From: Polytrichum commune
Lineage: Eukaryota > Streptophyta > Polytrichopsida > Polytrichales > Polytrichaceae
Assembly: GCA_950295325.1 (NCBI GenBank)
Contig: OX485808.1
Coordinates: forward strand, 14,448,501-14,512,500
Direction: 5' to 3'
Length of the DNA stretch: 64,000 nucleotides
A model generated the notes under the pieces. It was given only the letters and a program-made list of their open reading frames with translations. It was not told where the DNA came from and did no database searches. Shown piece after piece: positions 1 to 64,000 of the stretch. Within the stretch, counting starts at the first letter, position 1. The number at the start of each line of letters is the position of its first letter. The translations under genes and the position numbers were made by a program.

Positions 1-1661
1 GGGTCCAAAACACCCATTTATGAACCATATTATTGGACTTGAGATGGGATTTAAGATTGGATCCAAGCTTGCAATTTGGTTTCTCAAATTGGGGAGAGTC
101 GCTATGGGAATTGTGGGGTCCTTCAAGTTTTTAGTGGTTCTTCTCCACTTCCTATACGGTTTGGAATCTATGAATATATGGATTTGATATTTACTAAAAT
201 ACTTTATCATTAATAGAAGTGTTAAGATCATGTGGTGATCCCTGTAGCGAGTGGATTCTTGAGCCATGCTTTGTCAATAAAGTGGCATCCCTTCAACATT
301 ATTGCTTTCTTTCTTGTAATGGACTCAGACCCCGATGTAAACTCTTTGGCCCAATTTTTTTCTCTTGACTAGAAGGATTGCTCAATTTTGTAGTTTCTCT
401 AGTCTTGAACCTTCATGTATAACCCACCCTCAACTTCATAGGAGTGTGTTCCAAGATTCAAAAGTCATGTAAAAGACCAACGTGCAATTTTAAGCATAAT
501 TATAAGAATGCACTATATGTTTAGGGAGGAGGGGGGAAGTAAAAAGAGCTTGCGACTTGACTATTGCTTGGCATTCTATGATCTTATTAAAAAGGACTTT
601 AGTTCTTTGAGATTTGTTTAAAAAATCTTCATAGAAAGGGAATGAGTTCTATAACATTATCAAGCAGTGTGCAAATCCATGTGGGCTCCGAGAATGTGCA
701 AATTGAATATGCACTAGCTACGGCATCTTGTTTTTATATTCTCAAGGCCCACATTAACAAACACACACTGCTTAATAATATTATGTCACAATGCTTAGTA
801 ATATTATTTAAATTGTCAACAAAGCCAAGTGATTGTGATGCATTGTGTTCTTGAACTGCCTTCATTCATTCTCATATCTCAACTAAATATTTGTTAATAC
901 TGCCAAAACTGATAATCAATCGGGATTAATCTCTTTCATTTGCCCCACTAAGGTAGACAAACATGATTCACAGTCCACTAAATTCATGTAGTGTTTAACG
1001 CATGTGTACTACATACCATAGTACATAAAATTTATTTTCCCCTCAGGTTTTGCCATGTGTTAGTCTTGTATTGGTGAAGACCCTCGTGAATACCACGTGG
1101 AAATTACATTCCGGCACTTTGTCTAGTAAAATTGAAATAGACAACCCTCTATGGTAATATGAAAGAAAAAATTTCAATAAAAATCTACAATCTACATGCC
1201 TTGAACATCTTGACTCCAAAACGATTTGTAAGCTCAAAGTTTATCTTCCTCGTTTGAATTTGCTTGTGGGATCATGTAACGTCTACTTCTATCTGAGATC
1301 ATTCTTTGTGATATGTATATGCCAAATGTAAGAACTTGGAAGCAACTGTTATATGTCGAGCCAAAGTAACCTGAACCACACCCAATCTATTGTTGGTTAG
1401 TTTATCTTATTAGTGTGCATTACCATTTAAAGTTACACATTGATATTACATGGGATTGAGAACATCTACCAATCTACTAAAATACTTTGTGGTGATATTA
1501 AATGTTTTCACTGAGTTCTGTGAGACAAACATATACAAAAATGGCAGAACTCACAAATTTGTCATGACCTGGAGAATGTACCAAATGTGCTAACAGACAC
1601 GCCATTTGTTGTCAGAAAATTAATATGCACCAGAAGGTGAAATTGAGGCCACTGAAACGAT
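1..1661. other. AT-rich intergenic DNA, no gene seen
   Basis: Only short open frames without recognisable motifs occur here. The frame at 642-854 (70 codons, plus) has no family resemblance that I can defend. I see no terminal repeats or RNA genes. Confidence 0.5.
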
Positions 1662-1871
1662 AGAACCAACTGCTAGTTTACAGATGAACTGGTTGAGTTT
1701 GAGAAGTAACTGGTTGAAATTCAAGACTTCAGGAAAATTACCGATCATTTTGGAGGAATCTAAAGAATATATCTCAGATTAATGAAGAAAAACCGGAAGA
1801 TCACAACATGTAAATAATTGGACTTGAAAACACTAGGATTTTGACCGATTATGCCCAAAAATCTCCATGGA
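1662..1871 (-). repeat. MITE-like element, CCGGGAAG family, inverted copy
   Basis: This is a reverse-orientation, diverged copy of the family best preserved at 18,568-18,783. It shares the blocks 'gggcataatcgg', 'acatgttg(tg)atct' and 'cttgaa(t)ttcaacc' in the same order. Its ends are degraded. No coding capacity is visible. Confidence 0.65.
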
Positions 1872-2038
1872 CATTGATTGAGGCTACCGTAAAATCGTTG
1901 TTGACAGAATCTGAATGTTATGTGCAAGTAATGTGGTAACATGTACTAAGATCCACCTGTTTGCCACATTATCTATTTTGGCAATACATAATAACCGGAG
2001 GTGATAAGCAAGTTGTGCAGTAGATTGGTGCTGAAATG

Positions 2039-2269
2039 CTACACTAAATATGATATTTAGTGTCACTTACTAAGTTACTATATAGAATTACGCTATGCTA
2101 TAATTTTTTATTCTACATCTCATTTTTTACCAACAAAGGTCAAATTGGTTGATCAGACATTATAGAACATTAACATCTTTACTTGATTAAAAATTACATT
2201 GATAGTAAAAAGATATAGGAATGTATAGCTTCAAATAGTAAGCAACACTAAATATCATATTAAGTGTAG
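2039..2269. mobile_element. 231-bp MITE with CACTAAAT palindromic ends
   Basis: The element starts CTACACTAAATATGATATTT and ends with the near-perfect inverted complement (one base differs). Each terminus is itself almost a palindrome (ACACTAAATAT/ATATTTAGTGT). The interior has no open frame. It aligns along its length with 34,310-34,534 and 62,168-62,392, sharing the internal block 'aacaaaggtcaaattggttg'. The small size, inverted ends and several copies are typical of a non-autonomous DNA transposon. The superfamily is not fixed, and CACTA-like ends are only suggestive. Confidence 0.7.
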
Positions 2270-2439
2270 TTTTTGAGGTAGTAAAGGGTAGTAGAAGAAG
2301 AAGAACTCTCTAGTGTGCAGAAGAATTACAATGGTATTCACTTTTCATGTTGACTCCATATTTGCATTTTGCGATCTTTATCTGCGATCCATCAATATAC
2401 AACAATACCTACTCGTTCAAACAAAATCTATATGAATTC

Positions 2440-3760
2440 CTCTTTCTAACCCTAATGTTGCCACAAGCAAAATAAACTCCTAATCCGTTCCACCAAATTG
2501 CACCACCAAGCACCAACTCCATAATCTCAACAAAATCTCCACCACCAACCATCAACAAGGACCTAAACCAATTTGCATCCTCTCAAACCATAAATAAGCT
2601 CCCAAAGTTGTTCAACAATACTCCTCACATTCATTACGAGGTGCACTGCCCCCAACCACTCATATCCCAAACCCTTATTCAAGAACAAATCCAAATCATC
2701 CCAGCTGTCCCACATCGAACTCCAAAAAAAAACCCACCTTTTACAACCGCAACTTATATAAGCCACCAACAAGAATAGCAACACAAGCCCATACACAAAA
2801 CAAAAATAAAAAAATAAAAATCATGCATCTAAAAAAAAACAATCATAGTGACTATATTAGAAAGAAGCAAAACGCCAATTGATACATACAAAACCAACCC
2901 CACAACCCGGCACACTAGCCTCCTCGCCCCCACCAAAAAGACACTTCACACCTTGCCAAGACACCATTCTTGAACACACACCTACAAATCACCTCATAAT
3001 ACAACAAGACATCCCCCAAAATTGAAAGAAAAAAGAAGAAAAAAACCAAACAAAAAACAACAAATCAGCGCATACACAATACACACACAACCTTAACCCC
3101 TACCTAGCATCAAAATCATCACCCAACATATATGGATTGCCACTCCTTCCACCCACACACCACCACCCTCAATTACATACGAATATCAACAAACTCAACA
3201 ACCCAAACACCATCACCAAGCCTACCAATCTACAACGGCAAGGATCAAGATAGTGATGTGCATTTGTCACTCCCGGCCTCACCATCACCGCAAGCACTAA
3301 GGACTTCTCCGTTCATTACAACCTCAATCACAACTTGTTGGACAACCTGTTGGACGACCCACATGCCCGTAGACATGCATCAAACTACCACAACCCTCCC
3401 CGAAGGCCCCTCCCGCCAGACATCAACTCCCACTAATGAAATATCACAACCAGTAGCATACCGATACTTATCAATCGGGCCCCTCACAACCACGACCCTG
3501 ACAACAACCTCAACATCAGCCCACCTCCCAACCATCCCCACACCGGTATCAACAACCCCAACAAACAACACACCTAAAGACTTGCACCTGCAACTACCAT
3601 CGCAACTACCATCACCATACGAAACCCCACAACAAGAAATGGCCAACTAAGACACATTCAACAAGACTTACGAGAGAAAAGTGTAGAGCGGCCATGTCAA
3701 GGAAGTAGAGCCCCAACAACCAGGAGCAACCAACAACAACACAACATCAAACATGCAGAA
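2440..3760. repeat. Strand-asymmetric C/A-rich low-complexity tract
   Basis: The plus strand here is strongly enriched in C and A with few G or T, and runs such as 'ccaccacc' and 'acaacaac' recur. Frames in the tract (for example 3,132-3,650 plus, 172 codons, Thr/Pro/Ser-rich) are probably compositional, although a disordered Thr/Pro-rich protein cannot be excluded. Stops break the other plus frames. Confidence 0.55.
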
Positions 3761-3989
3761 TGAGCAAGTAGATACTACTAGCCCGACTCCACACCAAGAT
3801 GAAGATATCGACATGCAATTGGAGACATTCACACCCGAACACGGTGACATCTCGCTCCAACTATTGAGCGATTCAATCGAGGCGATTTCGCTTCCGCCTT
3901 TCGAGGAACTTAAGGCCCGCTTAATTATCTCGTACTTGAGCTTCATACGACAAGGAGGAGGGGAGTTGGATGGAGGGAGGGAGGGATGA
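3753..3989 (+). CDS. Short open frame, unrecognised
   Basis: This 78-codon plus-strand frame follows the C/A-rich tract. Its composition is less biased than the tract and the product is acidic (DEDIDMQLETF...). I recognise no domain. It could be a 3' exon of a gene lying in the C/A-rich DNA or a chance frame, and no convincing splice acceptor decides this. Confidence 0.2.
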   Translation: MQNEQVDTTSPTPHQDEDIDMQLETFTPEHGDISLQLLSDSIEAISLPPFEELKARLIISYLSFIRQGGGELDGGREG

Positions 3990-4411
3990 ATTTTTGCCTA
4001 TGATGGGGGCGGCGGGGGGATTGGTAGCCGGATGAAGTTGGTGTTGTTTAATAACTTACATTAGTAGCCCACCCACCCTAAGTCGGCTGAGCCTGGCCTC
4101 CTTCAGATCGAGTCTCATGCGCCTGGCCTCCACCATGAATGCTTGGAGTTAGTATGGGATGCTGCTGTCAGTGTAACTTCAAGTGCAGGAGAATGCTGGA
4201 GTGCCCCGTAACCGACTCACTTAAAGGAATCACGACAATCGGTGTTGACCGATCGATCTTCTCTCCTTCCATTTTGCAATGAGCGACTGCATGTGTATAA
4301 GTTGGATAGGATAGGAATACAAAGTTAAGCGATCTAGTATGTCTACGGATTCCTTGAGTGCATGTTGAGTGTATTTGAGTGGAGTCGCCTTTTTTTTAAA
4401 AACTCAACTTA
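3990..4411. other. Intergenic DNA with G-rich patch
   Basis: No gene is seen. A purine-rich, G-rich patch (about 3,953-4,025) leads into AT-rich DNA. The right edge at 4,412 is the exact left boundary of the segment duplicated at 62,415-64,000. Confidence 0.4.
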
Positions 4412-5979
4412 AACACTATATTCGTTAAATTGAGACTTTTTGGGCATTTTGAGACATTCACATAAATAAGAACAAGGATAAATGGAACACATATTGGAGA
4501 AAGTTGTAAGATGCGAACACTTTGAAGCAGGTGTTTAGACCAAGAACCCCATAAATAACTCATATTTGTGATGGTTTAGGGTGGGCAATCCAAATCTTAG
4601 ACCACATTTAAGGGGAAACCTTAAAACATTCATATTATTGCACACAAAATATTAGAGCTTGTATGAATATGGTTTAGGTAGGGCAATCCAAACCATAGAT
4701 CTTATTGAAGGGTTAATATGTTAACCAATATAATATTGCATACAAAATATTCCAAACTCATATTTGTGATGGTTTAGGTAGGGCAATCCAAACCTTAGAC
4801 CATATGGAAGGGGAAATCATGTCTAACTTATATTATTGCAAAAAAAACATACAAAGTGTGGCATGTAAAATGCATATCATGCTAACACCACACATCCATT
4901 GGATAGTGCGACCCAAAATGTTCTTGCCTATGACCCAAAACCCTACGCCTACTATGGCCTATCTAGCCTCGGATACTACCTCTTTTTCTTTTGCTTCATT
5001 TTCTTTTCTTTTTTTTCTTTTGCCTCTTTTTCTTTTGCTGCAGCTTCTTTTGCTCGCATTGCTTCAATATTCCTGAAAATCTCCGCCCCGCGACTATAGC
5101 CATTCTTGGGGTGAATGCCATCAATAACACATTTTGGATTCCGTCGGCCGCCCGAATTATACGACGAAGAATTCGAATACGATGAAGTGGACTGTCTTGC
5201 ATTTCTGGTCATGGAGTAGAAACGCTCCAACTCGATGGACACACTAGCCCGCATAGGTTTACGGGTGGGAGCAACCTGCAACGCGTCAATGCAAGAACAC
5301 ATGTGTTAGTTTAGGGAGGAAGACCCAAACGTGTCACACGTTCATTTTTTAAGTGCAAAATGATTGTAATGCGTGGATAACCATGTTTTTTTTTTTTGGG
5401 GGGGGGGGTTCACCTTGTCACCGGGGGCGTTCCCATCGGAGTTGGCGAGGAGGGGCAAGGCATCCCGCAAAGGAATAGGAAGGGTGCCACTCCTCGTAGG
5501 CCGACCGTCCATCCGCAAACGTCGTTGAGGTGTAATATGGCCACCGGGTCGAGAGGGGGACGTCCGGACACATTTGCGATCTATGCCCTTCAGCGGCGAC
5601 GGGGACACAGATCGCCGGAAGATTTGCTTGGGTGGGGGGCTATCGACGACGCCGGCGTCAAGAGGCTCCTTGGAGTAGTCAATGGTTGACGCGGCGTCGT
5701 AAACGGTCTCGTAGAAGAAGCTCCCCAAGTCTGACTCGCTGACGATGTCAATCGAGGGCTCCAAACGCTGGAGCCAAAATTGGAACAAAACAAAACCCAA
5801 GGAAAAGGGGGGAGATAGAGCGCGTGAAAATCAAGATACATATGAAGCGTAAATTACACAAAATGGGCGGGCGCATACACACACACACACATACAAACAC
5901 ACGTACTGTCTCAAATGAGCTTGTTAAATTTCGCGTGAGATAACAACTCTCTGTACAAATGGTCTCGTGGATCCAAGTA
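4412..5979. repeat. Source-like copy of duplicated segment (partner 62,415-64,000)
   Basis: From AACACTATATTCG at 4,412 the sequence matches 62,415 onward nearly base for base up to the window end. The main difference is an 18-base insertion in the pyrimidine tract of the partner copy. It includes non-coding DNA with recurring 'ggtttaggtagggcaatccaaa' blocks (4,570-4,800), the two terminal exons of the large minus-strand gene and the end of its FCP1-like exon. Confidence 0.9.
4976..5767 (-). CDS. Terminal exons 5-6 of the large methylase/FCP1-like gene
   Basis: Two exons are supported by splice sites and phase. Exon 5 spans 5,414-5,767 (118 codons, acceptor CTCCAG, donor AAG/GTGAAC). Exon 6 spans 4,976-5,275 (99 residues plus TAG, acceptor TTGCAG). 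Both are phase 0. The protein is polar and probably disordered: a Pro/Arg/Ser segment (SPPPK, SPSPLKG, RPGGHITPQ) is followed by a Ser/Tyr-rich stretch and a Lys/Glu-rich C-terminus (KEAAAKEKEAKEK...). No enzymatic motif is visible. In the second copy (62,963-63,788) the Lys/Glu tail stays open for longer, so this copy seems shifted in frame within the pyrimidine/purine tract at 4,980-5,045. It is not certain that these exons join the FCP1-like exon, because that exon ends in TGA and a phase-0 donor after it is weak. Confidence 0.5.
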
Positions 5980-6723
5980 TCTCTCGCCTATGGAATTATT
6001 CCTAACAAAATTGTTTACGGGAAGTCCGCTTCCCCAGAGCGCCTGGAGGTATTTACTAAGGTCTAACAAAAATCGGTCCCGGACCTTCTCGACCGTCCAC
6101 GTAGGGCACACTATGAAGTTGGCCGTCGGGTTCAACATGTTCTTTGCAGCGCTGTCGTCCACCATGAGCGTGTTCTCGCGGGTGGGGCGGACGTCGTAGG
6201 GGACGCCTATCAAGGACGGTCGCTGGTCCCAAAAAATGGGCTTCAAGACCTTAAGGTATTGGGGGGAAGCGGGGTTGTTTGGTTTTTTGATGACTTTGCC
6301 GTCCTGTGTGTACAATATTCTACAGGCTTCATGTGCTAGGACCATGCAGGGGGGCTCGATGCCCTTGAAGATGAATTCCACGACGGCATTGGTGTTCTCG
6401 GCCTTCATGGAGCTCCACACGACCACCCATCATCGTTGTTGGGCGATATGGAGGAAGGTCCGAAGCCACGGGCGGAGGTGAACTAGCTTGCTCTTTATGA
6501 ACGTGGGCGGCCCGTCATAATTAGCGTCCTCGGGCTTGCAAAAGGGCACTGTGGGGGTCCTAGGGCAATGAACGCACTGCACGAGGACACCGTTCAGGTC
6601 TAACACCAGGAATCGTTTCTTCGGCAGCGGGGGCGGGGCGGGTAAAACCGGGGGGGCCGCCGTGCTGCCCTCTGCGCTCCTTGGAGAAGAGCGTCGGGGA
6701 GCCGCTACGCTATGCTCCGAGCC
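5911..6723 (-). pseudogene. FCP1/HAD-like phosphatase domain exon (exon 4)
   Basis: Reading starts at acceptor ATCAGCAG/GGC (6,723), in phase 0 with the upstream exon that ends at 7,230. After a Ala/Pro/Ser-rich lead the frame gives KKRFLVLDLNGVLV, the first HAD motif of plant FCP1-like proteins in which the second Asp is Asn. Next come VVVWSSMKAEN (motif II, Ser) and NTLMVDDSAAKNML (the acidic DD motif), then the conserved C-terminal block with YLQAL and the final HAKFNKLI-TGA. In the family this fold removes phosphate from phosphoserine in substrates such as the RNA polymerase II tail. An in-frame TGA at 6,430-6,432 lies between Gln-Gln-Arg and Trp-Val-Val, so this copy is probably not translated intact. 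The domain assignment is firm at motif level; activity is doubtful. Confidence 0.7.
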
Positions 6724-7229
6724 CTGCTGATACGAGCGAGAGAAAACGGGGGCGACTTATGTCATGCTATGTCCAAACGAAGCATTAAGGAAACGAGTGT
6801 TCTTGGTGCAAACACAAAACCAATTGATTCATTTTGGGGGGGGGTGCAACAAGGGATACAAGAGAGACAAGAGCATACAAAATACATTCAAACACAATAT
6901 ACAAGTATATAGGAGTAAAAAATGGTGATTGTATTGTATACAATGCTCTATGTACATCTTGATTGGGGGGAGCCGCGTTGAACGATGCGTTCAAACTAGC
7001 CTACTTCTAAATCTAGAAAAATTTGAAGAGACGGGCCGCCGTGATGAAGACTTCGTCGCAAGCCGGGGTAGGTGGACGAACGAATGGTCGCTGGGGGTGA
7101 CGAAGGGCACGAGTGCCGGGGGGGGGGCGCGTAAGTTCGTCCTAGCTAGGGGACATGACCAAGGCAAGAAGTCAAAGACCCAGGGAGTTTGGGTCGACCG
7201 ACCCAAACTGAGTGGGGTCAGTGCATTAC
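6724..7229 (-). other. Intron 3 of the large gene, with one palindrome
   Basis: The 506-bp intron has donor GAG/GTAATG and acceptor ATCAGCAG. A copy of the 22-bp inverted repeat (7,187-7,208) lies 21 bases inside the donor. A frame at 6,991-7,206 carries no recognisable motif. G/C homopolymer runs occur at about 6,837 and 7,119. Confidence 0.55.
7187..7208. repeat. 22-bp palindrome, intron 3 copy
   Basis: Arm GTTTGGGTCG, spacer AC, then CGACCCAAAC. Both arms are perfect. Confidence 0.95.
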
Positions 7230-7490
7230 CTCGCCTTGGTCGTGCCTTGACGACGTTGATGCCGGCATCGCGTGCGCTGCCCCACCTCTGTCACCGCCGC
7301 CTCCGACGACGACGTCAGCCGCAACCTGCTCCTGCAAAGGCTGACTGTCAGGCCTTTGTCCCAACCCAACCTCCGCATGCGCATCATGCATTGGTTCATC
7401 GACTGGGTTAGGAGTAGAGTTATCACTAGGCCCTTGCGGGCCTTCAACGTCTAACATGGGCTCGTCCACCGGGGTCTGGTCAGGGACGGG

Positions 7491-7650
7491 GTTTGGGTCG
7501 GCCGACCCAAACCCTGCTGCTTGTCGAGCATCGCTCTGGGACACTGCAACGTCGGCACTGTTTGGGTCGGCCGACCCAAACCCTGCTGCTTGGCGAGCAT
7601 CGCTCTGGGACGCTGCAACGTCGGCACTGTTTGGGTCGGACGACCCAAAC
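7491..7650. repeat. 69-bp tandem repeat in exon 3 carrying three palindromes
   Basis: Palindrome copies start at 7,491, 7,560 and 7,629, exactly 69 bases (23 codons) apart, with spacers GC, GC and GA. On the minus strand the unit encodes FGSADPNSADVAVSQSDARQ plus AAG, so the palindrome supplies the FGS(A/S)DPN part of a protein repeat. Confidence 0.9.
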
Positions 7651-8848
7651 ATGTGGGGGTCGTCCCGCTGGTGGTGTGGGGGCGAGAGGATGGGAGGCCG
7701 GAGCGGCGGGGGCGCCAACGAGCTGGACGCTCCGGGGACGCGCCAAAGGTTGGGGTCGTCCACCTGCTAGACGGGCGCGTAAGGACGGGCGTGCGGCTGC
7801 AGCAACTATGCGAAGCTGAAGGAATGCTGCAGCGTGGGCCGCGGGGCGATATCCTGTGGCGGGAAGCCTGCGGGCAAGTGCGGGAATGAACTCGGGGGAG
7901 CCATCACCAATCCCTGCGCCAGCATGCCCTGGATCACTTGCGTGATGAGCTCCGCTTGGGACGGAGGTTGGGCCATCGCCCTTTGCCGCTCCTGCTCCAA
8001 CAGGAGAGCCCTCAACTCCGCGACTTCGTTGCGGACCGAGGGTTCCTCGGCGGCAGCCCTCTGCAGTCGCACACGCTGCTCCTCGTCTCGGAGCATTTTT
8101 GCGTTCGCCTCCTCCACGGTGAGGACCTCCGGTTTCACCCTCACATTCCCGGCGAACGCTCTGGGGGAGGCAGGATCCGACCTCAGCCTCTTGGCGAGTT
8201 CCATGTCGTCCTCGTCCTCTGAGCTTATTGCGATCGTCTCCTCCACCGCATAGTCGCCGTACAGCTTCTTCCCCTTCATCCTTCTCCGCTCCCTGAAGGT
8301 GGCTGTCGCGTCCCTCGAGTACATGTCTTTCGCGTCGTCCACCGTCAACGCGGGTACCAGCCTGCTCTACGGCGTGGCAGCCCACATGGCCTTCTTCCGC
8401 TGAGGGGCCTCGGATTCTTGAGTGAATCCTGTTGCCCCTTCCTCCACCTCCCCCTCCACTTTCTCTGCTTCCTCCTCCTCCTCCTCCCCCTCCTCCCCAA
8501 CCTCGCCACCTGCTCCCATCGACGGATTGTCCGGATGCAACCCGATGAGCGGCTCTGGCAATTGAACGGGGGCACGCATGGCGAATTCACCCGGGTTGAT
8601 TCGCCTCGCCATATCCAAAGGATTCTCGCCCCCCTCGACTATCTCTTCAACGTAGGATCCGGGTATCCAGTCGAGGATGTCCATTTTCTTGGCCAGTGCC
8701 TTCTGGGTCCTGTAAAATTGAACATCGGCATCCTCCACATAGGAGTAGATGTTCAACCCAGACATCTGCACAATCCAAATCAATAGTATTAGTATCAACT
8801 AATGAAGAGTAAGGAAAAATGACATCCAAAACAAAATAAGAATAGTTA

Positions 8849-8941
8849 GTTTGGGTCGAGCGACCTAAACTAGGGGATGCACAGTTTGGGTCGAGCGACC
8901 CAAACTATGTTTGCCCCTAGTTTGGGTCGCTCGACCCAAAC
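8849..8941. repeat. Three palindromes in intron 2
   Basis: Copies at 8,849-8,870 (one arm base changed, CGACCTAAAC), 8,884-8,905 (spacer AG) and 8,920-8,941 (spacer CT), spaced 35 and 36 bases apart. The last one lies 34 bases inside the intron 2 donor as read on the minus strand. Confidence 0.95.
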
Positions 8942-10369
8942 CGTCCATATAGGGCCTTCAGGGTTCTTTGCTTACCATTACTGCAAAAATTGGTTTGGAT
9001 CCCCCGAAAACGTTGAAGATGCAGTCCCCTCTCTTGGTGAGGGTCCTCATCATCCGCAGGTAGAACTCCATGCGCAGCTCATCCGCGGGGTAGTTGGCGT
9101 ACTTTGCCTCGTCATACAAGCTCCTGCTGGTACCCAACCCTTCTTGGACTTGGAAGAGTTTTTCCATCCTGGCTATAGGATGGTTGGGCACCTTAAGTAG
9201 ATCAGCTTTGTACACGAAGTACAAGCACAACACGTTGACGATCTTCGTCTTCTTGTCTTTCAACGTGCTATACGCCCCCTCCACCGGTGCAGCAACGTAG
9301 TGAGATTTCGAGACGGCATACTCCGGCTGCAATTTGCGCACGATCTCGTAAACCTGCTCTGCCCTCCTGTCCTCGACAATCCAGAGCCAGACGTCGACCT
9401 CCCTGAATTTGGGGCTCGCGTAGTCCACGAACTTCGACAAGAAAGGATCGTAAAAAGGGGTGCTCATAGTCCCCTCGAATGAGGCTCCATGGATATTCCT
9501 GAAGTCTATCATTCCGAAGGGGAAGCGGTCCCCGGCTTTAGTCCTGATCGCCTTCCTGGACTCAGAGCCCGGCCAACCTTGGATCCTGAGAGGCTCGACG
9601 GTGACCATGTTGAATTGCGCATCGCCTTCGAAACTGACGATCTTCTTCTCCTTTATGAAGTTGGAGAAGGCCCGCGCTGAGTGTTCGGGAAGCACCCGGT
9701 TCCTCCCCCCCTTCACGAGCTTGGATCTGAGGAAGTCGTCTCCCGCCTCCCTCATGAGTGCCGCCATGGACGCACTGGTGAATTTATATTCGGCTTTGAA
9801 GGCCCTCCAGTGCGCCTCTTGGACCTCCCCGTCCACGATGAGCTTCTTCTCAGGCACCAGCTTGTGCAGCTCCTGGACGATGGTCGTCTTCTTCTTCCTG
9901 TTCTCCGTCCATTCCTTCATGGTGTAGCATGAAGGGACAAAGATCTTGGGTTTGGTGAAGACGATCTTAGGGTGGACCCAACATCTCTTCGCCGTCGTCT
10001 CCACGTGTATGATGTGGGACGCCGTTTTTCCCATCTCTGTCTCGGAAAGACCTTGAAGCGCTCTGAAGAACTCCCTCACCAGAGGCTTCATTTGCTTGAA
10101 GCGCGTAGTCTGGTTGAAGAGCATGCCGGTGTCGGGGTCCATAAGGTCCCCCGTCTCGTGTTTCTCAAAAACACTCCTCCATTTTCCCCACACGGAGTCG
10201 GACGCGGTGATCAAATATATTTCTCCTCGCAACTCGTTATACTTTTTTTGCTTGTGGCTAGCATTGTCTATCGAGGAGAATTTATTGATCATCTGATATT
10301 TGAAATCCTGCACACGTAGCCAACAATTCATGTTAGACAACATCTCATGGAATAACAAATGTAACAGCA

Positions 10370-10505
10370 GTTTGGGTCGATCGACCCAAACTATAAACCT
10401 GGTAAAGACAACAAAGCCATGCAAGAGTTTGGGTCGACCGACCCAAACTATGAAATTGTTGAAGACAATAAAACAATGAAAGAGTTTGGGTCGGTCGACC
10501 CAAAC
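10370..10505. repeat. 57-bp tandem repeat with three palindromes in intron 1
   Basis: Palindromes start at 10,370, 10,427 and 10,484, exactly 57 bases apart, with spacers AT, AC and GT. The intervening 35 bases are also related ('ctat(a/g)aa...gaagacaa(t/c)aa'). The copy at 10,484-10,505 starts 8 bases after the intron 1 donor on the minus strand. Confidence 0.95.
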
Positions 10506-11866
10506 ATACTCACCTCCCATTTGGGGTTCTTATCTTTAGCATTCTCCCTTTCCCTGGGAGGCCTGCCATAAAACTCCCACACCTCCCTCGAGGCCATGAT
10601 GTTTCTGATCCACGATGCCTGATAGGCCCTCTTTTTGTTCCCCATGTTGAAGAACCTGGAGATGTCGCTGAGGACCGTCTCGTTGTCCGACCAAACCACC
10701 AATGCCTTCCAAACTTTTAGTTTCTCCTTCTGGTTGTTCGGGTCGTTCCACTTGGTCATCAACTGGATTTTTTTTTATGCCTCCACACTGTGCTGCCCGT
10801 CAATCAACCAAAAGTCTCCTTTGGAAATTGTCGGCCACATATCAGGCGTCGGCATTCTCTTCAACCCTTGTGGCATGACAACAATCGTCTGCCTGTCGTC
10901 CTTGAACTGCCCGCCCACGATTTGAGCGACCATCCAGTCGACGTAGGCGTCCTCCTTGGCTCGGACACATTTCTCAGGTGGCGCAAGGTGGCACTGCGCA
11001 ATGTTGACCTCGAACTTGAAGTCCCTGCCCATGAAGAAGCAGTGCAGGCATTTTGTTTCGAAGTTGGTGTTTATTTTTTGTATTTCGCCTGAATCCACCT
11101 CCTGGCCAGGCTTCGGCATCCGGAGCACCGGGGAAACAGGCTCGTCAGTCATCACCGATGACTCTCTTCCCCTTTTGAAAGGGGTCGTTTGACGGCTTGT
11201 TGATGGCGTTGGCGTCTCGCTGTCAGCCAGCGTTGTTGTAGTACTTGTCCGTCTCGACTCTACAGGGACCGCCCGCGGTTTCCTCACAGTTTGTGGTCTT
11301 GAGGACCCTGCGCCTTCTTCCGTCGTTGCCTTCCGCCTCACAGGCTGCTGTGTCTTGGGTTTGCTTTGCAACGCCTTGTTTAGAACCGTGATGGCCTGTT
11401 TTAACTTCATGAACCTGCTCGCAACCTTCGTGTTGGTTACACTGCCATCTATGAATATGGCCTCCGGTTGTATGGTTTCAGGGTCGACGCAGGTCTCCTT
11501 GGCGTACAGGGGGTCGAAGGGCTCGGAGAACTGGTGCATGAACATGTGGACGTTCTGCACGGCGGAGTTCTCCAGTATGACGTCTACGTAGTCCCCGAGG
11601 GACTGGACGGACGCAACCTCCCATCCCGTCAGCGTTGCCCAGGTGTGCTGCTCGTGGGTCCCCACCTTCACCACGAATAGCAGCTTGAACATGGATGCCT
11701 TCACCACCTGAACGGACCATGCCAGAACGACGCCATCTTTTCGGACGTAAGAATCGTCCTGTGGAGTTTCATACTCCTGCCAAAGGTGGTCTGGCGCGAG
11801 CATGAACCACCTTTCACCTGGTCTCTTTTTAGGGGCCATCTGCAATCCAAGAAATCGAAACTGTAA

Positions 11867-12961
11867 GTTTCGGTCGATCGACCCAAAGTATTGCAATGTG
11901 CATTTAACATTTGGAGGATTGACCCAAACATTACTTAATTTTCAAAGTCGTTTTAAAAGATCTTTTAGATTTTAAAGTGCGGTTTAGGTGGTCACCCTGC
12001 AATGTTTGGGTCGAGCGACCCAAACATGATGAGGCTGCAAATTTAGGTAGTTTAACCCATTCATTTCATACTGCAATGTTTGGGTCGAACGACCCAAACA
12101 TTTACTTAATTTTCAAAGTTCTTTTATATTTTACAATGTGCTTTAGTTCTTCTCCGTGTAATGTTTGGGTCGACCGACCGAAACATGTTAGGCTGTAAAT
12201 TTAGGTAGCTCAACCCAATCATTTCAGACTACAATGTTTGGGTCGAACGACCCAAACATTTACTTAATTTTTAAAGTTCTTTTATATTTTACAATGTGGT
12301 TTGTTCTTCTCCCTGTAATGTTTGGGTCGAGCGACCCAAACATGATGAGGCTGCAAATTTAGGTAGCTCAACCCATTCATTTCAGACTGCAAAGTTTGGG
12401 TCAAACGACCCAAACATGTACTTAATTTTCAATGTTCTTTTATATTTTACAATTTGGTTTAGTTCTTCTCCTTGTAATGTTTGGGTCGAGCGACCCAAAC
12501 ATGTTAGGCTGCAAATTTAGGTAGCTCAACCCAATCATTTCATACTGCAATGTTTGGGTCGAACGACCCAAACATTTACTTAATTTTCAAAGTTCTTTAA
12601 TATTTTACAATGTGGTTTGTTCTTCTCCCTGTAATGTTTGGGTCGAGCGACCCAAACATGATGAGGCTGCAAATTTAGGTAGCTCAACCCATTCATTTCA
12701 GATTGCAATGTTTGGGTCGAACGACCCAAACATTTACTTAATTTTCAAAGTTCTTTTATATTTTACAATGTGGTTTAGTTCTTCTCCCTGTAATGTTTGG
12801 GTCGAGCGACCCAAACATAATGAGGCTCCAATGTTTGGGTCGCTCGACCCAAACAAGAGGCTGCAATGTTTGGGTCGAACGACCCAAACATTTAGTTCAT
12901 TTTAGGCTGCAATTCAAATATTTATTATATTTTAATATGAGTTTGGGTCGTCTCCCCAAAC
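11867..12961. repeat. About 158-bp tandem array with paired palindromes upstream of the gene
   Basis: Palindromes begin at 12,004, 12,078, 12,163, 12,236, 12,320, 12,394, 12,479, 12,552, 12,636, 12,710 and 12,795, then 12,833 and 12,868. Degenerate copies lie at 11,867 and 12,941, with a half-site near 11,908. Steps alternate 73-74 and 84-85 bases, so the real unit is a dimer of about 158 bases repeated five times. The first palindrome of each dimer has spacer AG (AC at 12,163) and the second AA. The linkers are AT-rich ('tttacttaattttcaaagttctttt', 'ggctgcaaatttaggtagctcaaccca'). Confidence 0.95.
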
Positions 12962-13920
12962 TACTGTGTTTCCATATGCATGTTTAATGCTTCGGCAACA
13001 TATACAATGCTTATGCATTGTATATGTAACAGGAACCTAAAGGGAATGATGCAAATTGTGTGCACTGATGCAAATTGCTTACCTTGTCTTTCAAACTCTT
13101 GAAAGCTGCTCTCACAATCTGCTTCTTAGAACCAGACTCAAAAACTCTGTTGTGGCACTAAAGAACAACTCTCACAAAGACCTCAGAAACACAATGAATC
13201 TCTCAAGCACCCTAAAACTTTCTCACAAACCCCCTGAATCTTGCAAACTCAGGCCTAATTTGAAAGACCTCTACCTTTCTATCACACTTGACCGTGCTCA
13301 CTTCTACTCAATCTAAAATCACTCCATGCATGAAATTTACAAAACAAGTAAGGAGTTCAACACAATAAACCGCTCCGAACTCACTCAAAGCTAACACTCT
13401 GGACCAAGAAGAGAGAATAACAAGAGGAAGACAATAACAAGAGGAATAGAATGAGAGAAGAGGAGGAGAGGAATGAAGGAGAAAGAAGAATGAAGGGAAG
13501 CGGCGCGACCAAGACAAAAGCAAAAGGTGCGAAAGGAAGCGCTTGGCACGGCGCTATGGAAAGCGGCGGCGGCGTTTCCAACAGCGGCGCTTGGCGCGGA
13601 GGAAGAGAGGAAGAAAAAGAGAGAAAAAAAAAAAGAGGAGGGGAGAGAAGGAGAGAGCGGAAGGGGTCACCCTAAACCCTCGAATCCGGGCCATTTGATT
13701 GCGCCGGGCCCATCAACGGCTCAGAAGCCTCGCGGGCCAACACCCTGCCAGGTGTCGACACCTCCTTGGTTTAGGTGGTTGCCCGCGAGGCTTGTGGTGT
13801 TGACACCTGCCACCCTAGGTAGATTGCCTTCCTGGTTGTCCTTGCCCCTAGGTGCAGGACATAGGAGGGCCGGCGCCTCTCTTGGCCGCCCGGCCCCGGC
13901 CTTCTAACCCGCTATTCATT
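12962..13920. other. Intergenic DNA with purine-rich tract
   Basis: No recognisable gene. A purine-rich stretch (about 13,440-13,660) gives low-complexity frames rich in Glu, Arg and Lys. At 13,751-13,764 there is a 14-base perfect palindrome AGGTGTCGACACCT, with a related 'ggtgttgacacctgcc' about 45 bases on. The block could belong to a retroelement LTR, but I see no terminal repeats. Confidence 0.35.
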
Positions 13921-15236
13921 AGCGGCAATTCAATACCACTCAAAAACCTACGTGGACTAAGGTATTCCACAAAATTAACACCATCGCCAACTCATATTTT
14001 AATGGTGTTCAATTGAATGATCACCCGTTGGAATTGATAACATCGTAGAATGTAGCCATTATCGTTTTGGTGTATGAATAATGTAATTTATGGAATCATA
14101 TGAGAGTGTTACAAAGTCTAAGAGGAGTAAGTCATAATTATATTGCAATCCACAAAGGCAATTACACGGTGCAATAATATAAATATGGTAACCATTCACA
14201 TGGTTAACAGTTTAGGATTATGTATTGTAATTTATATGATAGTTGTTGGTAGAGGACAATGCTCTAGTCTATAATGGATACCCTGACAAGTAGCATTAGA
14301 GTGAACATTAATATATGTACTTAGAAGTTCACATTTGAAGTACATGGGAGAAACAAATGATTGCAAATGTATCTACTGCAACCCCATGGAGTTCACATAT
14401 CATATGAAGTCATTTAAACATTCAGTTTGATGTTTGATGATGCCTAAACCCTAAACCCTAAACAACACAAACCATAACTGGATGGCACATAGGTCAAATG
14501 ACATGGGCCTTGGTGCTTGTAGTTTCCAATACAAATGTATATTGTCATCACAACATCCTAATTCAAAAACGTGAAAGATGGATGTGTGGTTTTTCACGAA
14601 TGAACGCACTAAAGGAAATAAAACTTGGTAAGAAGAGCATAAGAACTAGATTATAATAGATAGGATGTTGTTCATGTTAACATGTTATTTGGAATAGTGA
14701 AATATTATATATTAATTTAAGGTAGATTTCATGTTGTGAATGATATGAGGACATACCTTTTGAACTTTGCATGTTTTGCTCACACACATTGCTAGAGTTC
14801 AAGGGACTTCACGATAGGTTCAAACATCCTTGAAAGATTGAACGTGCCAAATGTCATTTGTGGTTTATGGTTCCATTAATGACTTCCACATAGGTACTAG
14901 GTTATTGTCACACTTGGAGCCTTGAGGATGAAGCAATATTGGGTGCACACATTACAACACAACATATGTTCTTTTAATTAGCGGAAATTGAAAGTTGGCC
15001 AAATTATTCAAGTTTGTCATGGCATTAATTATTTGTTTTCAAAATATAAGTCCTCATGTGAGAGTGTAAGTAATTGCATTAACTATTATATTTAGTGACT
15101 TTTAGTATATGAAGTTTTGTAATACATGCACATCTTTTGTCAATATATTGTTTGAAATATACCATAATGTTTGACTACAAGTAGAGTAAAACCCCTTAAT
15201 AGATATAATCTTACATATTGTCATAGGGTTATTGGT
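13921..15236. other. AT-rich intergenic DNA
   Basis: No gene or structured repeat is seen, apart from about two and a half telomere-like CCTAAAC units at 14,446-14,463. Confidence 0.4.
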
Positions 15237-15400
15237 ATTCAGTGTATGCGTTCATATGTAGTGTATCAAAATCTTTATATCCTTTTTAGTTATATGATAG
15301 TTAGTGTTTGATACACTTAAAACGAACGCATACACTTCCTATTACTAACCCTATGAGAGTAAGTAACATTAAATGTAAACTCAAACACTAAATATCCACT
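15237..15400. repeat. Hairpin-forming MITE-like repeat
   Basis: The arms 'agtgtatgcgttca...gtgtatcaaa' and 'tttgatacac...gaacgcatacact' face each other across about 50 bases. Part of the right arm and the following 'gaaagtaagtaacattaaatgtacactc' recur at 18,235-18,330. Confidence 0.6.
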
Positions 15401-15977
15401 ATGGTGATATATGGAAGTTACATATAGGAATTTAGTATTAGTAAGAATGTGAGAAAAAAATACAACAATGATAAAAGGAGAAAGGAGATGGCAATAGGGA
15501 AGGTGGTGGTGTATTCATGTATAAAACTAATTATGAAAGAGTTGAAGAATAGTGTTGACCAAGTTAGGGTGGTAACAACTTTAAATATATGTTGAATTAT
15601 TCATTTGATGGTTGGGGCAACGAAGAGCCAAGCTAAATATACATTGTCTATTATTGACAAGAAGCGGGAAATTGAGTCAGAAGGTTTGAATTAACGTCCA
15701 AAGGAGACCAGGCGGGAAAGGCATCCAAAGAGGATGCCCAAAGCGGAGGCGGGTAGTATAAAGAGCCCAACCCCCCCAAATGTTGGTTCTTCCTTTCATG
15801 TCCCAATCCTGAGATTGCTGCAAGCTCTCTAAGTTGGAGCTGTAATACACGGTTTGTGTACGCTTCCATTCATGAGCAGCTAATTACAACAAACATCTAC
15901 GAGTTCAGTTGTTCCAAATAGGTTATATATAGATTAATAGAGAATCACCCGAATAAATAGGCGGATTTTGCGGAATT
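15401..15977. other. Intergenic DNA, no gene seen
   Basis: A 72-codon minus frame (15,651-15,869) has no recognisable motif. No repeat is obvious. Confidence 0.35.
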
Positions 15978-16077
15978 GTTTGGGTCGGTCGACCCAAACC
16001 CAGCCTTACAGTGTGGGTGCTCTCTGTTGTGAGCCTGAACCCATCCTGCCTCAAGGTTTGGGTCGATCGACCCAAAC
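15978..16077. repeat. Two palindromes in a 78-bp direct repeat
   Basis: Copies at 15,978-15,999 (spacer GT) and 16,056-16,077 (spacer AT). The downstream flanks are direct repeats ('cccagcc...gtgtgg(g/a)tgct...gagcctgaac(c/t)catcctgc'), giving a period of 78 bases. This is the outlier cluster, 3 kb beyond the main array. Confidence 0.95.
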
Positions 16078-18020
16078 CCAGCCCCAAAGTGTGGATGCTG
16101 TCTGTAGTGAGCCTGAACTCATCCTGCACCCAAGTTTGCCATTTTGCTTCTATTCGTTCTTCAAAACACAAATCTAAGGCAAGGGTAGGACAAAAATTGC
16201 AAATTTTGATCTAAAAATTATGGTGTCTTCAGTCGGAAAGCTTTTGAGGGTTGATAGAACCATGATACATATGAGCTTGAATATATGTTCATGTTTGACT
16301 ACGGGAATTGTGGTTCCTTACCACTAGACAGTTCAAATATCTATGAATAACTTTTATTTTTATTTTTTATCATATATCATAAATCCATTCAAGGAAAGAA
16401 TACCAATGCTAAGGAAAACTGCTATTCCCACGTAGTGTTTATCAACATTACAAGAATTGGAGAGAGTTTCAAGCTATGCAAATACATTAGTTAAGGACTT
16501 GCTTGTTGAAGAGACAAGTCAGTGTACTTACAAGCCTTCAACTTAGGTCACTGCTCAATTGAAGGACGCTACTACTGTTACAATTTATTGACAAGATTAT
16601 GGACCGTTTAATACATGAACATCGATTGTTAAGATCTTGATTTGTAGTACCGGTTTTAAGCTCACAACTTTAAAGACCACATTGGGTGATGATGGCTAAC
16701 CTAATCGGACTTCCATACAGTTAATTAAAGCTTCTGGACAAGGGTGTACAAGGAAACATCTCAAAATGCAAGTGACCGATATTTTTAGGGTTTAGAGAAT
16801 GGTGTTATTCTTGGAGTGTAGACTCAACATTGAGCTAATGATTCAGTTGTCATTGATTCAACCCATAATTCAACCACTTTTGAGATCTTGCAAATATAAG
16901 GTGTGCACAATAAGGATTATGTGGTCAAGTGATTGACAAATCGAGCAGTCTAGAAGGTATAAATGATGCATATCATTGGTCTATTTTATAGTGTGGTGCA
17001 GGAATGGACTCACCAAAAAATCATTGGTATTGACAGCAATCAGTCTATGTTAGTGTATCACCCGAGCTTGTCAAGTTTTATGCTTAATATTGCACGTCTT
17101 GGCACATCCCCGCTTTTTCTACAAGGCAAGGTTTTAATTACATAAAATGCAATTAAATGCAATGCATAACATTAAGTAATTGGGTTTAAAAAGGGACCTC
17201 TCATAAGAGCACCAAAGGCCAGCATTACTAGGACGTGTTGTATTTCATTTCAGTAAATCATTGTTCAAGAAAGTCTTGTAGTCCTTGGAAAGAGGAATCC
17301 AAAAATGACACTTTAAAAACTTCATAAGCATATGTAGCTCGCAACATGGCTTTGAACTGAGAGATAGCCAACCCTAGCCCCCGGCTTCTCTCACCAAAAT
17401 TGAGCATGTAGTAAATTGTATAATATTAACATCGTTGCATGGTGGTTGCATGCTTTATGTCCCATGTGGAAACCATGACCTGCTAGGCAAGTTAGCCAAG
17501 AATACCACACAATCCCCCAAAAAATTGTCAGGATTAAATGGTTGAAAATTAATCAGATCTAATAGCCCCTTGTTGTGCACTCCCCATTTGTAAAGGGAGC
17601 GACAATGAGAGGCTTGAGTATGGTTATATGAAAAAATAATTAAGGATTGGTTATGTTGAATTTAACTAGAATTAAATTGGACTTTGAGGTCATACCATAT
17701 GTAACTAGAGTTAGCTTTAACAAAACATAACTTTTGAAAAGACCTTGTTTTCTAACGAGCTTAGCAAAACAACGCGTGAGAAGAAGAGCTAAACTAATGA
17801 ACTTAAGAGTCCGGTTACTTGTCAATGTGACCATGAAACTACTACGTACTACAACCGCTTAAGCTAATTAAGAGTGTATCATATCCCTAGATGGAGTCCT
17901 TGACATTGATGAAGTTAATTGGCAACCAGGACCAATTGTCTTTGCAAACAGTCTGACAATCAAACTTAGATTTGAGTGTTGAGTAATTAGTGGCAAGGCT
18001 TTCCTCGTTGGAACAAGTGC
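16078..18020. other. AT-rich intergenic DNA
   Basis: No gene, RNA or repeat that I can support, apart from short chance frames. Confidence 0.4.
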
Positions 18021-18224
18021 CCGGGGACATTTTTTGGGCATAATCGGTTGAGATCCTAGGGTTTCCAAGTCCAACCACTTACATGTTGACATCTTTTAGT
18101 TTTCTTTTATCAATCAAAGGCATATGTACATATCCCATATATTCCTCTAAAATGATGGGTACGCTTCTTAATGTCTTGAACTTCAACTGGTTATTTTTCA
18201 AACTCAATCGCTTCATCTGTAACT
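18021..18224 (+). repeat. MITE-like element, CCGGGAAG family, 3'-truncated copy
   Basis: It begins CCGGGGACATTTTTTGGGC and follows the family order to 'cttcatctgtaact', where the match stops before the right terminus. Confidence 0.65.
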
Positions 18225-18567
18225 ATAATAAAAATTATATTTAGTGTTTGATATAATAAATACGAATGCACACACTAAATGTCAATAACCCAATGAAAGT
18301 AAGTAACATTAAATGTACACTCAAAAACTAAATACCAACTATGGTAATATGTGGAAGTTATATGTTAGTAAGGATATGAGAAATTTGCAAGCCAATGAAA
18401 TCCATGCTGCACAGGAAAGGAGGTGGCAGTAGGGAAGGTAGTGGCAACACTAATTATCAAGAAATTGAAAAGTAGTGTTGAGCAGGGTAGGATGGTAACA
18501 ACATTAAATATAATGAAACACTAAATATCATTTCTAGCGTAGCGGTTGGTTAGCCATATTCTAGGTC

Positions 18568-18783
18568 CCGGGAAGTTTTTGGGCATAGTCAGTCAAGATC
18601 CTAGTGATTCTAAATCCAACCGATTACATGTTGACATCATCTTCTAGTTTTTCTTTCATTCATTTGAGATATATACTATAGATTCCTCTAAAATGATCGG
18701 TAAATTTTCTGAAGTCTTGAACTCAACCGGTTATTTCTCGAACTCAGCCGGTTCATCTGCAACTAACCGCCGGTTCTTCCCGG
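18568..18783 (+). mobile_element. Reference copy of the CCGGGAAG MITE family (216 bp)
   Basis: It starts CCGGGAAG and ends CTTCCCGG, a perfect 8-base inverted pair. The interior is AT-rich without an open frame. The internal blocks 'gggcatagtc', 'tacatgttgacatc', 'tctaaaatgatcggta' and 'aaccggtt' are shared by at least seven other segments in this window. I do not see a clean target-site duplication. Confidence 0.7.
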
Positions 18784-19426
18784 ACATATTAGCCCCCTTC
18801 ATTGAGTTGGAAGGTGAAAGCTAGGCTAGGCTAGGCTAGGCTAAGCTAATTTTTCTTTGCATAATACCTACAAATATATGCAAACAATGCAGCCGTCACT
18901 GGGGAACTTGCGTTGGAAAACTATAATTTAAAAAAAAGTTAAGAGTCATAACTTTAATTGGGAGCCCTTTGGTAAACGGGCGTCAAAACACACTACCATA
19001 CTTTATTGTCATGATTAAATAACGAGTTTCATAGGTGGAGTACAATTCAAAGCATTCGCGAGTACAATTTGTACACTCCATTGCTCTCAATAACTTTTCC
19101 GCTTGACTTTTGTCGGTCACTTTAAAAGTTGGAGGACTTTGACCTATGGCTTCGTTCCAGATGGGGTTTTTTCCCCAACCCCACCATGTGTGTCAAAGGA
19201 CAACCTACTCTTCCTGCTTTAATGAAAGTGGGTTGTAACTGGAGTACCTTATCTTGATGCTAAGGTGCCACGTGTAATGCAGTGGTTGGTTGGACCTGTG
19301 AAGCATTGAATGTGGCAAGATTCAGAATCGAATTCTAACTTCCCTTGTCAAAGGGGGTCATGGTTTTCATTAAAAGATTACCAAGAACACTACAAGGATC
19401 ACGTGGTGAATTTACTAGCGAATCGA
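18784..19426. other. Intergenic DNA with CTAGG pentamer repeat
   Basis: A short array of the pentamer AGGCT/CTAGG runs at about 18,820-18,843. Otherwise nothing coding is seen. Confidence 0.4.
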
Positions 19427-19797
19427 CTACACTAAATATGATGTTTAGTATCATATGGTATTTTATGTCACTTTTGGGATGACACTTCTTATGAATAAAT
19501 GAACAAATATTGTCATGGATGATGGATGAGTTCACCCATTGGCCAATACTCTACCTAATCTTGTCAGCAACTTGTGATGAAATGTTGTCATGGATGATTG
19601 GAATTTGGATGAAAAATCACTTGGTAAAGTGATAGTAATTGCAACATTGTAAATCTATAAACCCCCCAAAATTTTACAAAGGAATGACAAATAATGTTGG
19701 GTTAACATTTGGTGTTGGTGACACTACAACCGCGGTTTGAAATTAGTGTTGGGCAAGACAATTAGAATTGGTGACACTAAATATCATATTTAGTGTA
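19427..19797. mobile_element. 371-bp MITE with CACTAAAT ends (second family)
   Basis: It begins CTACACTAAATATGATGTTT and ends 'gtgacactaaatatcatatttagtgta'. It shares the whole interior with 20,861-21,187 ('ggaatttggatgaaaaa', 'aattgcaacat(t/c)gtaaatctata', 'attagaattggtgacacta') but not with the 231-bp family, although the ends are alike. No coding frame. Confidence 0.65.
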
Positions 19798-19837
19798 CTT
19801 TAGAAGGTAGAAACGCTGCATATTATTTACATTGTTT

Positions 19838-20373
19838 AGTATAATGTACATTATTTGCGAAGGGCCTAAACTAGATGCCTAGGAGTTTCAAAAGCGTTGC
19901 GTCCGCTTATTGTCAACATGATATTATTCGTCAACACAAGTAAAAATTTTGAAGTGAAAATTTATTTACATTATGAAATTTAATGTAGCACATTGGGGTA
20001 CTTGAGATGATAGTTTTGTGTTTTAGTATGCAAGGGGGAGGTATGTTTTAAACATACTTAAAGGTGGCAGGTGTCATGTGTTTACACTTTAGTATGCAAG
20101 TATGGGAAGAAATTCTTGAGCGTATTAACATCAAATGTCATTTGTGTACACCTTTAGTTAATTTATAAACCATTGTGTAACACATGCATACATCTCATAA
20201 CACTATTGAATATACTCATGCCAAGATACTAGCAAACGCACTTGAATGTCAAGTGTCATGTAGTGACACTGATGGCGAAGTTGTTAATCGTTATTATAAC
20301 CTAGCATACGCCTCAAAATAGGGTAAGTGACACTATTACGCTTGTGACCCTAAATATAAAAACCAGTGTAGTT
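19838..20373. mobile_element. About 540-bp repeat, third CACTAAAT-ended family
   Basis: It aligns with 25,262-25,717 over its length, for example 'gaagggcctaaactagatgcc', 'tgatggcgaagttgtt' and 'cctcaaaatagggtaagtgaca'. The ends carry 'gaccctaaatataaaaaccagtgta', a weak version of the palindromic terminus. Non-coding. Confidence 0.6.
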
Positions 20374-20712
20374 TAATTTTGTAGTATCATGTACTAAACC
20401 CGGTACTAAAGTGTAGTGGGAAGGAACCAATGGTGGCTCCCACCCACAATGCAATATTAACATGGAAAGACTTGCATACAATCATAATAGTTACAATTAT
20501 TAGGTTCACCCAACCAAAGTAAATTCCATTGTTTAGTAGGCTTATAGTTAGGTACATCAAATGGCTATATTTGAGTACCATATGACAACGATTGTAGATA
20601 AGAACATAAACACCAAAAAGACACATGTAACATGCTCAAAATAAGGACGCCATTCTAAATTTAGTATGTAACAAAACGGAGGGCCTATAGTGTTTGGAAT
20701 AGAATAGTGTTC
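20374..20712. other. Intergenic DNA, no gene seen
   Basis: A 79-codon minus frame (20,387-20,626) shows no family resemblance. Confidence 0.35.
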
Positions 20713-21187
20713 CCAACTCCATCTAGTTACATGTTGTGATCTTTCAATTTTCTTTATTATTTGAGGTAAATTATGTAGATTCCTCTGAGATGGTCGTTAA
20801 TTTTCCTGAAGTCTTGAACTTCATCCAGTTATTCCTCAACCTCGGCCAGTCCATCTATAACTACACTAAATATTTTATTTAGTGTCATATGGCATTTTAT
20901 GTCACTGTGGTAACTTACCTAATGACCCTTCTTATGAACAAGTCTACAAATATATTGTCACCCCAATTTATTTTTAGGTCATCCACTTTTGGCATTTTTT
21001 GCATCTCAATAATTGTCGTGGATGATTGAAATTTGGATGAAAAAACACTTAGCAAGTGACAATAATTGCAACATCGTAAATCTATATGTTTGCATTTAGT
21101 GTTGGGGACACTACATGGGCGGTTTACAATTAGTATTGAGCAACTAGACGATTAGAATTGGTGACACTAAAGTACAATGTTTAGGGG
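20713..21187 (+). repeat. Adjacent repeats: CCGGGAAG-family fragment and CACTAAAT element
   Basis: 20,713-20,860 is a fragment of the 216-bp family ('cttgaacttcatccagttatt'). It runs directly into 20,861-21,187, a second copy of the 371-bp element whose right terminus is eroded. The abutment suggests that one element inserted at the edge of the other. Confidence 0.55.
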
Positions 21188-21735
21188 TTGTTTACATCAT
21201 GGATCATGAAGTCGTCCCTTGCTCCTCTAAAACATGCGATTGGCCGTTGAACTCGTCCGGTACCACTTTGGTTTACATCAAGGGAAATAAAATAAAATGT
21301 AAGAGTGACCATGAAACTTGAGGTCTCTAAAAGGCCTATTTTCTAACCCACATTATTCATTGTCATGGTCCAAAGAATTTTGCAATGGGAGAGGCAAAGG
21401 AGGTTTTCTCACTGCAAATGTCAAGGGACCATAGCAAAGAAATGCCACTTTAATCAAATTTAATTAATTCATTCTTTCCATCGTTTCCATAGTTACGAGG
21501 AAAGAAGGGGAGAAGGTCAAACAGGAAGAAAATTCCCAACACTGCCTTGTTTTACATATAAAAATAATTCCGCACATTCATTTTTTGGTGCACGGTCACT
21601 TCTCTTAGTCCACGTTTGGTTTACACCTAGTCAAGGGCCCAACGCCTTTTTAGAAATCAAATCATGGAAGCGTGACCATGGAAAGATGCCCTCTGACATG
21701 GGACAACTTCATGGTCCATGGTGTAAACATCCCTT
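21188..21735. other. Intergenic DNA, no gene seen
   Basis: No open frame or structured repeat that I can support. Confidence 0.35.
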
Positions 21736-22587
21736 TAGGGCATGCCTCCTAAAATGTGGCATTCTATTTTAGACGCCACATTTAGATAATATAAGGTTTC
21801 CTGGACGCCAAAAATAAGAAGTGAATGTTTTGTCCGGAAATGTTGTGCAGACGTGTCATCGGAGGTGTTCTCTTTTATGACACTACCGTCGATGACTAGG
21901 TGTTTGTAGAGTTATAGACCCAACCTCATCGTCGACGACGCATAGTGATGTCGCTTGATCTCGCTCCACCTATGATGCCATTCTAGCTTGTTGAGATGGC
22001 ACCGTGTGATTTTATTGATTTGGTTCTCGATTCATATCGAAGTCAATTGGCAAAGTTTTGGCCTGATGAGAGGATCCATCTCATGGAATGACATCAATAA
22101 GAACTCTTCAATGCTTAGAAGAGGGAACCCGGCTCCAAGCTCCTCGTTGATAAGCATGATCATACAACGTTCTTCAATACGGGATGGGATGATATGAAGG
22201 GATGCTTTGAGCATTTGCGAATGTTCTGCAGTGGATTGGCAAATGCTTTCGCCAACACAACAAGCGTTGAGTCAGATTTTAACATTCTGAAATGGGAAAA
22301 AAAATGACTTTCAACAGTCAATGATGAACATGACGCTAGAGGGCATCTTTTAGGCCAAGCAACGCCGTGTTGTGATGGGAATCCATGTTCTGACTAGGTT
22401 TGATGATGGCGTCGGGGCCCAATAGAACGAGCAACTGACACTTTTACAACTTACGTCACGAAAATTGATTATATTCGAGGCAATTTGCCACTTTTTATAT
22501 ATTGCCGATTTTGATGATTTTTGGACGCCGAATTTAAGATAAAAGCAGTAAAATTGGCGTTTGCCATATCTTAGGAGGCCTGCCTTA
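21736..22587 (+). mobile_element. hAT-like element remnant with imperfect inverted ends
   Basis: The left end TAGGGCATGCCTCCTAAAA and the right end read in reverse (TAAGGCAGGCCTCCTAAGA) match at about 21 of 26 positions, continuing into 'tgtggca'/'tatggca'. Between about 21,983 and 22,413 one plus frame reads LVEMAPCDFIDLV...FCSGLANAFANTTSVESDFNILKWEKK and then, after a shift, MNMTLEGIF-stop-AKQRR. The 'VESDF...WEK...LEGI..AKQ' order is the C-terminal dimerisation region of hAT-type transposases. Stops (after HLME and others) and the frame change show that it is dead. The 852-bp span is far shorter than an autonomous hAT. Confidence 0.6.
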
Positions 22588-23577
22588 GGGCCACTTCACA
22601 CATGAGACTGAGAGCATGTGACCATTACACTTCAAGCACTCTCATTTGTGGACAAGGCGGAGCCGGTCCAAGTTCACTTCACACTATGCTCGAGGCACCA
22701 ACGGAGTATGTGAATGCAAGATGGATGTAAAGTCTACATGGATTCCTACATGGCATCCAATGGATCATGTTCCATGGTCACTTGGACTATTTTCAAAACC
22801 CACCACCTCTTGGAGGTAAGCCTAACACAAAACCAGGAGACCATGGCACTCCGAATGCTCCCAACCGTTGGTTTATTCTATTCGACCACATGTGAGGAGG
22901 ACCTACATGAATAGAAATCCCTTGAAACACCATTCGGTGGAGGGCCCGGACACACACCACCTCACACTACACTCGAGGGTCCGTGACCACACTACATGAT
23001 GTGGGCGGTGTGTTAGGACGGCGGCCTTAGGACACTTTTGTTTGGGCTCTCACAATCTCACGGTCACGGCTCCTGGCTCGTGTGTGAAGTGGCCCTTATA
23101 TAGTAGTGTGGCAGTTCGGGTCCTCCCCGTGCACCATCGCTGCCTGAACCCAAAGTGTGGGGGGAGGGTAACTAATAAGTAACTCAAAGGGAGTTAGTTA
23201 AGTTAAAGGGGGTTCACTGCAGGGAGCTGCTGTGCTCACACGCACTGCCAAAGCCTGCCACGTCCACTGTCCCTTGCTTTGGTTGCGTGAATGAAATTAA
23301 TAAGTTACACTCCCCCTGCTGCCTCCTCACACGTGCCGCCCGAGCCCGCCCTTGCTTTATTAGCAATGGCCCGGCCTGACCACCCCCATTACCCCTGGCC
23401 CCTCGGAGCAAGCAACACTTTCATTTCCCATCAATTTTGGCCCCAGTCCCCTTATGGCCGCTGTCCCCCCTTGCCCAGCTCACGCGTTAATTGGCATGCT
23501 TTTGCCGCTGGGGATTCGTGGAGAGAGAGAGAGAGAGAGAGAGCCCGGGAACTGTTTTGGCCATATATATATATATA
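22588..23577. repeat. Intergenic repeats and GA/TA microsatellites
   Basis: 22,735-22,945 resembles 29,668-29,900 ('tacatggattcctacatggc', 'taacacaaaacc(a/g)ggagaccatg'), a dispersed repeat. A (GA)n run starts near 23,521 and a (TA)n run near 23,564. No gene is seen in the GC-richer part (23,080-23,500). Confidence 0.5.
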
Positions 23578-23783
23578 TAGTCGGTCGAGATCCGAGTGAT
23601 TCTAAATCCAACTGGTTGGTTACATGTTGACATCCTCCGGTTTTGTTTTCTTCATTTGAGGTATGTTTGTTCTATAGATTCTTCTGAAATAATCGGTAAT
23701 TCGCCTGAAGTCTCCAACTTCAACCGCTTATTTCTCAAGCTCCACCGGTTTGTTCGCCTGTAACTAACCGCCGGTTGTCCCCG
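23578..23783 (+). repeat. MITE-like element, CCGGGAAG family, 5'-truncated copy
   Basis: It begins inside the family at 'tagtcggtcgagatcc', directly after the TA microsatellite, and runs to 'aactaaccgccggttgtccccg'. Confidence 0.65.
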
Positions 23784-23819
23784 AGCCTTGGAGAGGGGGA
23801 ATTATCGCATACGAGCGCA

Positions 23820-24271
23820 CCTCTCGTTCATCCAACATGAAGGCCTTGAAACGGTATGCAGCCCGGACCAGTGCTCCCTCTCGCTCGTCCAACATAAAGG
23901 CCTTGAAATAGTATGCAGCCTGGACCATTTCCCCTCTCATTCATCCAACATAAAGGCCTTCAAACAATATGCAGCCTCGGACTGGTGCCCCTCTCGTTCA
24001 TCCAACATAAAGGCCTTGAAACAGTATGCAGCCTCGGACTGGTGCCCCTCTCGTTCATCCAACATAAAGGCCTTGAAACAGTATGCAGCCCGGACTGGTG
24101 CCCCTCTCGTTCCTTCAACATAAAGGCCTTGAAATAGTATGCAACCTTGACCAATGCCCCCTCTTGTTCATCCAACATAAAAGCCTTGAAACAGTGTGCA
24201 GCCCAAACCAATGCCCCCTCTCGTTCATCCAACATAAAGGCCTTGAAACAGTATGTAGCCCGGACCAGTGC
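23820..24271. repeat. 57-bp tandem array, 8 units
   Basis: The word CCTTGAAA (or a close variant) recurs at 23,844, 23,901, 23,957, 24,014, 24,071, 24,127, 24,184 and 24,241, steps of 56-57 bases. The unit reads roughly 'ctctcgttcatccaacataa' followed by 'aggccttgaaacagtatgc' and a G/C-rich end. Confidence 0.9.
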
Positions 24272-24494
24272 CCGGGAAGTTTTTGGGCATAGTCGGTCGA
24301 GAGCCTTGTGATTCTAAATCCAGCCGGTTGGTTACATGTTGACATCTTCTGGTTTTGCTTCCATTCATTCGAGGTATATTCTATAGATTCCTCTCTGAAA
24401 AGATCAGTAATCCTCTTGAAGTCTCCAACTTCAACCGGTTATTTCTTCTCAAACTCAACCAGTTCATCTGTAACTAACCACTGGTTCTTCCCAA
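24272..24494 (+). mobile_element. MITE-like element, CCGGGAAG family
   Basis: It starts CCGGGAAGTTTTTGGGC and ends 'ccactggttcttccc'. The copy is near full length with small insertions. Confidence 0.7.
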
Positions 24495-24681
24495 GCAGTG
24501 GCCCGGACGTTATTATTTTTGGTGGATTTGGCACCGGAATTGGTTTCAAAAACCCTGAATTTTTCTGGCCTAAGTCATTTGACATGAATCGGCAACAAGC
24601 TTATAAGGGGGTTCAAGGTTTTATGAATGTTGGATGGATGAGAGGTACGCTCGTATGCGATATTTCCCTCTCTCTCTCCGG

Positions 24682-25261
24682 GATTTGTTATGTCTAGGTA
24701 AACTCACCCATTGCAAAGGTGGAAACATTGTGAAACTATTATATAGCTTGTACATGTCTAAGTTTAGAAGATTTGATCGCATTAGAGACCCCAAATTAAG
24801 TCGAGTGGATTTCAGTTGAAATGAATCAACCCACAACCATGTAGGGGACTCTAAATTTACTAGAGCCCGGGCTTCATCCATTTACTTAGCCTTAGCCTTA
24901 GCCTGCTTTCACGATGGGAATTGTGTTACCTTACCAATAATTCCCACGCACTAAATGGATCTATAATTTATAAGGGTTTAGTAGACTCTAGAATCGTCTT
25001 CATAGATGTTGTAATCATCTACCGGTCAAGAATGAGTGGTGAGATTCGCCACTTTAAAATTGATGTTGGAATCGCAAGCTTGAGTATGCAACCCGGGTCT
25101 TCGGGAAGAACACTTCCATTTCCCATCAATTTAGTGTGCAAACACCTTATGATTGTTGTAGAAGTACCTTGCCCTCCCCCGCTCCCACTTTACCCTCGGG
25201 GCCTATGTTAAACGACCACGCTTTCACTATGGTGGGTTGCATGGTCTTACCCTTACACCAT
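24682..25261. other. Intergenic DNA, no gene seen
   Basis: AT-rich, with a short CCTTAG hexamer run near 24,890. Weak similarity to 25,855-26,350 ('gatgt(t/c)ggaa(t/c)cgcaagctt') suggests an old dispersed repeat. Confidence 0.35.
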
Positions 25262-25717
25262 TTATGGTATTTAGTGTCACGTACACTATTTGTGAAGGGC
25301 CTAAACTAGATGCCCAGACGTCTTGACGTGTCACGTCCGTTAATTGTCAATATGATATTATGCGTCAATATAAGTAACTTTTTAAGGTGAAATTATATTA
25401 TATTTTGACATTTATTGTGGCATATTGGGATACTTCATATGATAGTTTTGCGTTTTAGTAGGCAAGAGGAAGATATTATTGAGCATACGAATGTTAAGTG
25501 CAACCTCATATACCTAAACATAGGCATATACCTCATATTACTATTGCACATACTCATGCCAACTTGATATTAGTAAGCGCACTTGATCACCAAGTGTCAT
25601 GAGGTGACTCTGATGGCGAAGTTGTTGATCAATAGTGTAACCTAGCACACACCTCAAAATAGGGTAAGTGACAATATTACGTATGTGACACTAAATACCA
25701 TAAACGGTGTAGATGAA
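25262..25717. mobile_element. Second copy of the about 540-bp repeat
   Basis: This copy is shorter than 19,838-20,373 because of internal deletions, but the right end is better kept: 'gtgacactaaataccataaacggtgtag'. Confidence 0.6.
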
Positions 25718-26453
25718 TTTGTAGTCTATGTTGGTAGTAGATTATAGATTCGTATAGGTAGATTTTGCAACCATGTGGTGACCAAGAATAAGCGTTTGAG
25801 ATCCGTGGCATTTTCAGTTGTGGTTTCATTACATTCATTGCATTCATTGCTTTCTTGCTCACATTGTGCTGGCATGGGAGGTGTGATTGTGATCACTCAA
25901 GGTACATCTTTACAAGTCTATTCCAAAGCGCACAAATGGGACACTTGCCATTAAGAAATTTATGTTGGAACAACAAGCTTGATGTGGGAGTACTATACAG
26001 GTGGTATGCAGGGCACGTGCTAAACGCTCATCCTCTCACTATGGAATTGCGTGGTCTTAGTCTTACCACTTCATTCATTGACATATGTAGATAAATGGTT
26101 AATTCAAGATTCACTTTCATAGATTTGGAACCATCTCGTTGCCAAGAACAAAAGGTAAGACCATGGCATTTTCATAGAGTTTTAAACAAAAAGACCTTTC
26201 TACCACATCTATTGTTTTCTTGCTACCGATGTGTTTGGATGCGAGAGCTGATTGTGATTGTTTTGAGTTTTGAGATAAATCGTTCCAAATCTACTCCAAA
26301 GAACAGGAATGAGCCACCTGCTTTTTCAAAACTGATGTCGGAGCAACAAGAGTAATACAGTGTACTTTTGTATCATTATATTCTATCCCATAATTGCCTG
26401 CAACTTTCCTGGCCTGGGTTGAAGAACCACAAACCTTTGGTTAACTTCAGTGT
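25718..26453. repeat. Diverged direct repeat, non-coding
   Basis: 25,850-25,985 and 26,215-26,345 are related ('ttttcttgct', 'tgattgtgat', 'aa(g/a)tctattccaaa'), a direct duplication about 365 bases apart. Small frames are not conserved between the copies. Confidence 0.4.
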
Positions 26454-26667
26454 CCGGGGAGGTTTTTTGAGCATAACTGGTTGAGATCCTAGGGTTTCCA
26501 AGTCCAACTGGCTACATGTTGACATCTTTCGGTTTTCCTTTATTAATTTGAGGTATGTTCTATAAATTCCTCCAAAATAATTGGTAATTTTCCTGCAGTC
26601 TTGAACTTCAACCGGTTATTTCTCAAACTCAACCAGTTCATCTGTAACTAGCAACCAGTTCTCCACG
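26454..26667 (+). mobile_element. MITE-like element, CCGGGAAG family
   Basis: It starts CCGGGGAGGTTTTTTGAGC and ends 'agcaaccagttctccacg'. Near full length. It lies about 400 bases downstream of the SDR gene stop codon. Confidence 0.7.
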
Positions 26668-27075
26668 TTCACTGCTTAGCTTTGTCTCAAGTGCAGAATA
26701 CACTTAAAATAAGAGATAGAAAGTCCTTGAAACTTTTGTGAAAAGCCTCATATTGTGCTTGCATTACAAGGAAAAAGGATTTGTGAGAGGTCTTCAGGAC
26801 CAAGACACTAAGTCCGAGGTGGTGTTCTGTAATATATACTGTCTTGCAAACATAAGTCGAATTCCAGAATAGGTTTCCTCATTTACTAGGTACAACTATT
26901 ATGCCCAGGCAACAAACAATTGCAACATGCACAGGAACTCACCCCTCCAGTGCATTATGTATAAGTTATTTTGCTGGTCATTGAGCAGATAGTGGCAGAA
27001 GCTGCATGCAGCTCATGCGTATAACTGTATACCATACAATTATACGCCTACTACAAGAGGCCATGTTAATTCACC
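26668..27075 (-). other. Probable 3' UTR and downstream DNA of the SDR gene
   Basis: No open frame. It follows the TGA of the minus-strand SDR gene. A polyadenylation site cannot be placed with confidence. Confidence 0.35.
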
Positions 27076-30000
27076 TCAAGAGGACTTTTTAAGTAAGGCG
27101 CTCAAGTTGTACCCACTGCCACCCTCCTTGTAGGACCTGAGTCGCTTGGGTCCCATCTGCACACCAGTCTCTTTTGTGTCGGACCACAAGAAGCTCAAAA
27201 GCACAAGGAGGGAAATGTGACACAAGCAGCCATATCGAATAGCAATCATGCTTTTGGAATTTTTGTCTCCCACATGATGTCATCCAGGATGGTACTTCCA
27301 ATTCCAGCAGTATACATTCAACATAAAAAGGCAGGTGGGTTTTTCCAGATGATATTGCAACTCAAAGGAAGTGTTACCTTATTGATGACGAAAAAGCCGA
27401 TGAAGGGACAATACTGCATGAGGTACATGAAAGCGAGGATGGGCTGCAACATCCAAGACAACCAGAAGTTCAACATAAGTGCTCACTATAAGTTTATAAT
27501 ACTATACCTGTAGCTAGTAAGTACAATGACACAACTCAACAATGACAATTTTCCTGACTGTCATTCAGGTTTCGCACACAAGTCACACCTCATTAACGGA
27601 CACCGAGTAGTGGCTCCTGAGATTGCCTCTTTCAGATTGCTCAGGAATTAGGACACAACTGCAGAGAATTTACATTCATTACTAGATGTCAAGAACCCTA
27701 TGAAGTGGTGTACCTGGTTACATAACCAAGCTTCACCCAACTCGTATGCGCCTGCTTTGACAATCAATTCGGCACATCTGGGCACTGGCAGACGCTTCTG
27801 GAAAGACAAATCAAAATGGGTTCAGGTCATGTCCTTCTCTGGATACTGCACAGCAGAAAAAGGACTACTACATTATAGCAATATTGAACCTGCACCAACA
27901 TCTCAAGAATATCAGCCTGCACCAACCTCCAGTTTCTTCTCCCCAGGTTGACTTGGTCTTGGCGTATCAATGGGACCAGGACATGCCACTGTGACCTTAA
28001 TACCCTGTGCAAGGACCTGTCAAGCAACAGACACAGTTCAGATACCCACTTTCAAACAAGCTCCCAACCCTTCTAGGTTGCATTTGAGGGTCATAGACAA
28101 GGCAACCATCAAATCTTGAACAATCGGTTGCCAATCAACTGCAGTAGACAAAGCGGTGTGGGTTTTATTCTCCATGGAACCATGCTACCAACTTTCAACC
28201 ACCCAACTAAGGTGTGTGGCTCTATTGAAATGAAGTGAATTTGATTTTAAAGTTTGGGAAGCCGATAATTGTGGGCACTTCTAACTCCACTGACGATTTT
28301 GGCCCTTGGGTTGGATTGGTAATTGACTCATCCAGTAAGCCATTACGAATCACACAGACTGTCATTTCAAGTTACAGAATTGGAGTTGAGATGCAAAAGC
28401 TTTAGGAGGTCAAAGTGAGGGTACTCTCTTGAATTGAACACTTAGGGCCTCGCATAGAATGGTGTCTATATTTTGAGGACATAGTCCAACCTCGTTGTAA
28501 CAAGTGTCCTTTTGGTGTCCGTTATAGCTACCTCTCCATTATAGGTGTCTGATTAAGAAGAGTGACCATAAGGTCCACATACCTTAATGTTAGCAGGTGG
28601 AATCAACACTGAAAGTGTGGTTGATCTAGGGCCTCAAGAGACAAGGGGGAAAGGACAAAGGACAAATCAGGTTGCCCCTATTATGACTGTAAAAACGAGG
28701 TGGTAGCCCTAATGGATGAAGAGAGCCTCAAATTACATATTGTTTGTGAACACTTCTTTGTCATAATTGGACTAAACGCGTGGATTATAAGCAGAGTTGG
28801 TGTTGAGTGGTCCGTGAGAACCTCAGAACGAAGTGAGTGGAAGTAGCCATTGACAGCATGTTTTGAGGCCGCATAAATTGTTTGACCAGGAGATGGAACT
28901 TTTCCTGCCACACTGCTCACCTACAAGACAATGGCCAAATCATCAGATAACCAATATGAGCAGGGACTCCAAATTATCCAGCTGTACAGAATGCGGTTGC
29001 CTGATTGTCCAGGACCATACATACATTTCACAACAAGTATAGACTGCTCTCAATGATATGTGACAACCAGGATTTCATACCACGACAAATTGGCCTGTCC
29101 CTCTCCGCAGCATTCCTGGAAGAACTTGTTGCGTCAACCGAATTGTGCCCAGAACATTTACATCAAAAGTTTTCTGCAGTTCCACTTATCAATTGTCATG
29201 ATAGGCAAATCAAGCAGTGGAACATATACTTCTCAATGTAGATGCTAATTTTGACAGTACTCAAAACAAAATATCGGTTCCATATTTTCATCTACTTTGG
29301 TTGTCTGATTCCATCGTACAACTCTGCAATGAAACCGAAAAGAGCTTGGTTGAAATTAAGTCTTCACCATGTGGTAGCAACAAAGAATACCTGGAGCATG
29401 TCATCTGGATAGTCAACAGCCGGGCCGACCTGCAGGATTCCAACCAACATGGAAAGGATATAAGTCATGGCCAGAAGAGAGTCACCTGCCATTACAAAGG
29501 TCCTTTCAATTACTTTAGGGGCACTTTACACTAGAGCTTGAAGGTCGGTGACCAGTGAAATCTAAAATCTCACATTGGTGGAAAATGCTAAGACCAACCC
29601 ACTTCACTTTATACTAGAGCTTGAGGGCCTAAGGGACCAAGGAAGTTTAAACACTTGAAAATCCTACATGGATTCCTACATGGCGTGCAATGGATGATGT
29701 GTTAAGGTCTAGCAGATTATGTGAAGCCCACCTCAAAGAGGTCAGTCTAACACAAAACCGGGAGACCATGATGCTTCAAAATTTCACACAAATATAATAA
29801 TTTATAATGACTTATAATAACTTATTGTGTAGAAGGGCCCACATGAATAGGATGGTAATGAAATAGCATTTGGTTGAGAGCCCGATCATGTATGTCTTTC
29901 CACTACAATTGAAAGCCCGTGACCACACAAGCTTCAATTTCAAATCTCATTTGTACAGCCTTCGGATGAGATTCAAGCGCCCTCACACTGTCATGATCAT

Positions 30001-32322
30001 GGCCCTTACAGAGATGATGGTGTATTTAAATATTTCATTGAAAAGGAGAGATAAAGATGGTCATGTTACAGTGTGAGCTCACCGGACGACCAGCAGCAGC
30101 ATTGTGCACCATAATATCAATTCCAGCTCCTCCAAAAGCCGCTTCAGCTTCATCTACAAATTTTCTCAGATCCTTGACCCCTAATGTGATGTCTGCTGGC
30201 AGCACCACCACATCATGTGGTGCATGCTTTCCTGTAACAACAACCCACCCCATAGTCAATAAGACAGCTCTCAAGGTGCATTTACACATAATCCACTGTA
30301 TTGGTGGTTGGTGATTGTGGTTTACATTCTTTGGCTCTGTTTTTGAGGGATAAAGACTATTGATGACAACCACAAGCACAACTACTCTACCTTGCTGAAC
30401 AATGATACAAGGTGTAGTTGGGAGTAGTCGTGATGGTGGTTGTAGTTTTGCTTTCTTTGGTTCTATTTTGTTTGTAGTTACTATGTGACACTGAAAGAGA
30501 ACTTCAAGGCCAAAGCAAGGGAGAAAATTTGTAGGAGGCAACCACTCTTAGACAAACTTTCCACTAGAATCCACAAATTGTTTGTGTCTCATTCCACTAC
30601 GGATTGCACCAAAAGGAGGGATGATGATTGGGGTCAACTTCAAGAGCAGTTTTGTAAATGAAAAAAAATCGGAGTTGTGGTTGAAGGTGGGCTCAAATCC
30701 CAACTCAACTGCCATGGTAGTTGTGTGTAAAAACACCTTCAAGTAACATGAATTTTAAACAACATGCCAACTCAGATGAGCCTAAAATATAGAGATGCCT
30801 TTGATCCTTCAAACCTTGTCCCACTTCCCATGATGCTCTTAATTGATCAAGAACGCAGCAGTTCCTGCTTTGAAAAGAGCTCTTGATACTGGCAACAAAA
30901 TCCTCATCACTCACAACTGCATTCGAAGTTATCTACCACAACAACATGAAAGCACATCCAAAGTAGGTAAGCTCTTAAAACAGGTATTAATCACCTTTCA
31001 AGGAGGCCTTCACCAGCTCCAATTCAGCTCCCCTTCGAGCTGTTATGATAAGCTTTGCACCCAATCTAGCATATTCTTGGGCAAGCGCTTCTCCTAAATC
31101 ATATCCAAGTGTTGGGGTTTTAGAATGCAAACCTTTTGTTTAGATGCAATGACTTGAGATGTAAACAAAGACAGAAAGAGATGAAGAGCGCGGATCCTCT
31201 ATCTTTTTGTGATTTTGTCAATTAATCAGCTGTCCTCACAGAAACTTGTACAGTATGAGCATGCATACAATCTAGGAAAAGTAGGGATAGACTGTAAGAT
31301 TGAAAGCTTGCATAAAATCGGAAATATCATGCTCGCATATTTGATATAGGTAGCATACCAATATTTTGACTAGCCCCGCTAATCCACACCACCTGCACCA
31401 GACATGGATTACAATCACTAAAGGTAAGCGAGCCTTAAACGAACACTTTTAGCTTTGAACCCACTTCTCATAGGATACAAAACATGCAATTAGTGCGCGA
31501 GAATTAGCCACTGCAAATCGTACCTGTCGTCAATTCCCTCATTATTTTCAGAGCTCATGAATATCTTATTCAATATCAAAGTGAAGATTCTTTCATATTA
31601 ACTGATCATATAGGCCCTCCAATCTCGTTGATGACTATTGAGCCTACAATGCTCAACAAATTTTAAGCACGTAGTTCAATCTCTTTTAATTCACAAGAGA
31701 TCTTTTTTGGAGTCCGTTCTTAGGTCCACACCTAACCACACACCACTCAAATATAGGAGTCCATTTAAGATGTCAAGTAACCAAATTAGGCCCGCTTACC
31801 TTACTAAATTGTTCCAGAATCCACATGTAAGAGAATCCATCCAAGTAGTGCTGCTTCCAGAAACCACAACAAATGTGCTCCCTTGGAAGCTCAAAAACTA
31901 ACAAATTGCAGGAAAAGGAACTCTACAAGTTGCAAATCTTGGAGGTGACGAACCATTGAGATTGAAGAAGTTGAAATCCTCCTTACCTTGTCCTCGATTG
32001 CACTTCGTGGAGTCGGAGGCCGCCTACTCAACGCAAAATCCCCTGTAATAATCACAGACCAATTGTAACCTCCAATTCCTACCACGACCGCAACCAAAAT
32101 GCTCCTGAATATTCAGAGAGCTCTCCTAATGAAATTCCTATCCACAAATGGAGCTTGATTTTCGAACCACGAAATCAAAAGTCGACTTGCAATTGCAGAA
32201 CATCGAAAAACCTCGTGAAAGTTACAGATTCAAAAAGAGAACGAACCATCGGTGGTTGCGAAACTGTAGACGAAGAAAAGGAATGCCGGGAGCAGGAACG
32301 CTGCGGCCAGGAGGATCAACAT
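27076..32322 (-). CDS. Short-chain dehydrogenase/reductase, 12 exons, 325 aa
   Basis: Exons on the minus strand, in order: 32,247-32,322, 31,987-32,042, 31,359-31,392, 30,995-31,093, 30,083-30,231, 29,391-29,429, 29,081-29,173, 28,822-28,920, 27,927-28,016, 27,714-27,797, 27,378-27,443 and 27,076-27,168. All introns are GT-AG, phases agree, and the total is 978 bases with TGA. The start is the ATG before MLILLAAAFLLPAFLFFVYS, a hydrophobic N-terminal anchor that suggests an ER or other membrane location. The Rossmann glycine motif is SGASQNIGE (usually TGxxxGxG), followed by HNAAAG, FDVNVLGT, the catalytic Ser in VVSSVAG, YAASK (Tyr and Lys), and the PGPI segment after the active site. A second hydrophobic stretch (PILAFMYLMQYCPFIGFFVI) lies near the C-terminus. 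This matches the DHRS7-like plant SDR group that uses NAD(P)(H); the substrate is unknown. All catalytic residues are present. Exon 6 is only 13 codons. Confidence 0.9.
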
Positions 32323-33791
32323 GGCTGGTGAATGGAGGAAAAACCTAGTTCCGCAATTGCATGTGCAGTGCAACAAAGGCAAAAACACAGAGTGTGAGCT
32401 TGACACAACATACAGAGCGAGAGAGACGGCTAAGATATATACCTGTATTAGATTTGAAAACCAGGGGTCAGGCAGGGTATGAGGAAACACAGAGCGCGTG
32501 GGTGGAGGAGGAAATCTACAAGAGAGATAGTTTTAAGAATCCAGGTATGAGAACAGAAGCGAAAGGTTAACATCTACAAATAGCATAGATTTCGGAAGTG
32601 GAAAGGTCACCAGGGCAATAAGGTATGTGGGTGTTATTTGGTTCGTTTTTCATCTTCTCCAACTTCTACCGATCATATTCACACAACAAAAATTGTGATG
32701 CATAATCAAATCTACGATGAAACATCTAGAAAAACCGGGTTGAAAATCGAACGTCCCCCGATTTAGTTATGGTTAATGGACATGCATGTTTGTTGATTTC
32801 TTAACTGAATGCATAGATCCTCCCTATTGAGTTTAGTATTGAGTGTAGAATAATTATCAATATTTGAAGATGTAGTCCAATGTCTTTTAAATACATGTCT
32901 TTATGATGTTTGCTCTTTGATCCTCCCAAACCACATACCGATCAAATAGAGGGGTCCGATTAAGAAAACAAGCCACTTAAGACCCAATCTACCTTTGGGG
33001 GCAACAGGGGAGAGTGGCATAATGCACATGATACAACAGACAGAGCAAGAGAGATGGTTGAGATCTACATAATTTATAGATTTTAGAACCAGGGGCTCGG
33101 CAGGGTAGACGAATCCTGAGCGGGAGGGTAGAATCTATAAAAGAGCATAGATCTGAGAACCAAATCAAGCAGAGAGAACCAGGGCCTGAGTGTGAAAGCA
33201 AAATCCTAATATGTACAAAAGGCGGTGGATTTGGGAATTGGAACGACCAACAGGGGCAACAGGGAAGAGAGGCAAGGTGAGCCTGATGGAACAGACTGAG
33301 CGAGAGAGACAACCCGGATCTACGAATGGCATAGATGTAGTAACCAACGGAGGGGGCAGGGGGAGGACAAACATAGAGTGAGACTGAGGGTGGAGGATCG
33401 AGTCCACGAGTGGGGTAGATTTGAGAACCCGGGCGTGAGAGTGGAAGCCAAATGATGATATGTACCGGGGGAGTAGATTTAGAATCGGAAAAGGCAAGGA
33501 CAATGTGCCAAAATGCATTCATATAAACACCACCGTTAGAGTGGGTCAAAAGTAGTCCAATTGTAGTTGTTGGAGACGAGCTCTCGGTTTCATAATTGGC
33601 CATAACTTTGTCCTTGGATGAATGCAATTGTATGAGTGGATGAGAGCTCCACGAGTGGATAACTTGTGTTGCATTGAATTTGAATGTTGTCATTTTCAAG
33701 TTTATATCATTTTAATCCATGTGCGTTGAAGTCTATGGAGGGTCATACATGAGCAAATAAAAAATAGTAAACTTGTGGGGAGCAAGATTGG

Positions 33792-33830
<39 letters not shown>

Positions 33831-34309
33831 GGTAGCTTGTCCTTGTGTTCCACCTATAATTTGGTTAACCCAATATTAACACGTGCTCCTTATTGGAGTA
33901 ACTAGGTATAGAAGTGCAAGTATGTCTTCCTTCCCTTTTGGGATTACTCGGTCAAACCATGTTACATTGGAGAATATTTGATATAGAATCACATTAGTAC
34001 CTACTATCAAACTATCATGTGATCCAAAAGCATGATATCATCACGGGTACAACAATGTCCATCATGAATGACATAAGCTCGTTGGACATAGCATGTGCAA
34101 AGTATGCTTCGCTAGAAACTACTTTATGTCATTGCCCCATCTCCAATTCTTTTATAAGGTAAGAAGGATTCATATATTACGACACACAAAAGGTCCGTTG
34201 CCCAATCATAAATCAATCCGTAAGGTAAAAACCTCATGTGTGTAGCACCTTTGTTGGGTCATGCTTAGCCTTTAGCCTTAACTTAGTATTTCATGACACG
34301 GGGAACTTA
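32323..34309. repeat. SDR upstream region with diverged tandem blocks
   Basis: Blocks beginning near 32,365, 33,000 and 33,257 share 'acagagcgagagagac' and 'agatctac...atagat...gagaacca(g)ggg' in the same order, so the 5' region was built by tandem duplication of units of about 200-260 bases. A 236-codon minus frame (32,989-33,699) runs through these repeats and is probably not a gene. A (TC)n(TA)n microsatellite lies at 33,791-33,830. The SDR promoter should be at about 32,330-32,600. Confidence 0.5.
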
Positions 34310-34534
34310 CTCCACTAAATATTGTATTTAGTATCACTTACTATTTGAAATTAGGCAATGTTATAACTATTTACTGTATTCTCATTCTTGGTTGTCAACA
34401 AAGGTCAAATTGGTTGTTTAAACATTATGGAACATCACCATCTTTACTCGGTAAAGTTTTACATCAATAGTAAAAGAAAGCAATATGTAACTCCAAATAA
34501 TGAGTGACACAAAAAAAGCATGATATTTAGTGTA
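34310..34534. mobile_element. MITE of the 231-bp CACTAAAT family
   Basis: It starts CTCCACTAAATATTGTATTT and ends 'catgatatttagtgtaa'. The interior aligns with 2,039-2,269. It was carried along in the duplication (62,168-62,392). Confidence 0.7.
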
Positions 34535-36330
34535 ATTGTTTGAATCTTGAGCAATGCTACTATTAGTATACTACCCATTACTTTTGGTTTCGCGGACTTT
34601 TAATTCAATTTCATTTCATTTCACGACCCATAACATACATACATACATACATAGTGGACTTACATGTTCATTCTACCTGGAGGGATAGGCTATTGGCTAG
34701 GTTGCACATGCTGCAATTATTGAATAAGAGTACCTATATTTGCATTCTAACAAAGTCGCTACTTTCAATTGAGTGGTCACATGGTTTGCATCATAAATTG
34801 AAAAGTGAAAGGGACAACCGGAAATCACATCATTGAAGTTGACACATATCCATATCCCAAGTTTAGATGGAAATAAGTTTCAAATGTCAATGTAGCATCT
34901 CCCTTATATTTGTTAGTCAAATGAGGATTTTAAAAGCACCATCCTAATAAACCATCCCACTTCGTACAAATGAAGCACATTGCAGGGCTAACAAAAATAG
35001 GAGACAAGAACTTACGAGAATTTAACAAAGCTTAAATGTGCACCTATTGAGCTCATGTACCATATTATAAAATTTCCAATGGAAAATGAAGAATCCAATA
35101 TCGAAAAAGGACACTTGACAAGAACAAAAGAATCTTAGAGTATCAATTTTTATGTGTCCAATTGCACTTTATGTGCACTAGACTCATCACCCAAGAATAT
35201 TATTATGTCTAGATCAAAACATTATGTTTCAACAATTTTGGGATTGAAAACAAGAGTTCATGAAAAATGAGACATTTAAGTTATTGGCTTTGCCTTGTGG
35301 GAAGTGACCTAGAGGTGGTCTTTGAAATGGGCCAAAGTTTGGGATCTAACCAAAACTGACCACATATGGTTTTAGTAACTTGCTCTTCAAGTGGAGTCCA
35401 ATTGCAAGTGATTGTTGAATCATGTAATGTTCTCTCTAAAATAAACCAAAGTTTGGTCTTGGTTGGACAACCAAACCTAAACTGGCCATGTGTGCAAAAT
35501 AATATTAGGACAGAGCACTCTTGCGACTAACCGCTTGTTAATTATCAATTCGTTTATTTAACAAAATGACAATAACCTCATTAAAGAGGGAAAATACACC
35601 ACACATGCACCCAATGTGACTTAGAGCTCCAAGTCCAAGTCAACCTCACGAGAAAGGTGAGAAAATTTTAGACCTTGGACAACTAACCAACTAATTCAAC
35701 TATTAGTTAACTAGTTGCCTTTCGTAATTATAGTTGTTCGCGATTTGACCTGTCAAAAATGTGATTAACTATAGTTATATCTAGTTAACTAATGTTGAGT
35801 GCAGCCTGTTCACGGAATTATGTTGTAGTGTTGTAGTGTCACTGGTATGTTATTTGTGTTGGTGATACATGGAGGTTGTTCCGGAGCCCAACACTGTGAG
35901 TGATCATATAAAGGCATTTCTTGATGATCCTCACTGGCCCGAGCATATTAAATACCCTCAACTGAAGCAAATCAAGAGGCGAACTTCTTTGAATACATAA
36001 TAATACTTGAAAATTTTCCAGTTTATTCTAATTGTTCTTCAATCTGGTCTTCAATTTTTTTAAGTAACTATAGTTATTCCTTAGAATGTATTGACAAAGA
36101 TCTAGTTAACTATAGTTATTTTGGCAGTTGTCTAAGGTCTGGAAATTTCCCTAGAAGTGCACCTTCGTCCCTCGAGTGGGCTCCAAAAGCAACTTGCTCA
36201 CCATAGCCATCATGGGAATGAAAACATTTATAATAATAGCCATAACCTGCATGCAGTTCAAGAGTAGGTGGCCTCAATAGTGTGCCAGTCAAAAGGAAAG
36301 TGACTGGCAGTCACCAGTAAAGTGGAATAT
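34535..36330. other. AT-rich intergenic DNA
   Basis: A (ACAT)n run is at 34,635-34,653. The phrase 'agttaactagttgc'/'ctatagttat' recurs between 35,690 and 36,130. No gene is seen. Confidence 0.4.
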
Positions 36331-36352
36331 GTGACCTCCACTTGGAGGTCAC
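36331..36352. promoter_or_regulatory. 22-bp palindrome upstream of PHT3
   Basis: Arm GTGACCTCCA, spacer CT, arm TGGAGGTCAC, both perfect. It lies just upstream of the duplicated leader, where a promoter is expected. Regulatory use is inference only. Confidence 0.4.
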
Positions 36353-36365
36353 CATGGAATACCAG

Positions 36366-37640
36366 GTCCTTCGCTCTCGCCTTCCTCCGTGCAAGATTGC
36401 TCTTTGTCTTCCTGCTAATCTCATCGATTCTTTCCTAAATTGCACACGACTGTTGCATCTCAGACTCACTTCTGCTCCCGAATTCGCAAGAATCTCCTTG
36501 AAAATCTGATTTCCTGAGCTCCTGGTTGGCGTAATTTGGTGAGTTTTTCAGCCTCCTCGCAATTGTTTCTGTGTCTATGTTGTCTCTCGCAATTCCGTGT
36601 CTAGCTTTTGCGGTTTGTGCCTGAATATGTATTCTTCAGGTGATTAGGTCTGTGCACATTGAGTTGAAATCCTAGTACTGCTCCTGAACTCAAGGCTTAA
36701 TAATTAGAATTGCGTGCATGTCTGTTCAATTTAAGTGTTAATTGCTGAAGTGTTTGCAAGGCTCGGTGAAACGCTTCCCTTGTCTTTTTTTCTTTTGTTT
36801 TTTTTTAGTAGCCGCTTCGAATGTTGGATTTCTTGAGGTTTTTTTCGTGGCATGTAGAATTTCTGCGGGTGGATCTAGGTCTGAGCTCCATTCGCTCCCG
36901 TGTAGTCTGTCGACATTTTTGTTTTTTTCTCTGGATGGTTGCTTCTCGAGGTCGAGACGGTCACGAAATCGGTGTGTTAGTGAGTCCTTCCTCATACACC
37001 GATTTGCCTTCCTCCTTGCAAGATTTCTCTGTCTCCCTCCTAACTTGAATGCTTCTGCCTATATTTGAAAGGATTCTTTCTTTTCTGCTGCTGAATTCCC
37101 AATCTCTCCAAAAAACAAACGCTGAGTTTCGGAGCCCTTGGTGGCGTAGTAATTTGGTCAGTTCTCAAGCCTGCTTGCACTTGTTTTGTGTCCGTCCCTT
37201 CTGTCGCATAGATTCCGTGTCTTGGTCCCTTCTTCTTTTTTGTGGTTTTTGCCTGAATTTGCTTCAGGTCTTTAGGCCTGTCTACATTGGTGGGCTTAAA
37301 TTCTAGGTTTAAAATTGGGAATCGTATGCATCTGTGTCGAAGATCCATACCGTTTGGAGGTCTGCAGCATTAGAAGTTCACTTGGTCGCATTCTGTTGAA
37401 GGCTCCGAGATCCGAACCTTTTTGAAGCAGCTTCCGAATGATGGGTTTCTGGATTGGTTTTTTGGGCGTATAAAATTCTTTGGGGTCCATTCCCTACCCT
37501 GTAAGTTAGTCTGTCGACACGCCATTCGAAGTTGTCAGCTCCGGATGATTGCTTCGACAGGTCGACGAGACGGTCACGAAATCCGGTGTTTGAGTCTGCA
37601 GGATGAATTTTTTGTATGAAAATGTATGTGGGCAACCCTA
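36366..37640 (+). repeat. Tandemly duplicated 5' leader of PHT3 (about 630-bp units)
   Basis: 36,377-37,005 and 37,006-37,610 align in order: 'gccttcctcc(g/t)tgcaaga', 'ttggcgtaatttggt', 'attccgtgtct', 'ttgcctgaat', 'tagtctgtcgaca' and 'gagacggtcacgaaatc'. Within each unit a donor-like site (TTTG/GTGAGT near 36,540; TTTG/GTCAGT near 37,157) is followed by T-rich DNA, and in the first unit by TTTTTTTTAG (36,808). A spliced 5' UTR is therefore plausible. Confidence 0.55.
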
Positions 37641-37890
37641 GTTCACAGTGCAAATTCTCCAGAGCTAGCTCCCAGTGTAATATGACCACAGCTTGATCCG
37701 CGGTTCTTTGAGGCAGGTTTGCAACAGATTCTGTTGCAATTGATCCCGGTGGCCTTAAAAAACCTCACCCCTGTAGGAGCGGGATGTTCAAGATGGGAAG
37801 AACATCTTGTCTCCGAGGTCTGCACACACAATGAGCTTCACCGAACCCGAGAAATTGTACATCGAAGTCTGACCCAAATTATCTGCAGCG

Positions 37891-39852
37891 ATGGAGGGAG
37901 CTTCGGAGACGATGAGCCCCCAAATCCTTCCCAGCTTTCTCTACAACCCAACTTTCGGTGCAAAGACATCATCCCACAAGCTACTACCATCGCCACCAAC
38001 CCCGACCTCCCACAGCTTTCCCTCGCAATTGCTGCAGAGACTGTACCACCGGCCAAATGCTAACAATTTCGCAAACCCCAAGAACAAATTCATGGCTCCT
38101 GCCCCCGCGGAGTCGAGAATTCAGATGTACTCCACCGACTACTTCATGGCATGTGCACTGGGCGGGATGCTATGTTGCGGTGTGACCCACACAGGTGTCA
38201 CCCCCGTCGACGTCGTGAAATGCAACATGCAGATCGCACCTACAAAGTACACAAGCATCAGTTCCGGATTCACCGTCGCAATCAAGGAAGAGGGGTTCCG
38301 AGGATTGTACCGGGGGTGGGCACCAACGCTGATCGGGTACAGCATCCAAGGTGCGGGCAAATACGGATTCTACGAGTTCTTCAAGTATAAATACTCCGAA
38401 CTCGCAGGTATGAAATCATCGTAGCATCCATCCCCGGTGTTTTAAATGGCGTTTCCTGTGAGAGGTTAATTTAATTACTTACATCCGAGTTGAGTAAACA
38501 GGATTCAAAATCTTCTGAGAAATAAACTAGTCACATTGACCTAAGTCTGGTTTTATGCATGCTTCGTATCTAAGAAAGTTAGCTCAATAGCAGGGCCAAG
38601 TAAATTGTGAGAGGTTGAGGTTGAGGTTGAGTTTATCTACATCTGATCTGAATAATAAATATTCAGTGTCTTTTATAGCAATACTAGTACTTGTATTGAT
38701 CTAAGTCATACTTCGTACTGAACAGAAGTAGCGAACCAATAGTAGAGGTAGAGTAAAATGAGAGGTCGATTTATCTACTTACATCCGATCTGACTAAGTA
38801 TTCAGTCTTTTGAGCAACATTTTAATGGGACTTCAAGTTGGTCGGGAGCTACTCCCCTCTCACGAATTTTCATTGGTCATTTGGCACATAAAATCAATAA
38901 TTTCTTCCACTACCGGTGCATCCTTGAAGGTAGTGTTTGAATTTGAATGAAGAGCGACCTATTTCAGACGGATCAGTGAGGACCAAACTGATTTTAGCAC
39001 CTCTTGGAATGTTAAAACGAGTTTGAGCCTCAATGAACCGATATAGTATATACTTCGTTCAAACCTTGAAGCATGCACCGAAAGCTTACCGAACATAGAA
39101 GGTGGTGTATGCAAAACAACCAACTCCCGACCAAAAGTCATGTTGAGTTAAATGATGGCTCTAATACTTGGAATGATCTACTAAGTCTGGTTTTTATGCA
39201 TGCTTCGTGTTTAACAAAGGTGGTTCAAATGATAACAGGGGCCGAGAACGCTGCGAAATACAAAACATTTTTGTACCTTGGGAGCTCAGCGAGCGCAGAG
39301 ATCATCGCAGACGTCGGTCTGTGCCCCTTTGAAGCTGTCAAAGTGCGAGTCCAAACCCAGCCAGGATTCGCAAAGGGTTTGGCAGACGGGATGCCCAAAC
39401 TGATTGCGTCGGATGGGTTTATGGGTTTATACAAGGGGCTTGTTCCGTTATGGGGACGTCAGATTCCTTACACGATGATGAAGTTTGCGACGTTCGAGAG
39501 CACGGTGGAGGCCCTTTACAAGTACGCGGTGCCGGTGCCGAAATCTGAGTGCAGCCAGGGCACCCAGCTCGGTGTGAGCTTCGCGGCGGGGTACATTGCT
39601 GGGATCGCGTGTGCTGTTATCTCCCATCCTGCGGATAATCTTGTTTCGTTTCTGAACAATTCGCAGACGGCGACTGTGGGGCAGGCAGTCAAGGAGATGG
39701 GGATGATGGCGCTTTTTACCCGGGGGTTGCCTCTAAGGATTTTTATGATCGGTACCTTGACAGCCGCCCAGTGGGTCATCTACGACTCCTTCAAGGTCTT
39801 CTTCGGGTTCCCTACCACCGGTAGCAGCGGCGGTGACGAAGATGGACATTGA
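37891..39852 (+). CDS. PHT3: Mitochondrial phosphate carrier protein (PHT3 type), 376 aa
   Basis: Two coding exons, 37,891-38,407 and 39,239-39,852, join in frame (donor GCAG/GTATGA, acceptor ATAACAG/GGG). The product is a mitochondrial carrier family protein that imports phosphate with protons across the inner membrane for ATP synthesis. Residues 1-75 form a Ser/Pro-rich presequence without acidic clusters, as expected for targeting. The three carrier repeats carry P-x-D/E-x-x signatures at PVDVVK (105-110), PFEAVK (202-207) and PADNL (303-307). Family blocks such as KCNMQIAP, GRQIPYTMMKFATFE and LFTRGLPLRI are intact. Length fits plant PHT3 proteins (about 360-380 aa). The first in-frame ATG is used. 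The single coding intron (831 bp) contains tandem repeats, the leader is duplicated, and a diverged copy of the C-terminal codons lies at 40,340-40,453. Confidence 0.95.
38458..38820 (+). repeat. About 150-bp tandem repeat inside the PHT3 intron
   Basis: Units start with '(g)tgagaggt' at 38,458, 38,607 and 38,758 (the last partial). Each repeats 'tta(c)atc(c)ga/tctga...agtattcagt/gtaaacagg', 'cctaagtc' and 'gcttcgta'. The distal part of the unit reappears at the 3' end of the intron (39,181-39,245), including the splice acceptor. Confidence 0.75.
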
Positions 39853-40339
39853 TCACCCTTGTGTTCCCATCCTCACGTGTGTGTGTGTGTGTGTGTAAAC
39901 TCTGTAAGATTTGCAGCGCCATGTCCAGCTCCCAGCATGGGCATTCTCCATAGCCATAATTCCTCACATCAGATTGTGGGGCAAGATTTCAGAACCCATC
40001 TATCGAGCTAGCATCATGTGCGGTCTTCATTCCTCCGACATCTCAGTGGTATTTTAGTGAGATTCTAGCCCCAATTCCACTGTAACATTACCAGCCCGGG
40101 ACTAATTGACCTTCACATTTTCTGCACCAGATTCTTGCGTCGGTATAAGGCTGTTGATTATGTCACTGCCGATGTCCATGGCAAGTTCCCGGAACCATCA
40201 AGCATTTTGTAACTTTTGCTCCAGCCAGGTGATAATAATTAGTGTAATCCGCTTTTGCAACCATTTAAGCAGACAGCTCCTTTTTGTGTCTCAGAGGAGC
40301 TGGACTCTTCATCACTGGATGAACTTTGATGATTTGAGT
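39853..40339 (+). other. PHT3 3' UTR and downstream DNA
   Basis: A (GT)n run at 39,879-39,896 follows the stop codon closely. No clear polyadenylation signal can be chosen. Confidence 0.4.
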
Positions 40340-40453
40340 ATGACAGTCACATTAGTGCACTGGTCCATTTATGATTCCTTCGAGGTCTTCTTCGGGTTGC
40401 CCACACTAGAAGGAATGGGGGTCCTTTCTAACATCAAAATGACACATAAATGA
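40340..40453 (+). pseudogene. Diverged copy of the PHT3 C-terminal codons
   Basis: The frame reads HWSIYDSFEVFFGLPTLEG, parallel to QWVIYDSFKVFFGFPTTGS at the end of PHT3, and the DNA matches ('gattccttcgaggtcttctt' against 'gactccttcaaggtcttctt'). Only the last 20 or so codons are present. It is a local duplication remnant about 570 bases downstream of the gene. Confidence 0.75.
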
Positions 40454-41135
40454 CAGTGTTTTGCGACCACCACATGTGTCAGAGTCTGCGCCGGTGATCC
40501 AGGCCAGTGTGGATCCAGTGTCATCCTGCACCAGTCCTATTTTTGGTGAAACGTCTGTCCAAAGTGTGTCCACATTTTTTCACCTTTATTGTGTGGAAAG
40601 TGTGTCATGTATTTTTCAAACAACCTTGACCTGAGACATTAATTACAAATAATTAATGCGCACATGAAGCATTTATGAGCATGCATGTTTGCGGGAGCAC
40701 CTAGGTATATGGAGTCGCCCACATTGGTAGCCACACCGTCCGTATTGGCATGGGTGGCCGTATTGAGTATTTTGGTTGTTTGCTTCCATGTCTTGTATTT
40801 TCTACATATCTCATTCGTATTTTAGGTGCAACAATACTATGAAGTATTTGGCCGTTTACATATTGGCCTCTTCTTATGGCCAAAATTAATGTTTTTGGCA
40901 ATTAAACAATAATATCGTATACGATTATTATTTTGACTGTATCGGACCATTCAGGAGCAACAACTGAATTTTGTGTTCCTGCATAGTGGAAACAATGTAT
41001 TCATAAGAAAAAAAATACAATATTTTGCAACATTGTTTGCGGTTGTGGGTGTGTGCTTGGAAAACTGCTCCCTTCACACGAAGGTTGGCATTGCACTAAA
41101 AGTGACACGTCTACATTGAACACCTCAATTAACAA
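40454..41135. other. Intergenic DNA, no gene seen
   Basis: No supported feature. Short frames only. Confidence 0.35.
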
Positions 41136-44050
41136 TTATGATATTTGGGAAAAATCGTTGTCTTGTAGGGCTTCGTATCGCCGCATCCTCCCTCTACCTT
41201 TGCCCCCAAAAAAACGCATGCTTGGCGCCCTTATGCTAATAATCAAGCCTCCTCCTCCTTCTCCGCCAAATACTGTGTGGACCACGTGACAAATGTGTTG
41301 GCCGGCGCGCGCGCGGGGGGGGGGGGGGGAGACGTAGTCGTCGAGGTACTTGGAGCCTACATTCTCCTCCGGAAACATTAACTCGGTGTTCTTTTTATGC
41401 ATCTTGGTGACCTTCACCAACTGCTGCCTATCCTCGCATAGTTCCATCAACAAGCTTCGGCCAATGCCCTCTTCTGTGCTCCTCGGACGTGGCGTGTTGC
41501 CGGCAATTCCTTCCGCCACCGGTCTTACTTCATTGCCAAGATGCAACACCCAACACAGTGCTCCGGCTCGGACAAGATCATGCGACCATCGTTGCCATTG
41601 TTCTTGTTTTACGCACTGAAACAACTGCCCTCCAAGCCCGTCCATTTGCATGCATGAAAACATAATAATAAGCATCGGGAAAATGGAAGGGTCTCATGGT
41701 TAAAACACTTGCCGTGGATCTATACCATGGATGAACCATTGGAGGCCACTTCACACGCCCCGTGCCTCGTCTAGATCCTCGACCACCACCTCACCTTTCC
41801 GCCCCCCTTGCAGCAGGTGCTGAATTCTTCCACTGTTCGTGCATGGCGCCGGTTCCGTCAAGCTTCTCGGGCGATAAATTAAGATTCAAATTCCCATGGC
41901 CTGCCAATTCGTCTAACATCATTTGTGCACGATCAACTCCACCAAACTCTGTGGAGGTCCCCCGTCCACGCTTGAAACGTATCCAACCTTCGTCTGAGGA
42001 GCCGCCTCCAAATACAAGTGCTGGCATTTTCCTCACTGCGCTCGAGACCTCTGCCCACATCGATCTTCCTAGCGTTTGAGTTCCGTCTTGAGTGAGCTCC
42101 AACGTCATCTCCATTTGCTGCGATCCAGCCTCCAACGCATCATCCACATCTTGTCTTTACGTTTGCTTTCTTGGGGGTGAGCAAAATTCCAGTGACCTCT
42201 CGCGGTTCCCATGCCACCTTCCATGTCCGGCTTCTTCTACCGAACTTGATATGTTCGTGTGCATGCCCGTGCTCATGTCAAACATCTGGGTCTCCTGGAT
42301 TGCACTCTCAGCATCATGACCTCCATGAATGTGGCTGGGTTCTTCGTCGAATAAGTGAACTCCATCGTTTTCTAGCATTCTTGTTGTGTTTGTCCGAACA
42401 CCATCCTTCGCATGCGCCGCATCTTTCCATGAGCCCCATGCAGACACCTGTATGAACCTTTGCTCGGGCACTCCCTCCACCTCGGCCACTGTGGGGTTAA
42501 GCATGCTTACATGCTCTGCTATTATCTCCAGGATCTCATGCACCACTCCCACGTCCCCACGGACCCACGTCACATCCTCTTGCACTGACGTTACCACCTT
42601 CTCCATCGACTCGAGTTTTTCACAATGACATTCTGTGTGGCATCCAATGCTGATATGCAACACTTTATGTCCTCCAGCTTTTCTATCAAAGCATTGGATG
42701 CAATATTCGCCCAGATATCCAATGCTCCCTCCCACTCTGACTCTCTAGTTCCGTATGATGAACATTCATCCTCTTCGTGCGATGCCATTGACCTTGGCGG
42801 GTCCGCTGCCTGCAAGGACTGATGTCATTTCATTCCAGGAGGAGGTCAGAGACACACAAGCGCACGCAACAAAATTACATGTCCACATAGAAGATTTAAC
42901 TTTTCACTACGTCTAGGAACTAGGCAATCCGTGACAGAATGAGCAGGTCAAATTGCATGCATGCAGAACCAAATTATATTTACAAATCAGATTTTGAGAA
43001 ATAACCAATTGAATTTCTGCGGGAATACGACTACATATTAGGGAAAATGCTTCTCTGGCGGATGATAAAAAAAATACGGTTCTGCACAATCATTTCGGCT
43101 CACCTAGGAATATCGCCAAGGATTTATTCTTCCAGCAAATGTGTGTGACAAAAACTTTCCCTTCTTTTGTAATGGGCAAAAAACATTGAGGTAGGCATTT
43201 ACCTATCCCAGCTGGGGTTCAACCTTCAGTTGAATTTTGAACCCTAACGTATTCTCCATTTAAAGGATGTTTAGGGCCTATACAACTCTTGACCAACTTT
43301 GCCTCACTTGCTCGTCCATTCTGTCAACGAGTCGCTTCCGGCCAGTCTTACTGCTATTCTGTAGTTGTGATCCTCTGCATGCCATCTCCGCGGATTCCTC
43401 CCTGCACGCCTCGGTGGGCCACCACTGTATTAGTTGCTCCCAAGCATCTTTTGGACAATTATGGTGCCAATCCTCGTCCCCATGATTGAGCCAATGTGCT
43501 TTCCACACTACCCTCGAGCTGCACAGGTGCCCGGCCAAATACTTCTCCACGCGTTGGGGATCCAGCGGTGGGTCGAATTTGTATTTTTCATTTAGTTCCT
43601 TGTGGGCCTTTCCCTTATCGTGCAACGAGTAACCCTTCCATCCCTCTTTCCTCATATCAAGAATTTTGTACGCAACCTCCTTTGCGGCAGAATGCCATCG
43701 TGCCTTCATGTGGGTTTCTTGCTCGCTGACATTTATTGAAGGTGGCCTTCCAACCGCCAGTAAGTCCTTCACCTCCCTAGCAAATGATGCATGCGTCTGT
43801 TTGTTCTTACTTCTTGTCTCGTTCCTTTTTTCAGCGACCCTCCGCTTTGCTGCGTCCGCATCTTCCCCCACCATATGCGCTTCAACATCGGGTGGCGTGC
43901 TCAGATCCACCGTGTCCGTCAGGGGCTTGGTGTTCTTGGCAGGAGCGGGGGTGCGAACCACATACGAGTATCCCTTGGGTAGAGCTTCCCCCTCTCGTAG
44001 TGCAAGCAAACTTAAAGGTATTGTCCGAGCCTTGGGTGTTGCCACACGAA
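41136..44050 (-). pseudogene. Unrecognised repeat-family gene, copy 1
   Basis: Coding blocks on the minus strand are 43,278-44,050 (entered from acceptor TTGTCAG), 42,157-42,820, 41,791-42,147 and 41,136-41,675. The first is basic and polar (WHSAAKEVAYKILDMRKEGW, HHNCPKDAWEQLIQWW, ACREESAEMACRGSQ) and faintly recalls the Ptta/En/Spm-type plant transposon protein; this is tentative. The second has a coiled-coil-like stretch (EKLESMEKVVTSVQEDV) but is frameshifted before CEKLESMEK. A TAA separates the second and third blocks. The fourth carries CWVLHLGNEV...LCEDRQQLVKVTKMHKKNTELMFPE, which matches the 46.6-kb gene. Function unknown. The breaks and the second copy point to a decayed mobile-element gene. 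A G-run follows alternating GC at 41,307-41,330. Confidence 0.45.
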
Positions 44051-46586
44051 CTGACAAATATAATACTAGAATACATAACGCATTGCATGGCACACCAGAG
44101 AAGTCGTACGTGAAGATTTGCATTTGCAATGTCTTCATTCTTGGATCAATACTTGGACGGAGAAAAACTCAAAGAATTGATCTTAGAAAAGGGGAATGTT
44201 TTCGACAATGATATGCCATAAAGGTTCTCACAGATTGATGTGTTCGATGATTTTCCCAAAAAGAACAATAAAAATATTTTTAGATATTTTTGAAATCATT
44301 TTATAATACCACCTCCGACTTCTCATGTGAAAAATGCAACACCACCCAAGGGATTTTACTACTAAATTTTAAAATATCTATCTATAATAGTACATATGCT
44401 TAGGTATTGAACCAATGTCTACCACCTATAATTTCAAATTTTCAAGCAAGCAATCAAACTGCAATCTCATGTGATGATTGTAAGGTACTCCACATGGGCA
44501 CGAGCTAGACACCCACCTCTTTGATTGGGCCCTTGCCATCGTTGCCCAAGGTGAAAACACATGCAATTTCATTTAAGCATGTGGGGTTTTTTTTTGGGGG
44601 GGGGGGGGGGGGGGACAAATAAGCCCCAATAAACATCAAAGACCCGAATTAGTCCCCGAATATGCAAGTGTCTTGACCAAATGTACCTTGTAGTGTTAGA
44701 GTCCACATTTAAAATAATATTGAGATTGATTACTAAGTTATTATGACAAACACTTTGACACGTGCAAAACATGATTATGTTGATGTATGGCAGCCCCCCC
44801 CCCAACCCAAGATTGGCAAGATTGCAAAATTTCATGCCACACTGAGATGTTGCCCATTAAAATCAAGTTTCTCATGCTCCGATGGTGCATCTCCACTAGT
44901 GTGCCCCCTACTTGGGCCAAAAAAAAATACATGGGTGAAAGTGCTCTTAGTGCACGTGACCAATTACATAAGCTTGTGCTTCTGGGTATATATGCCAATG
45001 GACATCCGGGCATTATGAAATTAACCTCTTCATTGTGAGGACTATTTATAAACATAATATATTTAGAATTAAAATGTATATTGTGTGGATGATAACCTCT
45101 TTCCTCCAATAAGTGTGGCAACAACATATAAACTTTGTTGTCTACCAAGCAAAACTCTTGTATGTAGTAAGTTAAACACTTGTAGACCGTGGAACCCATG
45201 ATAATTGCTCTACGTCTCATTTGTCAATGCATGCCCAACAAACTTTTACCATGCTATAAACCGACCGTTTAGGTAAACATTAGTGGGTGTCAAGGTATAG
45301 CGTATTGATAATGCATGAATTGATGGCTAAGATGGGAAGGGTGGGGGGAGTGGTACATATCCGATATGGTTTATCATGCAACCACTCGAGGCTAGTAGAC
45401 AAATGCCCTAGTAATAATACACATTGCAATCTTACCTTAGAGTATTCCATCCAATAGGTAGTGGGTCTTTGGTCCTAAAAGGGAAATGCCTGAACTCACT
45501 GCATCATCTATGGCATTTAGGCGCAAGCCTATGTCACACAAGAAAACAACGTTACATCCATCATAACTTAGGTTACACATTGTATACGCATTCTTAGTTG
45601 ATACTGTATACAAAGATTTTATAGCGCTTAAATCAGAAGCTCGGGGCATAAATATCTGAAGTTCAATAAAATAATGGAAATTTTAATAATTTTAATAATT
45701 TTAATGTAATTGCAATTCAAAAAATAATACAAATATCTATACCAGAATTGTGTTTAATTATTTATGCGCAAAATAATTGACATATATCAATAATATATGT
45801 AGGCCTAGAGTCAACCCAGTGCTACATACTCGTTATAGGCTTCTATGTGAGAGGTACACATGCAGATGATATTTCCCTCTCCCATTCAAAGAACAATTGC
45901 ATATAGCTTTCAGGAACACCTTCATGCAATTTTTGGTATTGCCTCCCTTGATTCTTGAACTTATGAAGCTAGTGTATGCTTTTTGGATTGAAAGAATGAG
46001 AATAAAACGAGTTCTAGTTGAAGAGTCAAGTGTTATTTTCACCAATGACGCTGTATAAAGCGGCCCACACTAGAGGGATGCAAATGGTAAGTGACACTGC
46101 CATATGCCCATATTATTTTGCGTATAATATTAGACTCCGAATAAATGCATACAGTTTGTTTATAAAAAAATGGCCGCATGCTGGTAGGGAGGCCAACCTC
46201 TTGTGCATACGAAACGCCATAGACTGCCCTACCTAAGTTTTACACATACACGGGGTGTGAACGGCACAGGGGCTGTGGAGCATTATGCGACCCTTCGGTT
46301 CAACATAAAGCATTTGACCAAAATATCGTAAATAAGCAGTATGTTTGTGTGTTTGTCACATAGTCCTTACATTGTCAAAGATCAATATTATAGCTAGGTG
46401 TGGCGCACAAAGTACATGATCCATAGAGTAGAGAAAATTCCATATACCATACCAGTCTCTTGTGCTGTAATACTCTCACATTTCCGGGACTGCCTGTGTG
46501 CGGATAAAGGTTAGTATGTATGGGCTAGGAGTAGTTGGCCAAATGAGTCCAAAGTGTGTGTAATTAACAGAGCTACAAACAAAACT
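44051..46586. other. AT-rich intergenic DNA with T/G homopolymer
   Basis: 44,588-44,614 is a T-run followed by a long G-run. A minus frame at 44,741-45,220 (159 codons) has no family resemblance. No other structure is seen. Confidence 0.35.
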
Positions 46587-47787
46587 CTATACGTCGTCCG
46601 GGGGGTCTGCAATGGATTTCTCCCGCAAATACTTGCAAGACCATCTCACCCACTTGTCTAGCTTGCCGGAAGCCCACAACGCAACATCACACATTTTTAG
46701 TGGACCAATATGTGCATTGTCAGGGAAAAACAAAGGTGTGTCATGCCGGTGTATTTTCTTGAACAATATATATTGTTCCCCGTCTTTACACGAAGATACC
46801 AATTCTGGATGACTGCTGCGGGACTTGTTGTTCACGCCCGCTCTAGCCTCACCCACGACTTCGTTGGGGAATCCGGGGTGCAATACCCAGCAATGTGTGC
46901 CATGCCTGAGAGGAATCTGCACCGAGCAAAGGACTGCTTAGATCACCACACAAAATAAAATGTTGAATATAAAAATTGGTTTATGGGTTGGAGACACTCA
47001 CCGAGTTTTTTCTAGGTTGCAGGACCGGGAGTTTGCACTTGGGCTCGGACGAGCACCCAAAGTCCGCCACATCGTCATGACCAGGGGAGTCTTTGTACTT
47101 TGGCGCGTGTGTGGGGGGTCTAGTGGTGGGGCCCACAACTACCTTTGTCGTCGGAATAGGGGGTCAAGCCAACGCCAACCTACCTTGAAGAGGAACCACT
47201 CGTTGTCGCGGATTGGCATGCATGCGTTTGGCGGGTGAGTCCAATGCGATGCTAAGATGTACACCTGTACCATTATTGTCCGCACTACGGCTAGATGCAT
47301 CATCCTGCACTACTAGAGGGTGACTAAATGAGGCACCACGAGCCGTGTCTCCACTTGTCCACAATAGTTTTCCCGAATTGGAATAGGGGTTTTGAGAATT
47401 ACAATGGGTTTTCATACCCGCTGCGCCCTCACCCACATTTTCCGGGGGCCCACGCTCTGGCCATTCTGAGGGAGTGGATGTGGCAACATTGACATGTGCA
47501 CGGGACATCCCTGCGATGTCATTTGTTGTTTGCACTCCGGCATCCCTTGCAAAATGCGTTTTTATGGTACACAATTCCGACATTATGTGGAAAATTCCGC
47601 CCAACGCACTGGCCATTGAAGACTCGACACTAGTAACCTTTTCTTCTAGAATGGCAAGTCGTTTGTCAAGGTGTGCGATGTGGTGTTCGTCTTTAACTTT
47701 GTCATCTGAGAGTTGCATGCCACGAGGAGTGCCAAACCGGAACACCCATGAAAGCGGTTGTTCATTTTCTTCGACCTGTGTGTACAT
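46587..47787 (-). pseudogene. Unrecognised repeat-family gene, copy 2
   Basis: Blocks: 47,164-47,787 (donor about CTTCAAG/GTAGGT), a short exon near 46,990-47,150 (VVVGPTTRPPTHAPK..., donor TCG/GTGAGT) and 46,587-46,916 (acceptor GGTGCAG). The last block reads GTHCWVLHPGFPNEVVGEARAG...SCKDGEQYILFKKIHRHDTPLFFPD and clearly parallels the 41.1-41.7 kb block. The first has a coiled-coil-like segment (HLDKRLAILEEKVTSVESSM) like copy 1. No enzyme motif is recognised. Frames here are cleaner than in copy 1, so a transcribed gene is possible. Confidence 0.45.
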
Positions 47788-49205
47788 GTGGAACCCATCA
47801 GATCCTATTTACCAATTGCTACAAGCCTTTCTACCCCACCAGTTGTAAATAATGGCCTAACCTCATTGGGCTGCGCATGTGCGGACCTGCTGATGTGGCA
47901 CATAAACGACCTTTACTCATGACTAAATGAACATATTATTATATATAATAACCTATCTAATTAATGTAGCAGAAACCTCACCACCTGCATGCATCCCACG
48001 AGTAAGAAACTGATTATGGTCATATCAAGTAGCATGTTCACTATCCCTGAATCCAACAAATCTAAATAATTTAGCATACATACTAATGATACAAGCAATA
48101 TATTAGATAATTCTGTTGTTGTAGTTTTGCGCATCATGGAGATTTCCTATCGACCATAACATGGGCTAACATCAGAATTTAGGTACACCCATAAATTGAA
48201 CAAGACTAAAATATGTTCAAAAGTGCCACACTGACGAGCTGACCTACTTTTGTTCAAATTGTGCTAAACTTGTGTATTAGAAAGAAAATAATCACTAGAA
48301 AATTGTGGTATGGGCTTATACTTGATGCCATGCTTCTGTGTATGCGACAATACGTTGCGATTTATGATGACCTGCACCCTTGTCGATTCCGGGTGTTGTA
48401 GGCATTGAGCTCGTGGGGGTGGCGCACGCACTGACATCCACACCAACCCCCATGGCGCATTTTTTCTCAACACCCCTGACACACTCCTTGCTGCTACTGG
48501 ACTCGGTGGAGCCTACCGGAGGTGAGCCTGATCGTGAGTGTCGTGTGCGGTTGGATGGTGTACCACGTAGGACCATATTCACCATCCGGATACAAATGCA
48601 GTATTGAGGTTGATGACGCATAAGAAGAGTGGGGAGGTGGCACTTAAGAAGATGAGGGGGGTGGTGGGTAGTTATGGTTCAGATGTAGGTACGATGGGGC
48701 ATATGGCTCACGCACATGGACCAAAAACCCACCGCCCAGGCTGCGCCCTCGTCCCGCTGCACACAGTAGCGACGCTTCTTTGGGGGCTCGGGAGAGAGGC
48801 CTCACGCGAGCTGCCTGGGCAGGAGGCGCAGCACATCCACATCCCAGCCTGCGGGCAGCCACGCCGGGTTGTGGGAAAAAAAACAAATTCAACGGGCAGG
48901 TCAAAAACTTTGTGAGCTGCCCCTCTGTACCTCTCTGTACAGACTCCAAAGGCCGGGAGCTACATCATTTGTGCCATTTTCGCAGCCAACTTCAAACGCT
49001 TCCTACAAGGTGAGTTTTCAAGTTTTTTCAATTTCATTTTTTGGATGTGGAAGTTCTCTAGATCTACTTTATGTTTATATGTTCATGATAAAATAGATTG
49101 TACTAATCATGCCTTTTGTCTAGGAAAAAATTTCTTCATATTTTGAGGTTTCAATTTTGTGGATTTTTCAAATCTTAGGGTTCATAGTAAGAGTTTTGTT
49201 GTTAG
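47788..49205. other. Intergenic DNA and leader of the Harbinger element
   Basis: A minus frame at 48,316-48,621 (101 codons, Ser/Gly-rich) may be a 5' exon of the gene at 46.6-47.8 kb, but no motif supports it. The GC-richer part from 48,640 may be the left end of the PIF/Harbinger element. I could not define its terminal repeats. Confidence 0.35.
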
Positions 49206-50222
49206 ATGGGGGATGAATTGCCAGGGTCATTCGTGGAGTTTATGATGGGAGGAAGTAGTGCTAATATAGCACACGTGGAGCGCTTCGAACCAGTTCCTCC
49301 AGTGGTTTCAGTGACAACTCCGAAACCACGACGTATACAACCCAATTCTAAACCAAAAAGAGTGCAAAAAAAGGAGGTTGTTGTTGCTTCAACATTGGTA
49401 GATGACGAAGCTACCGTTGGCGGGCGGTGGAGCGATGATGCCATCAACAACATTTTGGATTTGTATTAAAAGGAGTGAATTCGCATAGACAAAGGTAATT
49501 TAAAACCTAAACACTGGACACACATTCGTACTGAGCACCATAGACAAATGCCACTAGTTGTGCATCGTAAGGAAGAGCATATCAAGGGGAAAATTGAGAA
49601 GCTCAAGGTTGAATGGAGAGTTCAAAAAAACTCTCCAGAGGAGGCCACATGTGGAGAAGGATCTTCGTGGCATTGGTTTGAGCAAATGTCCGAGATACTC
49701 ACTGGATCAACAAAAGGAGAAGGAATTCCTGGTGGAGTGGATATGAGAACTAGTGTGTTATTGTCAGAAGATAAGGAGGATACTGTTGTTTTGGAAGAAG
49801 GGGGAATTCCTAAGACGCCAATGTCTACAGCTACTAGAGAGCATTCTTTTAGTACTCCCACAACAGTTGCCTCGGAGAAGATTGTTTCTCCCAAGACCGC
49901 TTCATGCATGAAGCCATGGGTGGATGGGAAACCAAATTCTCGTAAGCGTGCACTCACTGGGTATGCAACATATATGGCAGATGCAATCACTAAATTTGCT
50001 GAAGGTTCTTTCCAAGTATAACGGCACAAGATGGAGGCCCAAGAACGGATGCACAATATGCAGATGGAAACCAATAAAACCATTGTAATGAAGCAGATGG
50101 ACATGGAGATGGAGACAAGGCGACTTGATATGAAGGCTCGGCATGAAGCTGTTGTGATACAACTTAGAATTGTAGAGTTGTTTAGCAACAACCTCCATAG
50201 TGCGCGCAATTTAACACCATGA
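49206..50222 (+). pseudogene. PIF/Harbinger Myb/trihelix-like ORF1 with nonsense codons
   Basis: One reading frame covers 338 codons to TGA at the end, broken by TAA 49,467-49,469, TGA 49,476-49,478 and TAA 50,019-50,021, with no frameshift. The order is GGRWSDDAINNILDLY (first helix of a Myb/SANT-trihelix domain), KPKHWTHIRTEHHRQ, HIKGKIEKLKVEWR, WHWFEQMSEILTG, a Thr/Ser-rich linker, and a Met-rich helical C-terminus (MHNMQMETNKTIVMKQMDME). In this superfamily ORF1 is a DNA-binding partner that helps the transposase enter the nucleus and bind the element ends. The element is inactive as it stands. Confidence 0.75.
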
Positions 50223-50454
50223 TAGTTTGGTGTCATTACCAATGTTTCATTTGTATGTTTGTTTTTACATCTATAGTTATTGTTATTCATGATTATATCC
50301 TTATATATATGCTTTATCTTCATACATACTAGTATGATCTGTGGTATTGAGCACTACCAATGATATGTCATTTAAAGAGTTTGTCCAAAATGTTACAAAA
50401 AAATTCTCATAATAATCAAGCAGATAATGTAGGCAGCAGTGCTCCGGAAGATTC

Positions 50455-50570
50455 CTGGACATAACCAGTAAGATCCTAGTGTTTGCAAGTCCAACCGCTG
50501 ACATGTTCACATCCTCCGGATTTCCTTTACTAGATTGGGGTATATTATATAAATTCCTCTAAAATGATCA
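50455..50570 (+). repeat. CCGGGAAG-family fragment between the Harbinger genes
   Basis: The fragment ('aagatcctagtgtttgcaag', 'gacatgttcacatcctccgg', 'cctctaaaatgatca') lies between ORF1 and the transposase. This suggests a later insertion into the element. Confidence 0.55.
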
Positions 50571-50592
50571 TAACAATCAAATTTCAAACAGT

Positions 50593-51912
50593 TCAAGAGG
50601 TTGGTACATTCTCTTGCACATTTAACCAATTTTTGAACAAAACATCACGCATCTCTTCTTCAACCTCTTTAGTTGCACGACCTTCTCTGATAACTGGCCG
50701 TCGGCCTCTCACCATATACAATGGAACCGGATCCGTTCTCAGAAGTGGTTCCTTTATGAGCTGGCAAAAGTTGTGTAGAACACAACAACCTACAACTATA
50801 GACGGTGCAGTATCTACCCTAGAATTTATAGAATTAAGAATGCGCAATCGCATTTTTAATAATCCTAAAGCATTCTCAATGCTTACTCTACCACCGTTTA
50901 TTTGTCTATCAAACCTTATTTTGTTTCCATCTCCATCTGCCGGTTTTTAATTTCGAAGCAAGTAGGTTCTGCTAGGATATCTTGTATCACCTAGTAAAAA
51001 ATGCTTGATATGTGTTCCATCTACAATGACAACTGGTGTAGCCAATATTTCTCTTCGTCGAATCTGCTCATAGATCTGTGAGATCTTAAATTGACCTCCA
51101 TCAGCAGTTCCACCAGATACCGAACAACATACATTCCAAAACACCTTGTCCATGTCACATACAACTTGTAGAACTACGGAGCTAAAACTTTTTCTTCTAC
51201 ACCAGAAATCTGCCACTACAGTTGTTTGACGTTTATCGGGCCTTCGTTGAAGAGAAATGTGGCTTCAATCTATACTCCTGCACATATTTGGTAATCCACA
51301 ACTCTGAACATACCCTACTATAATCCTATCTAAACGAGCACCTGAAGGCACCGAAATGTATTTCCCAAATAACTTGTCTCTAGATACTAAAGCATCCAAA
51401 ATAATTCTCATATACTTACATACTGTTGAAGCACCTACATTAAACCTATCCGCTATAATTTCTACAGTGATTCAATGAGCAAGACGGTATTACACTATAC
51501 CGACAGCTTTTCTAATTTCTAAAGGAGGACGTACAAAGTGAATAGAAGTAGATTGCAAATAAGGCTCGAGCTCGGAGACCAAATACATAAAAGATGCATA
51601 AGACATACGATATGCTTCTAGGTATTTTCTATCTCTCATCTTTGGTGAAGTGTGCCATACCAAACCTTCAATGTTGTCCCATTATGTTGATTGTCGAGGC
51701 TCCTTCCACCACACACGTCCAGGTTGTGGCTCAAACAATGAGAGAATAATTATAATAATTGAGAATACCCTCACCATGAAAGGACGTTCTTCCAAAATTG
51801 AAGAACTTCCCAAAAGAGCTGTCTTTCTTTTCCTTGACATACACCGTAATGTCATTCCATTGAAAAGAAAAAATGACGAAATAAGTGCCCACATCTTGTC
51901 ATGTGTGTCCAT
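50593..51912 (-). pseudogene. PIF/Harbinger DDE transposase with nonsense codons
   Basis: 440 codons in one frame, convergent with ORF1. In order: RVWWKEPRQST, MRDRKYLEAYRMSYASFMYL, the helix-turn-helix-like ITVEIIADRFNVGASTVCKY, SID-stop-SHISLQ (first catalytic Asp), VVLQVVCDMD, HFLLGDTRYPSRTYLL (second Asp in GDxxYP), RVSIENALGLLKMRLRIL (catalytic Glu) and VVGCCVLHNFC. This is the PIF/Harbinger endonuclease layout. Five in-frame stops interrupt it, including 51,682-51,684 and 50,947-50,949, but there is no frameshift. The three acidic residues are still visible. Confidence 0.85.
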
Positions 51913-53462
51913 TCCACTACTCTTACAAGACCCGTTCCCTCTACTACACCCTAAAACACTAAATAATATAACTAAAAATCACCACAACAAAAAATTCCTT
52001 AAAAACATACAAACGCAAGAAATGGTAGCAACTAAACACTCACAAGTATCCTCGCAGCCACCCTCCCAATTAAGCTTACATATTAGGTCTCTAACAGGTT
52101 TAGTTGGGCTGCCCCAAAAGCAGCGGGCACAAGAAAAAAAAACTAAATAAAAAAGCCTCCACTTGGAAAGGCTGCAGCATCCATCCGCTGGTGGATGGGG
52201 TGGATGTAAACTCCACATCCGTCCGGTCTTCTCACAGACCTGGCAGGCTACGTCCCCTGCTCAGGCCGGCCATGTACTCCTGCCAATAGCCAAAGTGAGG
52301 GTAGCTCAGAAATGTCCATTTGTGGGTTACGGCCAAGTCGTGTTACGCATGCCAAACAGAAGCATTAGGATACCAAAATTGATGGATATTAGGATAGGAT
52401 ATTAAGATATGTACATATAGTGATACATAATTTTATATTATCTCAAATTGCAACGCGATATACAGCTAGATGAAAAGTGAGGTGGTGACTCGCCTCAGAC
52501 ATGTGGGTTTTTTTCCGTGGACGATGTCGATCCTGCGATTGGGAAAGACAAGCATTTTTCGTGGTTCGGTTGGAAATGCCGCGAGTGCGCAGTTTGTCCT
52601 CTCCCACTGGTGGTTGTGTCTGAGGGGGCGATTGCTTCAATGCGGAGTCTTTGTCAGCTTCAGATTTCACAAGTGCGTATTCATCTGTCTTGTGCGCTTC
52701 CATATTGTATGTAAGATTGATCAGAATAACTTATGGATGATAGAATTTCATAGGCTGTGGGATTCCATACCCACGACAACAATTACTAATAATTAGAATG
52801 CTGGCAAGAATTTTCATAGCCGGAGAAATAAAATATGGTGCTAAATGTATACATTTAGTCATACTTATATAACTATGACAAAATGGTCAGCAAGAGCATA
52901 GTTAAAGAAGAACAAAGATTAGCAATATTTACCTTGACCATGCCAACATGACATGCAATAAAGATGTGGGCTGAGCTAAATGCACTATACAACTTTATGT
53001 TTTCTTGTAATAAATGCAGAAAATAAAACAACATGACAAAATACAAGTTAGGTACTGAGATACACAAAAAACCACTACCAAATAAATGCATACTACCACA
53101 AGTTGCTTTGCTTTCGTTGAATATATATTGCATAGGCACATGTATGCATGCTAATGGGAATTTGTGACGACCTAAATTGCTTTGGGATAGATTTCATTCA
53201 TAATTCTAGTCATAAGTACATAAAACAATGCACACCTGGATATGGCACTTCACACCCCTTCCCACCACATAGAGATGTGAGCTCGCCAATGAAATATTGC
53301 ATTACACTTGGAAATGGCGCAAATTAAAATTCCAATGAAGCAAGGAAATACAAAAATGCGTACCTGGGTGAATTTCCAGGCAGATGTGAGCGCCTTATGG
53401 AGTTTCTGACACCTGTCTGGACTAACCTTTTGCTCTGTCTCCACCTGGACTCACACTCACTT
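51913..53462. other. Harbinger right flank and AT-rich DNA
   Basis: The right end of the Harbinger element probably lies between 52,100 and 52,300, but no terminal repeat could be paired. From 52,440 onward no gene is seen. Confidence 0.35.
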
Positions 53463-54412
53463 TGTCGCAACCCTTGCTAGCCCCCTTTGACCATCTTGCC
53501 AATTTTCATTCCTAGCAAAGGTTACGAGCGCTAACCCTTCGCATTCCGCCATGCTAATGGTTAGCTCTTCCTACCCCGGACCTTATAGTTCGTAGGAGGG
53601 AACCAACCCTCCTACTTTGCTTTCGGGACTCACCCTTTAATCGGTAACCCATTTCTTGGATGTGGACTTTCATCCATGGAAGTCCAATCCTATGTTGATC
53701 ATCGCATTGCCGGAGCAACACTACAACAACCCAAAGCATACTAGGCAACTATGGCCTCACAATGGGCCAAAGCCCATGGAGGCCGTGCCGTTCCGCCTCG
53801 GGTGGGTGAGGCCACACCACCTCACCCATATGTGCCTCTAGGACTCTACGCGGGGCCCCTACCCCACCGTCAAGAGACCTATTGTCTCTCTACCAAGAGT
53901 TGGTGCCAAATAGACATTTTCCCTTAGCTGCTGAGCCTAGAAGCCTCTAGCAGCTTCAGACCATCATAACTTCTTTGTATGATGTTTGATACTAACAAGC
54001 AACCACTCCATCTTCATCTACGCTTCACGTAGATGCCGATGGACTCCTCACTTGCCCCATTCCGGCAAGTATTAAGGAAGTTATGCCCGTTCGAACCTTG
54101 GCAGTCCCGGGAATCACTCCCAGGCACTGCTGTACCAGGTAGCTGTCCCGGGACAGCGCCCCACTCAAATTGCCATAACTCCTAGCTCACACCTCCAATT
54201 CATGTGTTCTTGAGCATTCTAAAATCACCACGCCATGAGCTACGCATACCTTATGGCCTTACCCTCATGCCTCCTAGTCTCCGTGGGTGGGAGGCGTTCC
54301 CAACGCCCGGGGCCCTCACCCACACTAGGATCACTTGGGCCCTCTCACCAACGGCGCCACAAGTCCCGGGTGTCACTCCGGGGTCCCCTTGTGCCCATGG
54401 TGTTTTGGGCAC
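53463..54412 (+). repeat. Left 950-bp arm of a large inverted repeat (LTR-like)
   Basis: It begins TGTCGCAACCCTTGCTAG and ends at GTTTTGGGCAC. It matches the reverse complement of 55,975-56,924 over exactly the same length, with high identity in the inner 900 bases and lower identity in the outer 60. The TG start and length would suit an LTR. No tRNA primer site can be assigned next to this arm. Confidence 0.9.
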
Positions 54413-54902
54413 ACTCTTTATTGTCAGGCTGTCTTAATGCATCCTATACGTGCGACAATTTTTGAATTGTTTTTTCCCCCTGAACCAACTGGAATGCACA
54501 AACCATGACAGCTGAAAGAGCCTACAATTTCACGGATTGTGCCATATTTCAATATAGATATCGGCTCCGAAAAGATTTTGTGAAGTTTTAACGTGTTTCT
54601 AACCTGACAGGTTACCCAAATTCTATGGAGAATCCCCAAAGGTGGACTTGGGGTGGACTACAGAGATTACATCCCCCTAGAACCTTGATATAATATTCAG
54701 AATTTGAATATGCCACACTAGGCGAGAAGGAACCACAGGAACATGAGAAGCAAGGTTCCGTTCAAAATTCATCTTTAACAACATGAATTCATGAAAACGT
54801 CCCCGGAGGCCACATTTGATGTGGCTTTCATCTCATCCAAATTTAATTTGAGCAATGCAACCCAAACTCATGAAGAGTTGCAGAACCGAGCTTGTAACTT
54901 AC
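54413..54902. other. Spacer between the inverted arms, left part
   Basis: Non-coding. 'agagcctacaatttcac(g/a)ga' at 54,518-54,556 recurs at 55,185-55,222, so the peroxidase exon is flanked by short direct repeats. Confidence 0.45.
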
Positions 54903-55127
54903 GTTGACGAAGCAGTAGTGGAAATGCAAACGAATGAGGCTGGTGGCAATGGTTTTGTCCGCAGCAAATGTCGTTGCCACCGTGCTTTTCACCATTGCCT
55001 CAGCAGATGCACACTTGGTAGCATAAAACCCCACGCTAAGAGCCGCACTAGCTAGCTGACAATCACAGCTCAAAACATGCAACAGAACCACTCCCACCAT
55101 TAGTATTGGTGCAGCCGAATGTGCCAT
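54903..55127 (-). pseudogene. Class III peroxidase first exon (captured fragment)
   Basis: 75 codons from ATG to donor GTCAAC/GTAAGT, the usual position of intron 1 in plant class III peroxidases. An N-terminal hydrophobic signal peptide (APILMVGVVLLHVLSC) is followed by LSVGFYATKCASAEAMV (first conserved Cys; the usual Pro after it is Ala) and IATSLIRLHFHYCFVN, with the distal Arg, Phe and His in place but the calcium-binding Asp of HFHDCF replaced by Tyr. No later peroxidase exon (heme His, second calcium site) is found on the minus strand before the arm. It is a fragment that cannot give an enzyme by itself, carried between two inverted arms. Confidence 0.85.
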
Positions 55128-55974
55128 CTCCTTCGTAGCTTCGACGGAGCTCCCAGATCAATAATTTTACAATTTCAATTTCACAGAGCCTACAATTTCA
55201 CAGACTGCGCTAGATTTCAATAAACTACGCTATATGTAGTCTGTGAAAGTGGTCAGGTCCATAACCGATCATTTTAGAGAAATCTATGGAATATACTTTT
55301 AACTCGTCATACATGAGTGGGCTGGGGAGGTCATAGCACATACAAAGAGACCCAAGAATGGCTTCAACAAAGGTACATGGAAGAGGGTGCACAAGACGAA
55401 CCAAGCGTGCTTACAAAAGTATTGTGAGCATGGAACTATGAAGGAACCTTGCGGAAATGTATTGAGGAACCTTGAGTAAGATTGAGGATAGTATTCAGGA
55501 ACCTTGAGGAACGTATTGGGTAACCTTCATGAATCTTTTTTAATGTTGGTGCAGCCTCCACGTGCTATTCTTTGCCCTCAATCGCCCAGATTGCCAGAGC
55601 AACAAAACAACCTACATAGCACACAACATGCTGCAGATGGGAATCGCAGGTGCATTTTAGTTCATATGGGAACAAAGATTATAAGTTTTAGTTGTCTTGA
55701 GGGAGAGGCAACAATCTGCTTTGATTTCTGTAAGCCAAGATCACCCCCACCCTTAATTGCGTCATGGTCCAGGTGAGGGATTCCCTGTCCACACTTGTTA
55801 CCAACACTCACAAAAGAGTGTAGCCTCTTCCCACTTCAATAATGAATTGGTGCATTGACACCTTTTCTTTATTAAGTTAGACAACAAATATTCAGAAATA
55901 CTTGAGCCTCACACTCACACAAGTCAAAATCCAATCAAATCCCTATTATGATGTCGCGCACCTCTCCATGAGGA
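55128..55974. other. Spacer between the inverted arms, right part
   Basis: It holds a fragment of the CCGGGAAG family (55,255-55,300) and, near 55,795-55,850 on the minus strand, 'gagtgttggtaacaagtgtgg', which recalls an LTR end followed by a primer-binding site. That reading is weak. Confidence 0.35.
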
Positions 55975-56924
55975 GTGCCCAAAACACCATGGGCACAAGG
56001 GGGACCCCGGAGTGACACCCGGGACTTGTGGCGCCGTTGGTGAGAGGGCCCAAGTGATCCTAGTGTGGGTGAGGGCCCCGGGCATTGGGAACGCCTCCCA
56101 CCCACGGAGACTAGAAGGCATGAGGGTAAGGCCATGAGGTATGTGTAGCTCATGGCGTGGTGATTTAAGAATGCTCAAGAACACATGAATTGGAGGTGTG
56201 AGCTAGGAGTTATGGCAATTTGAGTGGGGCGCTGTCCCGGGACAGCGCCCTGGTACAGCAGTGCCTGGGAGTGATTCCCGGGACTGCCAAGGTTCGAACG
56301 GGCATAACTTCCTCAATACTTGCCGGAATGGGGCAAGTGAGGAGTCCATTGGCATCTACGTGAAGCGCAGATGAAGATGGAGTGGTCGCTTGTTAGTATT
56401 AGACATCATACAAGGAAGTTATGATGGTCTGAAGCTGCTGGGGGCTTCTAGGCTCAGCAGCTAAAGAAAAATGTCTACTTGGTCCCAACTCTTGGTAGAG
56501 AGACAAAAGGTCTCTTGACGGTGGGGTAGGGGCCCCGCCTAGAATGGTGGAGGCTTATATGGGTGAGGTGGTGTGGCCTCACCCACCCGAGGCCGAATGG
56601 CACGGCCTCTATGGGCTTTGGCCCATTGTGAGGCCATAGTTGCCTAGTATGCTTCGGGTAGTTGTAGTGTTGCTCCGGCAATGCGATGATCAACATAGGA
56701 TTGGACTTCCATGGATGAAAGTCCACATCCAAGAAATGGGTTACCGATTAAAGGGTGAGTCCCGAAAGCAAAGTAGGAGGGTTGGTTCCCTCCTACGAAC
56801 TATAAGGTCCGGGGTAGGAGGAGCTAACCATTAGCATGGTGGAATGCGAAGGGTTAGCGCTCGTAACCTTTGCTAGAAACGTAAATTGGAAAGATTGTTA
56901 AGGGAACTAGCAAGGGTTGCGACA
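55975..56924 (-). repeat. Right 950-bp arm of the large inverted repeat
   Basis: Reverse complement of 53,463-54,412. On the minus strand the shared start is TGTCGCAACCC. Frames in the two arms are mirror copies and not genes. Confidence 0.9.
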
Positions 56925-57902
56925 TATGACCTAAAAGAACCCAACATAAATGCCCTAATCACTTGATGCCTCTCACTGAGGTTCACCACTTGATTATTCC
57001 ACACATGAGCCTAGATCCCAACTAAGCCCTAACACCTAATCCCACACCACACTAATTCTAGCATTAATCAATTCTCACCCTTCCCAACTTCTAAGCGCAG
57101 TGAGTTGCCCTCAAACTAGCAGTAGCAATATAGTTCCGACTAACTCTGTTGAGCATCCAGGCACCTCTGCTCCAGTGTAAGCAACCAAGCCATTCGCCCC
57201 TGTTCATTCAAAATTGTGAACCTTGAGAGGCCAGTTGCTCATTACCTCCTGATTTCCCACATTGAATTTGAACAAAGCCTGTGCCGCTCAGTTGCTCGGA
57301 CTCGCAGGCTCCACCCACGACCTTGCTCCGCAAAACCTTCTGAGCCTACACACTGTCAGTATCGACCTCTGCATTGAGTTCAGTCCCCACCTTGCAGACA
57401 GATGTGTCCGCCTTTAACTTGAACTGATGAAGCGAACTCCTGGATCGTAGTTTCACTGCGAATCAACCGACCTATCCCTGGTTCCGTAATGACTCATCTC
57501 GGCAATTGATCCGAATCAGACCACCGCATTCTCACACCTTGCAGAAGAAAACACTAGGATGAACCCTGAAGCCAAACACTTACATTCTCGGCCTGCCTCA
57601 CCGCTCTCACCCAGGAGCAATCTCTCCCAATGACGCTTTGATTCTGCATTCATCTGCCTGCAAGATGTGCTCGACTCAGATCCCAAAATGTGCACCGTCG
57701 CCGCCCATGGCTGAACAGCTACTTCCGACCACAATAATCCCTTCAATTCTGCACTGATGCCCTCGGAAACCTCGTGAATTTCCACCAAAGCACCATCAAC
57801 CTCCGATTTTGAACATACCCGAATGTCTTCCTCTGTGGGGAGCACATTTTTTATTTTATTTTATTTTTTTCGAACGACTTTCTCAATCTTTAACCCACAG
57901 CC
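56925..57902. other. Intergenic DNA, GC-richer
   Basis: A minus frame at 57,516-57,845 (109 codons) has no recognisable motif. The composition differs from the AT-rich surroundings and could mark a gene remnant. Confidence 0.3.
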
Positions 57903-58442
57903 TCAACTGCCAGCGCGCCTTCAATCCCTCAAGCAGACTCCCCTAAATTCAGCGCACTCCTCGACCTTCCCACTGTTTGCCGAAAAGGGACTGTTTTGAC
58001 GAAGAATTGCTTGTTGTCCGATTCACTTTCCGATATGCTCGGAGTTATTAGAGACCTGGATTTACCTTGCGAACCAAAATCTCTCGATTCGGGCGCATTT
58101 CCCTCAGTGGGCAGCATTCAAACCCTTCGCCTCCAGGAGTCCCCAGATCCAGCATTCATTCACTGAGGCTCCGACCCCAGCCCACATCATTCTGCTCCAT
58201 TCCTTCGAAATATTGTGCCTGGGCTCAAAGCCTCGCCCAAGCTGCAGTTCTCTTTTTTGCTACCACACCACCCATTGCCACAATCTGACTCCAGACACAA
58301 AGTTTTTCAAACCCGTAGAGCTCTGCTTCCGCCTAGCAGAGCCCTCTCTCTTCTCTCCACTGCGAGCTCCCCTGTTCACTTCGGAGACCCCTCCCAGCCG
58401 GTGCCGGAAATCCAGTGGGTCCTTATCTTAACAGATGGCTAA
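57903..58442 (+). CDS. Unrecognised open frame with one stop
   Basis: One plus frame is open from about 57,903 to TAG at 58,442 except for one TGA near 58,167. The product is Ser/Pro/Leu-rich (KGTVLTKNCLLSDSLSDML, DLDLPCEPKSLDSGAF). No domain is recognised. It may be the remains of a retroelement or other gene. Confidence 0.2.
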
Positions 58443-59454
58443 TTTCTCCCACGGCAATATTCCCTATAGTCCCTTGGTCTCAATTTGTGACTTGGCCAAT
58501 GGGCCACTCACTCCAATTCTACCTTTCTTTTTGGCTTTTTATTTTCTTTCCCTTGCTCCTAATGTGCTCTCTAAAAAACTAACTCTATCCCCAGGGAGTG
58601 CACTGTTCAAGTACTGTATTTATACACGTGGGTGCACAAAACGGGTATTATTTAAAACAAGCATGTACAAAATGTACGTACAAGAGACATATTGCTATTA
58701 AGCAAGAAGTAGATATACATGAGGCTATAGAAAAATATATGTAAAGTACGCATTTATGCGTTTACGCGTTCAAGTCAGACCTGGACCAAGAATCATGTGT
58801 TTTTTCATCCACTAAGTAACGACTTTATAACTAAAAATCCATGATTTGATATTATACATATAATAGGGCCATATTTTTGCATTTCCAAACATTTGTACAC
58901 ATGTTATATACAATTTCTGTATTTGTTTTTGGACTCTTGTGTACGTATGGAAATGTATTTTGAAGCAATGAGATTTGTAAGTATATTGCTTGATTTTAGC
59001 AAAAATAAAATGTATACAAGGGTATTTTAATAAGGGGCATGCACGCACATGATGCTTGGTTTTAATGAATAGTGCACTCCCTGAAACTCTATCTAACTTT
59101 TAAAACTCAATTCCTTTCTATTTCTTAAATAGCTCAAAGCAATTACCAATTCTAAGATTTTAGTGTTCCTAAGGTTAAATTAAAATGTGGGCACGTAATT
59201 GGGCTCACAATTTCGCAAATGAGGGCCTCAACTACTACACTCACTATGGGAAACGATGTCATGCCAAGGCAGTCGACATACTGGCCCATCCGGCAATGGA
59301 CGCGCGGCAGTGGGAAATGAGTATGAGGAAACCAAACATCATTTGCAGCGTTTGCGGTGAAGAGATGATTATCGCCCCATCACTGAGTTGTCACTTCTGA
59401 TGATTCGCCCTCATGGTGATTGAGGTCACGTCATGGATTACAGACAAATGTGGG
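58443..59454. other. AT-rich intergenic DNA
   Basis: A 71-codon plus frame (59,185-59,400) contains a CxxC pair (ICSVCGEEM), but nothing else supports a gene. The right edge is the start of the chimeric duplication. Confidence 0.35.
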
Positions 59455-59484
59455 ATGCTTGCATATTTGATATAGGTAGCATAC

Positions 59485-60455
59485 CAATATTTTGACTAGC
59501 CCCGCTAATCCACACCACTTGCACTAGACATGGATTACAATCACTAAAGGTAAGCGAGCCTTAAACGAACTTTTTAAGCTTTGAACCTAATTCTCGTAGG
59601 ATACAAAACATGCAATTAGTGCGCGAGAATTAGCAACTGCAAATCGTACCTGTCGTCAATTCCCTCATTATTTTCAGAGCTCATGAATACCTTATTCAAT
59701 ATCAAAGTGAAGATTCTTTCATATTAACTGATTATATAGGCCCTCCAATTTTGTTGATGACTATTGAGCCTACAATGCTCAAAAAAATTTAAGCACGTAG
59801 TTCAATCTCTTTAAAATTCACAAGAGATCTTTTTTGGAGTCCGTTCTTAGGTCCACACCTAACCACACACCACTCAAATATAGGAGTCCATTTAAGATGT
59901 CAAGTAACCAAATTAGGCCCTCTTACCTTACTAAATTGTTCCAGAATCATTTTCCACATGTAAGAGAATCCATCCAAGTAGTGCTGCTTCCAGAAACCAC
60001 AACAAATGTGCTCCCTTGGAAGCTCAAAAACTAACAAATTGCAGGAAAAGGAACTCTACAAGTTGCAAATCTTGGAGGTGACGAACCATTGAGATTGAAG
60101 AAGTTGAAATCCTCCTTACCTTGTCCTCGATTGCACTTCGTGGAGTCGGAGGCCGCCTACTCAACGCAAAATCCCCTGTAATAATCACAGACCAATTGTA
60201 ACCTCCAATTCCTACCACAACTGCAACCAAAATGCTCCTCAACATTCAGAGAGCTCTCGTAATGAAATTCCTATCCACAAATGGAGCTTGATTTTCAAAC
60301 CACGAAATCAAAAGTCGACTTGCAATTGCAGAACATCGAAAAACCTTGTGAAAGTTACAGATTCAAAAAGAGAACGAACCATCGGTGGTTGCAAAACTGT
60401 AGACGAAGAAAAGGAATGCCGGGAGCAGGAACGCTGCGGCCAGGAGGATCAACAT
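59485..60455 (-). pseudogene. 5' fragment of the SDR gene (exons 1-3 copy)
   Basis: Copies of exon 1 (hydrophobic anchor, starting MLILLAAAFLL, ATG near 60,455), exon 2 (GDFALSRRPPTPRS) and exon 3 (VVWISGASQN) are present with their introns. The acceptor of exon 3 has changed from GTGCAG to GTGCAAG. Exons 4-12 are absent, so no catalytic Tyr or Lys is encoded. Confidence 0.85.
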
Positions 60456-62167
60456 GGCTGGTGAATGGAGGAAAAACCTAGTTCCGCAATTGCATGTGCA
60501 ATGCAACAAAGGCAAAAACACAGAGTGTGAGCTTGACACAACATACAGAGCGAGAGAGACGGCTAAGATCTATACCTATATTAGATTTGAAAACCAGGGG
60601 TCAGGCAGGGTATGAGGAAACACAGAGCGCGTGGGTGGAGGAGGAAATCTACAAGAGAGATAGTTTTAAGAATCCAGTTATGAGAACAGAAACGAAAGGT
60701 TAATTTCTACAAAATGCATAGATTTCGGAAGTGGAAAGGTCACCAGGGCAACAGGGTATGTGGGTGTTATTTGGTTCGTTTTTCATCTTCTCCAACTTCT
60801 ACCGATCATATTCACACAACAAAAGTCGTGATGCATAATCAAATCTATGATGAAACATCTAGAAAAACCGGGTTCAAAATCAAACGTCCCCTGATTTAGT
60901 TATGGTTATCGGACATGCATGTTTGTTAATTTCTTAATTGAATACATAGATCCCCCAATTGTGTCCATTATTGAGTGTAGAATAGTTATTAATATTTGAA
61001 GACGTAGTCCAACCTCTTTTAAATACATGTCTTTATGATGTTGGCTCTTCGATCCTCCCGAACCACATACCGATCAAATAACTTAGAGGGGTCCGATTAA
61101 GAAAACAAGCTAGTTAATACCCAATCTACCTTTGGGCAACAGGGGAGAGTGGCATAATGAACCTGATACAACAGACAGAGCAAGAGAGATGGTTGAGATC
61201 TACATTCTTTATAGATTTTAGAACCAGGGGCTAGTAAGGGTAGACGAATCCCTAGCGGGAGGGTAAAATCTATAAAACAACATAGATCTGAGAACCAATC
61301 AAGCAGAGAGAACCAGAACCTGAGTGTGAAAGCGAAATCATGATATGTACAGAAACGGTAGATTTGGGAATTGGAACGACCAATAGGGGCAACAAGGAAG
61401 AGAGGCAAGGTGAGCCTGATGGAACAGACTGAGCGAGAGAGACAACCCGGATCTACGAATGGCATAGATCTAGCAACCAGTGGAGGGGGCAGGGGGAGGA
61501 CGAACATAGAGTGAGACTGAGGGTGGAGGATCGAATCCACGAGAGGGGTAGATTTGAGAACCCGGGCGTGAGAGTGGAAGCGAAATGGTGATATGTACTG
61601 GGGGAGTAGATTTAGAGTCAGAAAAGGCAAGGACAATGTGCCAAAATGTGTTCATATAAACACCACTGTTAGAGTGGGTCAAAAGTGGTCCAATTGTAGT
61701 TGTTGGAGGAGCTCTCGGTTAACCCAATATTAACATGCACTCCTTATTGGAGTAACTAGGTATAGAAGTGCAAGTATGTCTTCCTTCCTTTTTGGGATTA
61801 CTCGGTCAAACCATGTTACATTGGAGAATATTTGATATAGAATCACATTAGTACCTACTACCTCTATTAAACTATCATGTGATCCAAAAGCATGATATCA
61901 TCACGGGTACAACAATGTCCATCATGAATGACATAAGCTCGTTGGACATAGCATGTGCAAAGTATGCATCGCTAGAAACTACATGTCATTGCCCCATCTC
62001 CAATCCTTTTACAAGGTAAGAAGGATTCATACATTACGACACACAAAAGGTCCGTTGCCCAATCATAAATCAATCCGTAAGGTAAAAACCTCACGTGTGT
62101 AGCACCTTGTTGGGTCATGCTTAGCCTTTAGCCTTAACTTAGTAAGTTTCATGACACGGGGAACTTA

Positions 62168-62392
62168 CTCCACTAAATATTGTATTTAGTATCACTTACT
62201 ATTTGAAATTAGGCAATGCTATAACTACTTACTGTATTCTCATTCTTGGTTGTCAACAAAGGTCAAATTGGTTGTTTAAACATTATGGAACATCACCATC
62301 TTTACTCGGTAAAGTTTTACATCAATAGTAAAAGAAAGCAATATGTAATTCCAAATAGTGAGTGACACAAAAAAAGCATGATATTTAGTGTA
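62168..62392. mobile_element. MITE of the 231-bp family, duplicated copy
   Basis: Same element as 34,310-34,534, copied as part of the large duplication. It ends only about 22 bases from the chimeric join. Confidence 0.7.
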
Positions 62393-62962
62393 ATTGTTTG
62401 AATCTTGAGCAATGAACACTATATTCGTTAAATTGAGACTTTTTGGGCATTTTGAGACATTCACATAAATAAGAACAAGGATAAATGGAACACATATTGG
62501 AGAAAGTTGTAAGATGCGAACACTTTGAAGCAGGTGTTTAGACCAAGAACCCCATAAATAACTCATATTTGTGATGGTTTAGGGTGGGCAATCCAAATCT
62601 TAGACCACATTTAAGGGGAAACCTTAAAACATTCATATTATTGCACACAAAATATTAGAGCTTGTATGAATATGGTTTAGGTAGGGCAATCCAAACCATA
62701 GATCTTATTGAAGGGTAAATATGTTAACCAATATAATATTGCATACAAAATATTCCAAACTCATATTTATGATGGTTTAGGTAGGGCAATCCAAACCTTA
62801 GACCATATGGAAGGGGAAATCATGTCTAACTTATATTATTGCAAAAAAAAACATACAAAGTGTGGCATGTAAAATGCATATCATGCTAACACCACACATC
62901 CATTGGATAGTGCGACCCAAAATGTTCTTGCCTATGGCCCAAAACCCTACGCCTACTATGGC

Positions 62963-63788
62963 CTATCTAGCCTCGGATACTACCTCTTTTTCTTTTGCTT
63001 CATTTTCTTTTGTTTCTTTTTCTTTTTCCTCTTTTTCTTTTGCCTCTTTTTCTTTTGCTGCAGCTTCTTTTGCTCGCATTGCTTCAACATTCCTGAAAAT
63101 CTCCGCCCCGCGACTATAGCCATTCTTGGGGTGAACGCCATCAATAACACATTTTGGATTCCGTCGGCCGCCCGAATTATACGACGAAGAATTCGAATAC
63201 GATGAAGTGGACTGTCTTGCATTTCTGGTCATGGAGTAGAAACGCTCCAACTCGATGGACACACTAGCCCGCATAGGTTTACGGGTGGGAGCAACCTGCA
63301 ACGCGTCAATGCAAGAACACATGTGTTAGTTTAGGGAGGAAGACCCAAACGTGTCACACGTTCATTTTTTAAGTGCAAAATGATTGTAATGCGTGGATAA
63401 CCATGTTTTTTTTTTTGGGGGGGGGGGGGTTCACCTTGTCACCGGGGGCGTTCCCGTTGGAGTTGGCGAGGAGGGGCAAGGCATCCCGCAAAGGAATAGG
63501 AAGGGTGCCACTCCTCGTAGGCCGACCGTCCATCCGCAACCGTCGTTGAGGTGTAATATGGCCACCGGGTCGAGAGGGCGACGTCCGGACGCATTTGCGA
63601 TCTATGCCCTTTAGCGGCGACGGGGACGCAGATCGCCGGAAGATTCGCTTGGGTGGGGGGCTATCGACGACGCCGGCGTCAAGAGGCTCCTTGGAGTAGT
63701 CAATGGTTGACGCGGCGTCGTAAACGGTCTCGTAGAAGAAGCTCCCCAAGTCTGACTCGCTGACGATGTCAATCGAGGGCTCCAAACG
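62963..63788 (-). CDS. Second copy of terminal exons 5-6 of the large gene
   Basis: Exon 5 at 63,435-63,788 (118 codons) and exon 6 at 62,963-63,295 (110 residues plus stop), with the same splice sites as the 5-kb copy. Substitutions are few (for example PPKRIF for PPKQIF, VHPKNG for IHPKNG). The tail reads KEKEEKEKETKENEAKEKEV and ends VSEAR, more regular than in the first copy, which supports this as the less damaged version. Confidence 0.5.
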
Positions 63789-63937
63789 CTGGAGCCGAAA
63801 TTGGAACAAAACAAAACCCAAGGAAAAGGGGGGAGATAGAGCGCGTGAAAATCAAGATACATATGAAGTGTAAATTACACAAAATGGGCGGGCGCATACA
63901 CACACACACACACACACATACAAACACACGTACTGTC

Positions 63938-64000
63938 TCAAATGAGCTTGTTAAATTTCGCGTGAGATAACAACTCTCTGTACAAATGGTCTCGTGGATC
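63938..64000 (-). CDS. 3' end of a second FCP1-like exon, cut by the window edge
   Basis: It matches the last codons of the exon at 5,911-6,723, including the TGA after HAKFNKLI. The rest lies outside the window. Confidence 0.5.
   Translation of the reverse strand, partial: DPRDHLYRELLSHAKFNKLI

Follow-up and report, generated by a model that had tools for sequence, protein, structure and literature searches.

CACTA/EnSpm transposons have terminal inverted repeats (TIRs) that start with CACTA and are flanked by 3-bp target-site duplications, and in En/Spm the transposase TnpA binds subterminal repeats. The parS sites bound by bacterial ParB are palindromic, about 16 bp long, and few. In Arabidopsis, the introns and intergenic parts of the multi-gene VANDAL transposons contain repeats of a short motif; binding of VANC to these fast-changing tandem arrays has been demonstrated, and related families have other targets (PMC5735166). 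The VANC21 motif is 9 bp long and occurs in single-orientation arrays without being palindromic (PMC5735166). In Ectocarpus, the giant DNA transposon Sola1-1_Ec32 encodes, opposite its transposase gene, an accessory protein with a ParB-like part followed by an N4/N6-methyltransferase part; transposon proteins of this kind are known as predictions, and it has been suggested that they bind the transposon encoding them and modify it (PMC12477816). How does a locus of Polytrichum commune, in which a 22-bp palindrome recurs, compare with these systems?

Distribution and conservation of the palindrome

The DNA analyzed is a stretch of 64,000 nucleotides (the window), in which an earlier note had described at least 27 palindromes between 7.2 and 16.1 kb, with mostly perfect arms and variable spacer bases. 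A motif scan of the whole window bears this out: 26 sites have at most three arm mismatches (22 are perfect), all inside 7187–16077, and a possible 27th, read directly in the sequence at 12941–12961, is one base too short. All eight spacer pairs named in the note are present, and 100 dinucleotide shuffles gave no matches at the same threshold (mean 0, maximum 0). The further claim that the motif occurs nowhere else holds for the window, where the rest has no additional site at up to three mismatches, but not for the 408-Mb genome, which has 9,231 exact copies of this palindrome (palindrome 1) against 0 for a reversed-pattern control. This count speaks against a private repeat linked to one gene. 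Rather, the gene is part of a multicopy transposon, and the motif, though genome-wide, is clustered in transposons: of the 100 places listed, 77 are in three copies of element family F1 and 23 in four loci of the F2 type, which leaves none outside these two families. No match to palindrome 1 was found among viruses in IMG/VR or among prokaryotic genome contigs in GTDB, and a literature search with the half-site string gave no transposon paper by title among the matches listed.

Among the 9,402 arm pairs with a spacer of 0–12 bases, 9,231 (98%) have exactly 2 spacer bases, which are free in sequence. Between the units of four arrays, the arms are 97.0%–99.4% identical versus 78.0%–91.5% for other unit positions. 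Copies that are 77% alike keep their sites at corresponding gene positions and differ in array periods. Together, these observations favor the selection on an inverted site that the earlier note had proposed. The note's other suggestion, a copying mechanism, is right in part: local tandem duplication multiplies the palindrome, so copying belongs to the explanation of its origin. The window sites form five local tandem arrays, with periods of 69, 35–36, 57, 158, and 78 bp, plus a lone site at 7187. With five different array units in the window alone, the palindromes do not make up a satellite in the sense of one homogeneous array family. Insertion as a MITE is also disfavored, as direct repeats of at least 4 bp flank the palindrome at 0 of 170 sites (3-bp repeats at 2 of 170).

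Two transposon families with the same palindrome

F1, a DNA transposon of ~17 kb with TIRs, carries a DUF7869 gene; the genome has at least 85 nearly identical copies of the element. Its inverted ends are sharp: five copies have a common left boundary with unrelated flanks, and in all 30 loci from L020 to L049 the right end contains a 23-bp stretch of the left TIR. A putative target-site duplication, ATAA/ATAA, flanks copy C, the sole copy with both ends read. The copy in the window (copy W; Table 1) has an intact left end; the right part, with the DUF7869 gene and right TIR, was not found in the window, and the TIR is the only match between the right-hand part of copy C and copy W. A literature search for DUF7869 found no papers. 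To the left of gene 1, the region 5911–6429 resembles an NLI-interacting-factor phosphatase (PF03031, E = 1.9e-6, above the cut-off). Six relatives of palindrome 1 with four mismatches (at 4672, 4772, 5309, 62675, 62775, and 63329) occupy the left parts of copy W and of a second F1 copy.

In F1 copy A, 17 of the 40 sites are intergenic and 13 are in the leader, with four in intron 2, three in intron 3, two in exon 3, and one downstream; the first two coding exons have none. Gene 1 of copy W, for which the exon–intron limits are predictions, has an in-frame stop near 8367 in exon 3 and a frame change near a T run (10768–10776) in exon 1.

Table 1. Features of F1 and palindrome 1 in the window
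Feature	Position	Strand	Remarks
F1 copy W	4412..16138		Left end intact; similarity to copy A stops at ~16127
F1 left TIR, AACACTATATTCGTTAAATTGAGACTTT	4412..4439	+	Inverted copy at right end of copy C
98-bp tandem array near left end	4557..4816		Degenerate (4-mismatch) palindromes
Coding regions left of gene 1	5342..6429	-	
Lone palindrome	7187..7208		Past end of gene 1
Gene 1 exon 3 (predicted)	7218..8765	-	From reading frames and copy A counterpart
Three palindromes in last exon of gene 1	7491..7650		69-bp period (23 codons); open frame
Gene 1 intron 3 (predicted, GT..AG)	8766..8975	-	Palindromes at 8849, 8884, 8920
Gene 1 exon 2	8976..10307	-	Open; methyltransferase-like motif by eye only, without Pfam match
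Gene 1 intron 2 (predicted)	10308..10513	-	Palindromes at 10370, 10427, 10484; 57-bp period
Gene 1 exon 1	10514..11839	-	ATG at 11839
Leader intron (predicted)	11840..13082	-	14 palindromes at 11867–12889; 158-bp array
Promoter module	15614..15977	+	Runs into first intergenic palindrome; TATA-like box 15753–15762; related to module before F2 accessory gene
Two palindromes between divergent genes	15978..16077		78-bp period; copy A has 17 there
Second F1 copy, start	62415..64000		97.4% identical to 4412–5973; runs past window end

F2, the second family with palindrome 1, has arrays in an intron of a transposase-like gene and upstream of a ParB-like/methyltransferase-like accessory gene. The first gene is called “transposase-like” because a SWIM hint (E = 0.076) failed the cut-off, and F2 is thus not classed as a MULE. 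The promoters of F1 and F2 have collinear matches of 27 bp at 93% and 115 bp at 70% that stop at the first palindrome; each scores 41 bits (E = 2.6e-7), compared with 24.7 bits for the best of 100 shuffles. A nested insertion (nested repeat) is also common to both families. Apart from the palindromes, the TATA-promoter module, and this insertion, the DNA of F1 and F2 appears unrelated. The common promoter–palindrome module suggests that regulatory cassettes move between unrelated transposons.

Candidate binding proteins and further palindromes

The F2 accessory gene encodes W[DE]G[ND]H, a motif that is conserved. The C-terminal part of its product (a piece from locus L050) is homologous to L051 (E = 1e-20), and L051 and L062 exceed the cut-off for PF01555 (N6_N4_Mtase), although the F2 pieces of L050 themselves had no Pfam match. 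The ParB assignment is weak, consisting of the motif and a ParB-like PHROG match at E = 0.13 for 2 of 11 F2-type proteins. PF02195 had no match in F2-type genes and four across the genome, all on small contigs (C10, C12, and C23), and the F2-type alignment found nothing relevant in the PDB.

For F1 gene 1, searches of Pfam, NCBIfam, PHROGs, and the PDB returned nothing significant and at most marginal hits, with no ParB or methyltransferase assignment; a ParB-like PHROG match obtained with copy C as query (E = 0.055) was absent with copy A. Exon 1 contains DGQHS, a ParB-like motif by eye only. Alignment to the F2 protein with hhalign gave E = 0.05 over the DG[QN]H motif only; formal tests did not support kinship between the two proteins. 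The score of the methyltransferase region was equaled by 11 of 100 shuffles, and the match was not at motif I. We therefore do not assign gene 1 to the ParB-like/methyltransferase class, both domains of which went undetected by profile searches and hhalign. The VANC protein domains DUF1985 and DUF287 likewise had no Pfam match in the gene 1 pieces.

Do relatives of the F2 accessory gene have palindromes of their own? L051 has both accessory parts, yet palindrome 1 is absent from the 5.5 kb of sequence read there. In the 1.9 kb upstream of eight diverged F2-type loci, palindrome 1 was found in none and a different array, of palindrome 2, in L057 only. The core of palindrome 2 has 35 genome copies in 16 clusters. 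Four of these, L057 among them, precede a listed ParB-like or methyltransferase match by no more than 6 kb, compared with at most two in 20,000 random placements. This test used 26 ParB-like matches (all those at ≤50% identity among 150 listed) and 80 of 83 PF01555 matches (those on seven large contigs), with the length of contig C3 assumed. The other 12 clusters have no gene match among the matches listed. Palindrome 3 has 729 genome copies (control, 0) and is present in L054, in L059, and ~0.6 kb upstream of C2:10762508. L054 and L059 are only 34% identical; hence, palindrome type does not strictly follow protein kinship.

Possible function and relation to known systems

What might the palindromes do? 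Palindrome 1, as part of large transposons, resembles a docking site for a protein of their own making. Its placement, arm conservation, and fixed spacer length fit a dimeric binding site in the non-coding parts of these elements, with both families having arrays within introns and directly after the common promoter module. We consider it probable that the palindromes are cis-sites of transposon-encoded accessory proteins, serving promoter control or anti-silencing. Most likely, the binder would be an accessory protein of the ParB-like plus N6/N4-methyltransferase class. Bound in large numbers, its dimers would control the element's promoters and, as with VANC, keep the element open to transcription and transposition. 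Arrays would expand through local tandem duplication, with selection maintaining the arms.

The site could instead belong to a host DNA-binding protein, either a transcription factor co-opted by the elements or a factor that tracks them for silencing. This would account for the same site being kept in two families and suits its position after a common promoter module. We nevertheless think it unlikely: 20 fixed bases is long for a host factor, the 100 listed copies are all in transposons, and other palindromes adjoin relatives of the F2 accessory gene. Somewhat less probable still is that the palindromes are subterminal repeats bound by the transposase, as for TnpA. The F1 TIRs are CACTA-like, and degenerate palindromes occur ~150–400 bp from the left end, but the nearest sites with at most three mismatches in copy C are 2.7 kb from the left end and 3.8 kb from the right, introns and intergenic parts hold most sites, and in F2 the site accompanies a different transposase-like gene.

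Growth by tandem duplication would also be expected if the arrays were neutral, with hairpin slippage at palindromes breeding duplications and conversion keeping them alike. The base immediately outside the arms covaries, at 138 of 191 sites against 64.6 expected (sites with ≤4 mismatches from nine sources only, the arrays not being independent), and in L057 the palindromes are extended by long flanking arms, which vary from copy to copy, both in line with such slippage. Conservation of the arms above the remainder of the same units, a spacer fixed in length but variable in sequence, and the absence of sites from exons 1 and 2 in copy A make neutrality very improbable. We give least credence to RNA hairpins in introns or leaders. 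A one-site transcript can fold into a 9-bp hairpin (−13.2 kcal/mol), and intergenic arrays may be part of a transcribed leader, a location compatible with an RNA role; a hairpin has no need of a fixed 2-bp spacer, however, and some sites are in a coding exon.

If the palindromes are sites of transposon-encoded proteins, a wider network can be imagined, which we put forward tentatively and with some doubt. Giant transposons of unrelated families, with ParB-like/methyltransferase accessory proteins, would use at least three palindromic address codes of ~22 bp; the proteins would load on matching arrays and modify or open the element. The promoter-plus-palindrome module would have passed between families, meaning that one family's protein could act in trans on another's elements. 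Thousands of candidate target sites can be read straight from the genome, with different palindromes beside diverged relatives, which makes the idea of binding and anti-silencing directly testable.

Among known systems, CACTA/EnSpm elements resemble F1 in that its TIR contains CACTATA and the element is very large with multiple genes. Unlike them, F1 has ends of AACACTA..TAGTGTT, and its good palindrome sites are internal; the sole duplication observed is 4 bp, with no 3-bp repeat flanking copy C (one copy). Two right-hand ORFs were scanned in copy C, and these gave DUF7869 only and no CACTA-type transposase domain. Bacterial ParB/parS has in common with this system that the site is palindromic and that the candidate binder contains a ParB-like motif, and differs in that there is no partition context here and the ParB homology is weak. 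Sola1-1_Ec32 is similar in having an accessory gene opposite the transposase gene of a giant DNA transposon, and F2-type genes and L051 seem to have the same order of a ParB-like part, then an N6_N4_Mtase part (PMC12477816). This likeness is limited to F2-type genes, the F1 protein failing the class tests. While the available part of the Sola1-1_Ec32 account names no target site, candidate sites are visible here (PMC12477816). The VANC target arrays of VANDALs are like those of F1 and F2 in repeating a short motif through introns and intergenic parts of multi-gene DNA transposons, in their fast turnover as tandem repeats, and in the presence of other targets, here candidate ones, in related families (PMC5735166). 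Two to three last-exon sites are exceptions to the non-coding placement. Unlike VANC motifs, the sites here are 22-bp palindromes, the proteins are different, and one palindrome occurs in two families; VANC binding is demonstrated (PMC5735166), whereas binding at the F1 and F2 sites is proposed from their sequence.

Distribution of the palindrome and its carriers

Palindrome 1, a 22-bp site of the form GTTTGGGTCG-NN-CGACCCAAAC, matches the window 26 times at up to three mismatches (22 perfect), all between 7.2 and 16.1 kb, and a further copy, read from the sequence, is one base short. None was found in 100 shuffles of the window, and the earlier count of at least 27 stands. The sites form five tandem arrays, with periods of 69, 35–36, 57, 158 and 78 bp, plus one lone site. 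The claim of a private family at one gene does not hold. In the 408-Mb assembly, exact matches to the pattern number 9,231 (reversed-pattern control, 0), and the 100 places listed, all on the first contig, fall by our own count in two transposon families: 77 in copies A, B and C of F1 and 23 in four F2 loci (L015–L018). The pattern was not found in IMG/VR or in GTDB genome contigs.

The window carries F1 copy W, which is 93% identical to copy A and 77% to B and C. Its left end is common to five copies with unrelated flanks, and the right-hand end lies exactly at the inverted TIR, with varying flanks, in 30 of 30 loci compared that bear the right-hand gene. A complete element of 16,952 bp is seen in copy C, whose termini are AACACTATATTCGTTAAATTGAGACTTT and its inverse, flanked on both sides by ATAA. 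The right-hand gene encodes a DUF7869 domain (E=2e-41); of 1,864 candidates, the 85 that were scored are 96–100% identical, and 72 of the 85 have no internal stop. The left half is oriented leftwards, through gene 1 and then a region resembling NLI-interacting-factor phosphatases. For gene 1 exon 1, 115 of 960 candidates were scored and are 87–100% identical. Comparison of the copies suggests that F1 was recently mobile. In copy W the right-hand gene is missing, and gene 1 is broken by a frame change and an in-frame stop. In copy A, the right-hand gene region is interrupted by a ~1.5-kb insertion, and the predicted exons of gene 1, with splice sites inferred from open frames and GT..AG, join into 1,304 codons of open frame.

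In F2, a palindrome 1 array lies in an intron of a transposase-like gene, which has a possible SWIM-like finger (PF04434, E=0.076, below the cut-off). On the opposite side, an array lies directly upstream of an accessory gene. The first region of this gene is conserved in 11 relatives, with W-x-G-x-H and A-W invariant, and its likeness to ParB is limited to the motif and a weak match to a PHROG (E=0.13). The last region is homologous to locus L051 (E=1e-20); L051 (E=1.1e-7) and L062 (E=4.5e-9) exceed the N6_N4_Mtase cut-off. The family is large: of 1,215 candidates, the 150 that were scored are 42–100% identical. Tandem repeats in two F2 loci, partly matching their own reverse complement, are perhaps a further site. 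Three small contigs of the assembly (C10, C12 and C23) have bacterial-type ParB matches, with methyltransferase matches in C10 and C12, in C12 within the same 501-aa frame; they are probably contamination.

Positions of features in the window, in transposon loci and on contig C2
Feature	Sequence	Position	Remark
F1 left end	window	4412	copy W
Relatives of palindrome 1	window	4672-5330; 62675-63350	six, 4 mismatches
Phosphatase-like region (CTD)	window	5911-6429	within F1; PF03031, E=1.9e-6
Palindrome 1 sites	window	7187-16077	
In-frame stop, gene 1	window	near 8367	
Frame change, gene 1	window	near 10770	
Short palindrome 1 copy	window	12941-12961	
Interspersed repeat, ~100-220 bp	window	1671, 18016, 18567, 20705, 23577, 24271, 26449, 50446	both orientations, ~70-84% identical
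57-bp tandem repeat	window	23820-24273	8 copies
Long direct duplication	window	31329-34556; 59455-62414	95-96%; second F1 copy begins exactly where the latter ends
ORF, Myb/SANT DNA-binding domain likeness	window	49479-50021	PF13837, below cut-off
~950-bp repeat	window	53463-54412; 55952-56924	inverted orientation, 95% identical
~950-bp repeat	L017 (F2)	6611-7567	91% copy; breaks accessory gene
Nested repeat	L015, L017 (F2); L009 (copy A, right-hand gene region)	742-3016; 3450-5725; 1533-3049	recent, 97-100% identical
Tandem repeats, ~64 bp apart	L016; L018 (F2)	1306-2024; 6578-7867	
Inverted repeats with palindromes	L057	C2:68607271-68609596	
ParB-like exon	C2	10762508	

Constraint on the site and turnover of its arrays

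The earlier note described conserved arms around a free centre, and the wider data bear this out. In four arrays (three F1, one F2), arm identity between units is 98.0, 99.4, 97.0 and 98.8%, against 91.5, 87.8, 78.6 and 78.0% at other positions. A genome-wide count with variable spacer (0–12 bp), suggested at the outset, gave 9,402 arm pairs, 9,231 of them (98.2%) with a spacer of exactly 2 bp. Nine sources supply 191 sites (up to four mismatches), of which 127 are perfect; across all 191, 12 different dinucleotides fill the spacer, which is self-complementary in 26. A fixed distance with free spacer bases is what would be expected if double-stranded DNA were bound by two protein subunits. Covariation is also seen at the base flanking the arms (138 inverted matches vs 64.6 expected), a weak signal because few arrays supply the sites. 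Sites are often spaced 32 bp (30 cases) or 64 bp (15 cases) apart, and none of 170 sites is flanked by direct repeats of at least 4 bp.

Of the 40 sites in copy A (up to three mismatches), 17 lie between the divergent genes and 13 in the leader that precedes the ATG; four are in intron 2, three in intron 3, two in the last exon and one beyond it, with none in exons 1 and 2. By coordinates, copy W has 14 in the leader, three each in intron 2, intron 3 and the last exon, one beyond it and two intergenic. In copies B and C, equivalent gene positions carry sites with different periods: 46–49 rather than 57 bp in intron 2, and 64/56 rather than 78 bp in the intergenic array. Thus, the arrays have been rebuilt with the palindrome retained.

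With palindromes masked (E 1e-3), the F1 and F2 copies compared share only two kinds of match, besides short B/nested-repeat matches. One is a repeat that forms a nested insertion in copy A when compared with C, and in L015 when compared with L018. The second is the promoter region, collinear between L018 and L016 and copies W and A, and weakly similar in B and C. Between L018 and A, matches of 27 bp (93% identical) and 115 bp (70% identical) score 41 bits apiece (E=2.6e-7), where the best of 100 shuffled sets reached 24.7 bits. Both sequences contain GTAGTATAAA, and the similarity stops at the first palindrome, so the palindromes come after a shared promoter. This module points towards the DUF7869 gene in F1 and the accessory gene in F2. 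The simplest account is that a promoter-plus-palindrome cassette may have passed between the families.

Other palindromes beside relatives of the F2 gene

Palindrome 1 is absent from eight diverged F2-type relatives, examined over the exon and 1.9 kb upstream, and was not found in 5.5 kb of L051. One relative, L057, has eight copies of a different 22-bp palindrome, GGGGTTTCGG-TA-CCGAAACCCC, ~136 bp apart with small variations, and a rearranged ninth. The 20-bp core of this palindrome has 35 genomic occurrences, grouped in 16 clusters; four clusters (17 sites) are located no more than 6 kb upstream of ParB-like or MTase matches among those listed, one being L057, the source of the motif, and three independent. 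Random placement put at most two clusters near such matches (20,000 placements). At L057, the palindromes sit within longer inverted repeats (two copies; arms of 49 and 36 bp, up to two mismatches) whose outer parts vary between copies, as if inverted copying had produced them. A third pattern, GGGTGCCG-NNNN-CGGCACCC, is present at one site in L054 and at two in L059, relatives only 34% identical to each other. It has 729 genomic occurrences (control, 0), clustered among the places listed, and one site is ~0.6 kb upstream of a ParB-like exon on C2. Most diverged F2-type loci examined have none of these palindromes.

Proposed role and known analogues

What might the palindrome do? The earlier note offered selection on an inverted site or a copying mechanism, and the two may act together: tandem duplication would multiply the palindrome, and selection would keep it as a site bound, in dimer form, by a protein that the transposon encodes. 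Such a protein would cover the element in its non-coding parts and in leaders close to promoters and, by analogy with known systems, could counter silencing. In F1, the binder ought to be gene 1, in which the motifs DGQHS and FNVFGGSKP can be seen by eye in the order expected for ParB then MTase; all formal tests for either class failed or were marginal. Should gene 1 lie outside this class, the F2 protein may serve F1 in trans, or a host protein may serve both families.

For a transposon-encoded dimer binder, there are two points of comparison. VANC21, the closest tested analogue of the palindrome arrays, is reported to bind a 9-base motif that is repeated in tandem within introns and between genes, and to cause methylation loss (PMC5735166; PMC10398659). 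The closest protein class is represented by a gene of Sola1-1_Ec32 that combines a ParB-like part with a methyltransferase; a suggested role of its product is to bind the transposon that carries it and to modify it (PMC12477816).
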